A stretch of DNA of 51,430 nucleotides. It comes from Candidatus Levyibacteriota bacterium (GTDB lineage: Bacteria > Patescibacteriota > Microgenomatia > Levybacterales > GWA1-39-11). Of the stretch, positions 1 through 51,430 are shown piece by piece. A program made the position numbers and the translations under genes. The notes beneath the pieces are model-generated. The model was given only the letters and a program-made list of their open reading frames with translations, did not search any database and was not told the DNA's origin. Position 1 is the first letter of the stretch, and each line of letters begins with the position of its first letter. The stretch lies in assembly GCA_018062815.1 (NCBI GenBank), contig JAGORM010000005.1, positions 1 through 51,430 of the forward strand. The letters are read 5' to 3'.

Positions 1-218
1 ACTCAGATGTATACCCGGTTAGTAACATTTCATGGGAAGAATTTAGAAGAATAGTGGGTGAAACTTGGTCTCCACATTTAAACGCCCCATTTGATCCAAT
101 TGCCACAAAAAAAGCACAGGACCTGAATCTTAAAGTTGTAATTTTAAAAGGAAATGACTTTGAAAATTTAAAAAACTATTTTGATGACAAAGATTTCATA
201 GGTACCACAATAGGATAG
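1..218 (+). CDS. pyrH: UMP kinase, C-terminal fragment (5' end outside window)
   Basis: The frame read from base 3 is open to a TAG at 216-218 and encodes about 71 residues. UMP kinase phosphorylates UMP to UDP with ATP in pyrimidine nucleotide synthesis. The fragment contains NAPFDPIATKKAQDLNLKVV followed by ILKGND, FENLKNYF and a terminal FIGTTIG. This matches the end of the archaeal-type UMP kinases of the amino acid kinase fold (HAPFDPIA, then GxDLxNL, then GTxI). The family is known to be shared by archaea and many CPR bacteria. The start, promoter and upstream neighbours cannot be seen. The identification rests on the C-terminal third only. Confidence 0.8.
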   Translation, partial: SDVYPVSNISWEEFRRIVGETWSPHLNAPFDPIATKKAQDLNLKVVILKGNDFENLKNYFDDKDFIGTTIG

Positions 219-283
219 TAAAAACAGTAATAGGAAATTTCTAGCTTTTAATAATTAGCCTCATGCTATGTCTTAATCCCCTA

Positions 284-312
284 TTGACAGTTGCTATAGG
301 ATTACATACAAT
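284..312 (+). promoter_or_regulatory. Sigma70-type promoter upstream of the 355 gene
   Basis: TTGACA (284-289), a 17 bp spacer and TACAAT (307-312) lie in the gap after the UMP kinase stop. The predicted start is near 319, giving a leader of about 36 nt. A second -10-like box, TATACT (343-348), ends exactly 6 nt before the ATG at 355, but its -35 is poor. Either or both could be used. Confidence 0.6.
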
Positions 313-354
313 TATTTTTTAGTATACAAAATTATCCATTTTTATACTAAATCT

Positions 355-1056
355 ATGCTTAACAGCAAAGAAAACGGCAGAAATATGTCAATTGTTGCAA
401 GAACAGCTCTTGCAACGACTGTTGCGTTTGGTACGCTTACTACTATTAATTACTCCTCACATGTATTAGCTGATGAAAAAGATACAACTCCACCTTTTCA
501 GAATCCAAGACCTGGACTCCAAAATAGAATTACTGTAGGCCAAATAGCAGCTGACCAATCCTCAGAACGCATAAATCCAAGAACAGAAGCTCAGAATATG
601 CTTCCATATTCTGTTGAGTTTAACGGTTTTAAAAACACCTTTGATAAATCAGGGTTTTTTGTGGTTAATAATCAAAACGATTGGAAAAACTTATATAGTA
701 AACTTTCAGACAATGAAAACAGTAATGTTCCAAAAATTGATTTTTCAAAAGAATCTGTAGGAGTAGTGGTATTAAAACAAAAGGGAGAATATACCACGCT
801 TAGCGTTGTATCTACAAAAGAGCAGGAAAATAGAGTAGCAATGATAACCCGCTCAAAAACAGATAAAGAAGCTCTATGCATGGATCCGTCAGAATTAGCA
901 AAGAAAGAAGAAACTGCAGCCGTATTAGTTGTTAGGACATTAAAGGTGGCTGATAAACCTCTTACCATACTTCAGCTTGAAAATTTAGGCAACACAAACA
1001 TAAATCCTTGCGATATAACCCCGCCACCATCAAATACGCGTACTCACGGAAATTAA
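355..1056 (+). CDS. Exported protein, possible PrcB_C-like domain
   Basis: This 233-residue protein has an N-terminal signal: a basic stretch, a hydrophobic run (about residues 15-35) and an A-D junction in VLADEKD that suits signal peptidase I. The mature part starts with a proline-rich segment. From about residue 100 it has a compact domain containing NDWKNLYSKL, PKIDFSKESVGVVVLKQKGE and AAVLVVRTLKV. That order (W-x-x-L, then P-x-IDF-x-KE followed by a beta strand) resembles the PrcB C-terminal / protease-complex family, but the match is by eye. The tail is Pro/Asn-rich with a lone Cys pair (residues about 177 and 219). No enzyme motif is visible. An alternative ATG at 385 would still keep the signal peptide. 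Confidence 0.6.
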   Translation: MLNSKENGRNMSIVARTALATTVAFGTLTTINYSSHVLADEKDTTPPFQNPRPGLQNRITVGQIAADQSSERINPRTEAQNMLPYSVEFNGFKNTFDKSGFFVVNNQNDWKNLYSKLSDNENSNVPKIDFSKESVGVVVLKQKGEYTTLSVVSTKEQENRVAMITRSKTDKEALCMDPSELAKKEETAAVLVVRTLKVADKPLTILQLENLGNTNINPCDITPPPSNTRTHGN

Positions 1057-1069
1057 CCGCTTTATTTTC

Positions 1070-1098
1070 TTGACATGCCCTGTAAAATGTACTACGCT
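1070..1098 (+). promoter_or_regulatory. Promoter predicting a leaderless mRNA for the 1105 gene
   Basis: TTGACA (1070-1075), a 17 bp spacer and TACGCT (1093-1098). The -10 ends 6 nt before the ATG at 1105, so transcription should begin at the start codon itself. No Shine-Dalgarno sequence is present. Confidence 0.6.
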
Positions 1099-1104
1099 TA
1101 ATTC

Positions 1105-1560
1105 ATGAATAGAATCACATTCAAGAAAATAGTAGCTATTTCAATAGTTGAATTATTAATTGTTACCGTTGCACTATTACTTTTTAACTTTATTTACTCT
1201 CAAAAAGGAAGTCAATTATTGTCTAAACCCTCAACTGCTTTTAATACACCACAAAAAGGAATTGTCGCAAATATTATAAATGATAGTCCCATTATAATAT
1301 CAGGTGAAGGTACATTTATCCTGTTTGGAAAAGTCAAAAATGTCTCTGAAAAAAACTCTATAGTAACAGTAACATACACAGATCAAAGCTTTCTTCCTGT
1401 ATGGTTAAACTCTCAAAGCATGGTTTATAGAATTAAAAATGAGAAAAAGGAGATTATCAAAGCAAATCAAATTAAAACAAATGATACTATTACGCTAAAG
1501 GCGCTTTATAATTTTAAGGAAAACACATGGATGACTCAAAGCCCAATTAACGTACAATGA
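1105..1560 (+). CDS. Membrane-anchored protein of unknown function
   Basis: The protein has 151 residues with one N-terminal membrane segment (about residues 10-30) after a short basic stretch, so it is a type II or signal-anchor topology. The rest (about 120 residues) is predicted extracytoplasmic and beta-rich, with FILFGKVKNVSEKNSIVTVTY suggesting a small beta-barrel or OB-like fold. I do not recognise a family. Its stop overlaps the start of the large surface protein (ATGA at 1557-1560), so the two are translationally coupled and may work together, for example as an assembly partner of that surface protein. That role is inference from position only. Confidence 0.6.
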   Translation: MNRITFKKIVAISIVELLIVTVALLLFNFIYSQKGSQLLSKPSTAFNTPQKGIVANIINDSPIIISGEGTFILFGKVKNVSEKNSIVTVTYTDQSFLPVWLNSQSMVYRIKNEKKEIIKANQIKTNDTITLKALYNFKENTWMTQSPINVQ

Positions 1561-4145
1561 ATGTAGAAGTTTTTCGTCTCCTATATCGTAAATTTTTTAT
1601 ACTGTTTTTATTTACTGTAGCTTTCTTAATTTCACCACAATTGGTCGATGCACAAAATTCAGGAGGTGATCCACCATCTCAAACATGCGAATCAAGTGGA
1701 GGACAATGGGGAATGGATACGGGATGCAATTCTTCAGGATGTTGGACTATTCGCGGATGTATCTATGGCGGGCCACCTTTACCTCTACAGGGGGTAGCAT
1801 TTATAGACAAGAATCACGATCACATATATAACCCGCCTGATGTAGATCCTGAGACTGGGTTGCCATTTTTCACGGAAACAACTGATACTCTGATAGGAAA
1901 TGTTGGAAACGTAGCTATTTGGAATCCCGCAAATGGTCCAATACAAAGTAGTACTCCCCAATTCCCAATTGACTCAACGGGTTATTTTGAAACCAAAAAT
2001 TCTACCACTACCTATGTACCATCCCAAGCACTCCCCCTTACTTATATCCCCAACAGCACCACAACCCCGCCATTTGTAGGCTGGAGCTTATCATATGAAG
2101 TCTCTGAGTGCTATAATTTTTCATGCCAAGGAGGGGGAAACATGTTTATACCAGGATATACCGCTAACCCTTCTGGATTTGGCGCACAAGGGAATAAACT
2201 TTTAACGGCGTATATAATCTTTGACGGGCCATATGAGGTATCAGGAGCTATGTGGTACGACAAAAACGGAGACGGTGTAAAAAACGGATACTGGTTCTAT
2301 ATTGACCAAAATGGGAATAATGCCAAAGATACCTCTGAACCCTCCAGAAATTGCACAAGTACTTCTGATCCTGCTTGTTCTTCCTGGAGACTATGGTACA
2401 TTGACAGCGAAAATATACAGCCCGGAACGGGCGGAAGTTTTTCTACAAGCCCATACACCATTTCTTATTCTGCCGCAGGAACATATCAAATAAATGCAAG
2501 CATTCCCCCTGGATATACGCTAAGAAATGTGCCTGGGAATACAAATCCAAGAAGTGTGACCGTCAACGCCAATCTTACAAACGTCAACTTTGAGCTAGCT
2601 AGTGTATCTACCCCTCAGTGTGCGGGAAGTGGAGCAGGATTAAGTGTAAATCCTACGGGAGTGTATGCAAGAAATGGAAGTTATGCCACCTTTACGGTTG
2701 GACCATGCACCCCTTTAACACCTACACCACAGTATAGATGGCCAACACCTACCGCAGGAGTTTTCCCCACTCCTACGTGCGGAGTAAACTGTGTATATCA
2801 ACCCCCACCATCTGTGTGTTCTGTTCAAACCATAACCCAATCTGTTGAGGTATCAAACGGAGGGGGAGCCTCAACGTATAGTGCAAGCCTTGCCATTCTG
2901 CCATATAACCAGGCAACAGGAGTTGTCTACACTGATACAGGAAACAATAATTGCAGCAGTGGCGAAACAGTAAAACCCAATACCCAGGTACTACTGGTGG
3001 ACGGAGGGAGTGGTGTAACAAGCGATTCAACAAACACTAATAGTAGTGGGGTATATACCTTAACTGATACAGTTGCGTGCTCAAACAAGCATATTATCAT
3101 TCCTGGTCAAACCATAAAGCGGGTGCGCCCAGATGGTGGAGCATGGAGTTCAACCGGATTTACCGGATCAGACTACGGCCCCTTTACCTTTACAACGCCT
3201 GTCAAAACTGTGGACTTTTGCCTAGGAGGATTTGACCCATGGTACCAAACAGATAAGGGAGATGTACGGTTTGTAAACTTGTTTAATGCGCTTCCCACAA
3301 GCTCTAGCTATGCATCAACTGAAACATTGTACCCATCAGTTTTCTTCTCCTCTGCATCAACCCCTGACTTTAATGGAGGAAACGCCTCAACACTTAACTG
3401 GCAGATAGGACGGGAATACACATATAACAAAGTGTCCGCAGGAACATTAGGGGGGATGTCATATACCTTTTATGATTCCCAGACAAAAAAGAAAAATGTT
3501 TCAGTTCTAGCACTACCAGGATGCCCCGCAAATCCAGACGGAACACCTGCCAGTGGTAACTGCACGCTTAACTTTTCCTCCATCGCAGCAAGCCCTAAAC
3601 TCCCAAGCGGAGTGTATAAAGTGTTAGGAAACCTAACGATACAAAACACATACGCAATAACACAATCTGATCAACACGTAGTGATTTTAGTTCAGGGAGA
3701 AACATTCATAGGGGATACGACAACTCCCGCATCAATTACTACCGCTCCCGCTTTGGGAAATTTGTTCATACTGGCATCTAAAGGAACCATGCACATATCT
3801 CCACTTGTAGGAACCTCAAATTATGTACAGAATGGCGCATCTTCCGTAACTCAATTGGACGGATACTACACATCAGAGGGAAGTATAGGAATTGAAAGTA
3901 ATGCCGACTGTTCAGCTTCAACTCCTGTTTTAGACCTAAGACTGAATATGGGAGGTATGGTAACTGCAAATTCACTGCACCCACTGCAAACAGGACAAAG
4001 CGGACGAGTGGTTAACTACAGAACACTATGCAATACAAATGCCACTTCCCCTAGCTTTTTTGTGAAGTATAGGGCTGACTTCCTCACTCAAATGACTGAC
4101 TTCTACAAGACTACCTTGAAGACGTTTAAAGAAGTGGCACCGTAG
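1557..4145 (+). CDS. Large secreted surface protein with SdrD B-like repeats
   Basis: The 862-residue protein begins with a signal peptide ending near VDA|QN (residue 32). At least three segments resemble SdrD B-type (calcium-binding, Ig-like) repeats: GVAFIDKNHDHIYNPPDVDP (about 78-97), SGAMWYDKNGDGVKNGY with IDQNGNNAKDTSEP (about 228-262), and GVVYTDTGNNNCSSGE with a following VLLVDGG (about 455-485). The DxNxDG runs are typical acidic Ca2+-loop sequences. Cysteines are frequent, so disulfides are likely. The C-terminal approximately 300 residues form a separate beta-rich region ending in YRADFLTQMTDFYKTTLKTF and then EVAP, with no LPxTG sortase motif or C-terminal membrane helix. It is probably a cell-surface or pilus-associated adhesin. 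It is coupled to the anchored protein upstream. Confidence 0.75.
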   Translation: MNVEVFRLLYRKFFILFLFTVAFLISPQLVDAQNSGGDPPSQTCESSGGQWGMDTGCNSSGCWTIRGCIYGGPPLPLQGVAFIDKNHDHIYNPPDVDPETGLPFFTETTDTLIGNVGNVAIWNPANGPIQSSTPQFPIDSTGYFETKNSTTTYVPSQALPLTYIPNSTTTPPFVGWSLSYEVSECYNFSCQGGGNMFIPGYTANPSGFGAQGNKLLTAYIIFDGPYEVSGAMWYDKNGDGVKNGYWFYIDQNGNNAKDTSEPSRNCTSTSDPACSSWRLWYIDSENIQPGTGGSFSTSPYTISYSAAGTYQINASIPPGYTLRNVPGNTNPRSVTVNANLTNVNFELASVSTPQCAGSGAGLSVNPTGVYARNGSYATFTVGPCTPLTPTPQYRWPTPTAGVFPTPTCGVNCVYQPPPSVCSVQTITQSVEVSNGGGASTYSASLAILPYNQATGVVYTDTGNNNCSSGETVKPNTQVLLVDGGSGVTSDSTNTNSSGVYTLTDTVACSNKHIIIPGQTIKRVRPDGGAWSSTGFTGSDYGPFTFTTPVKTVDFCLGGFDPWYQTDKGDVRFVNLFNALPTSSSYASTETLYPSVFFSSASTPDFNGGNASTLNWQIGREYTYNKVSAGTLGGMSYTFYDSQTKKKNVSVLALPGCPANPDGTPASGNCTLNFSSIAASPKLPSGVYKVLGNLTIQNTYAITQSDQHVVILVQGETFIGDTTTPASITTAPALGNLFILASKGTMHISPLVGTSNYVQNGASSVTQLDGYYTSEGSIGIESNADCSASTPVLDLRLNMGGMVTANSLHPLQTGQSGRVVNYRTLCNTNATSPSFFVKYRADFLTQMTDFYKTTLKTFKEVAP

Positions 4146-4156
4146 GAGAAAAATCC

Positions 4157-4185
4157 TTGTTTATAGCCATAATTTATGGTAAACT
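4157..4185 (+). promoter_or_regulatory. Promoter of rpsP-khpA-trmD
   Basis: TTGTTT (4157-4162), a 17 bp spacer and TAAACT (4180-4185). The predicted start is at about 4192, leaving only 2-3 nt before the ATG at 4195. This supports 4195 over the in-frame ATG at 4186, which would lie upstream of the transcript start. Confidence 0.45.
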
Positions 4186-4194
4186 ATGGATTAT

Positions 4195-4437
4195 ATGGCA
4201 CTAGTAATACGATTTTCAAACGACGGAAAGCGCGGAGAACGCAAATATAAGCTTGTTGTTGCAGAAAAACGCTCCAGAAGAGACGGAAGACCCATTGAAT
4301 TATTGGGGCACTATGAAAAAAGGGTTGGGGGAATAGTTGAAAAAAAGATAAAACAAGACAGGGTAAACTACTGGATTTCCCAAGGAGCACAACCATCTGT
4401 TGGAGCAAAAAAGATACTGGAAGAGAAAAAAAACTAA
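4195..4437 (+). CDS. rpsP: 30S ribosomal protein bS16
   Basis: bS16 binds 16S rRNA during assembly of the 30S body. The 80-residue reading begins MALVIRFSNDGKRGERKYKL and continues VVAEKRSRRDGRPIELLGHYEK, which is the signature of this family (R-K-Y-x-L-V-V-A-x-x-R-S-x-R-D-G-R-x-I-E-x-L-G-x-Y). Length is normal. The in-frame ATG at 4186 would add three residues, but family alignment and the promoter position both favour 4195. It is followed after 3 nt by a KH-domain gene and then trmD, the gene order rpsP-khpA-trmD that is widely conserved in bacteria. Confidence 0.95.
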   Translation: MALVIRFSNDGKRGERKYKLVVAEKRSRRDGRPIELLGHYEKRVGGIVEKKIKQDRVNYWISQGAQPSVGAKKILEEKKN

Positions 4438-4440
4438 CAT

Positions 4441-4665
4441 ATGCAAGACTTACTAACTTATATTCTTGACTCTATAATAGAAGGTGAATATACCATAACG
4501 GAAGAGGAAGATAATGGATTTATTGTCTATAAGATAAGTCCGCCCCAAGATCAAATTGGCAGAATTATAGGCAAAAATGGAAAAACAATTCACGCAATAA
4601 AAACACTTCTTAAAGTACGCGCTGTCCGTGAAAACGTAAAAATAGATATCCAAATCGCAGAGTAA
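4441..4665 (+). CDS. khpA: KH-domain RNA-binding protein KhpA
   Basis: This 74-residue single type II KH-domain protein has the GxxG loop inside IGRIIGKNGKTIHAIKTLLK (about residues 40-58), the RNA-contacting motif of the YlqC/KhpA family. KhpA is known in Firmicutes to bind small RNAs, usually with KhpB, and to influence cell division and envelope homeostasis. It lies between rpsP and trmD, the standard place for khpA. The start ATG at 4441 is three bases after the rpsP stop, implying co-transcription and probably coupled translation. No partner KhpB is visible in the window. Confidence 0.9.
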   Translation: MQDLLTYILDSIIEGEYTITEEEDNGFIVYKISPPQDQIGRIIGKNGKTIHAIKTLLKVRAVRENVKIDIQIAE

Positions 4666-4713
4666 ATAAAAGGCTAAATTTTACTATTTTTTATCAAAAA
4701 TCCTCAGCTACCT

Positions 4714-5394
4714 ATGCACATTTCAGTCATAACACTATTTCCAAAAATGTTTTCAAATGTTCTTGACGCTTCAATTTTAAAAAGAGCACAAGAAAAGAAA
4801 AAGGTAACAATTGAAATAATAGATTTACGACAATTCGGAATAGGAAAGCACAAGAGCGTAGATGACAAACCATATGGGGGAGGGGCAGGCATGCTTTTAC
4901 GGGTGGATGTACTTCATAAAGCAATTATGCATATAAAGTCTACTCATCCAGATACAACAGTTATTTTACTTGGACCAAAAGGTACTTCTTTTACCCAAGA
5001 AACAGCTGAAAATCTAACGAAAAAAAGAGATATAACACTAATCTGCGGACATTATGAAGGAATTGATGCCAGAACATATAAATATATTGATTCTGAAATT
5101 TCTTTGGGTGATTTTGTTTTAACAGGTGGGGAGATTCCCGCAATGGCAGTAATTGATGCTGTAACCAGGATTATTCCAGGAGTGCTAGGAAAAGATGAAT
5201 CATTTCAGAACGAATCATTTACTTCTAAAAAGGGCAAAAGGGGGCTAGAAGGACATCACTACACAAGACCCAATGAGTATGATGGTGAAAGTGTCCCTAC
5301 GGAACTTTTATCGGGCGATCCGTTAGTCGTGGGAGATTTTAGAGAAAAAACGGCAATCTCTGAAACGCTTGAGAAAAGACCTGATCTCTATTGA
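4714..5394 (+). CDS. trmD: tRNA (guanine37-N1)-methyltransferase
   Basis: TrmD methylates G37 next to the anticodon using S-adenosylmethionine and prevents +1 frameshifting. The 226-residue protein has the SPOUT-class signatures: VDDKPYGGGAGMLLRVDVL (about 50-68), the trefoil-knot SAM site ICGHYEGIDARTYKYIDSE followed by SLGDFVLTGGE (about 109-140), and GVLGKDESFQNESF (about 155-168). Length is normal. It follows khpA after 48 nt that contain no strong signal. Its stop codon overlaps, in convergent orientation, the stop of the pilO-like gene (CTATTGA, 5388-5394), so neither gene has room for its own intrinsic terminator here. Confidence 0.96.
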   Translation: MHISVITLFPKMFSNVLDASILKRAQEKKKVTIEIIDLRQFGIGKHKSVDDKPYGGGAGMLLRVDVLHKAIMHIKSTHPDTTVILLGPKGTSFTQETAENLTKKRDITLICGHYEGIDARTYKYIDSEISLGDFVLTGGEIPAMAVIDAVTRIIPGVLGKDESFQNESFTSKKGKRGLEGHHYTRPNEYDGESVPTELLSGDPLVVGDFREKTAISETLEKRPDLY

Positions 5395-6032
5395 CCCTCA
5401 ACTTGTGGTAGTTCTTGCATCAGCTTATTTTCAGCAGCAGTAAATGGTGTAACTATATCAGATTGAAGCTTATTCAAGTCAAATGGCTTGTAATAAAATA
5501 TGACATCAACGTCCGCAAGCCCTTGATTCATTCTTATTTTTACAATTTTTGACAGTGGTGCTTCATTTAATAACTCTCTTGCAAACGCCTGAACACCATT
5601 TCTGTCTAAACCCGCAAGAGATAGATTTACAGTAATATACGGCACTCCAGTTGTAGTCTCACCTTCGGCGACACCTTTCTTAAATACGCCTCCTACCTTT
5701 ACCGTGAAACCGTTAATTGAAACTTGAGAGTTTGAGGCACTTGCTGTTAATGCAAGGTACATATTTTGCACGCTTTTTGTACTAGGAAGCGCGTTTGTAG
5801 TCTTTAGAAAATCATCCTCAATTTGAGATTCAGATAATTGATTAATCGTACCTACAGAAGTCTTATATGCCACGAGCTTTTCTTGCTCAGCTTGTAGTGC
5901 GCTTTGCGCATCAATAACTGCCCCGATCTGCGGAATTGTTACCTGCAATAGAATAAAAAGTGATCCAAGCAAAAACAAAGTTGCCAAAACCAACGACTTG
6001 TGCCGATTATAAAAAAGTGTAAAGTCTTCCAT
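5388..6032 (-). CDS. pilO: Type IV pilus assembly protein PilO-like
   Basis: This 214-residue protein has a short cytoplasmic N-terminus, one membrane helix (about residues 15-35), a coiled-coil-prone stretch (SALQAEQEKLVAYKTSVGTI) and a C-terminal alpha/beta (ferredoxin-like) domain. That is the architecture of PilO, which dimerises with PilN to form the inner-membrane alignment complex connecting the motor to the pilus base. Sequence identity to classical PilO is low and the call relies on topology plus its place as the last gene of a pilM-pilN-pilO run. PilP and the secretin PilQ are absent from the cluster, as expected for a cell without an outer membrane. Confidence 0.75.
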   Translation of the reverse strand: MEDFTLFYNRHKSLVLATLFLLGSLFILLQVTIPQIGAVIDAQSALQAEQEKLVAYKTSVGTINQLSESQIEDDFLKTTNALPSTKSVQNMYLALTASASNSQVSINGFTVKVGGVFKKGVAEGETTTGVPYITVNLSLAGLDRNGVQAFARELLNEAPLSKIVKIRMNQGLADVDVIFYYKPFDLNKLQSDIVTPFTAAENKLMQELPQVEGQ

Positions 6033-6583
6033 TAATTAATAGATGTATTAAATGTAATTTTTATATCAGAACTATAGCTTGTACCTTTTGAACTTAATCC
6101 AAAAGATTGTATTTCAATCTTTTTAACCTGTGAACCTTTTTTCCCTGGAAGCGCAACAAGATCAGAATTTAAAAATGAATTTAAAACAGAAAGACTTTTA
6201 GATGAAATGGTAATATTCATTACTGTATCTATCATTTCCAGTTTATCAAGTGAGACGGCAGAAGGGATACTTGAAAGTACTGCTTCAAGACGACTTTCTG
6301 GTACAGAGTTGTTTGGTATTATTCTTTTAATTGTATTTAATCTTTCCTTAGTTGTCAGTATTTTTATTTTCTTGTCTTGATCCGATTTTAATACAGATAG
6401 TTCTTTGTTCTGATTAGATATAGTATTTGATATGCTTGATTTAAGAAAAAATAAATATAGAAGAATTAAGACAGTTATAAGCACAAGAATAAGAAGCACT
6501 AAAATACTAAGGTAAAAAAATGATGCCTTCTTTTTAACCTGCAACTTGTCGGTCTTGATTAGATTTACTGTATCTTGAGTCAT
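6032..6583 (-). CDS. pilN: Type IV pilus assembly protein PilN-like
   Basis: The 183-residue protein has a basic N-terminus (KTDKLQVKKK), a long membrane helix (about 22-48), a helical stalk (NQNKELSVLKSDQDKKIKIL) and a small C-terminal domain with the PilN pattern VPESRLEAVLSSIPSAVSLD, in which the L-P-x-x-V-x-L-x-x-(I/M) element is typical. PilN's cytoplasmic N-terminus normally binds PilM. The classical INLLP-like PilM-binding motif is not obvious; TVNLIKTD at residues 5-12 is the nearest. The start lies 4 nt after the pilM stop and the stop abuts the pilO start. Confidence 0.75.
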   Translation of the reverse strand: MTQDTVNLIKTDKLQVKKKASFFYLSILVLLILVLITVLILLYLFFLKSSISNTISNQNKELSVLKSDQDKKIKILTTKERLNTIKRIIPNNSVPESRLEAVLSSIPSAVSLDKLEMIDTVMNITISSKSLSVLNSFLNSDLVALPGKKGSQVKKIEIQSFGLSSKGTSYSSDIKITFNTSIN

Positions 6584-6587
6584 ATAT

Positions 6588-7619
6588 CTATGTTACTATA
6601 TCTCGCAAAGCAAGTCCTACTACAACGTTATAACTGGGTGCCTCCTGTAGCACCTCCTCTGGAACATTTGAGATTCTGTGCAATACAAAAGTATTTCCTA
6701 CTGTTGTTGTTAAACCCAAAGATTCAGTGAAGAATTGCTCAATACCGGGTAAAAGCGCTGTTCCTCCTGAAAGCACAACCTTATTTACTAGTGCGTTTTT
6801 ATTTTTTTCTTTATAGGTAAGTATAGCGCGCTTTATATCCGCGACAATAGCATCTAAAACTGGTCGAAGTGCTGATCCAATTTTTCCTTCAAATGTGTTT
6901 GTCAGACCGTACGTTTTTTTTAATTCTTCAGCTTGCGAGGTGGCAATACCTAAATCGGAAGATATAGCGCGAGTTATAGCAAGCCCGCCAAGTCCAATGG
7001 TCGCAATAAATCGCAAAACACCACTAGCCGTAATAGTTATATTTGTAGATGAAGATCCAAGATGTACTACAAGACACGTTTCATTTGGCGTAAAAAGAGG
7101 AGACAATGCACGTTGTACAGAAATCATTTCTGTCTCAACACTTGAAGGAACAAGTCCTGAAAGAGTGAGTATGTTTTCATATTTTTCCAAAACAGAAGTT
7201 GATGCCGCTATTATCAAAACAGACATAGTTTTTTGACCATCCTTTATGAAGTGGTCTAATATCTGCCAATCAGTTTTAACTTGGTTGAGAGGAAGTGGAA
7301 TATATTGTTCCATCTCAAATGAAAGAGAAGCAGCCAATTCTTTTTCTGATAATTCAGGTGTTTCTATAATTTTTGTATAGACTTGACTTGCCGGAATAGA
7401 AACGTTAACACTTTTTGTCTTTATCTGCGCAATTCCCAGCATCTCATGAATAGATGAAGCTATTGTTTGCTGGTTTAATTGCGATTCTGACAGAATACTT
7501 TTTGCAGTAAAAGGGGATACGGCAATTGCTTCAACCGAAAATTTATTTCCTTCACTTTTTAAAGACACTGATTTTATTGACGTAGTGCCTATATCAAGAC
7601 CAAATGATTTAACTTTCAT
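6588..7619 (-). CDS. pilM: Type IV pilus actin-like ATPase PilM
   Basis: PilM is the cytoplasmic, actin/FtsA-fold member of the pilus alignment complex and binds PilN. The 343-residue sequence opens with VKSFGLDIGTTSIKSVSLK (phosphate-1 loop), has SFEMEQYIPLPLNQVKTDW (about 103-121), typical of PilM, and the second nucleotide loop and hinge VVLSGGTALLPGIEQFF (about 282-298). Length is normal. It starts 3 nt after the LamG-type minor-pilin gene, so the pilM-N-O block is transcribed with it. Confidence 0.92.
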   Translation of the reverse strand: MKVKSFGLDIGTTSIKSVSLKSEGNKFSVEAIAVSPFTAKSILSESQLNQQTIASSIHEMLGIAQIKTKSVNVSIPASQVYTKIIETPELSEKELAASLSFEMEQYIPLPLNQVKTDWQILDHFIKDGQKTMSVLIIAASTSVLEKYENILTLSGLVPSSVETEMISVQRALSPLFTPNETCLVVHLGSSSTNITITASGVLRFIATIGLGGLAITRAISSDLGIATSQAEELKKTYGLTNTFEGKIGSALRPVLDAIVADIKRAILTYKEKNKNALVNKVVLSGGTALLPGIEQFFTESLGLTTTVGNTFVLHRISNVPEEVLQEAPSYNVVVGLALRDIVT

Positions 7620-7622
7620 ATA

Positions 7623-9251
7623 CTATTGGGAGAGTATTGAATACTGCATTGCTTCCGTTGGAAGCTGCGGATACGACTCAAAATATTGGATCTTACGTGT
7701 AGTTTCACCGGACGTCCCAACTGACTCAATGACTTTTCCTTGTGATGGGAGGGTTACACCGGAACTACCCACAACTCCTATAACGCTTGAGTTATAAAGA
7801 GGTATAACTTTTAAGATAAGAGCGCTTGATAGGGGAATAGGATCTGTTTTAAAGTACAGGAGTTTTCCATTCACTTCCTGTCCATCATAGGTTGATGGTG
7901 CAGTCGTGGGAGTAGGGGTTGGAGCAGATGTATCGCAGGATAAACCGTTTCCGGAATTATATAGTGTTTGCACTTCAGTCTCTGTGATCGCGCGGTTCCA
8001 AATCCCAATATCATCTAATGCCCCAGTGTAAACTGCATAGTTTCCGTATTCACGAGCCCCAAATCTGAATGGAGCATTTACAGATGCAGTGTTTCGACCG
8101 CCTAAACTGTTGAAGGTTCCTGAGTTTGACTGCACACCATCAACATAAATCTTAACTAATGGATCAGGAGTTATTGCACCATCGTAGGTAACTGCAAAAT
8201 GATGCCAATTACCATCTCTCACATTTACCGTACCCCCAACCGTAATCTGATATGGAATATGATAATCATTTACGTTGTACAAAAGAAGCGTACCATCCGG
8301 CTGCGTTGATATAGACCACCCATTCCCATTCCCTGCTCCGTGCATATCAGCGACTAAAAATTGGTATGAACTTGTGGGAGATGCCTTCAACCATCCTGCA
8401 ACAGTGTACTGCTGAGAAGTTGCAAAATCCAAACCCTTTGTACTTGCTTGACCCATATTCACCGCCCCTGTAGTTGCATCTGAAGGCGTAGTAGCAGTAT
8501 TTGTAAATTGAAGTGCATTCCCCAATTTACCAGCAACTCTAGCTACATTATTTACTATTGTCCCATTTGCTGTGCCACCAACACCTATTACATCAGCTAC
8601 TGTCGCCCCACTTGATTCATCCGCTGGCCAATAATGCGCAAGCCCTGTCGTAGGACACGCCGCAGGAGTGGGTGTGGGATTCCCCCCCGAAGAGTTTGTA
8701 CCAAGAGGTGTAGCGAAATTATTACTTGATCTTCTGTTCCCATATGCCCCCCCACATGCATCATATGCGTACTTTGTAACTGTGGGATTTAACTTTGAAC
8801 CAGACAGTAGCACTATCTCAAGCGCCGGAACTGAATCTCTATCCGTTGCTGCACAATTTGAGGCATTTTTTGTCCCCCACAAGAGAGAAATACTTCCACT
8901 ATTCATTGGAGAAGAAAAATCTGGGTAGTTTGAAAGCCATATATCCATACCTCTATCTTGTGGAACCAAGTCTCCATTATTCAGTAAAATACTATTCCCA
9001 GAGGCAGCAGATATGTTGGTTGTAAAACTAGCATTTGTTAGATTTCCAACCCCTTGTCCTGTCGTAATAGATTTTTCGATTCCCGCACTTGCTGCTTGAA
9101 ACGCTCGCTGAGAATCTTCATTTTGTTTTGATACTTTTAAATTTGTTATGGTGCGAGAAGCCAATGTTAAAGCCGCGGTAAGAGCCACAACCATAGTAAT
9201 TACGACAATTAACAATACCTGACCAGAAGATGATCTATTATTTTTTTCCAT
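7623..9251 (-). CDS. PilX-like minor pilin fused to a LamG-type lectin domain
   Basis: With the preferred ATG at 9251 the protein has 542 residues. An N-terminal SGQVLLIVVITMVVALTAAL membrane helix and a following amphipathic helix (QRAFQAASAGIEKS) resemble PilX-type minor pilins, which carry weak or no prepilin cleavage sites. After a Pro/Thr linker (NPTPTPAACPTT), residues about 205-440 form a concanavalin-like LamG (LamGL) domain: LAHYWPADESSG, LGNALQF, QYTVAGWLK, GNWHHFAVTYDG, VKIYVDGV, GALDDIGIWNRAITETEVQ. A second Pro/Thr linker leads to a beta-rich tail. LamG domains commonly bind carbohydrate or protein, so a pilus-tip adhesin is the likely role. The upstream ATG at 9260 overlaps the predicted -10 box, which is why 9251 is chosen. 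Confidence 0.82.
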   Translation of the reverse strand: MEKNNRSSSGQVLLIVVITMVVALTAALTLASRTITNLKVSKQNEDSQRAFQAASAGIEKSITTGQGVGNLTNASFTTNISAASGNSILLNNGDLVPQDRGMDIWLSNYPDFSSPMNSGSISLLWGTKNASNCAATDRDSVPALEIVLLSGSKLNPTVTKYAYDACGGAYGNRRSSNNFATPLGTNSSGGNPTPTPAACPTTGLAHYWPADESSGATVADVIGVGGTANGTIVNNVARVAGKLGNALQFTNTATTPSDATTGAVNMGQASTKGLDFATSQQYTVAGWLKASPTSSYQFLVADMHGAGNGNGWSISTQPDGTLLLYNVNDYHIPYQITVGGTVNVRDGNWHHFAVTYDGAITPDPLVKIYVDGVQSNSGTFNSLGGRNTASVNAPFRFGAREYGNYAVYTGALDDIGIWNRAITETEVQTLYNSGNGLSCDTSAPTPTPTTAPSTYDGQEVNGKLLYFKTDPIPLSSALILKVIPLYNSSVIGVVGSSGVTLPSQGKVIESVGTSGETTRKIQYFESYPQLPTEAMQYSILSQ

Positions 9252-9258
9252 CTCATTC

Positions 9259-9288
9259 ATGATAGACTTAAAGCCGCAAGGCTGTCAA
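9259..9288 (-). promoter_or_regulatory. Internal promoter ahead of the LamG pilin-pilMNO block
   Basis: On the minus strand TTGACA (9288-9283), an 18 bp spacer and TATCAT (9264-9259) end 7 nt before the ATG at 9251. It lies between the PilW-like gene and the LamG pilin and would allow the adhesin and pilMNO to be expressed independently of the upstream pilin genes, as a leaderless mRNA. A GCC/GGC mini-hairpin with a 4 nt loop lies within the spacer. Confidence 0.55.
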
Positions 9289-9295
9289 GTAAAAC

Positions 9296-9898
9296 CTAAT
9301 AGCTTTGGTTACGCAAAGATACAGATGTATTAAATGATGCTACACCCGTCTTATCTGACGCAGTTCCCGAAGAATTCACTAACTGAAACTGCACATCAAT
9401 TCGAGGAGGAGAATATATGTCTTGCTGAGTACATGTAAATGAGCATGTCGCAGGAGCAAGTTTAACACGAGATGTGTCAATCAATTGGGTAATTTTATAA
9501 GGGGTTGGAGTAGGAGGAAGAGCACTAAAAATTGCACTACTTGAGCTAATCGTATACTCATCCTCATTGCAGGTAAATGTTGTAGTTCCCCCATCAAAAC
9601 CTAGTACCGTAAGCGATTGTCCTGCAGGTGGAGTATTTACACAATCAGTTATAGAAGCAGAATTTGCAGGGGTAAATGAAATAAGTTGCTGTGAATTAGT
9701 CAGAACATTTGAAATAGTAGAAAGCGCGTAGTTTCCGTTTTGGGCTATGTCACTTGTTATCTTAGATTTTGAAGTTCCCCTATAAGTGGCATTCAATATC
9801 CCAACTACAACCGTACCAGTTATTATTAGAAGCATCATAACTATAATTAATTCAATAAGCGTATAGCCGTATGTATGTGTTATGTTATACCTTTTCAT
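9296..9898 (-). CDS. Prepilin-like protein (PilW/GspJ type)
   Basis: The 200-residue reading starts at MKRYNITHTYG, giving a basic leader and a prepilin peptidase site G|YTLIELIIVMMLLI (G11, then Tyr instead of Phe, and Glu at +5). About 18 hydrophobic residues follow and then the helical stalk. The rest is a beta-rich globular domain with cysteines (about 90-190). Length and position between the PilV-like and PilX-like genes suit PilW/GspJ, which help prime the pilus tip. A longer reading upstream of 9898 would hide the leader inside the preceding gene. The chosen ATG overlaps the preceding stop as ATGA with AAGGA just upstream. Confidence 0.8.
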   Translation of the reverse strand: MKRYNITHTYGYTLIELIIVMMLLIITGTVVVGILNATYRGTSKSKITSDIAQNGNYALSTISNVLTNSQQLISFTPANSASITDCVNTPPAGQSLTVLGFDGGTTTFTCNEDEYTISSSSAIFSALPPTPTPYKITQLIDTSRVKLAPATCSFTCTQQDIYSPPRIDVQFQLVNSSGTASDKTGVASFNTSVSLRNQSY

Positions 9899-10407
9899 AT
9901 TCCTTGATATGCTGTTGGATATGTTGTTGGAAACTGCTTTGATACGTCTAAGAAGCATGATCTGACTGATTTTTTATTACAGAATGCCGCAGTACATTTA
10001 CTGCTTGTCCAGGAAACTGTAACAGTAACATAGAGACCATTCACAAACGTGTTCCCAGCGCCACAATTACCCGACTCAAAGTTTACCTCACGCTTAAATT
10101 GGTCAAAAACATAGTCATTTGCCGTGCAGGCAGTATTAAGAAGACTGTTTTGCTCATTCAAGCACTTCGCGTCAGTATAGGTACGATACGTAGCAATCAT
10201 ATTATTGTTTGATATCTGGTCCCGCATATACTCAAGCCCCTGTTGTGCAAGTTTATTTGCCTGGTTTTGTTGCTTCACAAAAACTGAGTTATTAACACTT
10301 GTTAATACTGCCACAGCCGTTGCGCTAAGAATAATAACCAATAATGAAAGTGCTATTATTGCCTCAACTAAAGTTTGACCAGAACTGTTTTTAAATTTTA
10401 TGAGCAT
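9895..10407 (-). CDS. Prepilin-like protein (PilV/GspI type)
   Basis: This 170-residue protein begins MLIKFKNSSG|QTLVEAIIALSLLV: a short basic leader, a Gly at the cleavage site and Glu at +5, with Gln rather than Phe at +1, common in PilV/GspI-type minor pilins. The stalk helix (ANKLAQQGLEYMRDQI) contains the A-x-x-L-A-x-x-G-L-E pattern typical of the class. The C-terminal domain has several Cys. It would be processed by the PilD encoded upstream and join the minor-pilin initiation complex. It overlaps the preceding pseudopilin gene by 10 nt and the next gene by 4 nt, so the five pilin genes form one operon. Confidence 0.82.
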   Translation of the reverse strand: MLIKFKNSSGQTLVEAIIALSLLVIILSATAVAVLTSVNNSVFVKQQNQANKLAQQGLEYMRDQISNNNMIATYRTYTDAKCLNEQNSLLNTACTANDYVFDQFKREVNFESGNCGAGNTFVNGLYVTVTVSWTSSKCTAAFCNKKSVRSCFLDVSKQFPTTYPTAYQGI

Positions 10408-10979
10408 GTTACCGTTCCTTCTTTTATGTTTACATTCCCTCCATTATCTACGCAAATTGTCTTACTCATAGAACTGTCTGTTGCAGTCAGAACAATTCTA
10501 CAACTATCAGTATCAGACCCGTTTGCAACTATGTAAAAGCGCAAAATATTATTTGACCCACACTCACCATTTGCTATACTAACCACTAAATTAGATGGTC
10601 GTTTTTTAGTATACACGGTATAGTAACCAGAATTTGTTGATCCAACATAACAAACCGCGTCCGTTTGATATAGATTTGTGGGATCAGTACATAAATTTGT
10701 CTCACCTGAAGCGTTTGCGCAAGTAACAAATCGGTAACGGTCGAGTGCACCTGTGCAAAGGGTAGGCTTTACCCTTGATGTTGCATTTGCGCGAGCCTGA
10801 TCAATTCCATTTTTTATATCTATTGCGGCTTGATCAAATACCTGTTTTTTACTGTATGATAAAAATGAAGCAAAACCAATGCCCGTTAACAATCCAATAA
10901 CTGAAAAGACTACTAGGAGCTCTAAAAGAGTAAATCCATTATTGTTATTAAGAATATGAAAAGACAGGTACTTTTTCAA
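10398..10979 (-). CDS. Prepilin-like protein (FimT/GspH type), TTG start
   Basis: The 193-residue protein has a leader ending NNNNG|FTLLELLVVFSVIGLL, a perfect class III prepilin signal with Glu at +5. The stalk and DIKNGIDQARANATSRV (about 60-76) match the FimT/GspH minor-pilin pattern. The globular part has paired cysteines (about 79-107 and 151-165). No ATG fits: the best start is TTG at 10979, 13 nt after the previous stop. It would be a PilD substrate and part of the pilus-tip priming complex. Confidence 0.8.
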   Translation of the reverse strand: MKKYLSFHILNNNNGFTLLELLVVFSVIGLLTGIGFASFLSYSKKQVFDQAAIDIKNGIDQARANATSRVKPTLCTGALDRYRFVTCANASGETNLCTDPTNLYQTDAVCYVGSTNSGYYTVYTKKRPSNLVVSIANGECGSNNILRFYIVANGSDTDSCRIVLTATDSSMSKTICVDNGGNVNIKEGTVTCS

Positions 10980-10992
10980 GGCAGTATTGGCA

Positions 10993-11484
10993 TTATGGAT
11001 TACTTACAGCATAATAATACCCAGTTGCGCATGTTATAGGTGGCCATGTGATTGCTGTTGGCCACCAAGCCGGTTTCCCCGCAACGGTTCCTGCAAACGC
11101 ATCCTTATCATTTATGTTTTCCATACAAGAAACCAATACGTAAGTTGAAGCAGGAGAACCTACAGAATAATAATATGCTGTGTTTGTTTGTGGATCACAG
11201 GGAATATTTGCCATGTATTGCTGAGAACCACCGACTCCGCCCATGTATGGCTGTCCACAGCTTGCGATAGGAGAGACTGGAGATGATGCGGGATAGGCAT
11301 CATTATCAGTTCTGTAAAATTCAAAAGCTGCCTGAATCTGCTTTATATCAGATTTTCTTTGCACATCTCTTCCTCTTTTTCGAACACTTCCAAATGAAAC
11401 TGTAAGAAGCGCCGTCAATATTCCGATTATTGCTATAACCGTTAATAGCTCTATTAGAGTAAATCCTTTACTGTTAAATTTCAT
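10993..11484 (-). CDS. GspG-like pseudopilin
   Basis: The 163-residue protein begins MKFNSKG|FTLIELLTVIAIIGILTALL, a canonical prepilin peptidase site. It continues with RKRGRDVQRKSDIKQIQAAFEFYRTDNDAYP, the conserved GspG/pilin stalk where the D-x-x-R-x-x-D-I-x-x-I-x-x-A-x-x-x-Y sequence precedes the NxxYP loop. The C-terminal region has a Cys pair (about 71 and 90) and an aromatic-rich tail. The TTG at 11490 would add two residues, but the ATG at 11484 sits just after the previous TGA (TGA-AT-ATG). It is probably an abundant or accessory fibre subunit. Confidence 0.85.
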   Translation of the reverse strand: MKFNSKGFTLIELLTVIAIIGILTALLTVSFGSVRKRGRDVQRKSDIKQIQAAFEFYRTDNDAYPASSPVSPIASCGQPYMGGVGGSQQYMANIPCDPQTNTAYYYSVGSPASTYVLVSCMENINDKDAFAGTVAGKPAWWPTAITWPPITCATGYYYAVSNP

Positions 11485-11486
11485 AT

Positions 11487-11969
11487 TCAAGGCGATATGT
11501 TACTGCTAGTGATACCAAAATTGCATGGCTTATTAGATCCGCACAGAAAAGGTGCTGGCACACCTTCACATTCTCCGCTTACCGTACATGCCTCTTCCCA
11601 TATGCTTGGGTTTTCTAACGAGGCATATAGCCTATAAGACTGAAAATTATTATCTTCGTCAGCCCAGTACACATACCTTCTGTTTATCCCTGTATCCCTC
11701 GGTAAAAATTCAAAATAGGGCATCCAGGGTGCCCCCCATGTATATACATCATCACGGTCTGCAATCACATAATTCACTTTGTCATAATGTGGATAGTGCC
11801 CATAATCTCTGAAGTATTTCTCAAGCCCTAAAGAAATCAATTTCAGATCCCGAATTCTTTTCTCATCATTTTTACTCTGAAGCATTTTCCATGGGTTTAC
11901 AACATAGAAGCCCACACCAATTAATATACAAATAGATAAGAATATCAAAAAAACACCGAATTTAGACAT
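11487..11969 (-). CDS. GspG-like globular domain on an ordinary membrane anchor
   Basis: The 160-residue protein has one N-terminal hydrophobic segment (about residues 5-25, FGVFLIFLSICILIGVGFYV) but no G|FTLIE prepilin site. It is followed directly by NDEKRIRDLKLISLGLEKYF and RDYGHYP, the same pattern as the stalk end and NxxYP loop of GspG pseudopilins. The remainder has four Cys and many aromatics (WGAPWMPYFEFLPRD, YVYWADEDN). It is therefore pilin-like but should not be a PilD substrate and may stay in the membrane as a pilus or secretion accessory. It sits between pilD and the GspG-like gene. An in-frame GTG at 11975 overlapping the pilD stop is the alternative start. Confidence 0.7.
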   Translation of the reverse strand: MSKFGVFLIFLSICILIGVGFYVVNPWKMLQSKNDEKRIRDLKLISLGLEKYFRDYGHYPHYDKVNYVIADRDDVYTWGAPWMPYFEFLPRDTGINRRYVYWADEDNNFQSYRLYASLENPSIWEEACTVSGECEGVPAPFLCGSNKPCNFGITSSNISP

Positions 11970-11971
11970 AT

Positions 11972-12733
11972 TCACACTCCAATTAAAGGTAGTATAGCCT
12001 GCAATATTTGATTCTCAAAGAGCAAGGGAACAATAATTCCTAAGCTTAAAAAAGGCCCAAAAGGAATACTCCCCCCTTTAAGCTTTTTTTTACCTATGCT
12101 AATTAGTATTATGGAAATTAGAGCCCCTGTCAAGAACGTCGTATAAAAAGCAATTACCAGTCCTAGCGGTGACAATAAGAATCCTATTACAAGAGCATAT
12201 TTTACGTCTCCAAAACCGATACCTCTGCCTTTTGTTACAAGAAAAATTGTTAAGAAAAAAATGAAAGCAATAGCTGCTGTTATAAGATGTAGGACTACAT
12301 TTGGTGAGCCTCCTAAAACCAAGACAACTGACAAAATTCCTAAAACAGAAAGCAGCTTATCAGAGATAACTCTGTAATCTATATCTATTAGTGCAATTGC
12401 AATTGCCAGCAAACAGATACCGCAAAGCAGGGCATACTGTATCCAATTTACAAAACTTAAAATAAAAAGCAAGACAAAAAGAAATCCGGCTAAGACTTCA
12501 ACAATGAAAACTCTCACAGGAATTTTCTTTTTGCATTCCCTACACTTACCTGAAAGAAAAAGGTATGAGAAGATAGGAACCATGTCATATGGTTTTAGTT
12601 TTTTCTTGCAATAATCACAGTGAGAGTTTCCGTAAAAAATACTTTCTTTTCTTGGGATTCTGTCTGCGAGAACATTTATAAAACTTCCAAAACAACTTCC
12701 AATTATGAATAAAAATAAGTAAATTAGAATCAC
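11972..12733 (-). CDS. pilD: Prepilin leader peptidase / N-methyltransferase
   Basis: PilD cleaves the leaders of type IV prepilins and N-methylates the new N-terminus at the inner face of the membrane. The 253-residue protein has the N-terminal domain with two CxxC pairs (CDYCKKKLKPYDMVPIFSYL, then CRECKKKIP; about residues 35-74). It has about seven membrane helices. The catalytic aspartates appear in ALIDIDYRVI (about 110-119) and in the GFGDVKYAL loop (about 172-180), the conserved G-x-G-D motif. The start is GTG: the overlapping ATG at 12735 hits a stop at once, and a -10 box ends exactly 6 nt upstream of the GTG. Confidence 0.95.
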   Translation of the reverse strand: MILIYLFLFIIGSCFGSFINVLADRIPRKESIFYGNSHCDYCKKKLKPYDMVPIFSYLFLSGKCRECKKKIPVRVFIVEVLAGFLFVLLFILSFVNWIQYALLCGICLLAIAIALIDIDYRVISDKLLSVLGILSVVLVLGGSPNVVLHLITAAIAFIFFLTIFLVTKGRGIGFGDVKYALVIGFLLSPLGLVIAFYTTFLTGALISIILISIGKKKLKGGSIPFGPFLSLGIIVPLLFENQILQAILPLIGV

Positions 12734-12739
12734 ATATTA

Positions 12740-12768
12740 ATAGTACAAAGTTTGTAAGAAAGTATCAA
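12740..12768 (-). promoter_or_regulatory. Promoter predicting a leaderless pilD-pseudopilin mRNA
   Basis: On the minus strand TTGATA (12768-12763), a 17 bp spacer and TACTAT (12745-12740), which ends 6 nt before the GTG at 12733. This also explains why pilD uses GTG and has no Shine-Dalgarno sequence. Confidence 0.6.
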
Positions 12769-12782
12769 GGAGTAGAGGGTTT

Positions 12783-12811
12783 AAATAAAAAAAACTCCTT
12801 TCGGAGTTTTT
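12783..12811 (-). terminator. Intrinsic terminator of the major pilin gene
   Basis: On the minus strand AAAACTCC pairs with GGAGTTTT (12810-12803 with 12798-12791) around a GAAA tetraloop, followed by a U-rich run. It lies 18 nt after the pilin stop and separates the highly expressed pilin from the pilD operon. It is the clearest intrinsic terminator in the window. Confidence 0.85.
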
Positions 12812-12828
12812 CTATTTTTTCAGATGTT

Positions 12829-13332
12829 CTATGGACATGTGGTCGCTGCAGTGATAGACGTTCCGTTTGCTTTAAAGCATCCTTGTCCGTTTGCGTATAC
12901 GTATATTTGTCCAGATGTTGGTCCTCCGTATTTTTTAGACTTCAAAGCTGTTACCCAAAAAGCATAATTATTGCAATTTGCGCCTGCAGTAGTGCATGAT
13001 GCTGTTGTTGCATAGCTTACAGTGTATCCAGTTGGAGCTGTATATGAACCTATTTTTGATTCTCCTGCAGTTTGCAGATCTGTAAGAGCTGCATTAACCG
13101 TTGTTCCTCCCACATAGGTGTTATTATGCGTAGCAGCGTATGTATCATTTGCTTTTCCAAATTGTGCTAGAGATGTAACAACGCCTGAATCGTTTGCTGC
13201 GTTAATTTTATCAAGTGGATCAATTGTTGTAATAAGGACTGCTGCAAGAACTCCGAGGATTGCAATAACAACAATGAGCTCTATAAGAGTGAAACCTTTT
13301 GAGTTTCTTATTTGGGCAGGTAATAATTTCAT
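12829..13332 (-). CDS. Type IV major pilin
   Basis: The 167-residue prepilin has leader MKLLPAQIRNSKG and the processed N-terminus FTLIELIVVIAILGVLAAVL, with Glu at +5. The stalk helix reads DPLDKINAANDSGVVTSLAQFGKANDTYAA. The globular part is small, Thr/Ala/Gly-rich and low in charge, with two cysteine pairs (about residues 112/119 and 151/166). It alone among the pilin genes has its own promoter and a strong terminator, the usual sign of the abundant fibre subunit. PilD and the assembly machinery are encoded next door. Confidence 0.9.
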   Translation of the reverse strand: MKLLPAQIRNSKGFTLIELIVVIAILGVLAAVLITTIDPLDKINAANDSGVVTSLAQFGKANDTYAATHNNTYVGGTTVNAALTDLQTAGESKIGSYTAPTGYTVSYATTASCTTAGANCNNYAFWVTALKSKKYGGPTSGQIYVYANGQGCFKANGTSITAATTCP

Positions 13333-13341
13333 GTTAAAAAT

Positions 13342-13371
13342 ATCTAATCAGAAAACTGAATAGCTTGTCAA
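13342..13371 (-). promoter_or_regulatory. Major pilin promoter
   Basis: A perfect TTGACA (13371-13366) on the minus strand lies 33 nt before the ATG. The -10 is either TTAGAT (18 bp spacer, 9 nt before ATG) or TAGATA (19 bp, 8 nt). Either way the leader would be only a few bases. The -10 is weaker than expected for a major pilin, so an activator is possible. Confidence 0.5.
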
Positions 13372-13526
13372 TAAGCAATTTCTTACAGGATAAATATTTT
13401 TACCTTATTATTAAATTTTTACTATTAAATAAGGACTATATCTGAAATACTAAAATATTAGAGGATAAATTATATAATTGCATCAAACAATTATCTAAAA
13501 AAGCATATACTTCTATCTTTGCATCT

Positions 13527-14138
13527 TTAAAGAAGTGAAGCCTCCAGAGCAAGTCTTTTATTAACATTGTTAGTTTTTGTTAATTTATAGGAATTGTGTA
13601 ATTTTCTAAGCACTGGCAAAATTACAGAAGCGCGTGATAAATCCTCTTTAATAAGACTTCTTAATGCAAGGAGTATTGACTCAATATTTTCAGTTTCTAT
13701 AATAGCCGGCAAGAGACTTACAATTCCAAAAGTATTATATTGTGATTCTTCAAAAACTTTACTTATTTTGTTAAAAAGTTCAACATCCATTTCTTTTTTT
13801 TCGTTTTCTAAATTCACAATCAGACATCTTGACAAAATAGTGGGCAACAATTCATCTTTTGTACTAGATACAAAAAAAATGGCATTTTGAGAAGTCGCCT
13901 CCTCAACTGTTTTCAGAAGCGCATTTTGGGATTCTAATGTTGGACTCGCTATAATTATTACCCTCATTTCACCCTCCTTCAATTTTAGAGACATTGTATG
14001 TTGAAGCAAACGAACCTGAGCAATTTTGCAACTCTCAAGTTTTATAACATGGTATGCTGGAACATGGTGTGTTTTTATAAACGAACTTAAATATGTTTCT
14101 TGAAAATTTGAGGACCCAATGAGTGCGTATGTGTGCAT
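13527..14138 (-). CDS. DNA polymerase III delta'-like protein lacking the P-loop
   Basis: This 203-residue protein resembles the clamp-loader delta' subunit (HolB/DnaX AAA+ fold). It has ESQNALLKTVEEATSQNAIF (about 72-91), FVSSTKDELLPTILSRC (about 92-108, with the conserved S-R-C sensor/arginine finger motif) and then a helical region. Length is about two-thirds of typical delta', and the Walker A loop (GxxGxGKT) expected near the N-terminus is absent (MHTYALIGSSNFQETYLSSF). Delta' is catalytically inert in many bacteria, so loss of the P-loop is compatible with function. A minus-strand TATAAT (14158-14153) with TTTAAT 17 bp upstream gives a 14 nt gap to the ATG and overlaps the divergent pilB promoter. 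Confidence 0.8.
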   Translation of the reverse strand: MHTYALIGSSNFQETYLSSFIKTHHVPAYHVIKLESCKIAQVRLLQHTMSLKLKEGEMRVIIIASPTLESQNALLKTVEEATSQNAIFFVSSTKDELLPTILSRCLIVNLENEKKEMDVELFNKISKVFEESQYNTFGIVSLLPAIIETENIESILLALRSLIKEDLSRASVILPVLRKLHNSYKLTKTNNVNKRLALEASLL

Positions 14139-14147
14139 ACTTCTTTA

Positions 14148-14177
14148 TTGACATTATAATAACTATTCTAATACTAT
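14148..14177 (+). promoter_or_regulatory. Promoter of pilB-pilT-pilC
   Basis: TTGACA (14148-14153), an 18 bp spacer and TACTAT (14172-14177). The predicted start is near 14184, immediately before a perfect inverted repeat. It overlaps the divergent promoter of the delta'-like gene, so the two could interfere with each other. Confidence 0.6.
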
Positions 14178-14184
14178 TAAACAA

Positions 14185-14207
14185 GTATCCCAGATGAATT
14201 GGGATAC
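14185..14207 (+). promoter_or_regulatory. 5'-end hairpin or operator in the pilB leader
   Basis: GTATCCCA (14185-14192) and TGGGATAC (14200-14207) form a perfect 8 bp inverted repeat with a 7 nt spacer. It starts one base after the predicted transcription start and ends 6 nt before the pilB ATG. There is no T-run, so it is not a terminator. It could be an mRNA-stabilising 5' hairpin or a protein-binding operator. Confidence 0.6.
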
Positions 14208-14213
14208 TGTTCT

Positions 14214-15959
14214 ATGGATCCTGCCCAAACAAATCAACCACAACAGACAAATCAAAATATTAAACCTGAAAAAAATATTTCAGATGTTCTCATAGAGGAA
14301 GGGTTACTTACTCCTGAACAATATAAAAGATTAACAGAAGAAGCATCCGCTCGGGGAACAACGGTCGAGCAGCTTTTACTTGAAACGAATATAATTAATG
14401 AGGAACAGTATTATGAGGCCCGCGCGAAACTTACAGGAATACCGTTTGTATCCGTTGCAACACTTCCGTTTTCACCTGAATCATTAAGCTTTATTCCCAA
14501 AAATGTTGCAGAACGCTTTCAGGTAGTACCTTTTTCTTACGACAAGGCGAAGCTTTCTATTTCTCTTGCAATGGCTGACCCCCTAGATTTTGAGGCAATA
14601 AATTTTATTCAGCAAAAAACCGGAATGACTGTGGTTGCATTTCAATCTATCCCTTCAGAAATTTCTGAGGCAATAAAAAACGAATACAACATAGGACTTA
14701 TAGGTGAGGTTAAAGAGGCTTTAAAAGAAACTGAGCAAATTTCTAAAATAAAAACTTTTGACCAAGAAAGTATTGCAAAAGTTATAAAAGAAGCACCAAT
14801 TGCCAAAATTGTCTCAACTATTCTAGAATACGCCATTAAAAGCCGTGCGTCAGATGTTCACATAGAACCTCAAGAGGATCGTGTACGAGTGCGCTACCGG
14901 ATTGACGGAATCTTATACGAAAGACTCGCCCTCCCTAAAGCGGTACAGGACGCAGTCATCTCCAGAATTAAAATACTTTCTGATTTAAAAATAGACGAGC
15001 GTAGAACACCTCAAGATGGAAGATTTAATTTTAAATATCTTGATCAGGAAGTAGATCTTCGCGTGTCAGTTCTACCTACAACATATGGAGAAAAGATTGT
15101 CATGCGTCTTCTTCGAAAAAGCGGGGGAGTACCTACTCTAACAGAGCTTGGAATACGGGGAACAGCCCAGAAAGAATTAGAGGCAGCTATCTCAAGACCG
15201 CATGGAATAATTATTGTTTGTGGACCAACAGGAAGCGGAAAAACAACAACCCTCTATGCAGTACTTTCAAGAATAAACACCACAAAAGTAAACATCTCAA
15301 CTCTTGAAGATCCTGTCGAATATCAAATACCTGGATCTAATCAGGTACAAATTAATCCAGACGTAGGACTTACGTTTGCAAGCGGTTTGAGAGCATTTTT
15401 AAGACAGGATCCGAACATAATTTTGGTGGGTGAAATTAGAGACAAGGAAACTACTGATCTTGCAATCCAAGCGGCATTAACAGGACATTTAGTTTTTTCA
15501 ACACTTCATACATCAAATGCATCCGGAGCCCTTCCAAGACTTATAGACATGGGAGCAGAAACTTTTCTTTTAGCATCCACTATGACAGCAATAGTAGGGC
15601 AACGAATTGCCAGAAAAATCTGCCCAGACTGTAAAATTTCCTATATCCCAACTCAGGAAGTAATTTTAGAAATAAAACATGTATTGGGGTCATTAATGCC
15701 TCAAGGGGAAATACATTTATATAAAGGGAACGGCTGTGAATCATGCGGACAATCTGGATATCTTGGCAGAGTAGGAATATATGAGGTTCTTACTGTGACA
15801 AACCAGATAGCAAAAATGATCCTAGAGCGATCAGATGCAAACTCTATTGAACAAGAAGCAAAGAAAGAAGGAATGATTACCATAAAAGAAGACGGATATC
15901 TTAAAGCTTTAGAGGGAACAACCACAATTGAAGAGGTATTACGAGTCGCTCAAGATTAA
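14214..15959 (+). CDS. pilB: Type IV pilus extension ATPase PilB
   Basis: PilB is the hexameric cytoplasmic ATPase that powers pilus polymerisation. The 581-residue protein has an N-terminal MshEN-type domain (VLIEEGLLTPEQYKRL and following), the linker, and the GspE/PilB motor: Walker A GPTGSGKTT (about 337-345), the Asp box LEDPVEY, Walker B RQDPNIILVGEIRDKETTD, and the His box STLHTSNASGALPRL. The zinc-binding tetracysteine CPDCK ... CESCGQSGY (about 475-520) is present. The ATG at 14214 follows the hairpin; the TTG at 14199 lies inside it and is not preferred. pilT follows after 7 nt. Confidence 0.96.
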   Translation: MDPAQTNQPQQTNQNIKPEKNISDVLIEEGLLTPEQYKRLTEEASARGTTVEQLLLETNIINEEQYYEARAKLTGIPFVSVATLPFSPESLSFIPKNVAERFQVVPFSYDKAKLSISLAMADPLDFEAINFIQQKTGMTVVAFQSIPSEISEAIKNEYNIGLIGEVKEALKETEQISKIKTFDQESIAKVIKEAPIAKIVSTILEYAIKSRASDVHIEPQEDRVRVRYRIDGILYERLALPKAVQDAVISRIKILSDLKIDERRTPQDGRFNFKYLDQEVDLRVSVLPTTYGEKIVMRLLRKSGGVPTLTELGIRGTAQKELEAAISRPHGIIIVCGPTGSGKTTTLYAVLSRINTTKVNISTLEDPVEYQIPGSNQVQINPDVGLTFASGLRAFLRQDPNIILVGEIRDKETTDLAIQAALTGHLVFSTLHTSNASGALPRLIDMGAETFLLASTMTAIVGQRIARKICPDCKISYIPTQEVILEIKHVLGSLMPQGEIHLYKGNGCESCGQSGYLGRVGIYEVLTVTNQIAKMILERSDANSIEQEAKKEGMITIKEDGYLKALEGTTTIEEVLRVAQD

Positions 15960-15966
15960 TAAATAT

Positions 15967-17034
15967 ATGGAAATTTTAGAATTACTTGAAAAAACAGTTC
16001 AAAACAATGCTTCTGACCTTCATTTAGTTGTCGGGGATGTACCTGCGATAAGAATTGACGGAAGATTAACATTTTTAAATACTTATCCTCAGATAGAAAA
16101 AGACGAAATGGAAAAAATGATAGCAAGTATTTTGACTGCTCATCAAAAAGAATTCTTAGTAAATAATAGAAGCTTGGATTTTTCATATGCCTATGGCGGC
16201 GGAAATTTTGGTGACAGAGGCAGATTTAGAGTAAATTGTTATTATCAACGCGGAACACTTGCGGCAGCCTTCAGACTACTTCCAACAAGAATTAGAACCA
16301 TTGAGGAATTGGGACTTCCACCAATTTGTAGTACGTTTTCAAAATTAAGACAAGGATTTGTACTTGTAACAGGACCTACTGGTCATGGAAAATCTACAAC
16401 GCTCGCCGCAATTATAAATCAAATCAACTCTGAGCGTTCATCTAACATCATCACAATTGAAGATCCCATTGAGTATATGTACCCTAAGGGAAAGAGCATA
16501 GTCTCTCAAAGAGAATTAGGGTCTGACACTTTTTCATGGCACGAAGGACTTAAAAGCGCACTAAGAGAAGATATTGATGTTGTTCTAATTGGAGAAATGC
16601 GAGACCCTGAAAGCATTGCAACAGCCATCTCAATTGCGGAAACCGGGCATTTAGTTTTTTCTACACTTCACACTAATTCCGCAGCGCAAAGCATTGACCG
16701 TATAATTGACTCTTTCCCAGAAGCACAACAAGCTCAGATTAGAGTACAACTTGCAGGAACACTAGCTGGGATTATCTCTCAAAGACTTATTGAGAGGATT
16801 GATGCTGGCCGAGCAGTAGCCACTGAAGTCTTACTCGGAACAAATGCAGTTAGGGCCACCATCAGAGACGGTAAAACACATTTATTAGACTCCATTATAG
16901 AAACCTCCCAGAATGAAGGGATGATACCGCTTGACGTATCTTTGGCAAATCTAGTAAAAGATGGCGCTATTGCACTTGATACAGGTAAAAGCTACTCGCT
17001 TCATATGGATTCATTCTTAAGACTACTCTCATAA
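15967..17034 (+). CDS. pilT: Pilus retraction ATPase PilT
   Basis: PilT is the ATPase that depolymerises pili and drives twitching. The 355-residue protein has DLHLVVGDVPAIRIDG near the N-terminus and the PilT motor: Walker A GPTGHGKST (about 136-144), the Asp box TIEDPIEYM, Walker B LREDIDVVLIGEMRDPESI, His box HLVFSTLHTNSAAQSIDRI and AGIISQRLIERID. The His in the P-loop, where PilT of model species has Ser, is a conservative but visible difference. The classical AIRNLIRE C-terminal motif is not clear; RATIRDGKTHLLDSII occupies the place. The ATG at 15967 is chosen because the extra upstream residues lie inside pilB. Confidence 0.94.
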   Translation: MEILELLEKTVQNNASDLHLVVGDVPAIRIDGRLTFLNTYPQIEKDEMEKMIASILTAHQKEFLVNNRSLDFSYAYGGGNFGDRGRFRVNCYYQRGTLAAAFRLLPTRIRTIEELGLPPICSTFSKLRQGFVLVTGPTGHGKSTTLAAIINQINSERSSNIITIEDPIEYMYPKGKSIVSQRELGSDTFSWHEGLKSALREDIDVVLIGEMRDPESIATAISIAETGHLVFSTLHTNSAAQSIDRIIDSFPEAQQAQIRVQLAGTLAGIISQRLIERIDAGRAVATEVLLGTNAVRATIRDGKTHLLDSIIETSQNEGMIPLDVSLANLVKDGAIALDTGKSYSLHMDSFLRLLS

Positions 17035-17042
17035 AATGCACT

Positions 17043-18245
17043 ATGCGATACTCATATATAGCAGTAAACAATACAGGAGCAAAACAAAAAGGATTACTTG
17101 AAGCAAATAGTCAAAAAGAAGTAATAGACTACTTAAGAGAAAATAATCTCACCCCAATATTAATCCGCGAAGAACATGAGAATCATCTCCCTTTTTTAAA
17201 TTATGTAAACCGCGTTAAACAAGATGATATTGTTATTTTTACTCGACAACTAGCATCCATGATACAAACCGGTCTTACCCTAATTGAAGCACTTACTATT
17301 TTAAAAGACCAGGCACAGAAAACACAGCTAAAGGCACTCCTTGCTGACCTTATCGCAAACATATCCGGTGGCAGCTCTTTCTCCGAAGCTCTCTCTTATC
17401 ACAGAGATGTTTTCTCAGATGTTTATATCGCATTGGTTAGGGCGGCAGAAGCGGGGGGGGTAATGGATAAAATATTATCACGTCTCGCAGATAACCTAGA
17501 ACGCTCTCAGGATTTAAAAAGAAAGGTTAGATCCGCCCTTTTTTATCCGCTTATAGTAGTCGTGGGCGTAGTTTTAGTAATTGTAGTTATGAATGTTTTT
17601 GTTATTCCACAATTATCTACGCTTTACGAAGGTCTAAACGTTGAATTACCGCTTACCACTAGGATTGTTCTTGGGTTCTCAAAACTATTCACAACATTTT
17701 CTCCTCTTATGATAATTCTCATTATTGCGTGCGTCTTCTTATATAAACGTTTCTCAAAGAGTGGAACCGGAAAAGAACTTATTGACTCATATAAACTAAA
17801 GGTGCCAGTAATCGGAAAAATTTTAGTGTTATCCATTGAAGACGAAATTGCCCGAACTCTTTCTCTTCTTATTTCATCAGGTACATCAATCTTAGAAAGT
17901 CTTCACATAGCGGCAAACGTTGCAGGAAACTATAAATACAAACAGGGTGTGCTCTCATCTGCAACTTTAGTAGAAAAAGGATTAACACTTTCAGCGGCTT
18001 TTGAGCAGCAGAACATATTCCCCGCTATTTTTATTCAAATGACAAAGGTCGGAGAATCAACCGGAAAAATTGATGAAAATTTAAATAAAGTCGCAGAATA
18101 CTTTGAGCGCGACCTAGAACTAAAGGTAAAAACACTCACAACATCAATTGAACCTATACTATTGGTGGTTTTAGGTGTAACTGTAGGATTCTTAATTATT
18201 TCAGTTATATCTCCGATTTACGGACTCATCTCGTCAATCCAGTAG
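17043..18245 (+). CDS. pilC: Type IV pilus inner-membrane platform protein PilC
   Basis: PilC/GspF is the polytopic platform on which PilB and PilT act. The 400-residue protein has two tandem GspF domains: DIVIFTRQLASMIQTGLTLIEALTIL (about 62-87) with the first membrane pair near FYPLIVVVGVVLVIVVMNVF (about 168-187), and IARTLSLLISSGTSILESLHIAANV (about 275-299), then the C-terminal helix ILLVVLGVTVGFLIISVI. Length is typical. It closes the pilB-T-C operon. Its last 20 bases overlap the 3' end of a minus-strand gene. Confidence 0.95.
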   Translation: MRYSYIAVNNTGAKQKGLLEANSQKEVIDYLRENNLTPILIREEHENHLPFLNYVNRVKQDDIVIFTRQLASMIQTGLTLIEALTILKDQAQKTQLKALLADLIANISGGSSFSEALSYHRDVFSDVYIALVRAAEAGGVMDKILSRLADNLERSQDLKRKVRSALFYPLIVVVGVVLVIVVMNVFVIPQLSTLYEGLNVELPLTTRIVLGFSKLFTTFSPLMIILIIACVFLYKRFSKSGTGKELIDSYKLKVPVIGKILVLSIEDEIARTLSLLISSGTSILESLHIAANVAGNYKYKQGVLSSATLVEKGLTLSAAFEQQNIFPAIFIQMTKVGESTGKIDENLNKVAEYFERDLELKVKTLTTSIEPILLVVLGVTVGFLIISVISPIYGLISSIQ

Positions 18246-18807
18246 ATTGTTCATTAAAAGAAAAGGAGGATTTGTAAGAAAATTTGCCCGATTCCAAAGT
18301 AACAAAATGAATTTCTTCAGTATTTACTTGAACAGGTTTTGAATTTTTTTCAGTTTTTACGCCACGCACAAGCACATCAACCACATCACAAACAACATCT
18401 TTTGGTAAAATTACCCCAATCGCCAAAACAGAACTCTGCACATCCTCTTTATTGCCAGGTTTAGCATTCCAATCCCTTATTTTTTTCAACGTATCATCAG
18501 CAATATTTCCCATTTCCCGGTGCAATCTTTTTCTAAAATGAGAAAGCCCCTCACTGGAACAATCTCTAGGAGAAAAGGTTTCAGTTTTCTCAGTTGGCCC
18601 ACCAACTACTCCTCCCAAAACAGAAGCATTCTGCTTTCCTGTACCGTCTTTACCCGAATAATAAATACGTGTAATCGCATGATTATTTAAAACACTTAAT
18701 GATGAAGGAGAGTGAGTAGAGATATCGGAAGGAGTTGGGACTATAAAAATATTTAGTTTTTCCTGAGGCATATTATAAAATTCCCAAGTGGGAGTTCTAT
18801 GAGGCAT
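18226..18807 (-). CDS. Protein of unknown function, convergent with pilC
   Basis: The 193-residue product has no membrane segment, signal peptide or catalytic motif I recognise. It contains ITRIYYSGKDGTGKQNASVL (about 46-65), a mixed-charge helical part around SHFRKRLHREMGNIADDTLK, and SSVLAIGVILPKDVVCDVVDV (about 125-145). The order of alternating short strands and helices looks soluble and cytoplasmic. A second Met at residue 13 (18771) is an alternative start. The 3' end overlaps pilC by 20 bp in antisense. Good codon flow over 580 bases argues that it is real. No function can be assigned. Confidence 0.55.
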   Translation of the reverse strand: MPHRTPTWEFYNMPQEKLNIFIVPTPSDISTHSPSSLSVLNNHAITRIYYSGKDGTGKQNASVLGGVVGGPTEKTETFSPRDCSSEGLSHFRKRLHREMGNIADDTLKKIRDWNAKPGNKEDVQSSVLAIGVILPKDVVCDVVDVLVRGVKTEKNSKPVQVNTEEIHFVTLESGKFSYKSSFSFNEQSTGLTR

Positions 18808-18834
18808 TATACAAAATATTTTATGTTATGCAAG

Positions 18835-18863
18835 TTGACACATTTGTTTTTTTTCTTTATACT
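18835..18863 (+). promoter_or_regulatory. Strong promoter upstream of gyrB
   Basis: TTGACA (18835-18840), exactly 17 bp and TATACT (18858-18863): the best sigma70 match in the window. The predicted start is about 18870, 127 nt before the gyrB ATG. Two further TATAAT boxes (18911-18916, 18923-18928) lie downstream; the second has TTGGCC 18 bp upstream and could be a second gyrB promoter. Confidence 0.7.
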
Positions 18864-18871
18864 AACTTCAC

Positions 18872-18896
18872 AAGCGATAGTTTATATCGCTTTTTT
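18872..18896 (+). promoter_or_regulatory. Terminator-like hairpin at the gyrB transcript 5' end
   Basis: AAGCGATA (18872-18879) and TATCGCTT (18885-18892) form a perfect 8 bp stem with a 5 nt loop, followed by a run of six T (18891-18896). It begins about 2 nt after the predicted start of the promoter at 18835. It could be a stabilising 5' hairpin, an attenuator, or the terminator for read-through from pilBTC. Confidence 0.6.
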
Positions 18897-18984
18897 AATT
18901 GGCCGACAGATATAATTTTTGATATAATGAAACTAGTTTAAAAAACAACATTTCAATCACAATAAAATTGATATACTCACATAA

Positions 18985-20946
<1,962 letters not shown>

Positions 20947-20973
20947 CCTATTTTAGGAGGTGAATAAAATATT

Positions 20974-21480
20974 ATGAAATTAACAGCAGGAGAAAAAGCA
21001 CCAGAACAAGTAAACGTACTAATTGAAATTCCGTCAGGGTCATCAATAAAATACGAGCTAGATAAAGATAGCGACGTTGTATTTGTAGATAGATTTTTAC
21101 ATACAGCCATGTATTATCCTTTTAATTATGGCTTCATTCCCGGAACACAAGCTCCCGACGGAGATCCGGTTGATGTTTTAGTATTATCTGAGCAATCAAT
21201 AGCACCTGGCTGCGCCATAAAAGCAATACCTATTGGATTTTTAGAGATGGAGGATGAAGAAGGAGTTGACGCAAAAGTAGTTGCCGTTCCACCCACAAAA
21301 ATTGATCCATTTTATGGTACGTTCACATCTATTGATCAGATTCCAGAGGCATTGAGGAATAAAATTAAACATTTTTTTGAGAATTATAAAACACTTGAAG
21401 CTGGAAAGTGGATTAAAATAAAAGATTGGAAAGGAAAAGAAGAAGCACTTGCTGAAATCACAAAAGGAATGGGCAAGTAA
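20974..21480 (+). CDS. ppa: Inorganic pyrophosphatase
   Basis: This family I soluble pyrophosphatase hydrolyses PPi to phosphate and pulls nucleic acid and aminoacyl-tRNA synthesis forward. The 168-residue protein has FVDRFLHTAMYYPFNYGFIP (about 32-51) and the metal-binding signature DGDPVDVLVLSE (about 57-68), then KVVAVPPTKIDPFYG. Length is normal for bacterial enzymes. It has one of the few strong Shine-Dalgarno sequences in the window (AGGAGGTG, 20955-20962), consistent with being translated from a gyrB-ppa message and not from a leaderless transcript. Confidence 0.95.
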   Translation: MKLTAGEKAPEQVNVLIEIPSGSSIKYELDKDSDVVFVDRFLHTAMYYPFNYGFIPGTQAPDGDPVDVLVLSEQSIAPGCAIKAIPIGFLEMEDEEGVDAKVVAVPPTKIDPFYGTFTSIDQIPEALRNKIKHFFENYKTLEAGKWIKIKDWKGKEEALAEITKGMGK

Positions 21481-21490
21481 TTACTGATTC

Positions 21491-21555
21491 CTAATTGACC
21501 TAATAGCCTAAAGTCAATTTATTGAAATTGCAGGTAATTAAATTAGGTTAATTAG
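21491..21555 (+). promoter_or_regulatory. Structured ppa-gyrA intergenic region with competing pairings
   Basis: CTAATTGACCTAAT (21491-21504) can pair with ATTAGGTTAATTAG (21542-21555) over 14 positions, counting one G-U pair. The same left arm can pair with GTCAATT (21513-21519), and CAATTT/AAATTG (21515-21520, 21525-21530) forms a third short stem. These alternatives exclude one another. A TATATT box (21568-21573) ends 6 nt before the gyrA ATG, but its -35 is weak. Confidence 0.4.
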
Positions 21556-21579
21556 AAGTTAAATAATTATATTTATAAT

Positions 21580-24069
21580 ATGGCTGACAATATTGGAAAA
21601 CTTGAACATGTAGAATTGGGAGTAGAGGCTCAAAAGGCGTATTTAGACTACGCAATGAGCGTTATTGTTTCCCGTGCGCTCCCAGATGTAAGGGACGGTC
21701 TCAAACCGGTTCATAGAAGAATTCTTTTTGCTATGAATGAACTGGGACTGAATCCTACCTCAAAATTTAAAAAATCTGCAACCATAGTGGGTGAAGTTAT
21801 GGGTAAATATCATCCGCACGGTGACATGGCAATTTATGACACCCTTGTAAGGCTTGCTCAAGACTTTTCAATGCGATACCCCCTCATTCACGGACAGGGA
21901 AATTTTGGCTCAATGGACGGGGATAGTGCTGCTGCCATGCGCTACACAGAAGCAAAACTCGCGGCAATTGCAGGCGAAATGCTTAGGGATATTGAAAAGG
22001 AAACCGTTGACTTTTCTCCAAATTTTGACGCTACAATCATGGAGCCGGTATATCTTCCAAGTCTACTTCCAAATTTACTTCTTGCAGGTTCCGAAGGAAT
22101 TGCGGTAGGAATGGCTACAAAAATTCCTCCTCACAATTTAACTGAAGTGGTTGACGCAGCGATTTTTCTTATTGGAAGAACAAAAGTAGAGAAGTCAGAA
22201 ACGGGCGGGGTAGCGTCCCTCACGTCAGATGTATCAATTGATGAACTCATTGATTATGTAAAAGGTCCAGACTTTCCTACAGGAGGAGCTATATTTGATA
22301 TCAATGAAATTAAAAATGTTTACAGAACCGGACGTGGGAAAATTATCATACGAGGAATCGCTGAAATTGAGGATATAGGGCAGGGAAAAAGTGCAATAAT
22401 TATTCGTGAGATACCATATCAAGTAAACAAGTCAGCATTAGTAGCAAAAATTGCTGAGCTTGCAAAAGATAAAAGAATTGAGGGAATATCAGATCTTCGG
22501 GATGAATCTGATAGACATGGAGTGCGGGTAGTTGTTGAGTTAAAAAGAGATGCAACTCCAAAAAAAATCTTAAATAATCTCTATAAGCTTACCTACCTTC
22601 AAACTCAATTTCCCGCAAATTTTGTAGCTTTGGTTGATGGCGTACCTAAGACTGTTAATCTTAAGATTATACTTGAAGAATATGTAAAGCATAGATTTTC
22701 AGTGGTGACACGCCGATCAGAATTTGAACTGCGAGAGGCTCAGGCTCGTCTTCACATTCTTGATGGATTACTTATTGCGGTCAACAATATAGATGCCGTA
22801 ATCAAACTAATCCGAGAATCTGACAGCGCAGATCATGCCAGAGAAAGACTCATGGAGCAGTTTAAATTATCCGAAATTCAATCAACAGCCATCTTGGATA
22901 TGCAGCTAAGACGTCTAGCCGCATTAGAACGTGAAAAACTTGAAGATGAATGGAAAATGGTAAAAGAACTTATTGATTACCTTAACTCAATACTCGGAGA
23001 CTCAGTTAAAATGCTTGCAGTTATTAAGGGTGAAATTGAAAAACTAAAAGAAAAATTTCAAGATCCCCGACGCACAAGAGTATACAAATCAAAAGTTGAC
23101 GAATTCTCGGATGAAGATCTTATCCAAAACGAGCCTACAGTCATTACAATAACTCAATCTGGGTATATAAAAAGGCAAAGCATTACGTCATTTAAAACTC
23201 AGCACAGGGGCGGGAAGGGTGTTTCAGGAATGACTACAAAAGAAGATGACGCAATAGAGCACATCTTGTATTCTGAAACCCATGACTTTGTTTTGTTTTA
23301 TACAAATACTGGAAAAGTTTACCAAACACGAGTATTTGAAATTCCGGAATCTTCACGTGTTGCAAAGGGACAAGCAATAGTTAATCTTATTGATATGCCT
23401 TCGGGTGAAACAATAAAATCAATTCTTACGTACAATCCAAAGGAAAAAGCTGCTAATAAATTTGTTTTAATGGCTACAAAAAAAGGAGAAATTAAAAAAA
23501 CAGGAATTGATGAGTTTAAGAATATCAGAAAATCAGGAATTCTTGCAATAAATATTCAAGCCAATGATGAATTATCTTTTGTTGACTTTACAAATGGCGA
23601 CAATGACATTTTGCTTGTAACCAAAAGTGGGAAAATTATCTCATTTAATGAATCTCAAATTAGAGCAACAGGAAGGTCTTCTATGGGGGTAAGAGGTATT
23701 AAGCTTGTAGGAAATGATATGGTCGTTGCAGCTGATGTTCTGGAGAAAAATTCAAATAAAAATCTACTTGTTATAACAGAAAATGGGATAGGGAAGAAAA
23801 CACATGTTTCTGAGTTTAGAAATCAGAATAGAGGAGGACAAGGAATTCGCGTCGCAAATATTACTGAAAAAACAGGAACGATAGTATTTTCTACCGTTAT
23901 TTCAGATAAGGCGAAAGAGGTAATTATTACATCCCTTAAGGGAGTTATTGTAAAACTTGATTTAACATCTATACCTCTTCTATCAAGAAATGCGCAGGGA
24001 GTCATCCTAATGCGTTTTAAAAATGCCTCAGACAAAGTTGCAACTGCAACAGCAGTTGAAGCAGAATAA
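21580..24069 (+). CDS. gyrA: DNA gyrase subunit A
   Basis: GyrA cleaves and rejoins DNA in the gyrase heterotetramer. The 829-residue protein has [20 protein letters not shown], the QRDR region [18 protein letters not shown], and the catalytic Tyr at residue 122 ([11 protein letters not shown]). The C-terminal beta-pinwheel contains QHRGGKG (about 544-550), a GyrA-box (consensus QRRGGKG) with His for Arg at the second position. That box distinguishes GyrA from ParC, which supports gyrase and not topoisomerase IV. Several pinwheel blade motifs follow ([45 protein letters not shown]). Confidence 0.95.
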
Positions 24070-24080
24070 GAAACAAATAC

Positions 24081-25130
24081 ATGCAATCATTTGTATTAAG
24101 AACAAGTATTCTTTTGCTTTTTTCTCTTTTTTTTATTGTGCTTTTGTTTATTGTGCTCTCAGATAGGAATACCGGAGACCTTCCCGCAACAAATACTGAT
24201 TCAAAATTTTCTTCTCAAAAAAATTCTCTCTCAATAATTGTAATGAGGAATCGGTCATATCCTGGATCAGAACTTGTTATTGAGGAAGAATTACCTGAGG
24301 GTGCGGGGTACAAACAATATATTGCTTCGTATTTTTCCGATGATTTAAAGATTTATGGTCTACTTACCATCCCTACTACAAAAAAGCCTGAAAAGGGCTA
24401 TCCTGCAATCATTTTTAACCATGGCTACATACCTCCCGCAGAATATAAAACAACTGAAAGGTATGTTTCTTACCAGGATTCATTTGCAAGAAACGGATAT
24501 ATTACTTTAAAGTCAGATTACAGGGGACACGGAAATTCTGAAGGAAACCCAGAGGGCGCATATTTTTCTCCTGCATACACAATTGATGTATTAAATGCGC
24601 TTTCAAGCCTCAAAAAATTATCAGAAGTAGATGCAAATAATATAGGCATATGGGGACACTCACTAGGAGGAAATATTACACAAAGAGTACTTGTTATAAA
24701 ACCTCAGGATATAAAAGCTGCTGTAATATGGGGTGGGGTAGTAGGATCATATGAAGATATTTTTTCTGAATGGTGGAATAAGAGACAAACTCCTACCGTA
24801 TCTCCACGTTTTCCTGAACAACAATTGAATAGGCCAAGTCGTCAGAATTTTATAAATAAGTACGGGCAACCAAATAAGGGCAATCCGTTTTGGAATGAGA
24901 TATCGCCAAGTACTTATATTTCAGATGTTGCTTCACCAGTCCAGCTTCATCATGGATTAACAGACGAAACAGTCCCGTATGCACTTTCACAAAAATACTA
25001 TGACGCTCTCAAGAATAACGGAAAGACAGTTGAAGCTTTTTATTATGAAAACACGGATCACAACATATCACAGTCTTTCAACCTAGCGATGGAACGCTCG
25101 GTTGACTTTTTTAATAAGTATCTTAAATAA
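24081..25130 (+). CDS. Membrane-anchored alpha/beta hydrolase (S9-like)
   Basis: The 349-residue protein has an N-terminal hydrophobic anchor (about residues 8-27) and an alpha/beta-hydrolase domain probably outside the cytoplasm. Visible elements are the oxyanion-side motif NHGYIPP (about 113), DYRGHGNSEG, the nucleophile elbow GHSLGG (Ser194), the acid in HHGLTDETVP and the catalytic His in ENTDHNISQ. The ITIPTT-type core and 'prolyl oligopeptidase-like' order suggest a peptidase S9 or acyl hydrolase. Substrate is unknown. It starts 11 nt after gyrA and is followed after 7 nt by the Rpf-like gene, which hints at a role at the envelope. Confidence 0.8.
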   Translation: MQSFVLRTSILLLFSLFFIVLLFIVLSDRNTGDLPATNTDSKFSSQKNSLSIIVMRNRSYPGSELVIEEELPEGAGYKQYIASYFSDDLKIYGLLTIPTTKKPEKGYPAIIFNHGYIPPAEYKTTERYVSYQDSFARNGYITLKSDYRGHGNSEGNPEGAYFSPAYTIDVLNALSSLKKLSEVDANNIGIWGHSLGGNITQRVLVIKPQDIKAAVIWGGVVGSYEDIFSEWWNKRQTPTVSPRFPEQQLNRPSRQNFINKYGQPNKGNPFWNEISPSTYISDVASPVQLHHGLTDETVPYALSQKYYDALKNNGKTVEAFYYENTDHNISQSFNLAMERSVDFFNKYLK

Positions 25131-25137
25131 TACATAT

Positions 25138-25683
25138 ATGCACTATCCCGAAAAAACCTCATCAGTAGAGGAAAAGGTAGTAAAATTAATAATCTTTATT
25201 GGGGAACGATTGGCTATCATTTTATTTGCGGTTTTCGCATCTACACTTCTACTTACAAGCTTTACATCTCAAGCGTTTTCAAAACAGGAAGAACCGGAAT
25301 TCGTGAAGCCTGAAAACAATTGGTACCAAAAAGACGTCACACTTCCAACGCTGAAATCTGAATACAAAACAGTAGAATACTCCATTTCTGAAGCTCAAAT
25401 AACCCCTACACCCAGCCCTAAAATAGAACCCGTTAACTCATCTGATAACAAAATTTGGGAAAAATTAGCACAGTGCGAGACTCATGGAAATTGGAGTGCA
25501 GATACGGGAAATGGATATTATGGCGGACTCCAATTTAATATGTCCTCCTGGCAAGGAACGGGCGGCTCAGGGAATCCTGCTCAGGCATCAAAAGATGAGC
25601 AAATAGTAAGAGGAAAAATACTTCAGGAAAAACGTGGGTGGGGACCTTGGAACGCTTGCGCCAAGAAACTAGGACTACTTTAA
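25138..25683 (+). CDS. Rpf-like transglycosylase-domain protein
   Basis: The 181-residue protein has one membrane segment (about 16-43), a Pro/Thr spacer (ITPTPSPKIEP) and a C-terminal domain (about 103-181) reading WEKLAQCETHGNWSADTGNG then YYGGLQFNMSSWQGTGGSG and QEKRGWGPWNACAKKLGL. This is the resuscitation-promoting-factor catalytic domain (W-x-x-L-A-x-C-E-x-G-G-N-W-x-x-x-T-G-N-G-Y-Y-G-G-L-Q-F), with the catalytic Glu retained in the CE pair. Rpf domains cleave peptidoglycan and are best known in Actinobacteria. The Gly after Glu is His here (CETHGNW versus CESGGNW). The start ATG at 25138 follows the preceding stop by 7 nt. Confidence 0.92.
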   Translation: MHYPEKTSSVEEKVVKLIIFIGERLAIILFAVFASTLLLTSFTSQAFSKQEEPEFVKPENNWYQKDVTLPTLKSEYKTVEYSISEAQITPTPSPKIEPVNSSDNKIWEKLAQCETHGNWSADTGNGYYGGLQFNMSSWQGTGGSGNPAQASKDEQIVRGKILQEKRGWGPWNACAKKLGLL

Positions 25684-25788
25684 ATTCTCTGATTTTCTGT
25701 ATTTGTTATCAAAGATCTTCAAGTTTACAGATTAGTTGAATATAGAAAATACCACATATAATAAATCTAATTTATGTATAATGTCAGT

Positions 25789-26628
25789 ATGGAATTATCA
25801 GGCAGAACTCTCTCGGAACAAATTTTGCAAGACGTGACGAGACGAGTTGCAAAACTTGCTCAAAAAAGTATCATCCCAGAGTTAGCAATTATCACTGTCG
25901 GGGGTGAGGAAACATGGCTATCTTATGTTTCTCAAAAAATAAAAACAGCAAAAAGGCTGGGCATAAGAACTGTCCTAATCAATTTGTCTCCCGATAACGA
26001 AGATGAACTAGTTAGAACCATAAAAAAACAAAACAACAGTACAAACGTTCATGGCATAATAGTTCAACGACCGATACCGCATACCTACTCCAGAGAAAAT
26101 ATAGTTACATGTATTGAAAGGGAGAAGGACATTGATGGATTTAGATCTGATTCGTTATACATTGTTCCAGTCTTACTAGCTGTACAGCATTTTATCAGAG
26201 AAGCTTATGGAGTGCTAACAGCCTCGGACTTAAAAAAAGTGTTGATAAATAAAGCCGTTTGCGTAGTCGGAAAAGGAGAAACAGCCGGTGGCCCAGTAAT
26301 AAAATGGCTATCCACTCTAGGAGTAGCTTATACTATTATTGATAGCAAAACGGAAAACCCGTGTCAAGAACTAAAAAAAGCTGACCTCATAATTTGTGCC
26401 GCTGGAAAAAGTGGAGTGGTGAAATCAACTTGCCTAAAGCAAAACGTTGTACTTATTGGGGTCGGAACCCACAAAGAGAATGGGAAACTTACCGGAGATT
26501 ATTATGTGGAGGATATAAAAGAAATTGCAAGCGTATGGACGCCCACCCCGGGAGGAATAGGACCATTAAATCTTTCATATCTCTTTCAGAATTTAGTCAG
26601 AGCAGCAGAAAAACAGACTAATGCATAA
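25789..26628 (+). CDS. folD: Divergent FolD-family dehydrogenase/cyclohydrolase
   Basis: FolD interconverts 5,10-methylene- and 10-formyl-tetrahydrofolate. The 279-residue protein keeps the substrate-site lysine in SYVSQKIKTAKRLGI, GIIVQRPIP, KDIDGF and WTPTPGGIGP. Two usual motifs are altered: the PCTPxG segment is replaced around YIVPVLLAVQHFI, and the dinucleotide GxSxxVG loop reads GKGETAGGP. Cofactor preference or activity may therefore differ. TATAAT (25777-25782) ends exactly 6 nt before the ATG at 25789, so this start is chosen over 25774, although its -35 is weak; another TATAAT is at 25757-25762. Confidence 0.85.
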   Translation: MELSGRTLSEQILQDVTRRVAKLAQKSIIPELAIITVGGEETWLSYVSQKIKTAKRLGIRTVLINLSPDNEDELVRTIKKQNNSTNVHGIIVQRPIPHTYSRENIVTCIEREKDIDGFRSDSLYIVPVLLAVQHFIREAYGVLTASDLKKVLINKAVCVVGKGETAGGPVIKWLSTLGVAYTIIDSKTENPCQELKKADLIICAAGKSGVVKSTCLKQNVVLIGVGTHKENGKLTGDYYVEDIKEIASVWTPTPGGIGPLNLSYLFQNLVRAAEKQTNA

Positions 26629-26687
26629 ATATCCTAGAGTAATTAACTGCCTCGATTTTTTCATTTCTAAACTATACAATAAGAATT

Positions 26688-27956
26688 ATGGGTTTAAGAA
26701 TTAAAAATATATTTTTCTTTCCAGTAGCATACTACTTTGCCTTTTTTGCAAGTATTAGGCTAAAAAAATGGAACCCAAGAATTATTGTAATTACTGGATC
26801 AAGTGGAAAAACTACACTTTTTACGCTTGTTGAATCACAACTTAAAAATAAAGCCCATTATTCCCATCACGCAAATTCCGCAATAGGTATACCATTTGAT
26901 ATTCTTGATTTACACAGGAAAACATTAATGCCAACTGAATGGGTATCACTTGTTTTTAAGGCACCAATTCAAGCATTTAAGCCGTCCTACTCACAAAAAC
27001 TATACATTGTAGAATGTGATGCGGATAGACCAGGAGAAGGAAAATTTCTAGCTCGTCTTCTAAAACCAGAGGCAACTTTGTGGGTGTCCTCCACCAGAAC
27101 ACACAGCATGAATTTTGACAAACTTGTGCCTGGAACTTTTAAGAACGTGGAAGAAGCAATTGCTCATGAATTTGGTAATTTTATAGAGAAGACAACTTCA
27201 ATTGCCATAGTAAATGGTGACTCAGAACTTGTGGAAAAGCAGCTTAAAAGAACAGCTGCGACTGTAAAAAAAATCACAATAAATAACTTAAAAGATTACG
27301 AAATCTCAAATACCGGTACTGTATTTAGCATGAAAGAAGCAAAAATTAAACTAAAAGCCTTACTTCCAAAAGAAGTGTATTACTCAATTCAGATGACAAA
27401 AATTCTCTGCGAGTATCTTCAGTTACCTTTTGATCCTTCTTTCCCTGAACTCAAACTTCCTCCTGCCAGAAGCTCATTATTCAGGGGCATAAAAAACATT
27501 ACTATAATTGATTCAACTTATAACGCAAACTTTTCATCTATGCATGCTGTTATCAGCATGTATAACTCGTACCCAGCAAAGCAAAAATGGGTCGTAATTG
27601 GCGACATGCTTGAACAGGGGAAAGAAGAGGCGGAAGAACACGAAAAACTAGCCGAACTACTTTTGAAACAAAACTACAAAAGAATGGTGCTACTCGGACC
27701 CAGGGTAAAAAAATACACTTTTCCCAAGCTTATAGAAAAACTTCCAAAAAACACTCCTATTGCGGTGTTTGAGAACCCTAAAGAAGTTTTGTTGCATCTT
27801 CAAGAAAATATAAAGGGAGGAGAAACTATTCTTTTTAAAGGAGCCAGATTTCTTGAGGGAGTTATTGAGAATTTATTACTGGATAAGAAAGAAAAATCAC
27901 AGCTTGCGCGCAGAGAAAAAGTCTGGGAAGATCGGAGGAAAAAATGGGGGCTCTAG
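26688..27956 (+). CDS. MurF-like Mur ligase lacking the N-terminal UDP-binding domain
   Basis: This 422-residue ATP-dependent ligase has a hydrophobic N-terminal helix (about 8-24, IFFFPVAYYFAFFASIRL) and then at once the P-loop ITGSSGKTTLF (about 33-43), where normal MurF has an N-terminal UDP-MurNAc-peptide-binding domain of about 80-100 residues. The central domain includes YIVECDADRPGEGKF and HEFGNF. The C-terminal domain is MurF-like: IDSTYNANFSSMHAVISMY and VVIGDMLEQGKEEAEEHEKL. It may join an amino acid or peptide to a lipid-linked or polymeric acceptor at the membrane. It heads a four-gene overlapping operon; TACAAT (26675-26680) ends 7 nt before the ATG. Confidence 0.85.
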   Translation: MGLRIKNIFFFPVAYYFAFFASIRLKKWNPRIIVITGSSGKTTLFTLVESQLKNKAHYSHHANSAIGIPFDILDLHRKTLMPTEWVSLVFKAPIQAFKPSYSQKLYIVECDADRPGEGKFLARLLKPEATLWVSSTRTHSMNFDKLVPGTFKNVEEAIAHEFGNFIEKTTSIAIVNGDSELVEKQLKRTAATVKKITINNLKDYEISNTGTVFSMKEAKIKLKALLPKEVYYSIQMTKILCEYLQLPFDPSFPELKLPPARSSLFRGIKNITIIDSTYNANFSSMHAVISMYNSYPAKQKWVVIGDMLEQGKEEAEEHEKLAELLLKQNYKRMVLLGPRVKKYTFPKLIEKLPKNTPIAVFENPKEVLLHLQENIKGGETILFKGARFLEGVIENLLLDKKEKSQLARREKVWEDRRKKWGL

Positions 27957-28642
27957 AAAAAAAAATATACATATTGCATGGGTGGGCAACTGACGTATCA
28001 CGCTGGGAACCATTCTTAAAAGAGCTAAAAAATTTAAAAATCACACCAGTACTTCTTCCTATCCCCGGTTTAACAGCACCTCTTGATAAACCCTGGGGCA
28101 TTGATGATTATGTGCAATGGCTTTTTGAAATTGTAAATAAAGAGCCAAAAATTGCCCTCCTTGGGCATTCTAATGGAGGGAGAATTGCTCTTTCATTCGC
28201 AGTTAAATATCCCGATGAAATTAACCAACTATTTTTAATAGACAGTGCAGGTATTTATCACAACGACTTCATATCCAGAACAAAACGAAACGCTTTCCGA
28301 GCAATTTCTAAGGTTGGAAAAAAAATTACCAACAGTTCACTTGCTAAAAATTTGCTATACAAGCTAGCGCATGAGTCAGACTATAAAAATGCCACCCCAA
28401 TACAACAGGAGACCATGAAAAGGCTTATCTCAGTCGATCTTCTTCCTGTGCTATCTGAAATAAAAGCAAAAACATATATAATTTGGGGGGAAAATGACCA
28501 AATAACACCTTATACTGACGCACTTATCTTGAAGTCTGGCATACAAAACTCAAAGCTTTTTACCATTCCCGACGGCACACACTCACCGCAATTTACCCAT
28601 ACATCCGAAGTTGTTAACATAATAAAGGAGAATTTAGTCTGA
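27944..28642 (+). CDS. Cytoplasmic alpha/beta hydrolase
   Basis: The 232-residue protein has the compact fold of small esterases/lipases: YILHGWATDVSRWEPFLKEL at the N-terminus, nucleophile elbow LLGHSNGGRIAL (Ser about 70), the acid in IWGENDQITPY and His in IPDGTHSPQF. No signal peptide is visible. It overlaps the Mur-like ligase by 13 bp with a GGAGG sequence inside the ligase's last codons, so the two are translationally coupled. In this context it may hydrolyse an activated intermediate of envelope synthesis, but the substrate is unknown. Confidence 0.8.
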   Translation: MGALEKKIYILHGWATDVSRWEPFLKELKNLKITPVLLPIPGLTAPLDKPWGIDDYVQWLFEIVNKEPKIALLGHSNGGRIALSFAVKYPDEINQLFLIDSAGIYHNDFISRTKRNAFRAISKVGKKITNSSLAKNLLYKLAHESDYKNATPIQQETMKRLISVDLLPVLSEIKAKTYIIWGENDQITPYTDALILKSGIQNSKLFTIPDGTHSPQFTHTSEVVNIIKENLV

Positions 28643-29814
28643 ATATCTTTAACTCACTTGGATCAAACTATACCTTCCCGTTTGTACTAAAAAGTTTAAA
28701 AAGTGGGGAAGCCAATTCTCAAAATAAACTATCAAAATATCTTCAAAAAAGATACCAGGGGAATGTGACTCTTACACATAAAGGAAGAGATGCCATAGGA
28801 ATTGCACTTCGCGAACTTAATTTGTCACCAAAAAGCAAGGTAGCAGTAACCGGATTTACATGTATTGCGGTCATTGATTCAGTCGAAAAGCAAAACCTTA
28901 CTGTGCATTATTTAGATATTGATGAAAAAACCTTAAATTTTACAGATGAGGAGCTAGAAAAAGCCATAAAGAAAGAGAAAATTAAAGCTGTTATTGTTCA
29001 AAACACACTTGGATTTCCTTGCGATATTGTGAAAATCCAAAATATTTGCAAAAAACATCAAATTGCACTTATTGAAGACCTGGCGCACTCCATAGGAAGT
29101 ATTTATAAAAACGGAAAGGAAGCAGGAACTATTGGAGATTTCACTGTCTTATCTTTCTCTCAGGACAAAGTTGTTGACAGTGTATCTGGTGGTGCGGTTA
29201 TAGCCAAAAATAAAAACATAAAAAATGTAGAAAAAAAGGAAAGCACAGAAAACGCTTTAGAAAAACTATACCCACTTATTACATGGATTATTCGAAAAAC
29301 ATACCCTGTAAAAATAGGTGCATTGCTACACTACACAAGCAAAAAACTTAAGCTTCTATCTGATCCGATGAAAAACTCAAGCAGCAGTCAGTTAACTTCT
29401 TGGCATGCAAGTCTCATTCTCTATGGATTTAAATCACTTACGGAAACACTTAGCCACAAAAGGAAAATAGCCAATATTTACGCGCAATCTCTTCCTGAAC
29501 ATATTCAGTCAAAAGAGATTTCAGAACTTATTAGCATTGGGGCAAATTTAAGATTTCCAATTTTTACAGAAAATAGAGACGCACTTATTAGATATCTTCA
29601 AACTAAAGGAGTATATATTTCCGACACATGGTATGATGCACCAGTTGCTCCAAAAAAATATCTTGGACTTGCTCGCTATCCCAAAGACACTTGCCCTAAT
29701 GCTCAAAGGGTTGCAGAAAAAATCATGAATCTTCCAACACACGTCAATATGTCTGAAAAAAATGCCTATAAATTATCTAATTTAATTACGGTATGGTTAC
29801 AACAAAACAAATAA
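28639..29814 (+). CDS. DegT/DnrJ/EryC1-type PLP aminotransferase, CTG start
   Basis: The family transfers an amino group from glutamate to keto-sugars or related carbonyls using pyridoxal phosphate. The reading open from 28639 gives 391 residues beginning NIFNSLGSNYTFPFVLKSLK, the family's usual N-terminus. No ATG, GTG or TTG is available before the GTG at 28765, which would delete about 42 conserved residues. CTG at 28639 forms a CTGA overlap with the hydrolase stop and has GGAG 8 nt upstream. Motifs include KGRDAIGIALREL, LIEDLAHSIGSIY and SQDKVVDSVSGG with the likely PLP Lys177. Followed by the FemAB-like gene with 22 bp overlap. Confidence 0.85.
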   Translation: MNIFNSLGSNYTFPFVLKSLKSGEANSQNKLSKYLQKRYQGNVTLTHKGRDAIGIALRELNLSPKSKVAVTGFTCIAVIDSVEKQNLTVHYLDIDEKTLNFTDEELEKAIKKEKIKAVIVQNTLGFPCDIVKIQNICKKHQIALIEDLAHSIGSIYKNGKEAGTIGDFTVLSFSQDKVVDSVSGGAVIAKNKNIKNVEKKESTENALEKLYPLITWIIRKTYPVKIGALLHYTSKKLKLLSDPMKNSSSSQLTSWHASLILYGFKSLTETLSHKRKIANIYAQSLPEHIQSKEISELISIGANLRFPIFTENRDALIRYLQTKGVYISDTWYDAPVAPKKYLGLARYPKDTCPNAQRVAEKIMNLPTHVNMSEKNAYKLSNLITVWLQQNK

Positions 29815-30806
29815 CAAATAGGGCAGAGTGGGAAAGATTTCTGGGAAAACATCCTGAAGCAAATTTTCTTCAAAGTTTTGCTTGGGGTGAGTTCCATAAG
29901 TCACTCGGACACAAAATTTTTCGTTCCGGGTTTTATAACAACGGAAAGCTGTGCGGGATTATGCTTTCAATCATAGAACAAGCCCGCCGCGGAACATATC
30001 TAACCGTACCCGCAGGTCCCATCATAGATCTTAATAAAAAATTATATACTAACGCATTTGTTGGAGAAATCAAAAGAATAGGAAAAGAAAATTCTTGTGC
30101 TTTTGTGAGGGTACGACCACAATTATTGTCAAGCTGTGACTCAGTCAAGCTATTCAAGACATTAGGCTTCAGAAATGCACCCATGCATCTCCACGCTGAA
30201 CTTACAAATCAATTAGATATAACAAAAACAGAAGATGAATTATTGTCTGCAATGAGAAAAGGAACGCGCTATGAAATAAGAAAAGCACAAAAAATAGGAA
30301 TAGCAATCTCAGAAAGTATAAATCCGGATGACATGGACATGTTTTATAAGATGCAAATAACAACTTCTAAACGTCAAGGTTTTATTCCATTCACAAAAAA
30401 TTTTTTAAAGAGTCAATTTAAAATTTTTGCAAAAGAAAAAAGTGCCATTCTATATTCTTCATTTTTTGAGAATAAGCTTCTTTCACAAGCATTTATAATT
30501 TTCTATGGAAATGAAGCGGTGTATCATTATGGCGCTTCAACCGATGCCGGAAGAGAATATCCAGGCGCATACCTTATCCAATGGCATGCAATAAAAGAAG
30601 CGAAAAAAAGAAAAATTACTAGGTATAATTTTTGGGGAGTAGCAGCAGACGCAAATCACAGATTCTCAAATTTATCACTATTTAAACGGGGGTTTGGCGG
30701 AGAAGACGTTGAATATCTACACGCTCAAGATTTTGTCTTAAACTATCCAAAATATCTTATAAATTTTTTAATAGAGATGCTAAGGAAAAAAATAAGAAGG
30801 GTATAG
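29793..30806 (+). CDS. FemAB-like (peptidoglycan bridge) acyltransferase
   Basis: FemA/B/X proteins add amino acids from aminoacyl-tRNA to the peptidoglycan stem and have twin GNAT domains. The 337-residue protein has FLQSFAWGEFHKSLGHKIFR (about 24-43), RRGTYLTVPAGPIID, MRKGTRYEIRKAQKIGI (about 151-167) and YHYGASTDAGREYPGAYLIQWHAIKEAKKR, then FWGVA and FKRGFGGEDVEYLHA, all typical of the lipid II:glycine glycyltransferase family. No long coiled-coil insertion is seen. It ends the Mur-like ligase/hydrolase/aminotransferase operon, which suggests a role in stem-peptide or bridge modification. Confidence 0.88.
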   Translation: MVTTKQITNRAEWERFLGKHPEANFLQSFAWGEFHKSLGHKIFRSGFYNNGKLCGIMLSIIEQARRGTYLTVPAGPIIDLNKKLYTNAFVGEIKRIGKENSCAFVRVRPQLLSSCDSVKLFKTLGFRNAPMHLHAELTNQLDITKTEDELLSAMRKGTRYEIRKAQKIGIAISESINPDDMDMFYKMQITTSKRQGFIPFTKNFLKSQFKIFAKEKSAILYSSFFENKLLSQAFIIFYGNEAVYHYGASTDAGREYPGAYLIQWHAIKEAKKRKITRYNFWGVAADANHRFSNLSLFKRGFGGEDVEYLHAQDFVLNYPKYLINFLIEMLRKKIRRV

Positions 30807-30844
30807 TGTTTTATCAAAACTTACTTTAATATTAAACTTTCACC

Positions 30845-30873
30845 TTGACAGTATTTATTTTCTGGTATAAGCT
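30845..30873 (+). promoter_or_regulatory. Promoter predicting a leaderless mRNA for the SIMPL gene
   Basis: TTGACA (30845-30850), 17 bp and TAAGCT (30868-30873), ending 6 nt before the GTG at 30880. A consensus TATAAT (30873-30878) lies too close to the GTG to serve as the -10 of this -35. Confidence 0.55.
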
Positions 30874-30879
30874 ATAATT

Positions 30880-31650
30880 GTGATTAGAGGCTTTTTTAAG
30901 AATTATCTGTTATCCCCAATTTGCTATATAGTACTCGTACTAATTACTCTTTTCATTTTAAATCAGTTCACATATTTTAATATTTCGTTAAGCTCAAATA
31001 ACAATTACAACTCGTTTGAGGTGATTGGAACTGGTAAAGTGACCGCAGCTCCAAACATTGCTACAACAGTGTTTACCATAGAAGAAAAAGGTGCTACACA
31101 GGAACAAGCCAAAAATAGTGCTAATATAAAACAAAATCAGGCAATAAAAGAATTAACTGCGATAGGAATTCCAAAGGCAAACATAAAAACAACCGGATTT
31201 TTTGTAAACCCAAATTTTGAGAATGAAACGTTAACACTGCAAGTTCCGGCAAGACAAGTACAACAGGGTTATATCGCAACCGTCACCACACAGGTTAAAG
31301 GAGAAAAGGTTGACCAGATAAATAATGCGATTGATAAACTTACCGCACTTGGAATAAACGTTGGCGGAGTAGAGTACCAATACAAAGATAAGCAACAGTA
31401 TATAAACGAAGCACAAAATAATGCGATTGCAAATGCAAAAGAGCAGGCACAAAATATTGCGAAAGCAGCAGGATTTAAGTTAGGGAAAATTGTAACCATC
31501 AGAAATGCAGCAAACGACGGACAGTATCAACCTTACTCGACAGAAGCAATGAATATGACTAAAACTGCCCCTGATACAAGTACACAGCTTCAGCCCGGAG
31601 AAAATGAAATCACCTCTCAAATGGGAGTTACTTACTATATCAGAAATTAA
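30880..31650 (+). CDS. SIMPL (DUF541) domain protein, exported
   Basis: The 256-residue protein starts with GTG and has one N-terminal hydrophobic segment (about 10-28). The rest is a SIMPL domain: FEVIGTGKVTAAPNIATTVF, AIKELTAIGIPKANIKTTGF, YIATVTTQVKG, and NEAQNNAIANAKEQAQNIAKAAGFKLGKI with the YxxA/A-K-A helix typical of the family. SIMPL proteins (E. coli YggE/BP26) form oligomeric rings in the periplasm or envelope and are linked to stress protection; no reaction is known. The gene has its own promoter and stands alone. Confidence 0.88.
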   Translation: MIRGFFKNYLLSPICYIVLVLITLFILNQFTYFNISLSSNNNYNSFEVIGTGKVTAAPNIATTVFTIEEKGATQEQAKNSANIKQNQAIKELTAIGIPKANIKTTGFFVNPNFENETLTLQVPARQVQQGYIATVTTQVKGEKVDQINNAIDKLTALGINVGGVEYQYKDKQQYINEAQNNAIANAKEQAQNIAKAAGFKLGKIVTIRNAANDGQYQPYSTEAMNMTKTAPDTSTQLQPGENEITSQMGVTYYIRN

Positions 31651-31673
31651 CTTACGCACTTAATACTGTGCTT

Positions 31674-31955
31674 TCATCTGTTTTTTCGAGGTCTTTCGTG
31701 CTCTTCATAGGACCCAAAATTACCCTGAGGATATCTGGGGATGGACGAGTCATGAGTAGTATCAGGAGTTGCCTCAAATATTATTTTCTCTTTAGAGCTA
31801 TTTACTTCAACGGTCGGTTTTTGCTCTGGTATAAGTACGGACTCCCGATCTCCAGCGCCAATTGCAGCCAGAGGAGAAAGGGCTGCTGCTAAGCCGATCG
31901 CTGACGCTCCTCCCAACGCTATTCTCTTAACTAGTTGCCTTTCCTTAACACTCAT
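31674..31955 (-). CDS. Small exported or anchored protein of unknown function
   Basis: The 93-residue product begins MSVKERQLVKRIALGGASAIGLAAALSPLAAIGAGD, a basic stretch and a hydrophobic Ala/Gly-rich helix (about 11-34) that could be a signal peptide cut after AIGA. The remainder is short, hydrophilic and disordered-looking, with a basic end (EEHERPRKNR). No family is recognised. The start is set at 31955, not the ATG at 31961, because a -10 TAGAAT ends exactly 6 nt upstream and would place the other ATG before the transcript. Confidence 0.6.
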   Translation of the reverse strand: MSVKERQLVKRIALGGASAIGLAAALSPLAAIGAGDRESVLIPEQKPTVEVNSSKEKIIFEATPDTTHDSSIPRYPQGNFGSYEEHERPRKNR

Positions 31956-31961
31956 GCCCAT

Positions 31962-31990
31962 ATTCTACACCAATTTTGTGTTACTCGCAA
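31962..31990 (-). promoter_or_regulatory. Promoter predicting a leaderless mRNA for the 31955 gene
   Basis: On the minus strand TTGCGA (31990-31985), 17 bp and TAGAAT (31967-31962), 6 nt before the ATG at 31955. Confidence 0.5.
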
Positions 31991-32028
31991 AAAATATTAG
32001 TTTTGCTCGATCTTCTTAACATCATGAC

Positions 32029-32961
32029 CTAACGATTCCCCTGGTGAAATTTTTTATGAACTTCTTTTAGTTGTGGATTTGTTACATGAGTATAAATTTG
32101 TGTAGTCGAGATATTTTTATGCCCCAACATTTCCTGTACGGAACGTAGATCTGCTCCGTTTGACAACAGATCAGTGGCAAAAGAATGTCTCATTGTGTGA
32201 GGCGTAGCCTTAACAGGGATTCTCGAGGATTTAACATATCTTTCAACGATTCGCTCAACAGAACGAGGAGTTAATCTCATCTTTTCACCGCCATTTTCTA
32301 TACTGGGAGACTTTGCGTATCTAATAAATAACGGCTTAAATGTATCCAGTCTTTTCTCTGTATATCTAGTTATCCAAAATACTGCAGATTCAGATAAAAA
32401 CACTATTCTTGCTCTATTTCCTTTTCCTATCACCCCAAATTCGCGCGTTTTAAGATTTACGGAGTCCCGATTTAAGCGCGTTAGCTCTGACACACGCAGT
32501 CCGGTTGAGAAAAGCATTTCTAAAATTGTTCTATCCCGAAGTCCCTTTTCCGATCCCGTGTCAACTGCATTAAATAACTCCCGTAGATGGTTTTGATCTA
32601 AAAACTTCAGGGACCTGGATTCGGCCTTTGGAAGATCAATTTTTTCAGGGGCAAGCGTATCCTTGTCATTTCGAATTAAATACCTCAAGCATGAGCGAAG
32701 CGCAATAATGTGATAACTTTGTGTAATTCTCTTAAGCGTTAAGCCTTTCTCATCAGTCAAATTAGATAAATACACCCTGTATCTGCGCACTACATCAGTT
32801 GTGATACTTGAAATTTCCCTCTCTTTTTCGTGTTCCTCAAACCACACCCGAAAACGCTCAAGATAAAATCTATAATTACGAATCGTCAACTTTGAGGAAT
32901 TTTTTTCTATTTCCAAATATTCAAGAAACTGATTTATGTATTGCTCTAATTCACTTTTCAC
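32029..32961 (-). CDS. xerD: Tyrosine recombinase, XerC/XerD type
   Basis: The 310-residue recombinase has the N-terminal SAM-like domain (LEQYINQFLEYLEIEKNSSK, TIRNYRFYLERF) and the catalytic domain with Arg in STGLRVSELTRLN (about 165), His255 and Arg258 in TPHTMRHSFATDLL, His281 in LGHKNIST and nucleophile Tyr290 in TQIYTHV. Length matches XerC/D, and only one such gene is visible, so it may act alone like XerH or XerS on a dif site to resolve chromosome dimers. An integrase role is possible, but no att-like repeats or phage genes are near. It starts with GTG. Confidence 0.9.
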   Translation of the reverse strand: MKSELEQYINQFLEYLEIEKNSSKLTIRNYRFYLERFRVWFEEHEKEREISSITTDVVRRYRVYLSNLTDEKGLTLKRITQSYHIIALRSCLRYLIRNDKDTLAPEKIDLPKAESRSLKFLDQNHLRELFNAVDTGSEKGLRDRTILEMLFSTGLRVSELTRLNRDSVNLKTREFGVIGKGNRARIVFLSESAVFWITRYTEKRLDTFKPLFIRYAKSPSIENGGEKMRLTPRSVERIVERYVKSSRIPVKATPHTMRHSFATDLLSNGADLRSVQEMLGHKNISTTQIYTHVTNPQLKEVHKKFHQGNR

Positions 32962-33104
32962 GGCAGAGTAGGGTATCTAATATATTTTGCGACATAGTAC
33001 ACCAGGAAGTCAATGGACATTAAATTCTTGTGTTGGTTTTGAATGTAGGCTTGTGAGAGTCTGTGGCATGAAAAAATAATTATTACAAAAAAATAAAATA
33101 TTAT

Positions 33105-33112
33105 GCGACATA
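33105..33112 (+). repeat. GCGACATA motif copy between xer and regulator genes
   Basis: Copies of GCGACATA occur at 32989-32996 (28 nt upstream of the xer start), 33105-33112 (just past the regulator's stop) and 33970-33977. Here the motif sits within TTATG-CGA-CATAA (33101-33113), an inverted repeat with a 3 nt centre. The copies flank the recombinase and regulator genes. Confidence 0.5.
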
Positions 33113-33116
33113 AATA

Positions 33117-33641
33117 TTAAAATTTAGGCTCACGTTGCAAGGCAAATTTCTTATATTTATCCACTTGTGCGGGGTTTTTTGGGTCAATAAGGACATGTCC
33201 GTATGAATAAATACCCAGAATAAATCCATTTGGAAATTCCGGTGTTATCAAACCTATTTTCTTCATTTTATTTCTAAGGTTTAACATACGGACTCTTGCA
33301 CTTGATATGTGAGTATCTACAGGATCATTCCTCCATATATCTACACTTCCCATAAGCTTATCCATGGGAATTGTTCGCCCAATGTTTCTCATAAATTCAC
33401 TTAGTATTTGACCTTCAACTTTAGAAAGATGAACTTTACCGGATTCTGATATTAACAACGTTGTGCCTAAATCATATCTGAAAGATGAATGCACAAATTC
33501 CTTATCCGCATGTTGAGGTAGATCGTCGTTATCAAGTGCTCGCTGAATTAGAAGCGCAAAGGCTCTCGCATTCTTTCTGTGTCTTGCTGTGACAGCGTTT
33601 TCAGCAACCAGTTTCATTTGCTCATATGCTTCTTTGGTCAT
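33117..33641 (-). CDS. OmpR/PhoB-type winged-helix DNA-binding protein
   Basis: The 174-residue protein has a short helical N-terminus (about 1-45) and a C-terminal winged helix (about 60-160): LGTTLLISESGKVHLSKVEG, QILSEFMRNIGRTIPMDKLM, DTHISSARVRMLNLRNKMKK, and the wing PNGFILGIYSYGHVLI. This order of strands, the V-(D)-x-H-I-x-x-x-R-x-K/L recognition helix and the GxGY-like wing fit the Trans_reg_C family. No receiver domain is present, so it is not a two-component regulator in the usual sense. It sits next to xer and a motif-rich gene-free region, which may hold its targets. Confidence 0.8.
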   Translation of the reverse strand: MTKEAYEQMKLVAENAVTARHRKNARAFALLIQRALDNDDLPQHADKEFVHSSFRYDLGTTLLISESGKVHLSKVEGQILSEFMRNIGRTIPMDKLMGSVDIWRNDPVDTHISSARVRMLNLRNKMKKIGLITPEFPNGFILGIYSYGHVLIDPKNPAQVDKYKKFALQREPKF

Positions 33642-33647
33642 TTCCTA

Positions 33648-33676
33648 ATTATATATAAGATCTTGATACCTGTAAA
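33648..33676 (-). promoter_or_regulatory. Promoter predicting a leaderless mRNA for the winged-helix gene
   Basis: On the minus strand TTTACA (33676-33671), 17 bp and TATAAT (33653-33648), 6 nt before the ATG at 33641. The intervening TAGGAA could also serve as a weak ribosome-binding site. Confidence 0.6.
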
Positions 33677-33946
33677 CTGGCCCTTCTAGAATGCGATTTA
33701 AGAAGGTTTTTAAGGTAAAGATGTATAGATAGTCGTCTTTGTTTCTTGTGTGCTGTATTGCAGGTCAACAAACACTGTGGAAAGTAATACCATAAATAAA
33801 GACCTATAATAGATGTGTTTTTAACAGGCGTCTCATATAGAGGATATAAGAACCATCTTGATTAATAAACACAATAATAATATCCAACATTTAATCAAAT
33901 AAAAACCACATATAAATCGCAAGCCACTCTCCCACACATATTGTGT

Positions 33947-33978
33947 TTATGTCGTAAAAGTATTATTGTGCGACATAA
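33947..33978 (+). repeat. 8 bp inverted repeat TTATGTCG / CGACATAA
   Basis: TTATGTCG (33947-33954) and CGACATAA (33971-33978) are perfect inverted copies separated by 16 bp. The motif recurs at 32989 and 33105 beside the recombinase and regulator genes. Possible binding site of the winged-helix protein or of the Xer recombinase. Confidence 0.6.
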
Positions 33979-34100
33979 TTAATTCAACATAGACACCACT
34001 AGAGCAGCATGTGGTCAGAATGCTTATTTGTAGAGCGACTTGCATGGTGCACAATGGTGAAAAAGTAAAACTGAGGCCATTTTAACCACTCCCCCAAGGG

Positions 34101-34470
34101 GAAGCTTTAAAGTGAAGCTATCTCTGTGAAAATAAATGATCTAGAAGCAAATGATAGAGTAAAAATATCTTAATATATCAATCTTTTTTAACTTTTTCAG
34201 CCTCAAAACACCACTCTGCGATAGCACCTGCTTGTATAAAATAAATGGGGTTTCGTATTTTTTTCGTTTACTCATGCTTCAACCAAGAATTGCGTAGTCT
34301 AGCTTCAGAGAGATGTACTCAGCAGAGTCGTGAAAAGTCCTATACATAATTAAGTACTTTTTTGAGGCTAATTTGAAGCTAGTGAAAAGTTTCCTCCCGA
34401 GGCTAAACTTATCCACATTTATTATTATGGGATGCTAATATAGCGTATCAAACTATATCATTTGAAGCTA
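34101..34470 (+). repeat. Cluster of GARGCTA/GAAGCTT heptamers
   Basis: GAAGCTT at 34101 and GARGCTA at 34114, 34364, 34375, 34399 and 34464, with an inverted copy (TAGCTTC) at 34300. The pair at 34364 and 34375 has 7 bp units spaced by 4 bp, an 11 bp period, the geometry of PhoB/OmpR-type operators. GTGAAAA is also repeated four times (34057, 34126, 34330, 34382), twice next to GAAGCTA. Confidence 0.5.
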
Positions 34471-34539
34471 AATATGCTGATTGCTCCTCTATTCCACTAT
34501 TCCCTTACCCGCCTATAAAATAGCTTTGTTTTTATATTG

Positions 34540-35352
34540 TCACGCTCCCCATTTTGAAAATACCAGAAGAAATAATACAGATAATACGCCCACCCAAACA
34601 TATTCCCACAGGATTCCCTTAAATAGTCTCTTCTCAAGCCATGCGTGAGATAAACCTGAATATGTGTAAAATATGCCTGTGAGAAAAATTGCGTAAATAG
34701 ATGCACTTACTGGCCATATGGATAAAGCAAATGCTAACTCCATCATCATTATTGAAATTCCACCTGAAAAAAGAAACACCTCTCTATTCCCTTCTCTTGA
34801 TTCGGAGTATGACCATAAAAATTGCGTTGCCATTAAATATGAAATTGCCCCAACCAAGAAAGGGGTTACGTATAACGGCAGTCTTAATGAAAAAATAATA
34901 CTAAACATGAAGAACAGTACAAAAATGGTTATGACAAAAGAAACAATGCGAGCCGATCTGAGTAAATTTATTGTTCGTAAAGTGGAAATTGCAAAGATAT
35001 TCTGAGTTAAAAATAAAGAATAGGCACCAAATGAAAAGATAAGTGTCAAAAGAATGCGCGTTAAAAATCTTGAAGGGATCAGTGAATAAAACAAGCTAAA
35101 AGATAAAGTATAAAAAAATGGGAGAATAAAAATTGGAAGTAAATAGGATTTTTTATATATATCCTTACGCAATATTAGATAGAGAAAAAAAACTGTTAAT
35201 ATAGCCAAAAACAAAGACAAAAAAATAATAATTCCACCTGAAAAAAGTTCTGAAAAATATACTGCCACTGAAAGAGTAAATACACACAAAACAAACTTTC
35301 CGCGCTTTGTAAGAGATATTTTATTTTTTGCTCCTAGCTTGATTGACCTCAC
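34540..35352 (-). CDS. Polytopic membrane protein of unknown function
   Basis: The 270-residue protein has a basic N-terminus (KLGAKNKISLTKRGK) and about eight hydrophobic segments spread evenly from residue 20 to the end, with few charged residues and a short C-terminal tail. It is likely an integral membrane protein with no visible transporter or enzyme signature. The GTG start overlaps the ruvC stop (GTGA, 35349-35352), so it is translationally coupled to ruvC, which is surprising for a membrane protein. No family can be named. Confidence 0.7.
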   Translation of the reverse strand: MRSIKLGAKNKISLTKRGKFVLCVFTLSVAVYFSELFSGGIIIFLSLFLAILTVFFLYLILRKDIYKKSYLLPIFILPFFYTLSFSLFYSLIPSRFLTRILLTLIFSFGAYSLFLTQNIFAISTLRTINLLRSARIVSFVITIFVLFFMFSIIFSLRLPLYVTPFLVGAISYLMATQFLWSYSESREGNREVFLFSGGISIMMMELAFALSIWPVSASIYAIFLTGIFYTYSGLSHAWLEKRLFKGILWEYVWVGVLSVLFLLVFSKWGA

Positions 35353-35960
35353 TTCACTCCCCTCCTTTTTCTTTCTTCTTTTTCAGCGATCTTTAAATTT
35401 TTTATAACATCCTTCTCAGTTTTTTTTCTTTCTTTCTCCAACTCCAAAATTTCTTTGTCCTTCCCGCAGACTTTCCATGCATGGTGTATAGCAATTGCTA
35501 ATGCGTCAGCAGAATCATCAAATGCCTTGTCTTTGGCTGAAAACGAAAGAACTTTTTCGTCGAGTTTTAATAAATTTCTTACTACTTTTTGCATTTCTTT
35601 TTTATCTGTCTTTCCGCTGCCTGCGACAATATGTTTTACCGCAAGACTTGTGTATTCAAAAAGCGGCAAATTCACTTCAGCACAGGAAAGCATAACTACT
35701 CCTCTAGCTTGACTAACTGAAATAGCAGTTCTCGCATTTAAACCGAAAAAAATATGTTCTACAACAATACAATCTGGTGAAAATTTATTAATTAAACTTC
35801 CTAGTTCTTTATGAAGTGTAAGGAGTCTGTTTTGCATGAGGTCTTCAGTTGGTGTGACTACGCAACCATGAGCTATATACTCTACTTTATCCGCCTCTTT
35901 GTGATGTATAACGCCCCACCCTGTTCTCCCCGTACCAGGATCAATTCCCAAAATTCGCAT
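35349..35960 (-). CDS. ruvC: Holliday junction resolvase RuvC
   Basis: RuvC cuts four-way junctions made during recombination, normally with RuvAB. The 203-residue protein has the RNase H-fold motifs: MRILGIDPGTGRTGWGVI (Asp7), CIVVEHIFFGLNARTAISVSQARGVV (Glu at about 68), HIVAGSGKTDKKEMQKVV and FDDSADALAIAIHHAW (two catalytic Asp, about 142-145). The last 40 residues are an unusually Lys/Glu-rich extension (ILELEKERKKTEKDVIKNLK) beyond the normal end. ruvA and ruvB are not in the window. Confidence 0.95.
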   Translation of the reverse strand: MRILGIDPGTGRTGWGVIHHKEADKVEYIAHGCVVTPTEDLMQNRLLTLHKELGSLINKFSPDCIVVEHIFFGLNARTAISVSQARGVVMLSCAEVNLPLFEYTSLAVKHIVAGSGKTDKKEMQKVVRNLLKLDEKVLSFSAKDKAFDDSADALAIAIHHAWKVCGKDKEILELEKERKKTEKDVIKNLKIAEKEERKRRGVK

Positions 35961-35965
35961 AATAC

Positions 35966-35994
35966 ATTCTAGCCATACTTATACTTTGTTTCAA
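35966..35994 (-). promoter_or_regulatory. Promoter predicting a leaderless ruvC mRNA
   Basis: On the minus strand TTGAAA (35994-35989), 17 bp and TAGAAT (35971-35966), ending 5 nt before the ATG at 35960. Both hexamers match consensus at five of six positions. Confidence 0.6.
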
Positions 35995-36025
35995 GGGATA
36001 ATAAATATATCAATACTATGGGATA

Positions 36026-36754
36026 CTAGTAAATTGTGGTATTAGTTGAAACGTTTTGTACGTCACCTAAATCTTCTAACTTTTCAATTAAAGAAATGGT
36101 TTTGGATTTTGCTTCTTCTGAAATCTCCATTTCATTTATAGGTTTGAATACTAACTCAGCGCTTGCAACAACCATGCCCTTTTCCTCCAACAACTTCTTT
36201 ACTATTGCAAGCCTAGTTGGGTCAACATAAAAAATCACATCACCTGAATCTTCTAAATAATCCGTACTGTCTAACTCAACTGCAAGATCTAAGAGCTCAT
36301 CTGAAGTTTTTCCATTTATTTGCGCAGCAATTTCGCCTACCCGATTAAATAAATACGAGACAGATCCCTGATTTCCCAATGTACCACCGTTTTTTTCCAA
36401 GACATTTTTCACCTCAGCCACAGTTCTTTGTTTATTATCAGTGACTGCTTCTATTAAAATCGCTCCTCCGCCAGGCGTAAATCCCTCATAAATAGCCTCT
36501 TGTAAATCTCCTGAATCTGAACTACCCTTTGCTTTTTGGATTGCTCGTTCTATATTTTCTTTGGGCATGTTGTAAGAACGTGCTTTATCAATTGCAAGTC
36601 GCAGTTTAAAGTTTGTTTCAGGATCTACTACTCCACCATTCTGCTTAACCGCTATCACAATGGCGTTTGCCAATTTTGTAAACTGTTGCCCGCGCTTTAT
36701 ATCTGCTGCGCCTTTTTGGCGTTTAATAGTTGCCCACTTAGAATGTCCACTCAT
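36026..36754 (-). CDS. yebC: YebC/PmpR (TACO1) family protein
   Basis: YebC-family proteins were annotated as transcription regulators and more recently linked to relief of ribosome stalling. The 242-residue protein begins MSGHSKWATIKRQKGAADIK, the family hallmark, with RSYNMPKENIERAIQKAKG (about 63-81), EGFTPGGGAILIEAVTDNKQRT and NGGTLGNQGSVSYLFNRVG. Length is normal. It lies upstream of ruvC in the same orientation, a common pairing (yebC-ruvC), although ruvC also has its own promoter. Transcription starts from the divergent promoter shared with the TPR gene. Confidence 0.95.
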   Translation of the reverse strand: MSGHSKWATIKRQKGAADIKRGQQFTKLANAIVIAVKQNGGVVDPETNFKLRLAIDKARSYNMPKENIERAIQKAKGSSDSGDLQEAIYEGFTPGGGAILIEAVTDNKQRTVAEVKNVLEKNGGTLGNQGSVSYLFNRVGEIAAQINGKTSDELLDLAVELDSTDYLEDSGDVIFYVDPTRLAIVKKLLEEKGMVVASAELVFKPINEMEISEEAKSKTISLIEKLEDLGDVQNVSTNTTIY

Positions 36755-36760
36755 ATGTTT

Positions 36761-36803
36761 TAGGAACTAAATGATTTTAGACACTTAAATTCAATAATTC
36801 CTA
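36761..36803 (-). promoter_or_regulatory. Nested hairpin in the yebC leader
   Basis: On the minus strand TAGGAA (36803-36798), within 2 nt of the predicted transcription start at about 36801, can pair with TTCCTA (36766-36761). Directly before the second arm lies a small hairpin CTAAA-ATCA-TTTAG (36780-36767). The leader ends 6 nt before the ATG. Together they can fold into one structure covering almost the whole leader. Confidence 0.45.
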
Positions 36804-36807
36804 GAAC

Positions 36808-36836
36808 ATTATACCTTCGCACCTTGACATTTTCAA
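36808..36836 (-). promoter_or_regulatory. yebC promoter (half of a mirror-symmetric pair)
   Basis: On the minus strand TTGAAA (36836-36831), 17 bp and TATAAT (36813-36808). Its -35 box is separated by one base from the plus-strand TTGACA of the TPR gene. Confidence 0.65.
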
Positions 36837-36852
36837 GGAAACTAAATAAAAT
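36824..36852 (+). promoter_or_regulatory. TPR-gene promoter (other half of the mirror pair)
   Basis: TTGACA (36824-36829), 17 bp and TAAAAT (36847-36852); predicted start near 36859 and a leader of about 31 nt. The two -35 boxes together form the near-palindrome CCTTGACATTTTCAAGG (36822-36838). Confidence 0.65.
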
Positions 36853-36889
36853 ATCTCAATTACGTTTTTGAATATTTGCTCGATAATAC

Positions 36890-37537
36890 ATGAGTACAGC
36901 CCTTAAGACACTCGCGATTCAATATGCCCTAGCTAACAACTGGAAAGCCGCTCAACAGGCGAATGAAGAACTTATTCTAGAAAATCCCCGTGACATCGAT
37001 TCCCTTAACAGATTGGGATTTGCTTGCATAAAACAAGGAAAATATGCAAAGGCACGTGACGTTTACAGACAAGTAATATCCCTGGATAAAACAAATCCAA
37101 TTGCACTCAAAAATCTTAAAAGATTAGAAACAGTCTCAAAAGGTTCTAAGAAGTCAGCGTTAGAAAAAAATTCAACTTCTCCAATGCCCACAAACATCTA
37201 TATTGAAGAGGCAGGAAAAACAAAAACAGTCGAGTTGAAAAACGTAGCTGATAAAAAAACTCTTTCATTTGTGGAACCAGGAGATCCTGTCTATATGATC
37301 GTAAAACGTTCTAAAATATTTATACAAACTCAAGATAAAAAATATATTGGCATGCTACCGGATAATATTTCAATGCGGCTGATTACTTTTATTAAGGGAG
37401 GGAATGAATATGTTGCCTGCATAAAAGCAGCAGAAGAAAAAAACATATCTGTTTTTGTAAAAGAAACTAAGAAGTCTAGCAAATTTAAAAATCAGGCATC
37501 ATTCCCTTCAACGTTTACCTCTCAAGACTCGGAATAA
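36890..37537 (+). CDS. TPR-containing protein
   Basis: The 215-residue protein begins with at least two tetratricopeptide repeats (about 5-85): LAIQYALANNWKAAQQANEEL..NP and NRLGFACIKQGKYAKARDVY..NP, the usual A/G-x-Y-x-x-A pattern. The second half (about 105-195) is beta-rich with VELKNVADKKTLSFVEPGDP, IFIQTQDKKYIGMLPDNISM and FIKGGNEYVACIKAAEEKNI; this resembles nothing I can name. No signal peptide, so it is probably a cytoplasmic interaction protein. Divergent from yebC with back-to-back promoters. Confidence 0.75.
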   Translation: MSTALKTLAIQYALANNWKAAQQANEELILENPRDIDSLNRLGFACIKQGKYAKARDVYRQVISLDKTNPIALKNLKRLETVSKGSKKSALEKNSTSPMPTNIYIEEAGKTKTVELKNVADKKTLSFVEPGDPVYMIVKRSKIFIQTQDKKYIGMLPDNISMRLITFIKGGNEYVACIKAAEEKNISVFVKETKKSSKFKNQASFPSTFTSQDSE

Positions 37538-37539
37538 TC

Positions 37540-37689
37540 TTATTTTCTCTTAAATAAAACTTTTTCTTTGTGGAGATTTTCTTTAATCTTTGCCAATTCC
37601 TTAGGCTTTGCTAGCTCCGAGGATAAACCATGTAATGCCCATAAAAATGAGACTCCTAAAAGTACAGCAACTGAAATCCAAAACATCAT
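37540..37689 (-). CDS. Small single-span membrane protein (49 residues)
   Basis: The minus-strand frame from ATG 37689 to TAA encodes MMFWISVAVLLGVSFLWALH, then a charged tail (GLSSELAKPKELAKIKENLH and KEKVLFKRK). This gives one membrane helix (about 2-20) and a basic amphipathic tail. Support comes from a complete promoter: TTGGAA, 17 bp, TATAAT, then 6 nt to the ATG. The stop is 2 nt from the convergent TPR gene's stop. It follows the LytR_C gene and resembles small helper proteins with one helix, but no function can be assigned. Confidence 0.6.
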   Translation of the reverse strand: MMFWISVAVLLGVSFLWALHGLSSELAKPKELAKIKENLHKEKVLFKRK

Positions 37690-37695
37690 ATCAAT

Positions 37696-37724
37696 ATTAT
37701 ACTTCTACTTAAGCTTTTTTCCAA
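37696..37724 (-). promoter_or_regulatory. Promoter predicting a leaderless mRNA for the 49-residue protein
   Basis: On the minus strand TTGGAA (37724-37719), 17 bp and TATAAT (37701-37696), 6 nt before the ATG at 37689. It lies across the 3' end of the LytR_C gene. Confidence 0.6.
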
Positions 37725-38574
37725 AATCAGATCCCAAAACAATTCTTATATCAGAAACTCCAACAAAGTTTTCGTCTACACTGGCAGGAACTCCTAAAAG
37801 ATGAGTTACTCGTTCCATAGATTTAGAATTCTTAGAAGCAGTAATTGTTGAATTTACCACGTTTTCAGAAGATCGTATGGATACTATATTTGCTCCTGCA
37901 TTTTTCAGAACCTCCCCAACCATTCCTGCTAGCCCAGTAATATCTGTACCGTTTATAATTTCTATGCTATTTTGCTCATCAAGTAAATCTGAATCCTTAA
38001 AGGTATTATAAATTTGCTCATTTGTAACTCCAGCTCTTTCTCCTTCAGAATTTACGAAAAGACTTAAATGCGAAACATCTTTACTGGGAACGGATGAAGC
38101 AAATAGCGCAAGCTTTACCGAATCAAGGATTGTCATGTCTGAATATCTGTAATTCCAAGGTGCAAACAACTGGCTTGCAATAGTTCCGATGCTTAAATAT
38201 TTTTCAGGAGACATACTTTCAGATTTAATCTCCCCATCAATGGGCACCCCCAATAGAATACTCTCTTTTAATTTCGTGTTATTTATCTCCTTTAAACTTA
38301 TAAAAGTAAGTTTTTTCTGATTTTTGTCATATGAAACTATAAATGGTTTTTTTGCATTTACAAGTACAGAAAAAGAAGACGTGCTATACGTACTACTTTG
38401 GTAAATAAAAATAAATCTTAAGACAAGAGACAGAACAATAAAAATTCCTACAACTAACAAAAAATACAGTAGGTAAGACATCGAGCTATTTTCTTTTATA
38501 CCTCCGTCTGTTTTTTTTATTTTTTTAGATTTTTCGAATGTGTTAATTGTTACTTTGCTATATTTTAGTTTCAT
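37705..38574 (-). CDS. Membrane protein with LytR C-terminal domain
   Basis: The 289-residue protein has a basic N-terminus, one membrane helix (about 33-55) and an extracytoplasmic region. Residues about 200-285 match the LytR_C domain: IEIINGTDITGLAGMVGEVL, KNAGANIVSIRSSENVV and VSDIRIVLGSDFGKKLK. The region before it (about 75-195) is reminiscent of the LCP-like part but lacks the LCP catalytic Arg/Asp motifs. LytR_C domains occur in wall-associated proteins. Its start overlaps the CPA2 antiporter stop (ATGA, 38571-38574). Confidence 0.82.
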   Translation of the reverse strand: MKLKYSKVTINTFEKSKKIKKTDGGIKENSSMSYLLYFLLVVGIFIVLSLVLRFIFIYQSSTYSTSSFSVLVNAKKPFIVSYDKNQKKLTFISLKEINNTKLKESILLGVPIDGEIKSESMSPEKYLSIGTIASQLFAPWNYRYSDMTILDSVKLALFASSVPSKDVSHLSLFVNSEGERAGVTNEQIYNTFKDSDLLDEQNSIEIINGTDITGLAGMVGEVLKNAGANIVSIRSSENVVNSTITASKNSKSMERVTHLLGVPASVDENFVGVSDIRIVLGSDFGKKLK

Positions 38575-40283
38575 ACTTCATGTATTCTTTTTATATATTC
38601 CTCCTGCTTGTCTTTTGAGATATGAAAATTTTTAAGAAGCTGTACTCCTAGCCTTAATCCTGCTTCCGACTCGGGAAAAGTAACCTCATCAGCACCGAGT
38701 TTAAGAAATTCACTTTCGTCTTCTTTCCTATGAATTCTGCTAATAATGTAAAGATTTTTATTCATATACTTAGCTACCTTTATTATTTTCTTGTTCTCTG
38801 TGACGTCTGAAAATGTAATCACCATAGCTTTCGCTGACTTTACATGAGCAAGCCCTAAGATATCTGGGTCTGTAGGATCACCAAAAAGTGCGTGTTTACC
38901 AACGTTTTGTATATCCAATATTGCTTTTCTGTTATAGTCAATTACAATGTATGGAATTTCTGCAACATCTAAAACTGTTCTTATATTCCTTCCCACTCTC
39001 CCATGGCCACATATAATAACGTGGTTTACAACTTTTTGCTCACTATGTACTACAGCACCATGGGAATCAGGAAAAAGTCTTTTTAAAAACTTATACTTAT
39101 TAATTTTTGTGTGTATTTTTTCAATAATTGTGTTCTCAAATGGAATAAATGCCAAAGACAAAATAAACACTGACAATAAAAGAAAATACGAATCGTTTGA
39201 TATATGATGATCTAAAAGTGCTAACTGGCCGATCACTATTGCAAATTCTCCAACATTAATAATGTATGATGATATTTTTAAGCTTGGTGAAAAATTAAAA
39301 AACTGAATTCTTAGTAAACTGTATATAACAATAAACTTTATAAATAATACAATACCAGTTAGAAAAATTATCATCCAAAAATTTGCAATAAAATATGGTA
39401 CTGAAAAAAGCATTCCAGTTAATACAAAAAATATAACTAGAAATATGTCTCTCAAAGGACGAATTTCTGAAAGCGGTGCTAAATTCCTCCCCTGTTCTGA
39501 AATAATAACACCAGCAAGAAACGCCGCTATCGCATCAGGTAAACCTGCGTATTTAAGAAGCGCTATTGTAATTGCAGCAGTGAAAATAGTAGCTAATATT
39601 GTTAGCTCATGAGATGGGTATCTGAAAATAAATCCTAAAACTTTTGATAAAAAGTACTTATTAAAAATAAGTATAAAAAGAAAAATAATAATCGGCTTTA
39701 CTGCTGACACTAGCAGAGAGCCTAAAATACTAGAGACAGATCCTGTTGCTTCGCCAAATAAAATCGGGAAAAGAATAATTACTGGAATCACAAATAGGTC
39801 TTGCACTAAAAGCAATAAGAAGATTGCGCTTCCCGGAAAATTGTAAAGCATACCCTTTTCCTCTAAAATTTTTATAACAATCGTGGTTGACGAAAATGAA
39901 AAAAGAATTGAAAACAAAATTGCAACTGATATTGAAAGGCCAAAATAAGTTAAGATCGGAAAGAGCACAAACGAAGTAACAATTACCTGGAGTACACCAA
40001 CAACTAAAATCCTTTTATCTATTTTTTTTAATGCATCAATCGTAATCTCAAAGCCATGAGTAAATAACAATAGAGAAATTCCCAATTGCGACAAAGCCAA
40101 AAGTCCATCATATGAAGATATGAATGGGCGACCTATTAGTGAAAATAAAATACCGCTTGAGATATACCCTAAAACTGGTGGAAGCTTTACGGAACGGGCT
40201 AAAAAACCGCCAAAGAAGGCAGCCGTTGCAATGAATATAATGTCTCGCAGGAAGGATTCTGTCACTATATCTAGTGTACTCAA
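38571..40283 (-). CDS. CPA2-type monovalent cation/proton antiporter with TrkA_N domain
   Basis: This 570-residue transporter has about 12-13 membrane helices (about 10-390), with LARSVKLPPVLGYISSGILF and LPDAIAAFLAGVIISEQGR typical of the Na+/H+ exchanger (KefB/KefC, GerN) fold, and a cytosolic RCK/TrkA_N domain (about 415-530): VIICGHGRVGRNIRTVL, VIDYNRKAILDIQNVGKHAL and FGDPTDPDILGLAHVKSAKA. The GxGxxG loop binds NAD(H) or a related ligand. It probably exports K+ or Na+ and regulates pH. No TrkA_C domain is obvious. Part of the MFS/Lgt-like/RluA/CPA2/LytR_C operon. Confidence 0.92.
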   Translation of the reverse strand: MSTLDIVTESFLRDIIFIATAAFFGGFLARSVKLPPVLGYISSGILFSLIGRPFISSYDGLLALSQLGISLLLFTHGFEITIDALKKIDKRILVVGVLQVIVTSFVLFPILTYFGLSISVAILFSILFSFSSTTIVIKILEEKGMLYNFPGSAIFLLLLVQDLFVIPVIILFPILFGEATGSVSSILGSLLVSAVKPIIIFLFILIFNKYFLSKVLGFIFRYPSHELTILATIFTAAITIALLKYAGLPDAIAAFLAGVIISEQGRNLAPLSEIRPLRDIFLVIFFVLTGMLFSVPYFIANFWMIIFLTGIVLFIKFIVIYSLLRIQFFNFSPSLKISSYIINVGEFAIVIGQLALLDHHISNDSYFLLLSVFILSLAFIPFENTIIEKIHTKINKYKFLKRLFPDSHGAVVHSEQKVVNHVIICGHGRVGRNIRTVLDVAEIPYIVIDYNRKAILDIQNVGKHALFGDPTDPDILGLAHVKSAKAMVITFSDVTENKKIIKVAKYMNKNLYIISRIHRKEDESEFLKLGADEVTFPESEAGLRLGVQLLKNFHISKDKQEEYIKRIHEV

Positions 40284-40290
40284 AATCCAC

Positions 40291-41064
40291 CTATTTATTC
40301 AACTGGAAAGACTCAAGTGAGTTTAGAAATGTAGTCAAATCCTCAGGTAATGGACTTTCGTAAGAAACTTTTTTAGAGCTTAAAACATCTGTAAACTCTA
40401 TCCTTCCCGCATGAAGAAAGTGTCTACTCAACACCTTTCTGTCATTTCTAGCTGTTTTCCGACCAGCATATAAAACATCAGCAAAAATCGGATGATTGAT
40501 GTGCTGAAAATGAACTCTTATCTGGTGTGTTCGACCGGTCTTAGGATGTACCTCAACTAAAGTCAAACATTCCCCCATGTATTTTTTTTCTTCTAAAACT
40601 TTGTAATGTGTATATGCATCTCTACCCTCCTGTAATACACCAAATCTTGTTCTATTCCAGGGAAGCCTCCCAATTGGCTCTTTTATTTCCCCCTCGGGTG
40701 AATCAAGCTTACCATGAACTAATGCCAAGTAAGTTTTGACTACATCATGAGTCTTAAATTTTTCCTGAAGCTTCATAAAAGTTTCAACATTCTTTGCTAT
40801 TAAAATAATCCCCGAGGTTTCTTTATCTAAGCGGTGTACAATGCCGGATCTTGAAATGAATTCATCGTATTTATTATACCCATTTATCATGAATTTTTCT
40901 TTTTCTTGAACTGATAATACATCTTTTAACACTCCACTGTATTCCTCTACCCAATCTTGGAGTGTTAAGCTTCCCTTTGCAGTATCTGCCCTATTCACAA
41001 TTACATGAGCCGGCTTATTTACTACCAATAAATTATTGTCCTCAAATATTATTTTTATATTCAT
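40291..41064 (-). CDS. RluA-family pseudouridine synthase
   Basis: The 257-residue enzyme converts uridine to pseudouridine in rRNA or tRNA. The catalytic Asp lies in GIVHRLDKETSGIILIAKN (about 73-91), and further family motifs are NNLLVVNKPAHVIVN at the N-terminus, VKTYLALVHGKL, and LVEVHPKTGRTHQIRVHF then PIFADVLYAG. The N-terminal S4 RNA-binding domain of RluC/RluD is missing, so RluA or TruC-like specificity is possible. It overlaps or abuts its neighbours on both sides (gaps of 1 and 7 nt). Confidence 0.92.
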   Translation of the reverse strand: MNIKIIFEDNNLLVVNKPAHVIVNRADTAKGSLTLQDWVEEYSGVLKDVLSVQEKEKFMINGYNKYDEFISRSGIVHRLDKETSGIILIAKNVETFMKLQEKFKTHDVVKTYLALVHGKLDSPEGEIKEPIGRLPWNRTRFGVLQEGRDAYTHYKVLEEKKYMGECLTLVEVHPKTGRTHQIRVHFQHINHPIFADVLYAGRKTARNDRKVLSRHFLHAGRIEFTDVLSSKKVSYESPLPEDLTTFLNSLESFQLNK

Positions 41065-41065
41065 A

Positions 41066-41725
41066 CTACTTCCCGGAAATCATACCCTCATGCATAAGAA
41101 GAACAAATGATGATCCTAAGAAAACAATCATACTGATAATTTGTGGAATCGTAAAAAATGAAAAGACAATGCGATTTCCCCCAGAAAACTCAGACACAAT
41201 AGTAAATATTGAGATAAGACATATGAATAAATATGTGATTGTACCATCCTTCAATGTATAATTTTTATAAGAATAAATACCGATCCCAAAAAAAATACAT
41301 GAAAGAATAAAAAGCAAAATATTAAAATACAAAAAATAACCGCCAAAATATGAAGTCGATAGTGCAAATAAAAAAATTGGATACATAGATAGTGAATAAA
41401 TATCAAAAATTCTAAGCAGTATTTTTTTCTTTCTGAAGACGTAATAGATAATGATTCCAAACCCCAATACCCCTCCAATAATAAGCATTCCCGGATATCT
41501 TATCAGGTGAAAGAATTTTACAAAGTGAAAAAAACTATACTCTTGTTCACCAAGTACATACATCAATCGTCCCAAAAAAATAAAAGCTATATATGCAAAG
41601 AAGGTAGTATCAAAAATTTCTTGCAGTAAAAGACTTTTACGCGCTAAAACAAAATCATGCTTAACTAATACATACAGCATGAAAAGAGAGACAATTATAC
41701 AAAGAATAAAAAGAATAAAAAACAT
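41066..41725 (-). CDS. Divergent Lgt-like (prolipoprotein diacylglyceryl transferase) membrane protein
   Basis: The 219-residue reading from ATG 41725 has about seven hydrophobic segments. Helix order and FLGRLMYVLGEQEY (about 47-60), RYPGMLIIGGVLGFGIIIYY (about 75-94) and EFSGGNRIVF (about 180) recall Lgt (GARLGYV, GGMSxHGGLLG, ExxR). The crucial His and Arg of Lgt are not clearly conserved (GGM-S-x-H-G reads GMLIIGGVLG). It could be a distant Lgt with altered chemistry or another membrane protein of the same fold. The ATG at 41773 would lie within the MFS gene; 41725 follows its stop by one base. Confidence 0.55.
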   Translation of the reverse strand: MFFILFILCIIVSLFMLYVLVKHDFVLARKSLLLQEIFDTTFFAYIAFIFLGRLMYVLGEQEYSFFHFVKFFHLIRYPGMLIIGGVLGFGIIIYYVFRKKKILLRIFDIYSLSMYPIFLFALSTSYFGGYFLYFNILLFILSCIFFGIGIYSYKNYTLKDGTITYLFICLISIFTIVSEFSGGNRIVFSFFTIPQIISMIVFLGSSFVLLMHEGMISGK

Positions 41726-41726
41726 A

Positions 41727-43043
41727 TTATCTTCGCTTAATATACTTAACGGCAAGAAGCTGAATGACCTCACCTACAATAATTACGGTCCCTAGAATAA
41801 TTAAAACTAAATTAACGCCTAATGTATCAGCAAGACCTCCAACTAGTACAATTGGCAAAAAAGAAAACAACCCTGTCACCGCAAATAACAAACCGTAAAT
41901 TTTGCTTCTAAAATTATCTGGTATTTTTTCTTGAATGGTCGTTTGTGCAGGAATAAATATTAAAGCGTTCCCTACTCCCGCAAAAAAAGCTAAAAATACA
42001 ACCATATGCAAAACGGTAATTTCTAAATATGAAGGTAAGGCTAAATTAAGAGTAGTTATAAAATCCCTAGATGTAACTTTTGACATAAGCGGTAAAAGCA
42101 GCAATATAATTCCTGAAACAAAAACTCCTGTATTCATTAATTTTGCTCTGTTTGCCTTTTTTAATACAGAACCTACAATAAATGCAGAAACAATCATTCC
42201 TAATGCTGCAGGAGCAAACAAAAGCAAGGATACATTTTCAACTTGAATTTTTAAAATCTCCTTTGCATATCCAGGAACAATAACTGCCAATATCATAATT
42301 ACTACCTGAGATAGAATAAGTAATACAAATGATGATGCAACACCTGCTGTCTCATGAAGAATTTTATAAGTGTTCACCAAATATGACCGTAATGTTTCTT
42401 CTACTTCAACAGTAATTCGCTTTCTTACTTTTTTACCACTCTGAAAGGCTGAATAAGGGATGAGATATGCAAACAAACCGGCTAAAAGAAAGAAAACAGC
42501 TATTACTAGAAAAACGTATGCATGTCCTAATGACAATAAAGCCGGACCTGCCACAACATAACCTATAAGGATTGAGCCGAAGAGAGCGAGTCCAAAAAGT
42601 GAATTTGCAGGTACCAATAATTTTTCAGGAACAATGTGAGGAATAACCGGTGTTTCAGCGGGAAGATAAAATTGTGTCACAATAGATATGAGAAGTGCCA
42701 ATGTGTAAACTGGTGCGAGCGAATCGTTGAAATAAAATAACGGAAGAACAAAAAATGCACGCCCTAAATTACCAAAAACCAATATTTTCTTCTTGTTCCG
42801 AGTATCCGCTACTATTCCTCCTATAAAGCTTAGGAAAACCTGAGGAATAAGAGATATAAGAAGTATCATGGAAACAAGAAAATTTGAAGATGTTAAGTTG
42901 AAAACTACAAAGATTAAAACCACATTCATCATATTAAATGCGACCTGTGAAAACACTACAGAAAGAAGAAAATAAGCATACGGTCTGTCTGAAAGTAGCT
43001 TAACAAAATCGTGAGTGGAAATTTTTAGCAACATGCTTTTCAT
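41727..43043 (-). CDS. MFS transporter
   Basis: The 438-residue protein has about 12 membrane helices in two halves. The A-loop motif between helices 2 and 3 reads GGIVADTRNKKKILVFGNLG (about 74-93), the MFS G-x-x-x-D-x-x-x-x-R/K pattern. Its length and similarity to the MFS-1/enterobactin-exporter group suggest a drug or small-molecule exporter, but substrate cannot be told. A TATAAT (43060-43055) lies 11 nt before the ATG. First gene of the operon with the Lgt-like, RluA, CPA2 and LytR_C genes. Confidence 0.85.
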   Translation of the reverse strand: MKSMLLKISTHDFVKLLSDRPYAYFLLSVVFSQVAFNMMNVVLIFVVFNLTSSNFLVSMILLISLIPQVFLSFIGGIVADTRNKKKILVFGNLGRAFFVLPLFYFNDSLAPVYTLALLISIVTQFYLPAETPVIPHIVPEKLLVPANSLFGLALFGSILIGYVVAGPALLSLGHAYVFLVIAVFFLLAGLFAYLIPYSAFQSGKKVRKRITVEVEETLRSYLVNTYKILHETAGVASSFVLLILSQVVIMILAVIVPGYAKEILKIQVENVSLLLFAPAALGMIVSAFIVGSVLKKANRAKLMNTGVFVSGIILLLLPLMSKVTSRDFITTLNLALPSYLEITVLHMVVFLAFFAGVGNALIFIPAQTTIQEKIPDNFRSKIYGLLFAVTGLFSFLPIVLVGGLADTLGVNLVLIILGTVIIVGEVIQLLAVKYIKRR

Positions 43044-43096
43044 ATCACACTGACATTATACCGCATAATAGGTATATAAGAAGACAAGTTTATGTT

Positions 43097-43648
43097 TTAG
43101 GCTCTTTTTGTGTATGACCCGTCTCTTGTATCAACTACTATTGAATCACCTATATTTATAAAAAGTGGGACTCTGGTTCTTATACCATTTTCTAAAACTG
43201 CATCTTTATACATATTGGATGCACTATTTCCCTTCACCCCAGGATCAGTTTCTGAAACTTTTAGAGTAATTTTTGGGGGCAATACTACACCTAGTACTTC
43301 ATCTCCATAAAACTCTAATGTGGCATTTGAACCTTCCTGAAGATACTCTGCCCCATCAAGAACACCCAGGGGAGAAGTAACTTGTTCAAATGTAGTGGGA
43401 TTCATAAAAAACGCATTTTCCCCATCCTTATAAAGATATTGATACTCTTTCTTATCAACAGATACCGCGTTTACCTGTGCACCATTCGTAAATCCTTTTT
43501 CAACGACTGCGCCGGAACGCACATTCCTTAATTTTACTTTTATAGTCGCACTTCCTCTGCCCATTTTAATGTGCTCGTATGACAAAACGCGAAATAAATT
43601 TCCGTCCTCCTCAAACGTGGCACCAGCCTTTAATTCTTGTACTACCAT
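43097..43648 (-). CDS. efp: Translation elongation factor P with arginine at the tip
   Basis: EF-P rescues ribosomes stalled at polyproline. The 183-residue protein has the KOW-like N-domain and two OB folds; VKLRNVRSGAVVEKGFTNGA, YLYKDGENAFFMNPTTFEQ and the C-terminal VPLFINIGDSIVVDTRDGSY are family motifs. The tip loop reads EHIKMGRGSATIKVK, where E. coli has KPGKGQA, so the modifiable Lys34 is Arg31. Arginine at this site is rhamnosylated by EarP in some bacteria; no EarP or EpmA/B gene is in this window. TATAAT (43662-43657) ends 8 nt before the ATG. Confidence 0.95.
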   Translation of the reverse strand: MVVQELKAGATFEEDGNLFRVLSYEHIKMGRGSATIKVKLRNVRSGAVVEKGFTNGAQVNAVSVDKKEYQYLYKDGENAFFMNPTTFEQVTSPLGVLDGAEYLQEGSNATLEFYGDEVLGVVLPPKITLKVSETDPGVKGNSASNMYKDAVLENGIRTRVPLFINIGDSIVVDTRDGSYTKRA

Positions 43649-43694
43649 AGGTACATATTATACAAATTGTGCGAGGAAATTGAAAGAGCGATAG

Positions 43695-43982
43695 TTATCC
43701 TGGGTATTGACTGCGTTTTTTTGTGCTCAAAAACCTCACATACGCTTCTCTGGGATCAACACCACTGTCTTTTATTTTTTCAATCAAAACATCTAAGTCT
43801 GGGGAGACAGCAACAACTTTTTCCCCGTGAATACCAACAAAAGAATCAGGATTTTCTTCTGCGAGCTTAATTGAATTTTTTTCTGTGTATATAGCGTCTT
43901 CCCTATACTTATCTCTACCCTGTTTAAATTCAGAATTCATAGGGTAAACTATAAATGAAGGCTCAAATTCTTTATTTGCCAT
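43695..43982 (-). CDS. Small DUF5678-like protein
   Basis: The 95-residue reading begins MANKEFEPSFIVYPMNSEFK. The second half (about 50-90), PDSFVGIHGEKVVAVSPDLD and VLIEKIKDSGVDPREAYVRF, resembles the small DUF5678 domain (a Gly-x-x-V-A-V strand pair followed by a helix and V-D-P-x-E-A). The function of that domain is unknown. The ATG at 43982 is chosen because the longer reading lies inside the aminopeptidase; the overlap with that gene is 11 nt, so the two are coupled. Confidence 0.7.
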   Translation of the reverse strand: MANKEFEPSFIVYPMNSEFKQGRDKYREDAIYTEKNSIKLAEENPDSFVGIHGEKVVAVSPDLDVLIEKIKDSGVDPREAYVRFLSTKKRSQYPG

Positions 43983-46536
43983 AATTTTGCAAAAAGCTTT
44001 GGATTGATTTACCGTCACGCTTAAACCATTCTGCGTTACTTCTTACCTGCTCAATAATTTGCGCGATAGTGCGCTCTAATCCTTTTGACTCGTGTGTCTT
44101 AAAAAAGTCTTCAAGCTTACGCGCTTCTTCCATTGTTGTAAAATTAGCAAACGGTTTTATAAATCTACTATACAAATGACCGCCTCCGTATTTCTCAACA
44201 ATATCTTCCCATTCTTTTTGTACTTTTTTGAAAGCTAAATTCCGCCCATAAGGATTTGCACAAATAAATGCTATAACTTTAAATGAGTCCTGGGCTTTTA
44301 CTTCTTCAGAAAAAGCAAACTGCAATGTTTTTTCAAGCAACTTTTTATCCTTGAAAACACATAATGAGCGTAGAAGTCTATCCTTTTCTTCCGGAAAAGT
44401 CTCTTTTTTATACCTTTCCAAAAGTAAGTTAAACTCCGTTTCTCCACCATTCTCTGCAACTAATATATATACTAATCCTCTTATGTCTGAGTGGATTTTT
44501 GCAATGTCTTTCTTAAATAGTTCCTTCGCTTTTCTAATAGTTTCCTCATGTCCATTTCTTCCAAGCATTCCCAATACAATACTTCTTAAAAGTGTTGTGT
44601 CATGACTTTCTCCGCTTTTCTTATCCCATCCTATTTTCCCCCCGATTGATGCAAACAAAGACACCACATAGCTTTGAAATTTATTATACTCATCAGTACC
44701 AAAAAGTATGTTTTTTATTTTTGACACTTCTGATGCTATCTCTGACCAAACAATATAACTCTCATCATTTTTGAATGCTAAGGCAAGCGTTAAAGCATCA
44801 TGGGTCAAAGAGTATCCTGCTTCCGATAGCACAAAAGAATCACGTATAATTCCAAACCTATCCTGTTCCGTTAGCCTCTTGTCTTGTTTTTTAATAGGAG
44901 TAACAAGTTGAGCCAAGAGTGAACTTGAATATTTTACACGTACAAAAGCTGTCTCATTTTTATTTACCTTTACCCATTTAAAATTTTTGTACTCGTATGA
45001 AAAACCTTTTTTATCTAACAATAAGCCCTCTTCCCTCCTCATCCCCTCAGATATAACACCTAAAGGAATCATCCAGGAGGTTGTATCCTCTGATTTTTGA
45101 GAATCAACACTTGAGAAGAATCTCTTTTGAGACAACAATAAGTCATCATCCTTCCTCTCAACTGTAATAAGCGGATAGCCTGGTTTTTTTGTCCAATTAT
45201 GCATAATTTGCAAAACTTGCTTCCCAGAAGTTTTTGCAAGTGAATTCCATAGATCTTCTGTTTTTGCATTTGCATATGAGTGAGTTTTAAGATATGTATG
45301 CAATCCCTTTCTAAAGTCTTTCTCACCTAAATATTCAGCAAGCATTCGAATAACTGATGCTCCCTTTGAATAAGACACTTCATCAAAAATTTCGCTAATA
45401 TCTCTTGGGTGGAAAACATCAACTTCTATAGCATGCGTATTCTTAAGTCCGTCTAAGTCTAGGGCACGAGCGTGATCCATATATATAAACTGTGTCCAAA
45501 TGTTCCAACTAGGGAACATATTATCAACAGCTACATACTCCATATAAGAAGCGAATCCTTCATTGAGCCACAAATGCGTCCACCACTCCATGGTTACCAG
45601 GTTACCAAACCATTGATGCGCCAATTCATGAGCTATAACTAAGGCTATCCACTGCTTGTTATGCGTTGAAGTACTCTCAGGATCAACTAAAAGTGCTGTT
45701 TCCCGATATGTTACAGCACCCCAATTTTCCATAGCTCCGGCAGCAAAATCAGGAATAGCTATTAGGTCCAGTGTTTTAAGAGGGTACTTTATTTGGAAAT
45801 AAGCTGTGTAAAACTCCAAACACTTTATAGCTGTGGTAAGAGCAAATTCAGCTTGTTTTTTCTTTCCTGGTGTAACATAAACCCGAACACAAACATCATC
45901 TTTTGTTCTTCCTTCAATATATTCAAAATGTCCAACTATAAATGCAAGCAAATAAGAAGACATTTTAGGGCTCTCTGAAAAACGAATTATCTTATATCCA
46001 CTTTTGTGCTCCACTATCTCTTCTTCTAGTGTATTTGAAATTGCTGTTCTGTCCTCGGGTATTTTAAGACTTAATTCAAAAATAGCTTTTTGAGAGGGTT
46101 CATCAAAACAAGGAAAAGCGCGTCTTGCATCTGTGGACTCAAATTGGGTCACTCCCATATGATATGTTTTCCCCTCTACTATATACTTACTTCTATAAAA
46201 TCCTCGCATTTTATCATTTAAAATTCCTGAAAATATAACTTTTAAAGTAGCCGATCCTTTTTTAATTGGGTGTTTAAAAATAAATATTACTTCCTCGTCA
46301 TTTTTTTTATATTTAGTTCTTCCAACTTGCTTATTTCCGTCTTGAATAACTTGAACGGACAGTATTTCTATGTCCGCAGCATGAAGTCTTACCTCAGTAA
46401 TTTTTTTGTCTATTTGCAAATCTATTTTTTCCTCGCCTGTAAAAATGAAATTTTCTAAATCTGGTTCTAGGTGAATTGTATATTTCACTGGAGATACATG
46501 AATAGGGAGCCGAACGTCTTTTTTATTTGCAGCCAT
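43972..46536 (-). CDS. pepN: M1 family zinc aminopeptidase
   Basis: The 854-residue metallopeptidase removes N-terminal residues from peptides. It has GAMEN within FAAGAMENWGAVTYRE (about 266-281), the zinc motif HELAHQW with the third ligand in WLNEGFASYMEY 18 residues later (about 302-325), and SYSKGASVIRMLAEYLG with the catalytic Tyr region. The C-terminal ERAP-like helical domain follows (about 520-854). There is no signal peptide, so it probably recycles peptides in the cytoplasm, which suits a host-dependent bacterium that imports peptides. Confidence 0.95.
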   Translation of the reverse strand: MAANKKDVRLPIHVSPVKYTIHLEPDLENFIFTGEEKIDLQIDKKITEVRLHAADIEILSVQVIQDGNKQVGRTKYKKNDEEVIFIFKHPIKKGSATLKVIFSGILNDKMRGFYRSKYIVEGKTYHMGVTQFESTDARRAFPCFDEPSQKAIFELSLKIPEDRTAISNTLEEEIVEHKSGYKIIRFSESPKMSSYLLAFIVGHFEYIEGRTKDDVCVRVYVTPGKKKQAEFALTTAIKCLEFYTAYFQIKYPLKTLDLIAIPDFAAGAMENWGAVTYRETALLVDPESTSTHNKQWIALVIAHELAHQWFGNLVTMEWWTHLWLNEGFASYMEYVAVDNMFPSWNIWTQFIYMDHARALDLDGLKNTHAIEVDVFHPRDISEIFDEVSYSKGASVIRMLAEYLGEKDFRKGLHTYLKTHSYANAKTEDLWNSLAKTSGKQVLQIMHNWTKKPGYPLITVERKDDDLLLSQKRFFSSVDSQKSEDTTSWMIPLGVISEGMRREEGLLLDKKGFSYEYKNFKWVKVNKNETAFVRVKYSSSLLAQLVTPIKKQDKRLTEQDRFGIIRDSFVLSEAGYSLTHDALTLALAFKNDESYIVWSEIASEVSKIKNILFGTDEYNKFQSYVVSLFASIGGKIGWDKKSGESHDTTLLRSIVLGMLGRNGHEETIRKAKELFKKDIAKIHSDIRGLVYILVAENGGETEFNLLLERYKKETFPEEKDRLLRSLCVFKDKKLLEKTLQFAFSEEVKAQDSFKVIAFICANPYGRNLAFKKVQKEWEDIVEKYGGGHLYSRFIKPFANFTTMEEARKLEDFFKTHESKGLERTIAQIIEQVRSNAEWFKRDGKSIQSFLQNYGK

Positions 46537-46546
46537 GACTTACGAA

Positions 46547-46575
46547 AGTATATAATACAAATACTTATACGTCAA
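46547..46575 (-). promoter_or_regulatory. Promoter of the M1 aminopeptidase gene
   Basis: On the minus strand TTGACG (46575-46570), 17 bp and TATACT (46552-46547), 10 nt before the ATG, so the leader is only 3-4 nt. It lies within the 45 bp between this gene and the divergent tRNA-Leu. Confidence 0.55.
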
Positions 46576-46581
46576 ACGCTT

Positions 46582-46667
46582 GGGTGAGTGGCGGAATGGT
46601 ATACGCGTTAGTCTCAAAAACTAATGGGGGCAACTCCATGAGGGTTCGAGTCCCTCCTCACCCACCA
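46582..46667 (+). tRNA. tRNA-Leu (anticodon CAA)
   Basis: The acceptor stem GGGTGAG (46582-46588) pairs with CTCACCC (46657-46663), followed by discriminator A and an encoded CCA (46665-46667). The D arm is GCG-GAATGGTATA-CGC. The anticodon stem TTAGT/ACTAA encloses CTCAAAA with anticodon CAA, reading UUG. A long variable arm (TGGGGGCAACTCCA) marks a type II tRNA as required for Leu. The T arm is GAGGG-TTCGAGT-CCCTC. It is 86 nt. It ends 2 nt before the convergent acyltransferase stop. Confidence 0.97.
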
Positions 46668-46669
46668 AA

Positions 46670-47668
46670 TTAAATACTTAGAAGGTGTTTCCCATAATCT
46701 CCTAAATATTTAGGAGATGTGATTTGAGCAATCATTCTCATAACATTATTAGGCATTTCCTTTACCGGCAATCCTAGATCCTGAAGCTTCTTGCTCTCTC
46801 CAATCCTTACAGTACCCGGCTTGTAACGCATACTATCCCCAAACATCAATTTTGTAAGCTTATCGTCTAGCGTGCCTACGCGCGTACCCTCTCCTACCAT
46901 GAGCATCTCAAAAATACTTCGCATTCCGTTTAAGTTAAAACTTCTCGTATTTGGATCAAAATAATGCTCTGTACCCTCTATTGCTACGGGGAGAATTATG
47001 GTTGAAATCTTATTCCTTATTTGAGTTAGAAGAACACTATTAAAACCCTTATCCATGGGCTGTAATCCGTTTAACTTTCCTGTTTTTGGATTTATTTTTC
47101 CACCTTTTGTGCTTCCTTCAATGTGAACTACTGAAAGTTTCCCAGGATCTTTCATCACCTTTTTTGTGTAGGCTCCGTTGTCTAGGGGTCTTTTCATCTT
47201 ACGCTCAAAAACATCATTATCTGAAACCACAAAATCAGGAGTTACTTCACTTTTATTAAAAAAGGGCTCTACTCCAAAGTCCCATAAAGTCTTCATAGAT
47301 AAACCCTGCTCTCCCGTCTTCATTGATCCTGCTACCGTATATACAACCTCATTAAACTTCCCTTCAAATTCTGACCTAACCTCATCAATTACCGCAAGCG
47401 TTACCGCTCCATCAGCATGACTTCTGTGAGTTGCAATGATAAGAACTTTTTCTCCCTCCAGTCTTCTCTCATGCATTTTCCCTATATTTTCTACTCCTTC
47501 CCATTCAAATAATCTTTCAGGGATATGCGTATACATCCTGTCAACCATAGCATGAACCATTTTTCTTCCAACACCTGAAGACAAGAATGCATCAAAAGCT
47601 TTTTGAGAGAATCTTTCATCCTTACCTTGAGAATTTTTACCACCTGAGAGTGTTTCTATTGATGCCAT
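46670..47668 (-). CDS. PlsC-like glycerophosphate acyltransferase
   Basis: The 332-residue protein has the acyltransferase block I variant IATHRSHADGAVTL (about 77-90; H-x4-D with the catalytic His and Asp) and block III VVHIEGSTKGGKIN (about 183-196, a variant of EGTRS). The DKGFNSVLLTQIRNKISTIILPVAIEGTEH segment resembles block IV. It is probably peripheral or cytoplasmic, since no transmembrane helix is seen. Probable role: acylation of glycerol-3-phosphate or lysophosphatidate in membrane lipid synthesis or recycling. It follows purA after 20 nt. Confidence 0.8.
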   Translation of the reverse strand: MASIETLSGGKNSQGKDERFSQKAFDAFLSSGVGRKMVHAMVDRMYTHIPERLFEWEGVENIGKMHERRLEGEKVLIIATHRSHADGAVTLAVIDEVRSEFEGKFNEVVYTVAGSMKTGEQGLSMKTLWDFGVEPFFNKSEVTPDFVVSDNDVFERKMKRPLDNGAYTKKVMKDPGKLSVVHIEGSTKGGKINPKTGKLNGLQPMDKGFNSVLLTQIRNKISTIILPVAIEGTEHYFDPNTRSFNLNGMRSIFEMLMVGEGTRVGTLDDKLTKLMFGDSMRYKPGTVRIGESKKLQDLGLPVKEMPNNVMRMIAQITSPKYLGDYGKHLLSI

Positions 47669-47688
47669 TTTTATGAATTACTAATTCT

Positions 47689-48690
47689 CTATCTTAAGTC
47701 AATAATATCCATTATGTCTGGACCTGTGGAAATAATATGAAATTTGGTAAAAAGTGGGTTTTTCTTTTTTATCTTAGCCTCAGTTTCACGAATAAAATTC
47801 TTTGCCTGTTGAGTTAATTTTTTAAATTCAGTAACGTTTTCATTTCCTGGGAAAAGTCTATCTATGCATGTTAAAACCGCCTGATCACCTGTATTTCTCA
47901 TAATAGCTTCCGCTGCCATTTCTATATTAAAATCTGATAATTTTCTAATCCGTCCTGAAACTGATCCTCTCTCTACTATCCCCATTTTATCTGCTTTTTT
48001 CTGATTCCACTGCTTATATCTTGGGTCTTCTCCTACTCTTGAAACATACGCTTTAAATATAACCACCACATGATCAACTAATTTAGGACCAATTCCGGTG
48101 TCAGCAGCAAATTGCGATGCTGTCGTATCCTGAGAAGTAACATAGGGATAGTATCTGTGATCCAATAATGATAATCCATACCCCTGAACTCCCTCTATGA
48201 GAATGCGCTTTTTCTTTCCCGCTGCTGTATTTACTTCTTCTGCCACATCAGTCAAAAATTCTTTGAGTCTTGGCTCATCTTTTGCAATTTTTGCACTCCT
48301 CATGATTCTCTCTACACGCGCTGGACCTACCCCCGTACCTACAGATCCAATCCTTTTTACCAATTCCGCCTCCTCCTGTATGTGTCTTTTTTCAATGATG
48401 GTGCAACCCTTGTCAATAAATATTCTACCTGCAAGATTATATTCTTTGACCTCTTTCAAAAAGACATCTGGTGAGATGAGTGTGCCACGAGCAATTAAGA
48501 GTCTAGACTTTGGATTTATCAACCCTGAAGGAACTTGTGTAACTTTTACATTTGATGTAACTGTATGCCCTGCTTGAGGTCCTGCTCCTGCTCGTACTAC
48601 TATATCTGCTTTATCATGTACGGAAAGATATCCTACTATTTTACCTTTTCCCTCATCTCCATAAAAACCGCCTGTAACTATTGTAATCAT
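47689..48690 (-). CDS. purA: Adenylosuccinate synthetase, short archaeal-type
   Basis: PurA joins IMP and aspartate with GTP to form adenylosuccinate. The 333-residue protein is about 100 residues shorter than usual bacterial PurA and close to archaeal enzymes. It keeps the P-loop GGFYGDEGKGKIVGYLS with the catalytic Asp, AGAGPQAGHTV, the IMP site SVGTGVGPARVERI, and LIEGVQGYGLSLLDHRYYPY followed by VTSQDTTASQFAADTGIGP. SVSGRIRKL marks the Asp/Arg region. The phage PurZ enzymes of the same size lose that catalytic Asp, so this is PurA-like. No other purine gene is near. Confidence 0.88.
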   Translation of the reverse strand: MITIVTGGFYGDEGKGKIVGYLSVHDKADIVVRAGAGPQAGHTVTSNVKVTQVPSGLINPKSRLLIARGTLISPDVFLKEVKEYNLAGRIFIDKGCTIIEKRHIQEEAELVKRIGSVGTGVGPARVERIMRSAKIAKDEPRLKEFLTDVAEEVNTAAGKKKRILIEGVQGYGLSLLDHRYYPYVTSQDTTASQFAADTGIGPKLVDHVVVIFKAYVSRVGEDPRYKQWNQKKADKMGIVERGSVSGRIRKLSDFNIEMAAEAIMRNTGDQAVLTCIDRLFPGNENVTEFKKLTQQAKNFIRETEAKIKKKNPLFTKFHIISTGPDIMDIIDLR

Positions 48691-48749
48691 TTCTCACAAA
48701 CAAACAGTAAAAAGATTAACAGATGAAAAAAAACTTTGCAACAGGTAAA

Positions 48750-49349
48750 TCAGGGAGATGTAACCACGGTTGGTGTAACTATTGGCGAAGGGCTAATTAA
48801 TGTGCCCTGATATGTAAATTTGCGTTCTATCTGATCCTGGTCTTGAGACACAGTACTTTGAATTCTTAATTCAAAAGTAATATCTCCATTAGGTAAGTTA
48901 TAAATTGATGGTGAATTGGATGAATATTCAGACCACGATCCTCCATTAATTCTATAGGACCAGACAACTGAACAGTAGGACAAGTCATCATACTTTATAA
49001 TAAAATTCACTGGGTTGTCAGTAATTCTTGCGCCCTCTTTAGGGTAGCTAATGGAGACAGGTCCTATGGTTTTTTTACAGGCAGACGTTGTGGGGGTAAT
49101 AGTTACTGAACTCTCAGATGAATCCTTTCCCGTATCCCCTACTTTTTCTTGAATTATAACTGTCTGCGGAGTCGGCTGTGATTGATTTTCTTTTACGTCT
49201 TTTTTTGAAGAATTCAATGAATTGAGGTTTATTAAAATAACCGTTAAAAGTACAGGAATAGATAGCGCCGCCGTTATGAACTCAAGGTAGTGTTTCCGTT
49301 CTGGCGCTTTCTGTAAAGAGCGCAATATTTTCGTAATTTTTTTACTCAT
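48750..49349 (-). CDS. Membrane-anchored protein with an extracellular Ig-like domain
   Basis: The 199-residue reading from ATG 49349 has a basic N-terminus, one membrane helix (about 21-41), a Ser/Pro/Thr/Gln linker (about 45-90) and a beta-sandwich-like domain (about 92-185): PVSISYPKEGARITDNPVNF, IIKYDDLSYCSVVWSYRING and LPNGDITFELRIQSTVSQDQ. The tail is Pro/Thr/Val-rich. Two Cys (about 90 and 127) could form a disulfide. It is a cell-surface protein of unknown ligand. TACAAT (49362-49357) ends 7 nt before this ATG; the longer reading from 49397 lacks support. Confidence 0.75.
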   Translation of the reverse strand: MSKKITKILRSLQKAPERKHYLEFITAALSIPVLLTVILINLNSLNSSKKDVKENQSQPTPQTVIIQEKVGDTGKDSSESSVTITPTTSACKKTIGPVSISYPKEGARITDNPVNFIIKYDDLSYCSVVWSYRINGGSWSEYSSNSPSIYNLPNGDITFELRIQSTVSQDQDQIERKFTYQGTLISPSPIVTPTVVTSP

Positions 49350-49356
49350 GATTCTT

Positions 49357-49362
49357 ATTGTA
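49357..49362 (-). promoter_or_regulatory. -10 box placing a leaderless start at 49349
   Basis: TACAAT on the minus strand followed by AAGAATC and ATG. The box and spacer are nearly identical to those before the Mur-like ligase (TACAAT-AAGAATT-ATG at 26675-26690). The -35 is weak. Confidence 0.4.
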
Positions 49363-49516
49363 ACAAATTGAAGCAAATAATAAAGCTCCCCAGGCAAAAA
49401 AGCCCTAGATATCTTTTTCTCACCAAAAAAATAATTATTTTTAAACTGTGTCCGTTACCGGCTTGTTGAATAAAAATTTTCTTTCAATAAGAAATTTAGC
49501 TAATAAGTATTTACTG

Positions 49517-49546
49517 TTGACTACTCTGTTTAAATTAGTCTAACAT
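49517..49546 (+). promoter_or_regulatory. Promoter predicting a leaderless mRNA for the 49552 gene
   Basis: TTGACT (49517-49522), 18 bp and TAACAT (49541-49546), 5 nt before the ATG at 49552. Confidence 0.55.
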
Positions 49547-49551
49547 AGATT

Positions 49552-51430
49552 ATGTCTGAAGCTAAATCCATAGCTGAAACTACTTCAACTACTCAAAAAA
49601 ATATACAAGATATTCCCAAAGATAAACCCGTCGTGGAAGGTGAAAATCCTTCGTCTTTAAGACAAAAACCATTCGAGGAAACACTTAAACGTGTCAAATT
49701 GCTACTTGAGGTAGGAAACTCCGAACCTAAAATGGAATCAGTTAAAACGGAGGGGATGACTCCGGATGAGATAAAAGAGACTCTCGATGAAATGAAAAAC
49801 CGTTCTATCTTAAGTGAGGAAAAAATTGGTCAAACTGACCATGAAGATGTTGTACTTAAAAGACTTACTGAAATAAATCCCAAAACTCCAGATGAAATTC
49901 AAGAAATGAACAACCTGATTGAACAAGCAACCTCTATGACGTTGGATGTTAAAAATGCAGTTGACAATATTAAGCACTATTATTCTTCTTCCAGGGATAT
50001 TTTACTCGCGTTTAAAGAGGGTAAATACGCGACCAAAAAAATGACCGAACAAGAAGCGCTTGATGCAATTTATGTATTTAGAAAAAACATACATGCATTA
50101 TCTCGAGATAAGCTACTTTTAGGTAAAGTTCTTCATAGAGGTGAAATAGGAGAACAATCAAAAGAAATGGAAGAGCTTCAGACTCTAATTGAAGACGTTA
50201 GTGAGGTAGCATATGAACATAGCACGTCTTCTACAAAACTGCACGACCTCGGCAATATAGAAAAACTTGCAGGATTAATTTCTGAAAGAACAGCCGGAAT
50301 TTCAGTGGGAAAGATGTACGAATATTACAATGAAAAGCTAGACACAGAGGTTAACGCTGAGCACAAGGTTTTGCTTAGCAAGGAAAGTATAGGAAGAATT
50401 TGTGAGGCAGACATCCAAAGCTCCTTTATCAACAAGATTGGTACTAATGACTTTGGATATGGGAATAAACCTGTCACGGATGAGAATATTGCTGAAGCAG
50501 TTGAAATTATACGTCTTGCACAACGCATCCCAGACAAAAATGTTCAATCTGAAACCATTTCTCCAGATGGTATACAACCAGTTAATGATTTAGAGATTAT
50601 GCAGAGAATTCAAAAATTACCCTACGAACTGCAATATTTACAACATGCAGTCAATTCTTATTACTACGGGGCAGACGACTATTTAGATAAATTACAAAAT
50701 TTTATCAATACATACGATGCTGTGAAATCAAAAGCGAAATTGATAGAAGAAGTTAAAGAATTTGAAATACTTGCAAAGCAGGCAACTGGAAATCATTTTC
50801 ATAAAGGCAAGGAATGGGAAAATGTTTATAGTCAGATGAATAAAGCAAGTACGCTACTTAACAATCCTAAAGAGAATCAACTTTCCTACGTCTTTGACAA
50901 CTATCATATGCGTTTCTCTCTTGTAAAGAATTTTTTTGAAGATCCAGACATTCAAAATATTTTCTCACCAGGGCAGATTGAAGAATATCAGGATAGTATA
51001 ATTGATGGATTTGTCAGCTCTACGATTAAAAATGAACTTCAGCATAAAGCCAACCATTTCGAGCCGGATGATCTATTTACTTTAGCAAATCCTAATACAC
51101 TCCCATATCAAATATTATTCGCTTTCAGAAGATTCACCGGGCAATATCCTCAAGATTATTATGGAAGCCTACATAAATATCTTCAAAATATAAGTCCTGA
51201 AGATTACACAAGACTGACAGATAATGCATCAGACGGTATCCGTAATTTTTTGGATCTTGTAAAAAAGGGTCCGAAGGAAAAGACTCTTGAAAGAAAGATC
51301 TATACCCATAAAAATGGGGAGCTCGAAGAAACAGATAGTCTACCCGCTCTTAGCATAGAGAAGGCTGCAATTCAAGTAATATCAGAGGTTCTAGAACATG
51401 GAACATTAGAGCAACAACAATACGCTATAA
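49552..51430 (+). CDS. Long helical protein of unknown function (3' end outside window)
   Basis: The frame from ATG 49552 is open to the end of the window (626 codons), so the gene continues. The product starts with a Ser/Thr/Gln/Lys-rich low-complexity segment (about 1-50), with no signal peptide or membrane helix, then is mostly alpha-helical and strongly charged, for example VLKRLTEINPKTPDEIQEMN, LQTLIEDVSEVAYEHSTSST and NDLEIMQRIQKLPYELQYLQ. No catalytic motif or known domain was recognised. It may be a cytoplasmic scaffold or a secreted effector-like protein; neither can be shown. Confidence 0.75.
   Translation, partial: MSEAKSIAETTSTTQKNIQDIPKDKPVVEGENPSSLRQKPFEETLKRVKLLLEVGNSEPKMESVKTEGMTPDEIKETLDEMKNRSILSEEKIGQTDHEDVVLKRLTEINPKTPDEIQEMNNLIEQATSMTLDVKNAVDNIKHYYSSSRDILLAFKEGKYATKKMTEQEALDAIYVFRKNIHALSRDKLLLGKVLHRGEIGEQSKEMEELQTLIEDVSEVAYEHSTSSTKLHDLGNIEKLAGLISERTAGISVGKMYEYYNEKLDTEVNAEHKVLLSKESIGRICEADIQSSFINKIGTNDFGYGNKPVTDENIAEAVEIIRLAQRIPDKNVQSETISPDGIQPVNDLEIMQRIQKLPYELQYLQHAVNSYYYGADDYLDKLQNFINTYDAVKSKAKLIEEVKEFEILAKQATGNHFHKGKEWENVYSQMNKASTLLNNPKENQLSYVFDNYHMRFSLVKNFFEDPDIQNIFSPGQIEEYQDSIIDGFVSSTIKNELQHKANHFEPDDLFTLANPNTLPYQILFAFRRFTGQYPQDYYGSLHKYLQNISPEDYTRLTDNASDGIRNFLDLVKKGPKEKTLERKIYTHKNGELEETDSLPALSIEKAAIQVISEVLEHGTLEQQQYAI

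Follow-up and report, generated by a model that had tools for sequence, protein, structure and literature searches.

Alignment with its orthologs showed that the minor pilin encoded at positions 7623 to 9251 (minus strand) of the window, i.e., the whole 51,430-nucleotide stretch that was analysed, carries a LamG domain inserted into a loop of the pilin head, with residues 1-168 and 457-542 forming one PilX-type pilin. With a probability of roughly 0.72, we take this protein to be the K (PilX/GspK-type) subunit of an H-I-J-K set that initiates and caps a type IV pilus, its LamG domain being held in the head loop by two flexible Pro/Thr linkers. The gene and its parts are as follows.

7623..9251, minus strand: gene of the PilX-like minor pilin that contains LamG (542 aa; start alternatively at 9260; from the open reading frame and HMM matches of the N- and C-part)
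9259..9288, minus strand: promoter TTGACA-N18-TATCAT (11/12 consensus matches; 7 nt to the ATG at 9251)
9222..9251, minus strand: leader peptide of class III, MEKNNRSSSG (prepilin peptidase predicted to cleave ahead of Q11; Ile at mature position +5)
8748..9251, minus strand: first pilin segment, residues 1-168 (helix alpha1 plus the initial half of the head; from AlphaFold; aligned to all family orthologs)
8661..8747, minus strand: linker 1, residues 169-197 (Ser/Gly/Asn, then PTPTP; absent from the orthologs)
7923..8660, minus strand: LamG / ConA-like jelly-roll domain, residues about 198-443 (from PF13385, AlphaFold and Foldseek)
7884..7922, minus strand: linker 2, residues about 444-456 (PTPTPTTAPST; from the sequence)
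7626..7883, minus strand: second pilin segment, residues 457-542 (remainder of the head sheet; from ortholog alignment, HMM and AlphaFold)

The gene lies in a single open frame (7623-9260, minus strand), in which a second in-frame ATG at 9251 gives the 542-aa product; based on promoter geometry and on the starts of relatives, we favour 9251 over 9260. The N-terminus consists of a short polar leader ending in G (MEKNNRSSSG), after which the mature protein would begin with QVLLIVVITMVVALTAALTLAS, about 21 hydrophobic residues forming alpha1; in the AlphaFold model the helix covers residues 7-64. The G-Q pair at the leader cut was kept in 36 of 37 orthologs by a scripted count. Such a leader and helix, with pilD present nearby, are those of a type IV pilin with a class III signal peptide. 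Further along the chain, Pro/Thr linkers flank the LamG domain on both sides (NPTPTPAA at about residue 192 and APTPTPTTAPST at about residue 444), and the frame continues past LamG into an 86-residue pilin segment at the C-terminus, which identifies LamG as an internal insertion. HMMs of the N- and C-part of the pilin both matched the window protein in this one frame (1.7e-55 and 9.2e-28, respectively).

Comparison with relatives gave the same layout. All seven other genomes of the family encode one protein of 278-300 aa that aligns to window residues about 4-180 (45-58% identity) and about 452-542 (45-60% identity), and no equivalent of LamG was found in these seven orthologs, the pilin being about 280 aa throughout and the two matched stretches being given also as residues about 7-167 and about 457-542. 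The original prediction, a stalk joined through linkers to a LamG domain, thus holds for the linkers, whereas the split alignment in 7/7 family orthologs places LamG inside the head and not at the end of the stalk. At the order level, 75 of 82 genomes yielded the pilin, with all copies but that of the window measuring 262-333 aa. In a class-wide sample it was matched in 345 of 374 genomes, and among those 345, weaker matches included, no other copy had a LamG insertion at this place. The LamG insertion in the PilX head is therefore known from one genome, and the gain of LamG was probably a one-off event, the pilin being conserved otherwise. The adhesin swap that had also been envisaged for this locus was not encountered in the near relatives, whose PilX carries no module at all.

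Several other long frames were considered and set aside. An apparent giant fusion at pilX in one genome (G103, 1791 aa) was an artefact of a run of N, and frames of ~390-640 aa near pilX in several families proved to be a separate PilX-like paralog devoid of LamG rather than orthologs that had gained an insert. In G188, the second PilX-like frame (G188:C28; L093, 2301-3272) combines long Pro/Thr linkers with a module that has no family assignment; as assembly gaps cut through it, this frame was left unclassed.

In the full-length AlphaFold model, which rests on 8 sequences and does not extend to the position of LamG relative to the head, both pilin halves were built with high confidence (pLDDT of about 80-93 for most blocks between residues 11 and 160, and of 74-94 in blocks 461-530). 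The LamG part was left unmodelled because the alignment held no homologues there, and for that reason a Foldseek search with the full-length model found nothing; phmmer of the whole window protein against the PDB returned zero matches. A joint alignment of pilins and LamG segments was misaligned and was left out of the folding.

Laminin_G_3 (PF13385) recognised the LamG domain itself, scoring 77.9 bits over residues 270-428 (E=1.1e-21; curated cut-off 27.6), in agreement with the complete LamG domain initially proposed. When residues 195-446 were folded alone with 45 homologues, AlphaFold2 predicted 15 strands and a C-terminal helix (pLDDT 85.4, pTM 0.87), that is, the jelly roll on which the original prediction had staked residues 205-440. 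Foldseek of this LamG model retrieved 387 PDB chains at E<=0.001 (best E 4e-12), the best of which are ConA-like jelly rolls belonging to receptor- or sugar-binding domains, and a profile search agreed. The closest LamG homologues in the class share about 30-35% identity across most of the domain. In a LamG tree the window domain remained unplaced on a long branch (best identity 31%), and a donor was not found.

With regard to the pilin type, the pilus genes surrounding pilX in the window are the following.

10398..10979, minus strand: H-type minor pilin, GspH/FimT-like (GspH 1.7e-10)
9895..10407, minus strand: I-type minor pilin, PilV/GspI-like (N_methyl 1.1e-4; PilV 0.0013)
9296..9958, minus strand: J-type minor pilin, PilW/GspJ position (N_methyl 0.0063; ComGE 7e-4)
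6588..7619, minus strand: pilM (PF11104 4.6e-51)
6032..6583, minus strand: pilN-like (from position, membrane helix and order; the Pfam search gave no informative match)
5388..6032, minus strand: pilO-like (from position and shape)
11972..12733, minus strand: pilD prepilin peptidase (PF06750 5.3e-32, PF01478 8.5e-13)
14199..18245, plus strand: pilB, pilT and pilC assembly genes (T2SSE 6e-130 and 1.2e-42, T2SSF 7.6e-58)

The order H-I-J-K-pilMNO was thus found, with family matches of I and J that are individually weak, and the four subunits are provisionally assigned from gene order and weak profile matches. Glu at mature position 5 is absent from the window pilin, which has Ile, and 34 of 37 orthologs have I or V; the single E at +5 (L042) came from the script matching an early Gly. 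K subunits capping H-I-J-K complexes also lack Glu5 (PMC10628169). At E<=0.5, PilX_N (PF14341) weakly matched 35 of the 37 orthologs (best 1.1e-5), and it had no match with the window pilin itself at E<=0.1. Most likely, therefore, the window pilin is the K (GspK/PilX) subunit capping the pilus tip, an assignment that draws on gene order and the missing Glu5 more than on profile score. These data are in line with the PilX-like pilin of the original prediction, by virtue of its prepilin leader, helix and weak PilX_N matches in orthologs, as well as with the pilMNO genes it had placed downstream (PilM by its Pfam match, PilN and PilO by position and shape) and with the CPR lineage it had assumed, the nearest named relatives being Ca. 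Levybacteria. Elsewhere in the window (1557-4145, plus strand), a secreted protein of 862 aa, which contains Pro/Thr linkers and matches DUF7305 below the threshold (E 0.033), is possibly a second surface- or pilus-associated protein.

The promoter that had been assigned to the gene was recovered too, and it is kept in relatives. Upstream of their pilX genes (L003-L048, L079), an exact TTGACA occupied the same place in 29 of 31 cases, together with a -10 of the TAxxxT type, and the distance from the -10 to the first in-frame start was mostly 6-12 nt. Several of these promoters, taken singly, were not significant against shuffles; it is their recurrence at one place that constitutes the evidence. 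Since only 7 nt separate promoter and start in the window, a leaderless or near-leaderless mRNA is predicted, and the recurrence suggests that the pilX-pilMNO transcript is of this kind across the order.

Further away, the idea of swapped adhesins found partial parallels, both in LamG domains on other pilins of the cluster and, in another class, in a different module placed in a neighbouring PilX loop. Regarding the former, a GspH-like pilin of the same cluster type carries Pro/Thr linkers, LamG and SdrD_B domains (G031, locus L079), and an I-position pilin has a C-terminal LamG (G263, locus L138). The L079 cluster in G031 (6230-8224 and 11785-15180) comprises, in addition to this GspH-like LamG pilin, four further LamG prepilins in tandem. 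Outside the class, PilX-type pilins carry DUF2341 and two LamG domains, RCC1 repeats, or B_lectin, and the N-terminus of one Kelch protein resembles PilX. Within the order, 32 of 82 genomes also have LamG in other proteins. In one genome (G402; L146 and L114), a prepilin LamG clustered with the LamGs of a secreted protein of the same genome (SH-aLRT 99), which suggests module exchange.

As for the latter, two genomes from another class of the phylum have the PilX N- and C-parts in one frame with a domain in between, as in the window.

L160 (G462), 651-2255: PilX-type pilin with inserted domain
L163 (G426), 1912-3903: PilX-type pilin with inserted domain

Separate HMMs of the N- and C-part were needed in order to detect these halves (N 4.1e-17 and 3.2e-13, C about 5e-5), since hhalign of the PilX profile against G462/G426 aligned the N-terminal helix alone. 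Here, the insert is another domain and lies about one strand earlier, at profile positions 151-158 as compared with about 175 for the window LamG. Matches to HpiC1-like and GTA spike-fibre models were weak and all under the cut-off, and we provisionally regard the insert as jelly-roll-like and carbohydrate-binding-like, different from LamG. It thus seems that the PilX head received inserts on at least two occasions, and in loops next to each other. A tentative generalisation, which we would not yet bet on, is that Patescibacteria have repeatedly used the head of their K (PilX) cap to accept binding modules, with other lineages appending modules to H or I of the tip set.

The window protein joins a non-pilus-specific functional domain to a pilin moiety and so belongs with the modular pilins, among whose frequent modules PF13385 is named (PMC8179133). 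PilC of S. sanguinis is likewise a type IV minor pilin with a ConA-like jelly roll for which tip display is proposed; its C-terminal lectin module binds glycans (PMC9934059). However, in PilC and the catalogued modular pilins the module follows a Glu5/N_methyl pilin, whereas in the window it lies inside a PilX/K-type head. Patescibacterial counterparts are PilX1 and PilX2 of TM7x (Saccharibacteria), PilX-type minor pilins with an extra jelly roll (PilX1) or RCC1 propeller (PilX2); according to their published description, these modules are C-terminal, in contrast to the window pilin, where pilin sequence takes over again behind LamG and runs to the C-terminus. Both GspK, which corresponds to PilX in the T2SS, and ComZ of Thermus are tip subunits with a large domain inserted in the pilin head (PMC8179133; PMC7248040), and their inserts are an alpha-domain and a beta-solenoid, unlike the flexibly linked LamG of the window pilin. 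Separately, then, modular pilins, pilins bearing LamG and tip-pilin inserts are all known already (PMC8179133, PMC7248040), whereas the literature searched did not show a one-off gain of LamG inside a K/PilX head.

Judging from the families involved, PilD would cut off the 10-residue leader, K would join H, I and J in an apical assembly that starts the pilus, and LamG would be displayed at the tip, given the expected place of K and the bulk of LamG. A tip-displayed binding module is thus the most likely reading, probably providing a sticky tip for attachment to other cells or sugars. With less assurance, we infer that the ligand of LamG may be a glycan or protein carried by a partner cell or a surface and that, as pilT is present, pilus retraction could then draw the cell to its bound partner. 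LamG domains also have protein-binding or structural roles. Host recognition by the LamG pilin and an epibiotic way of life, both part of the original prediction, are plausible. TM7x binds its host by its type IV pilus and deletion of pilX2 reduces host binding (PMC12206443), which, together with glycan binding by PilC, makes a partner-binding role plausible rather than proven.

The tip LamG might instead bind environmental polysaccharide, biofilm matrix or sister cells and not a specific host, which we consider somewhat unlikely. Domain 4 of the arabinanase AbnA (5hon), which binds arabinan and is among the top structural matches and second in the profile search, fits such a ligand, as does the abundance of LamG in other proteins of the order; nothing direct speaks against it, although Patescibacteria in culture are episymbionts and the TM7x pilus is used on a host. 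More doubtful is a structural role in which the insert caps the pilus or blocks subunit addition like the GspK alpha-domain, or binds Ca2+ or another pilin, with no part in host recognition. The GspK insert is thought to shield the tip cavity and so confine GspK to the tip (PMC7248040), and in the window the same subunit type and a neighbouring head region are affected. However, relatives keep a complete pilus cluster without LamG, which indicates that LamG is not needed for capping, and flexible Pro/Thr tethers on both sides also argue against such a role. Moreover, the LamG fold family is mostly ligand-binding. Finally, an assembly or binning artefact joining a LamG fragment into pilX of this MAG, suggested by the single genome, the repeat-like PTPTP of both linkers and the 25-contig draft record, is very improbable given that both junctions are in frame in one open frame with zero stops, that the base composition of the insert resembles the host genome (GC3 0.31 vs 0.27 +/- 0.04) and that this LamG is the sole one in its genome, leaving no second copy to derive from.

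Type IV pilus tip subunits are leading candidates for partner recognition in Patescibacteria. The same pilin with and without the module constitutes a clean natural comparison, and searches for modular pilins based on N_methyl (IPR012902) or C-terminal domains miss insertions in PilX-type subunits. If the K head does act as an acceptor site, tip specificity would evolve by moving lectin-like modules among tip subunits, which could set the partner choice of episymbionts.
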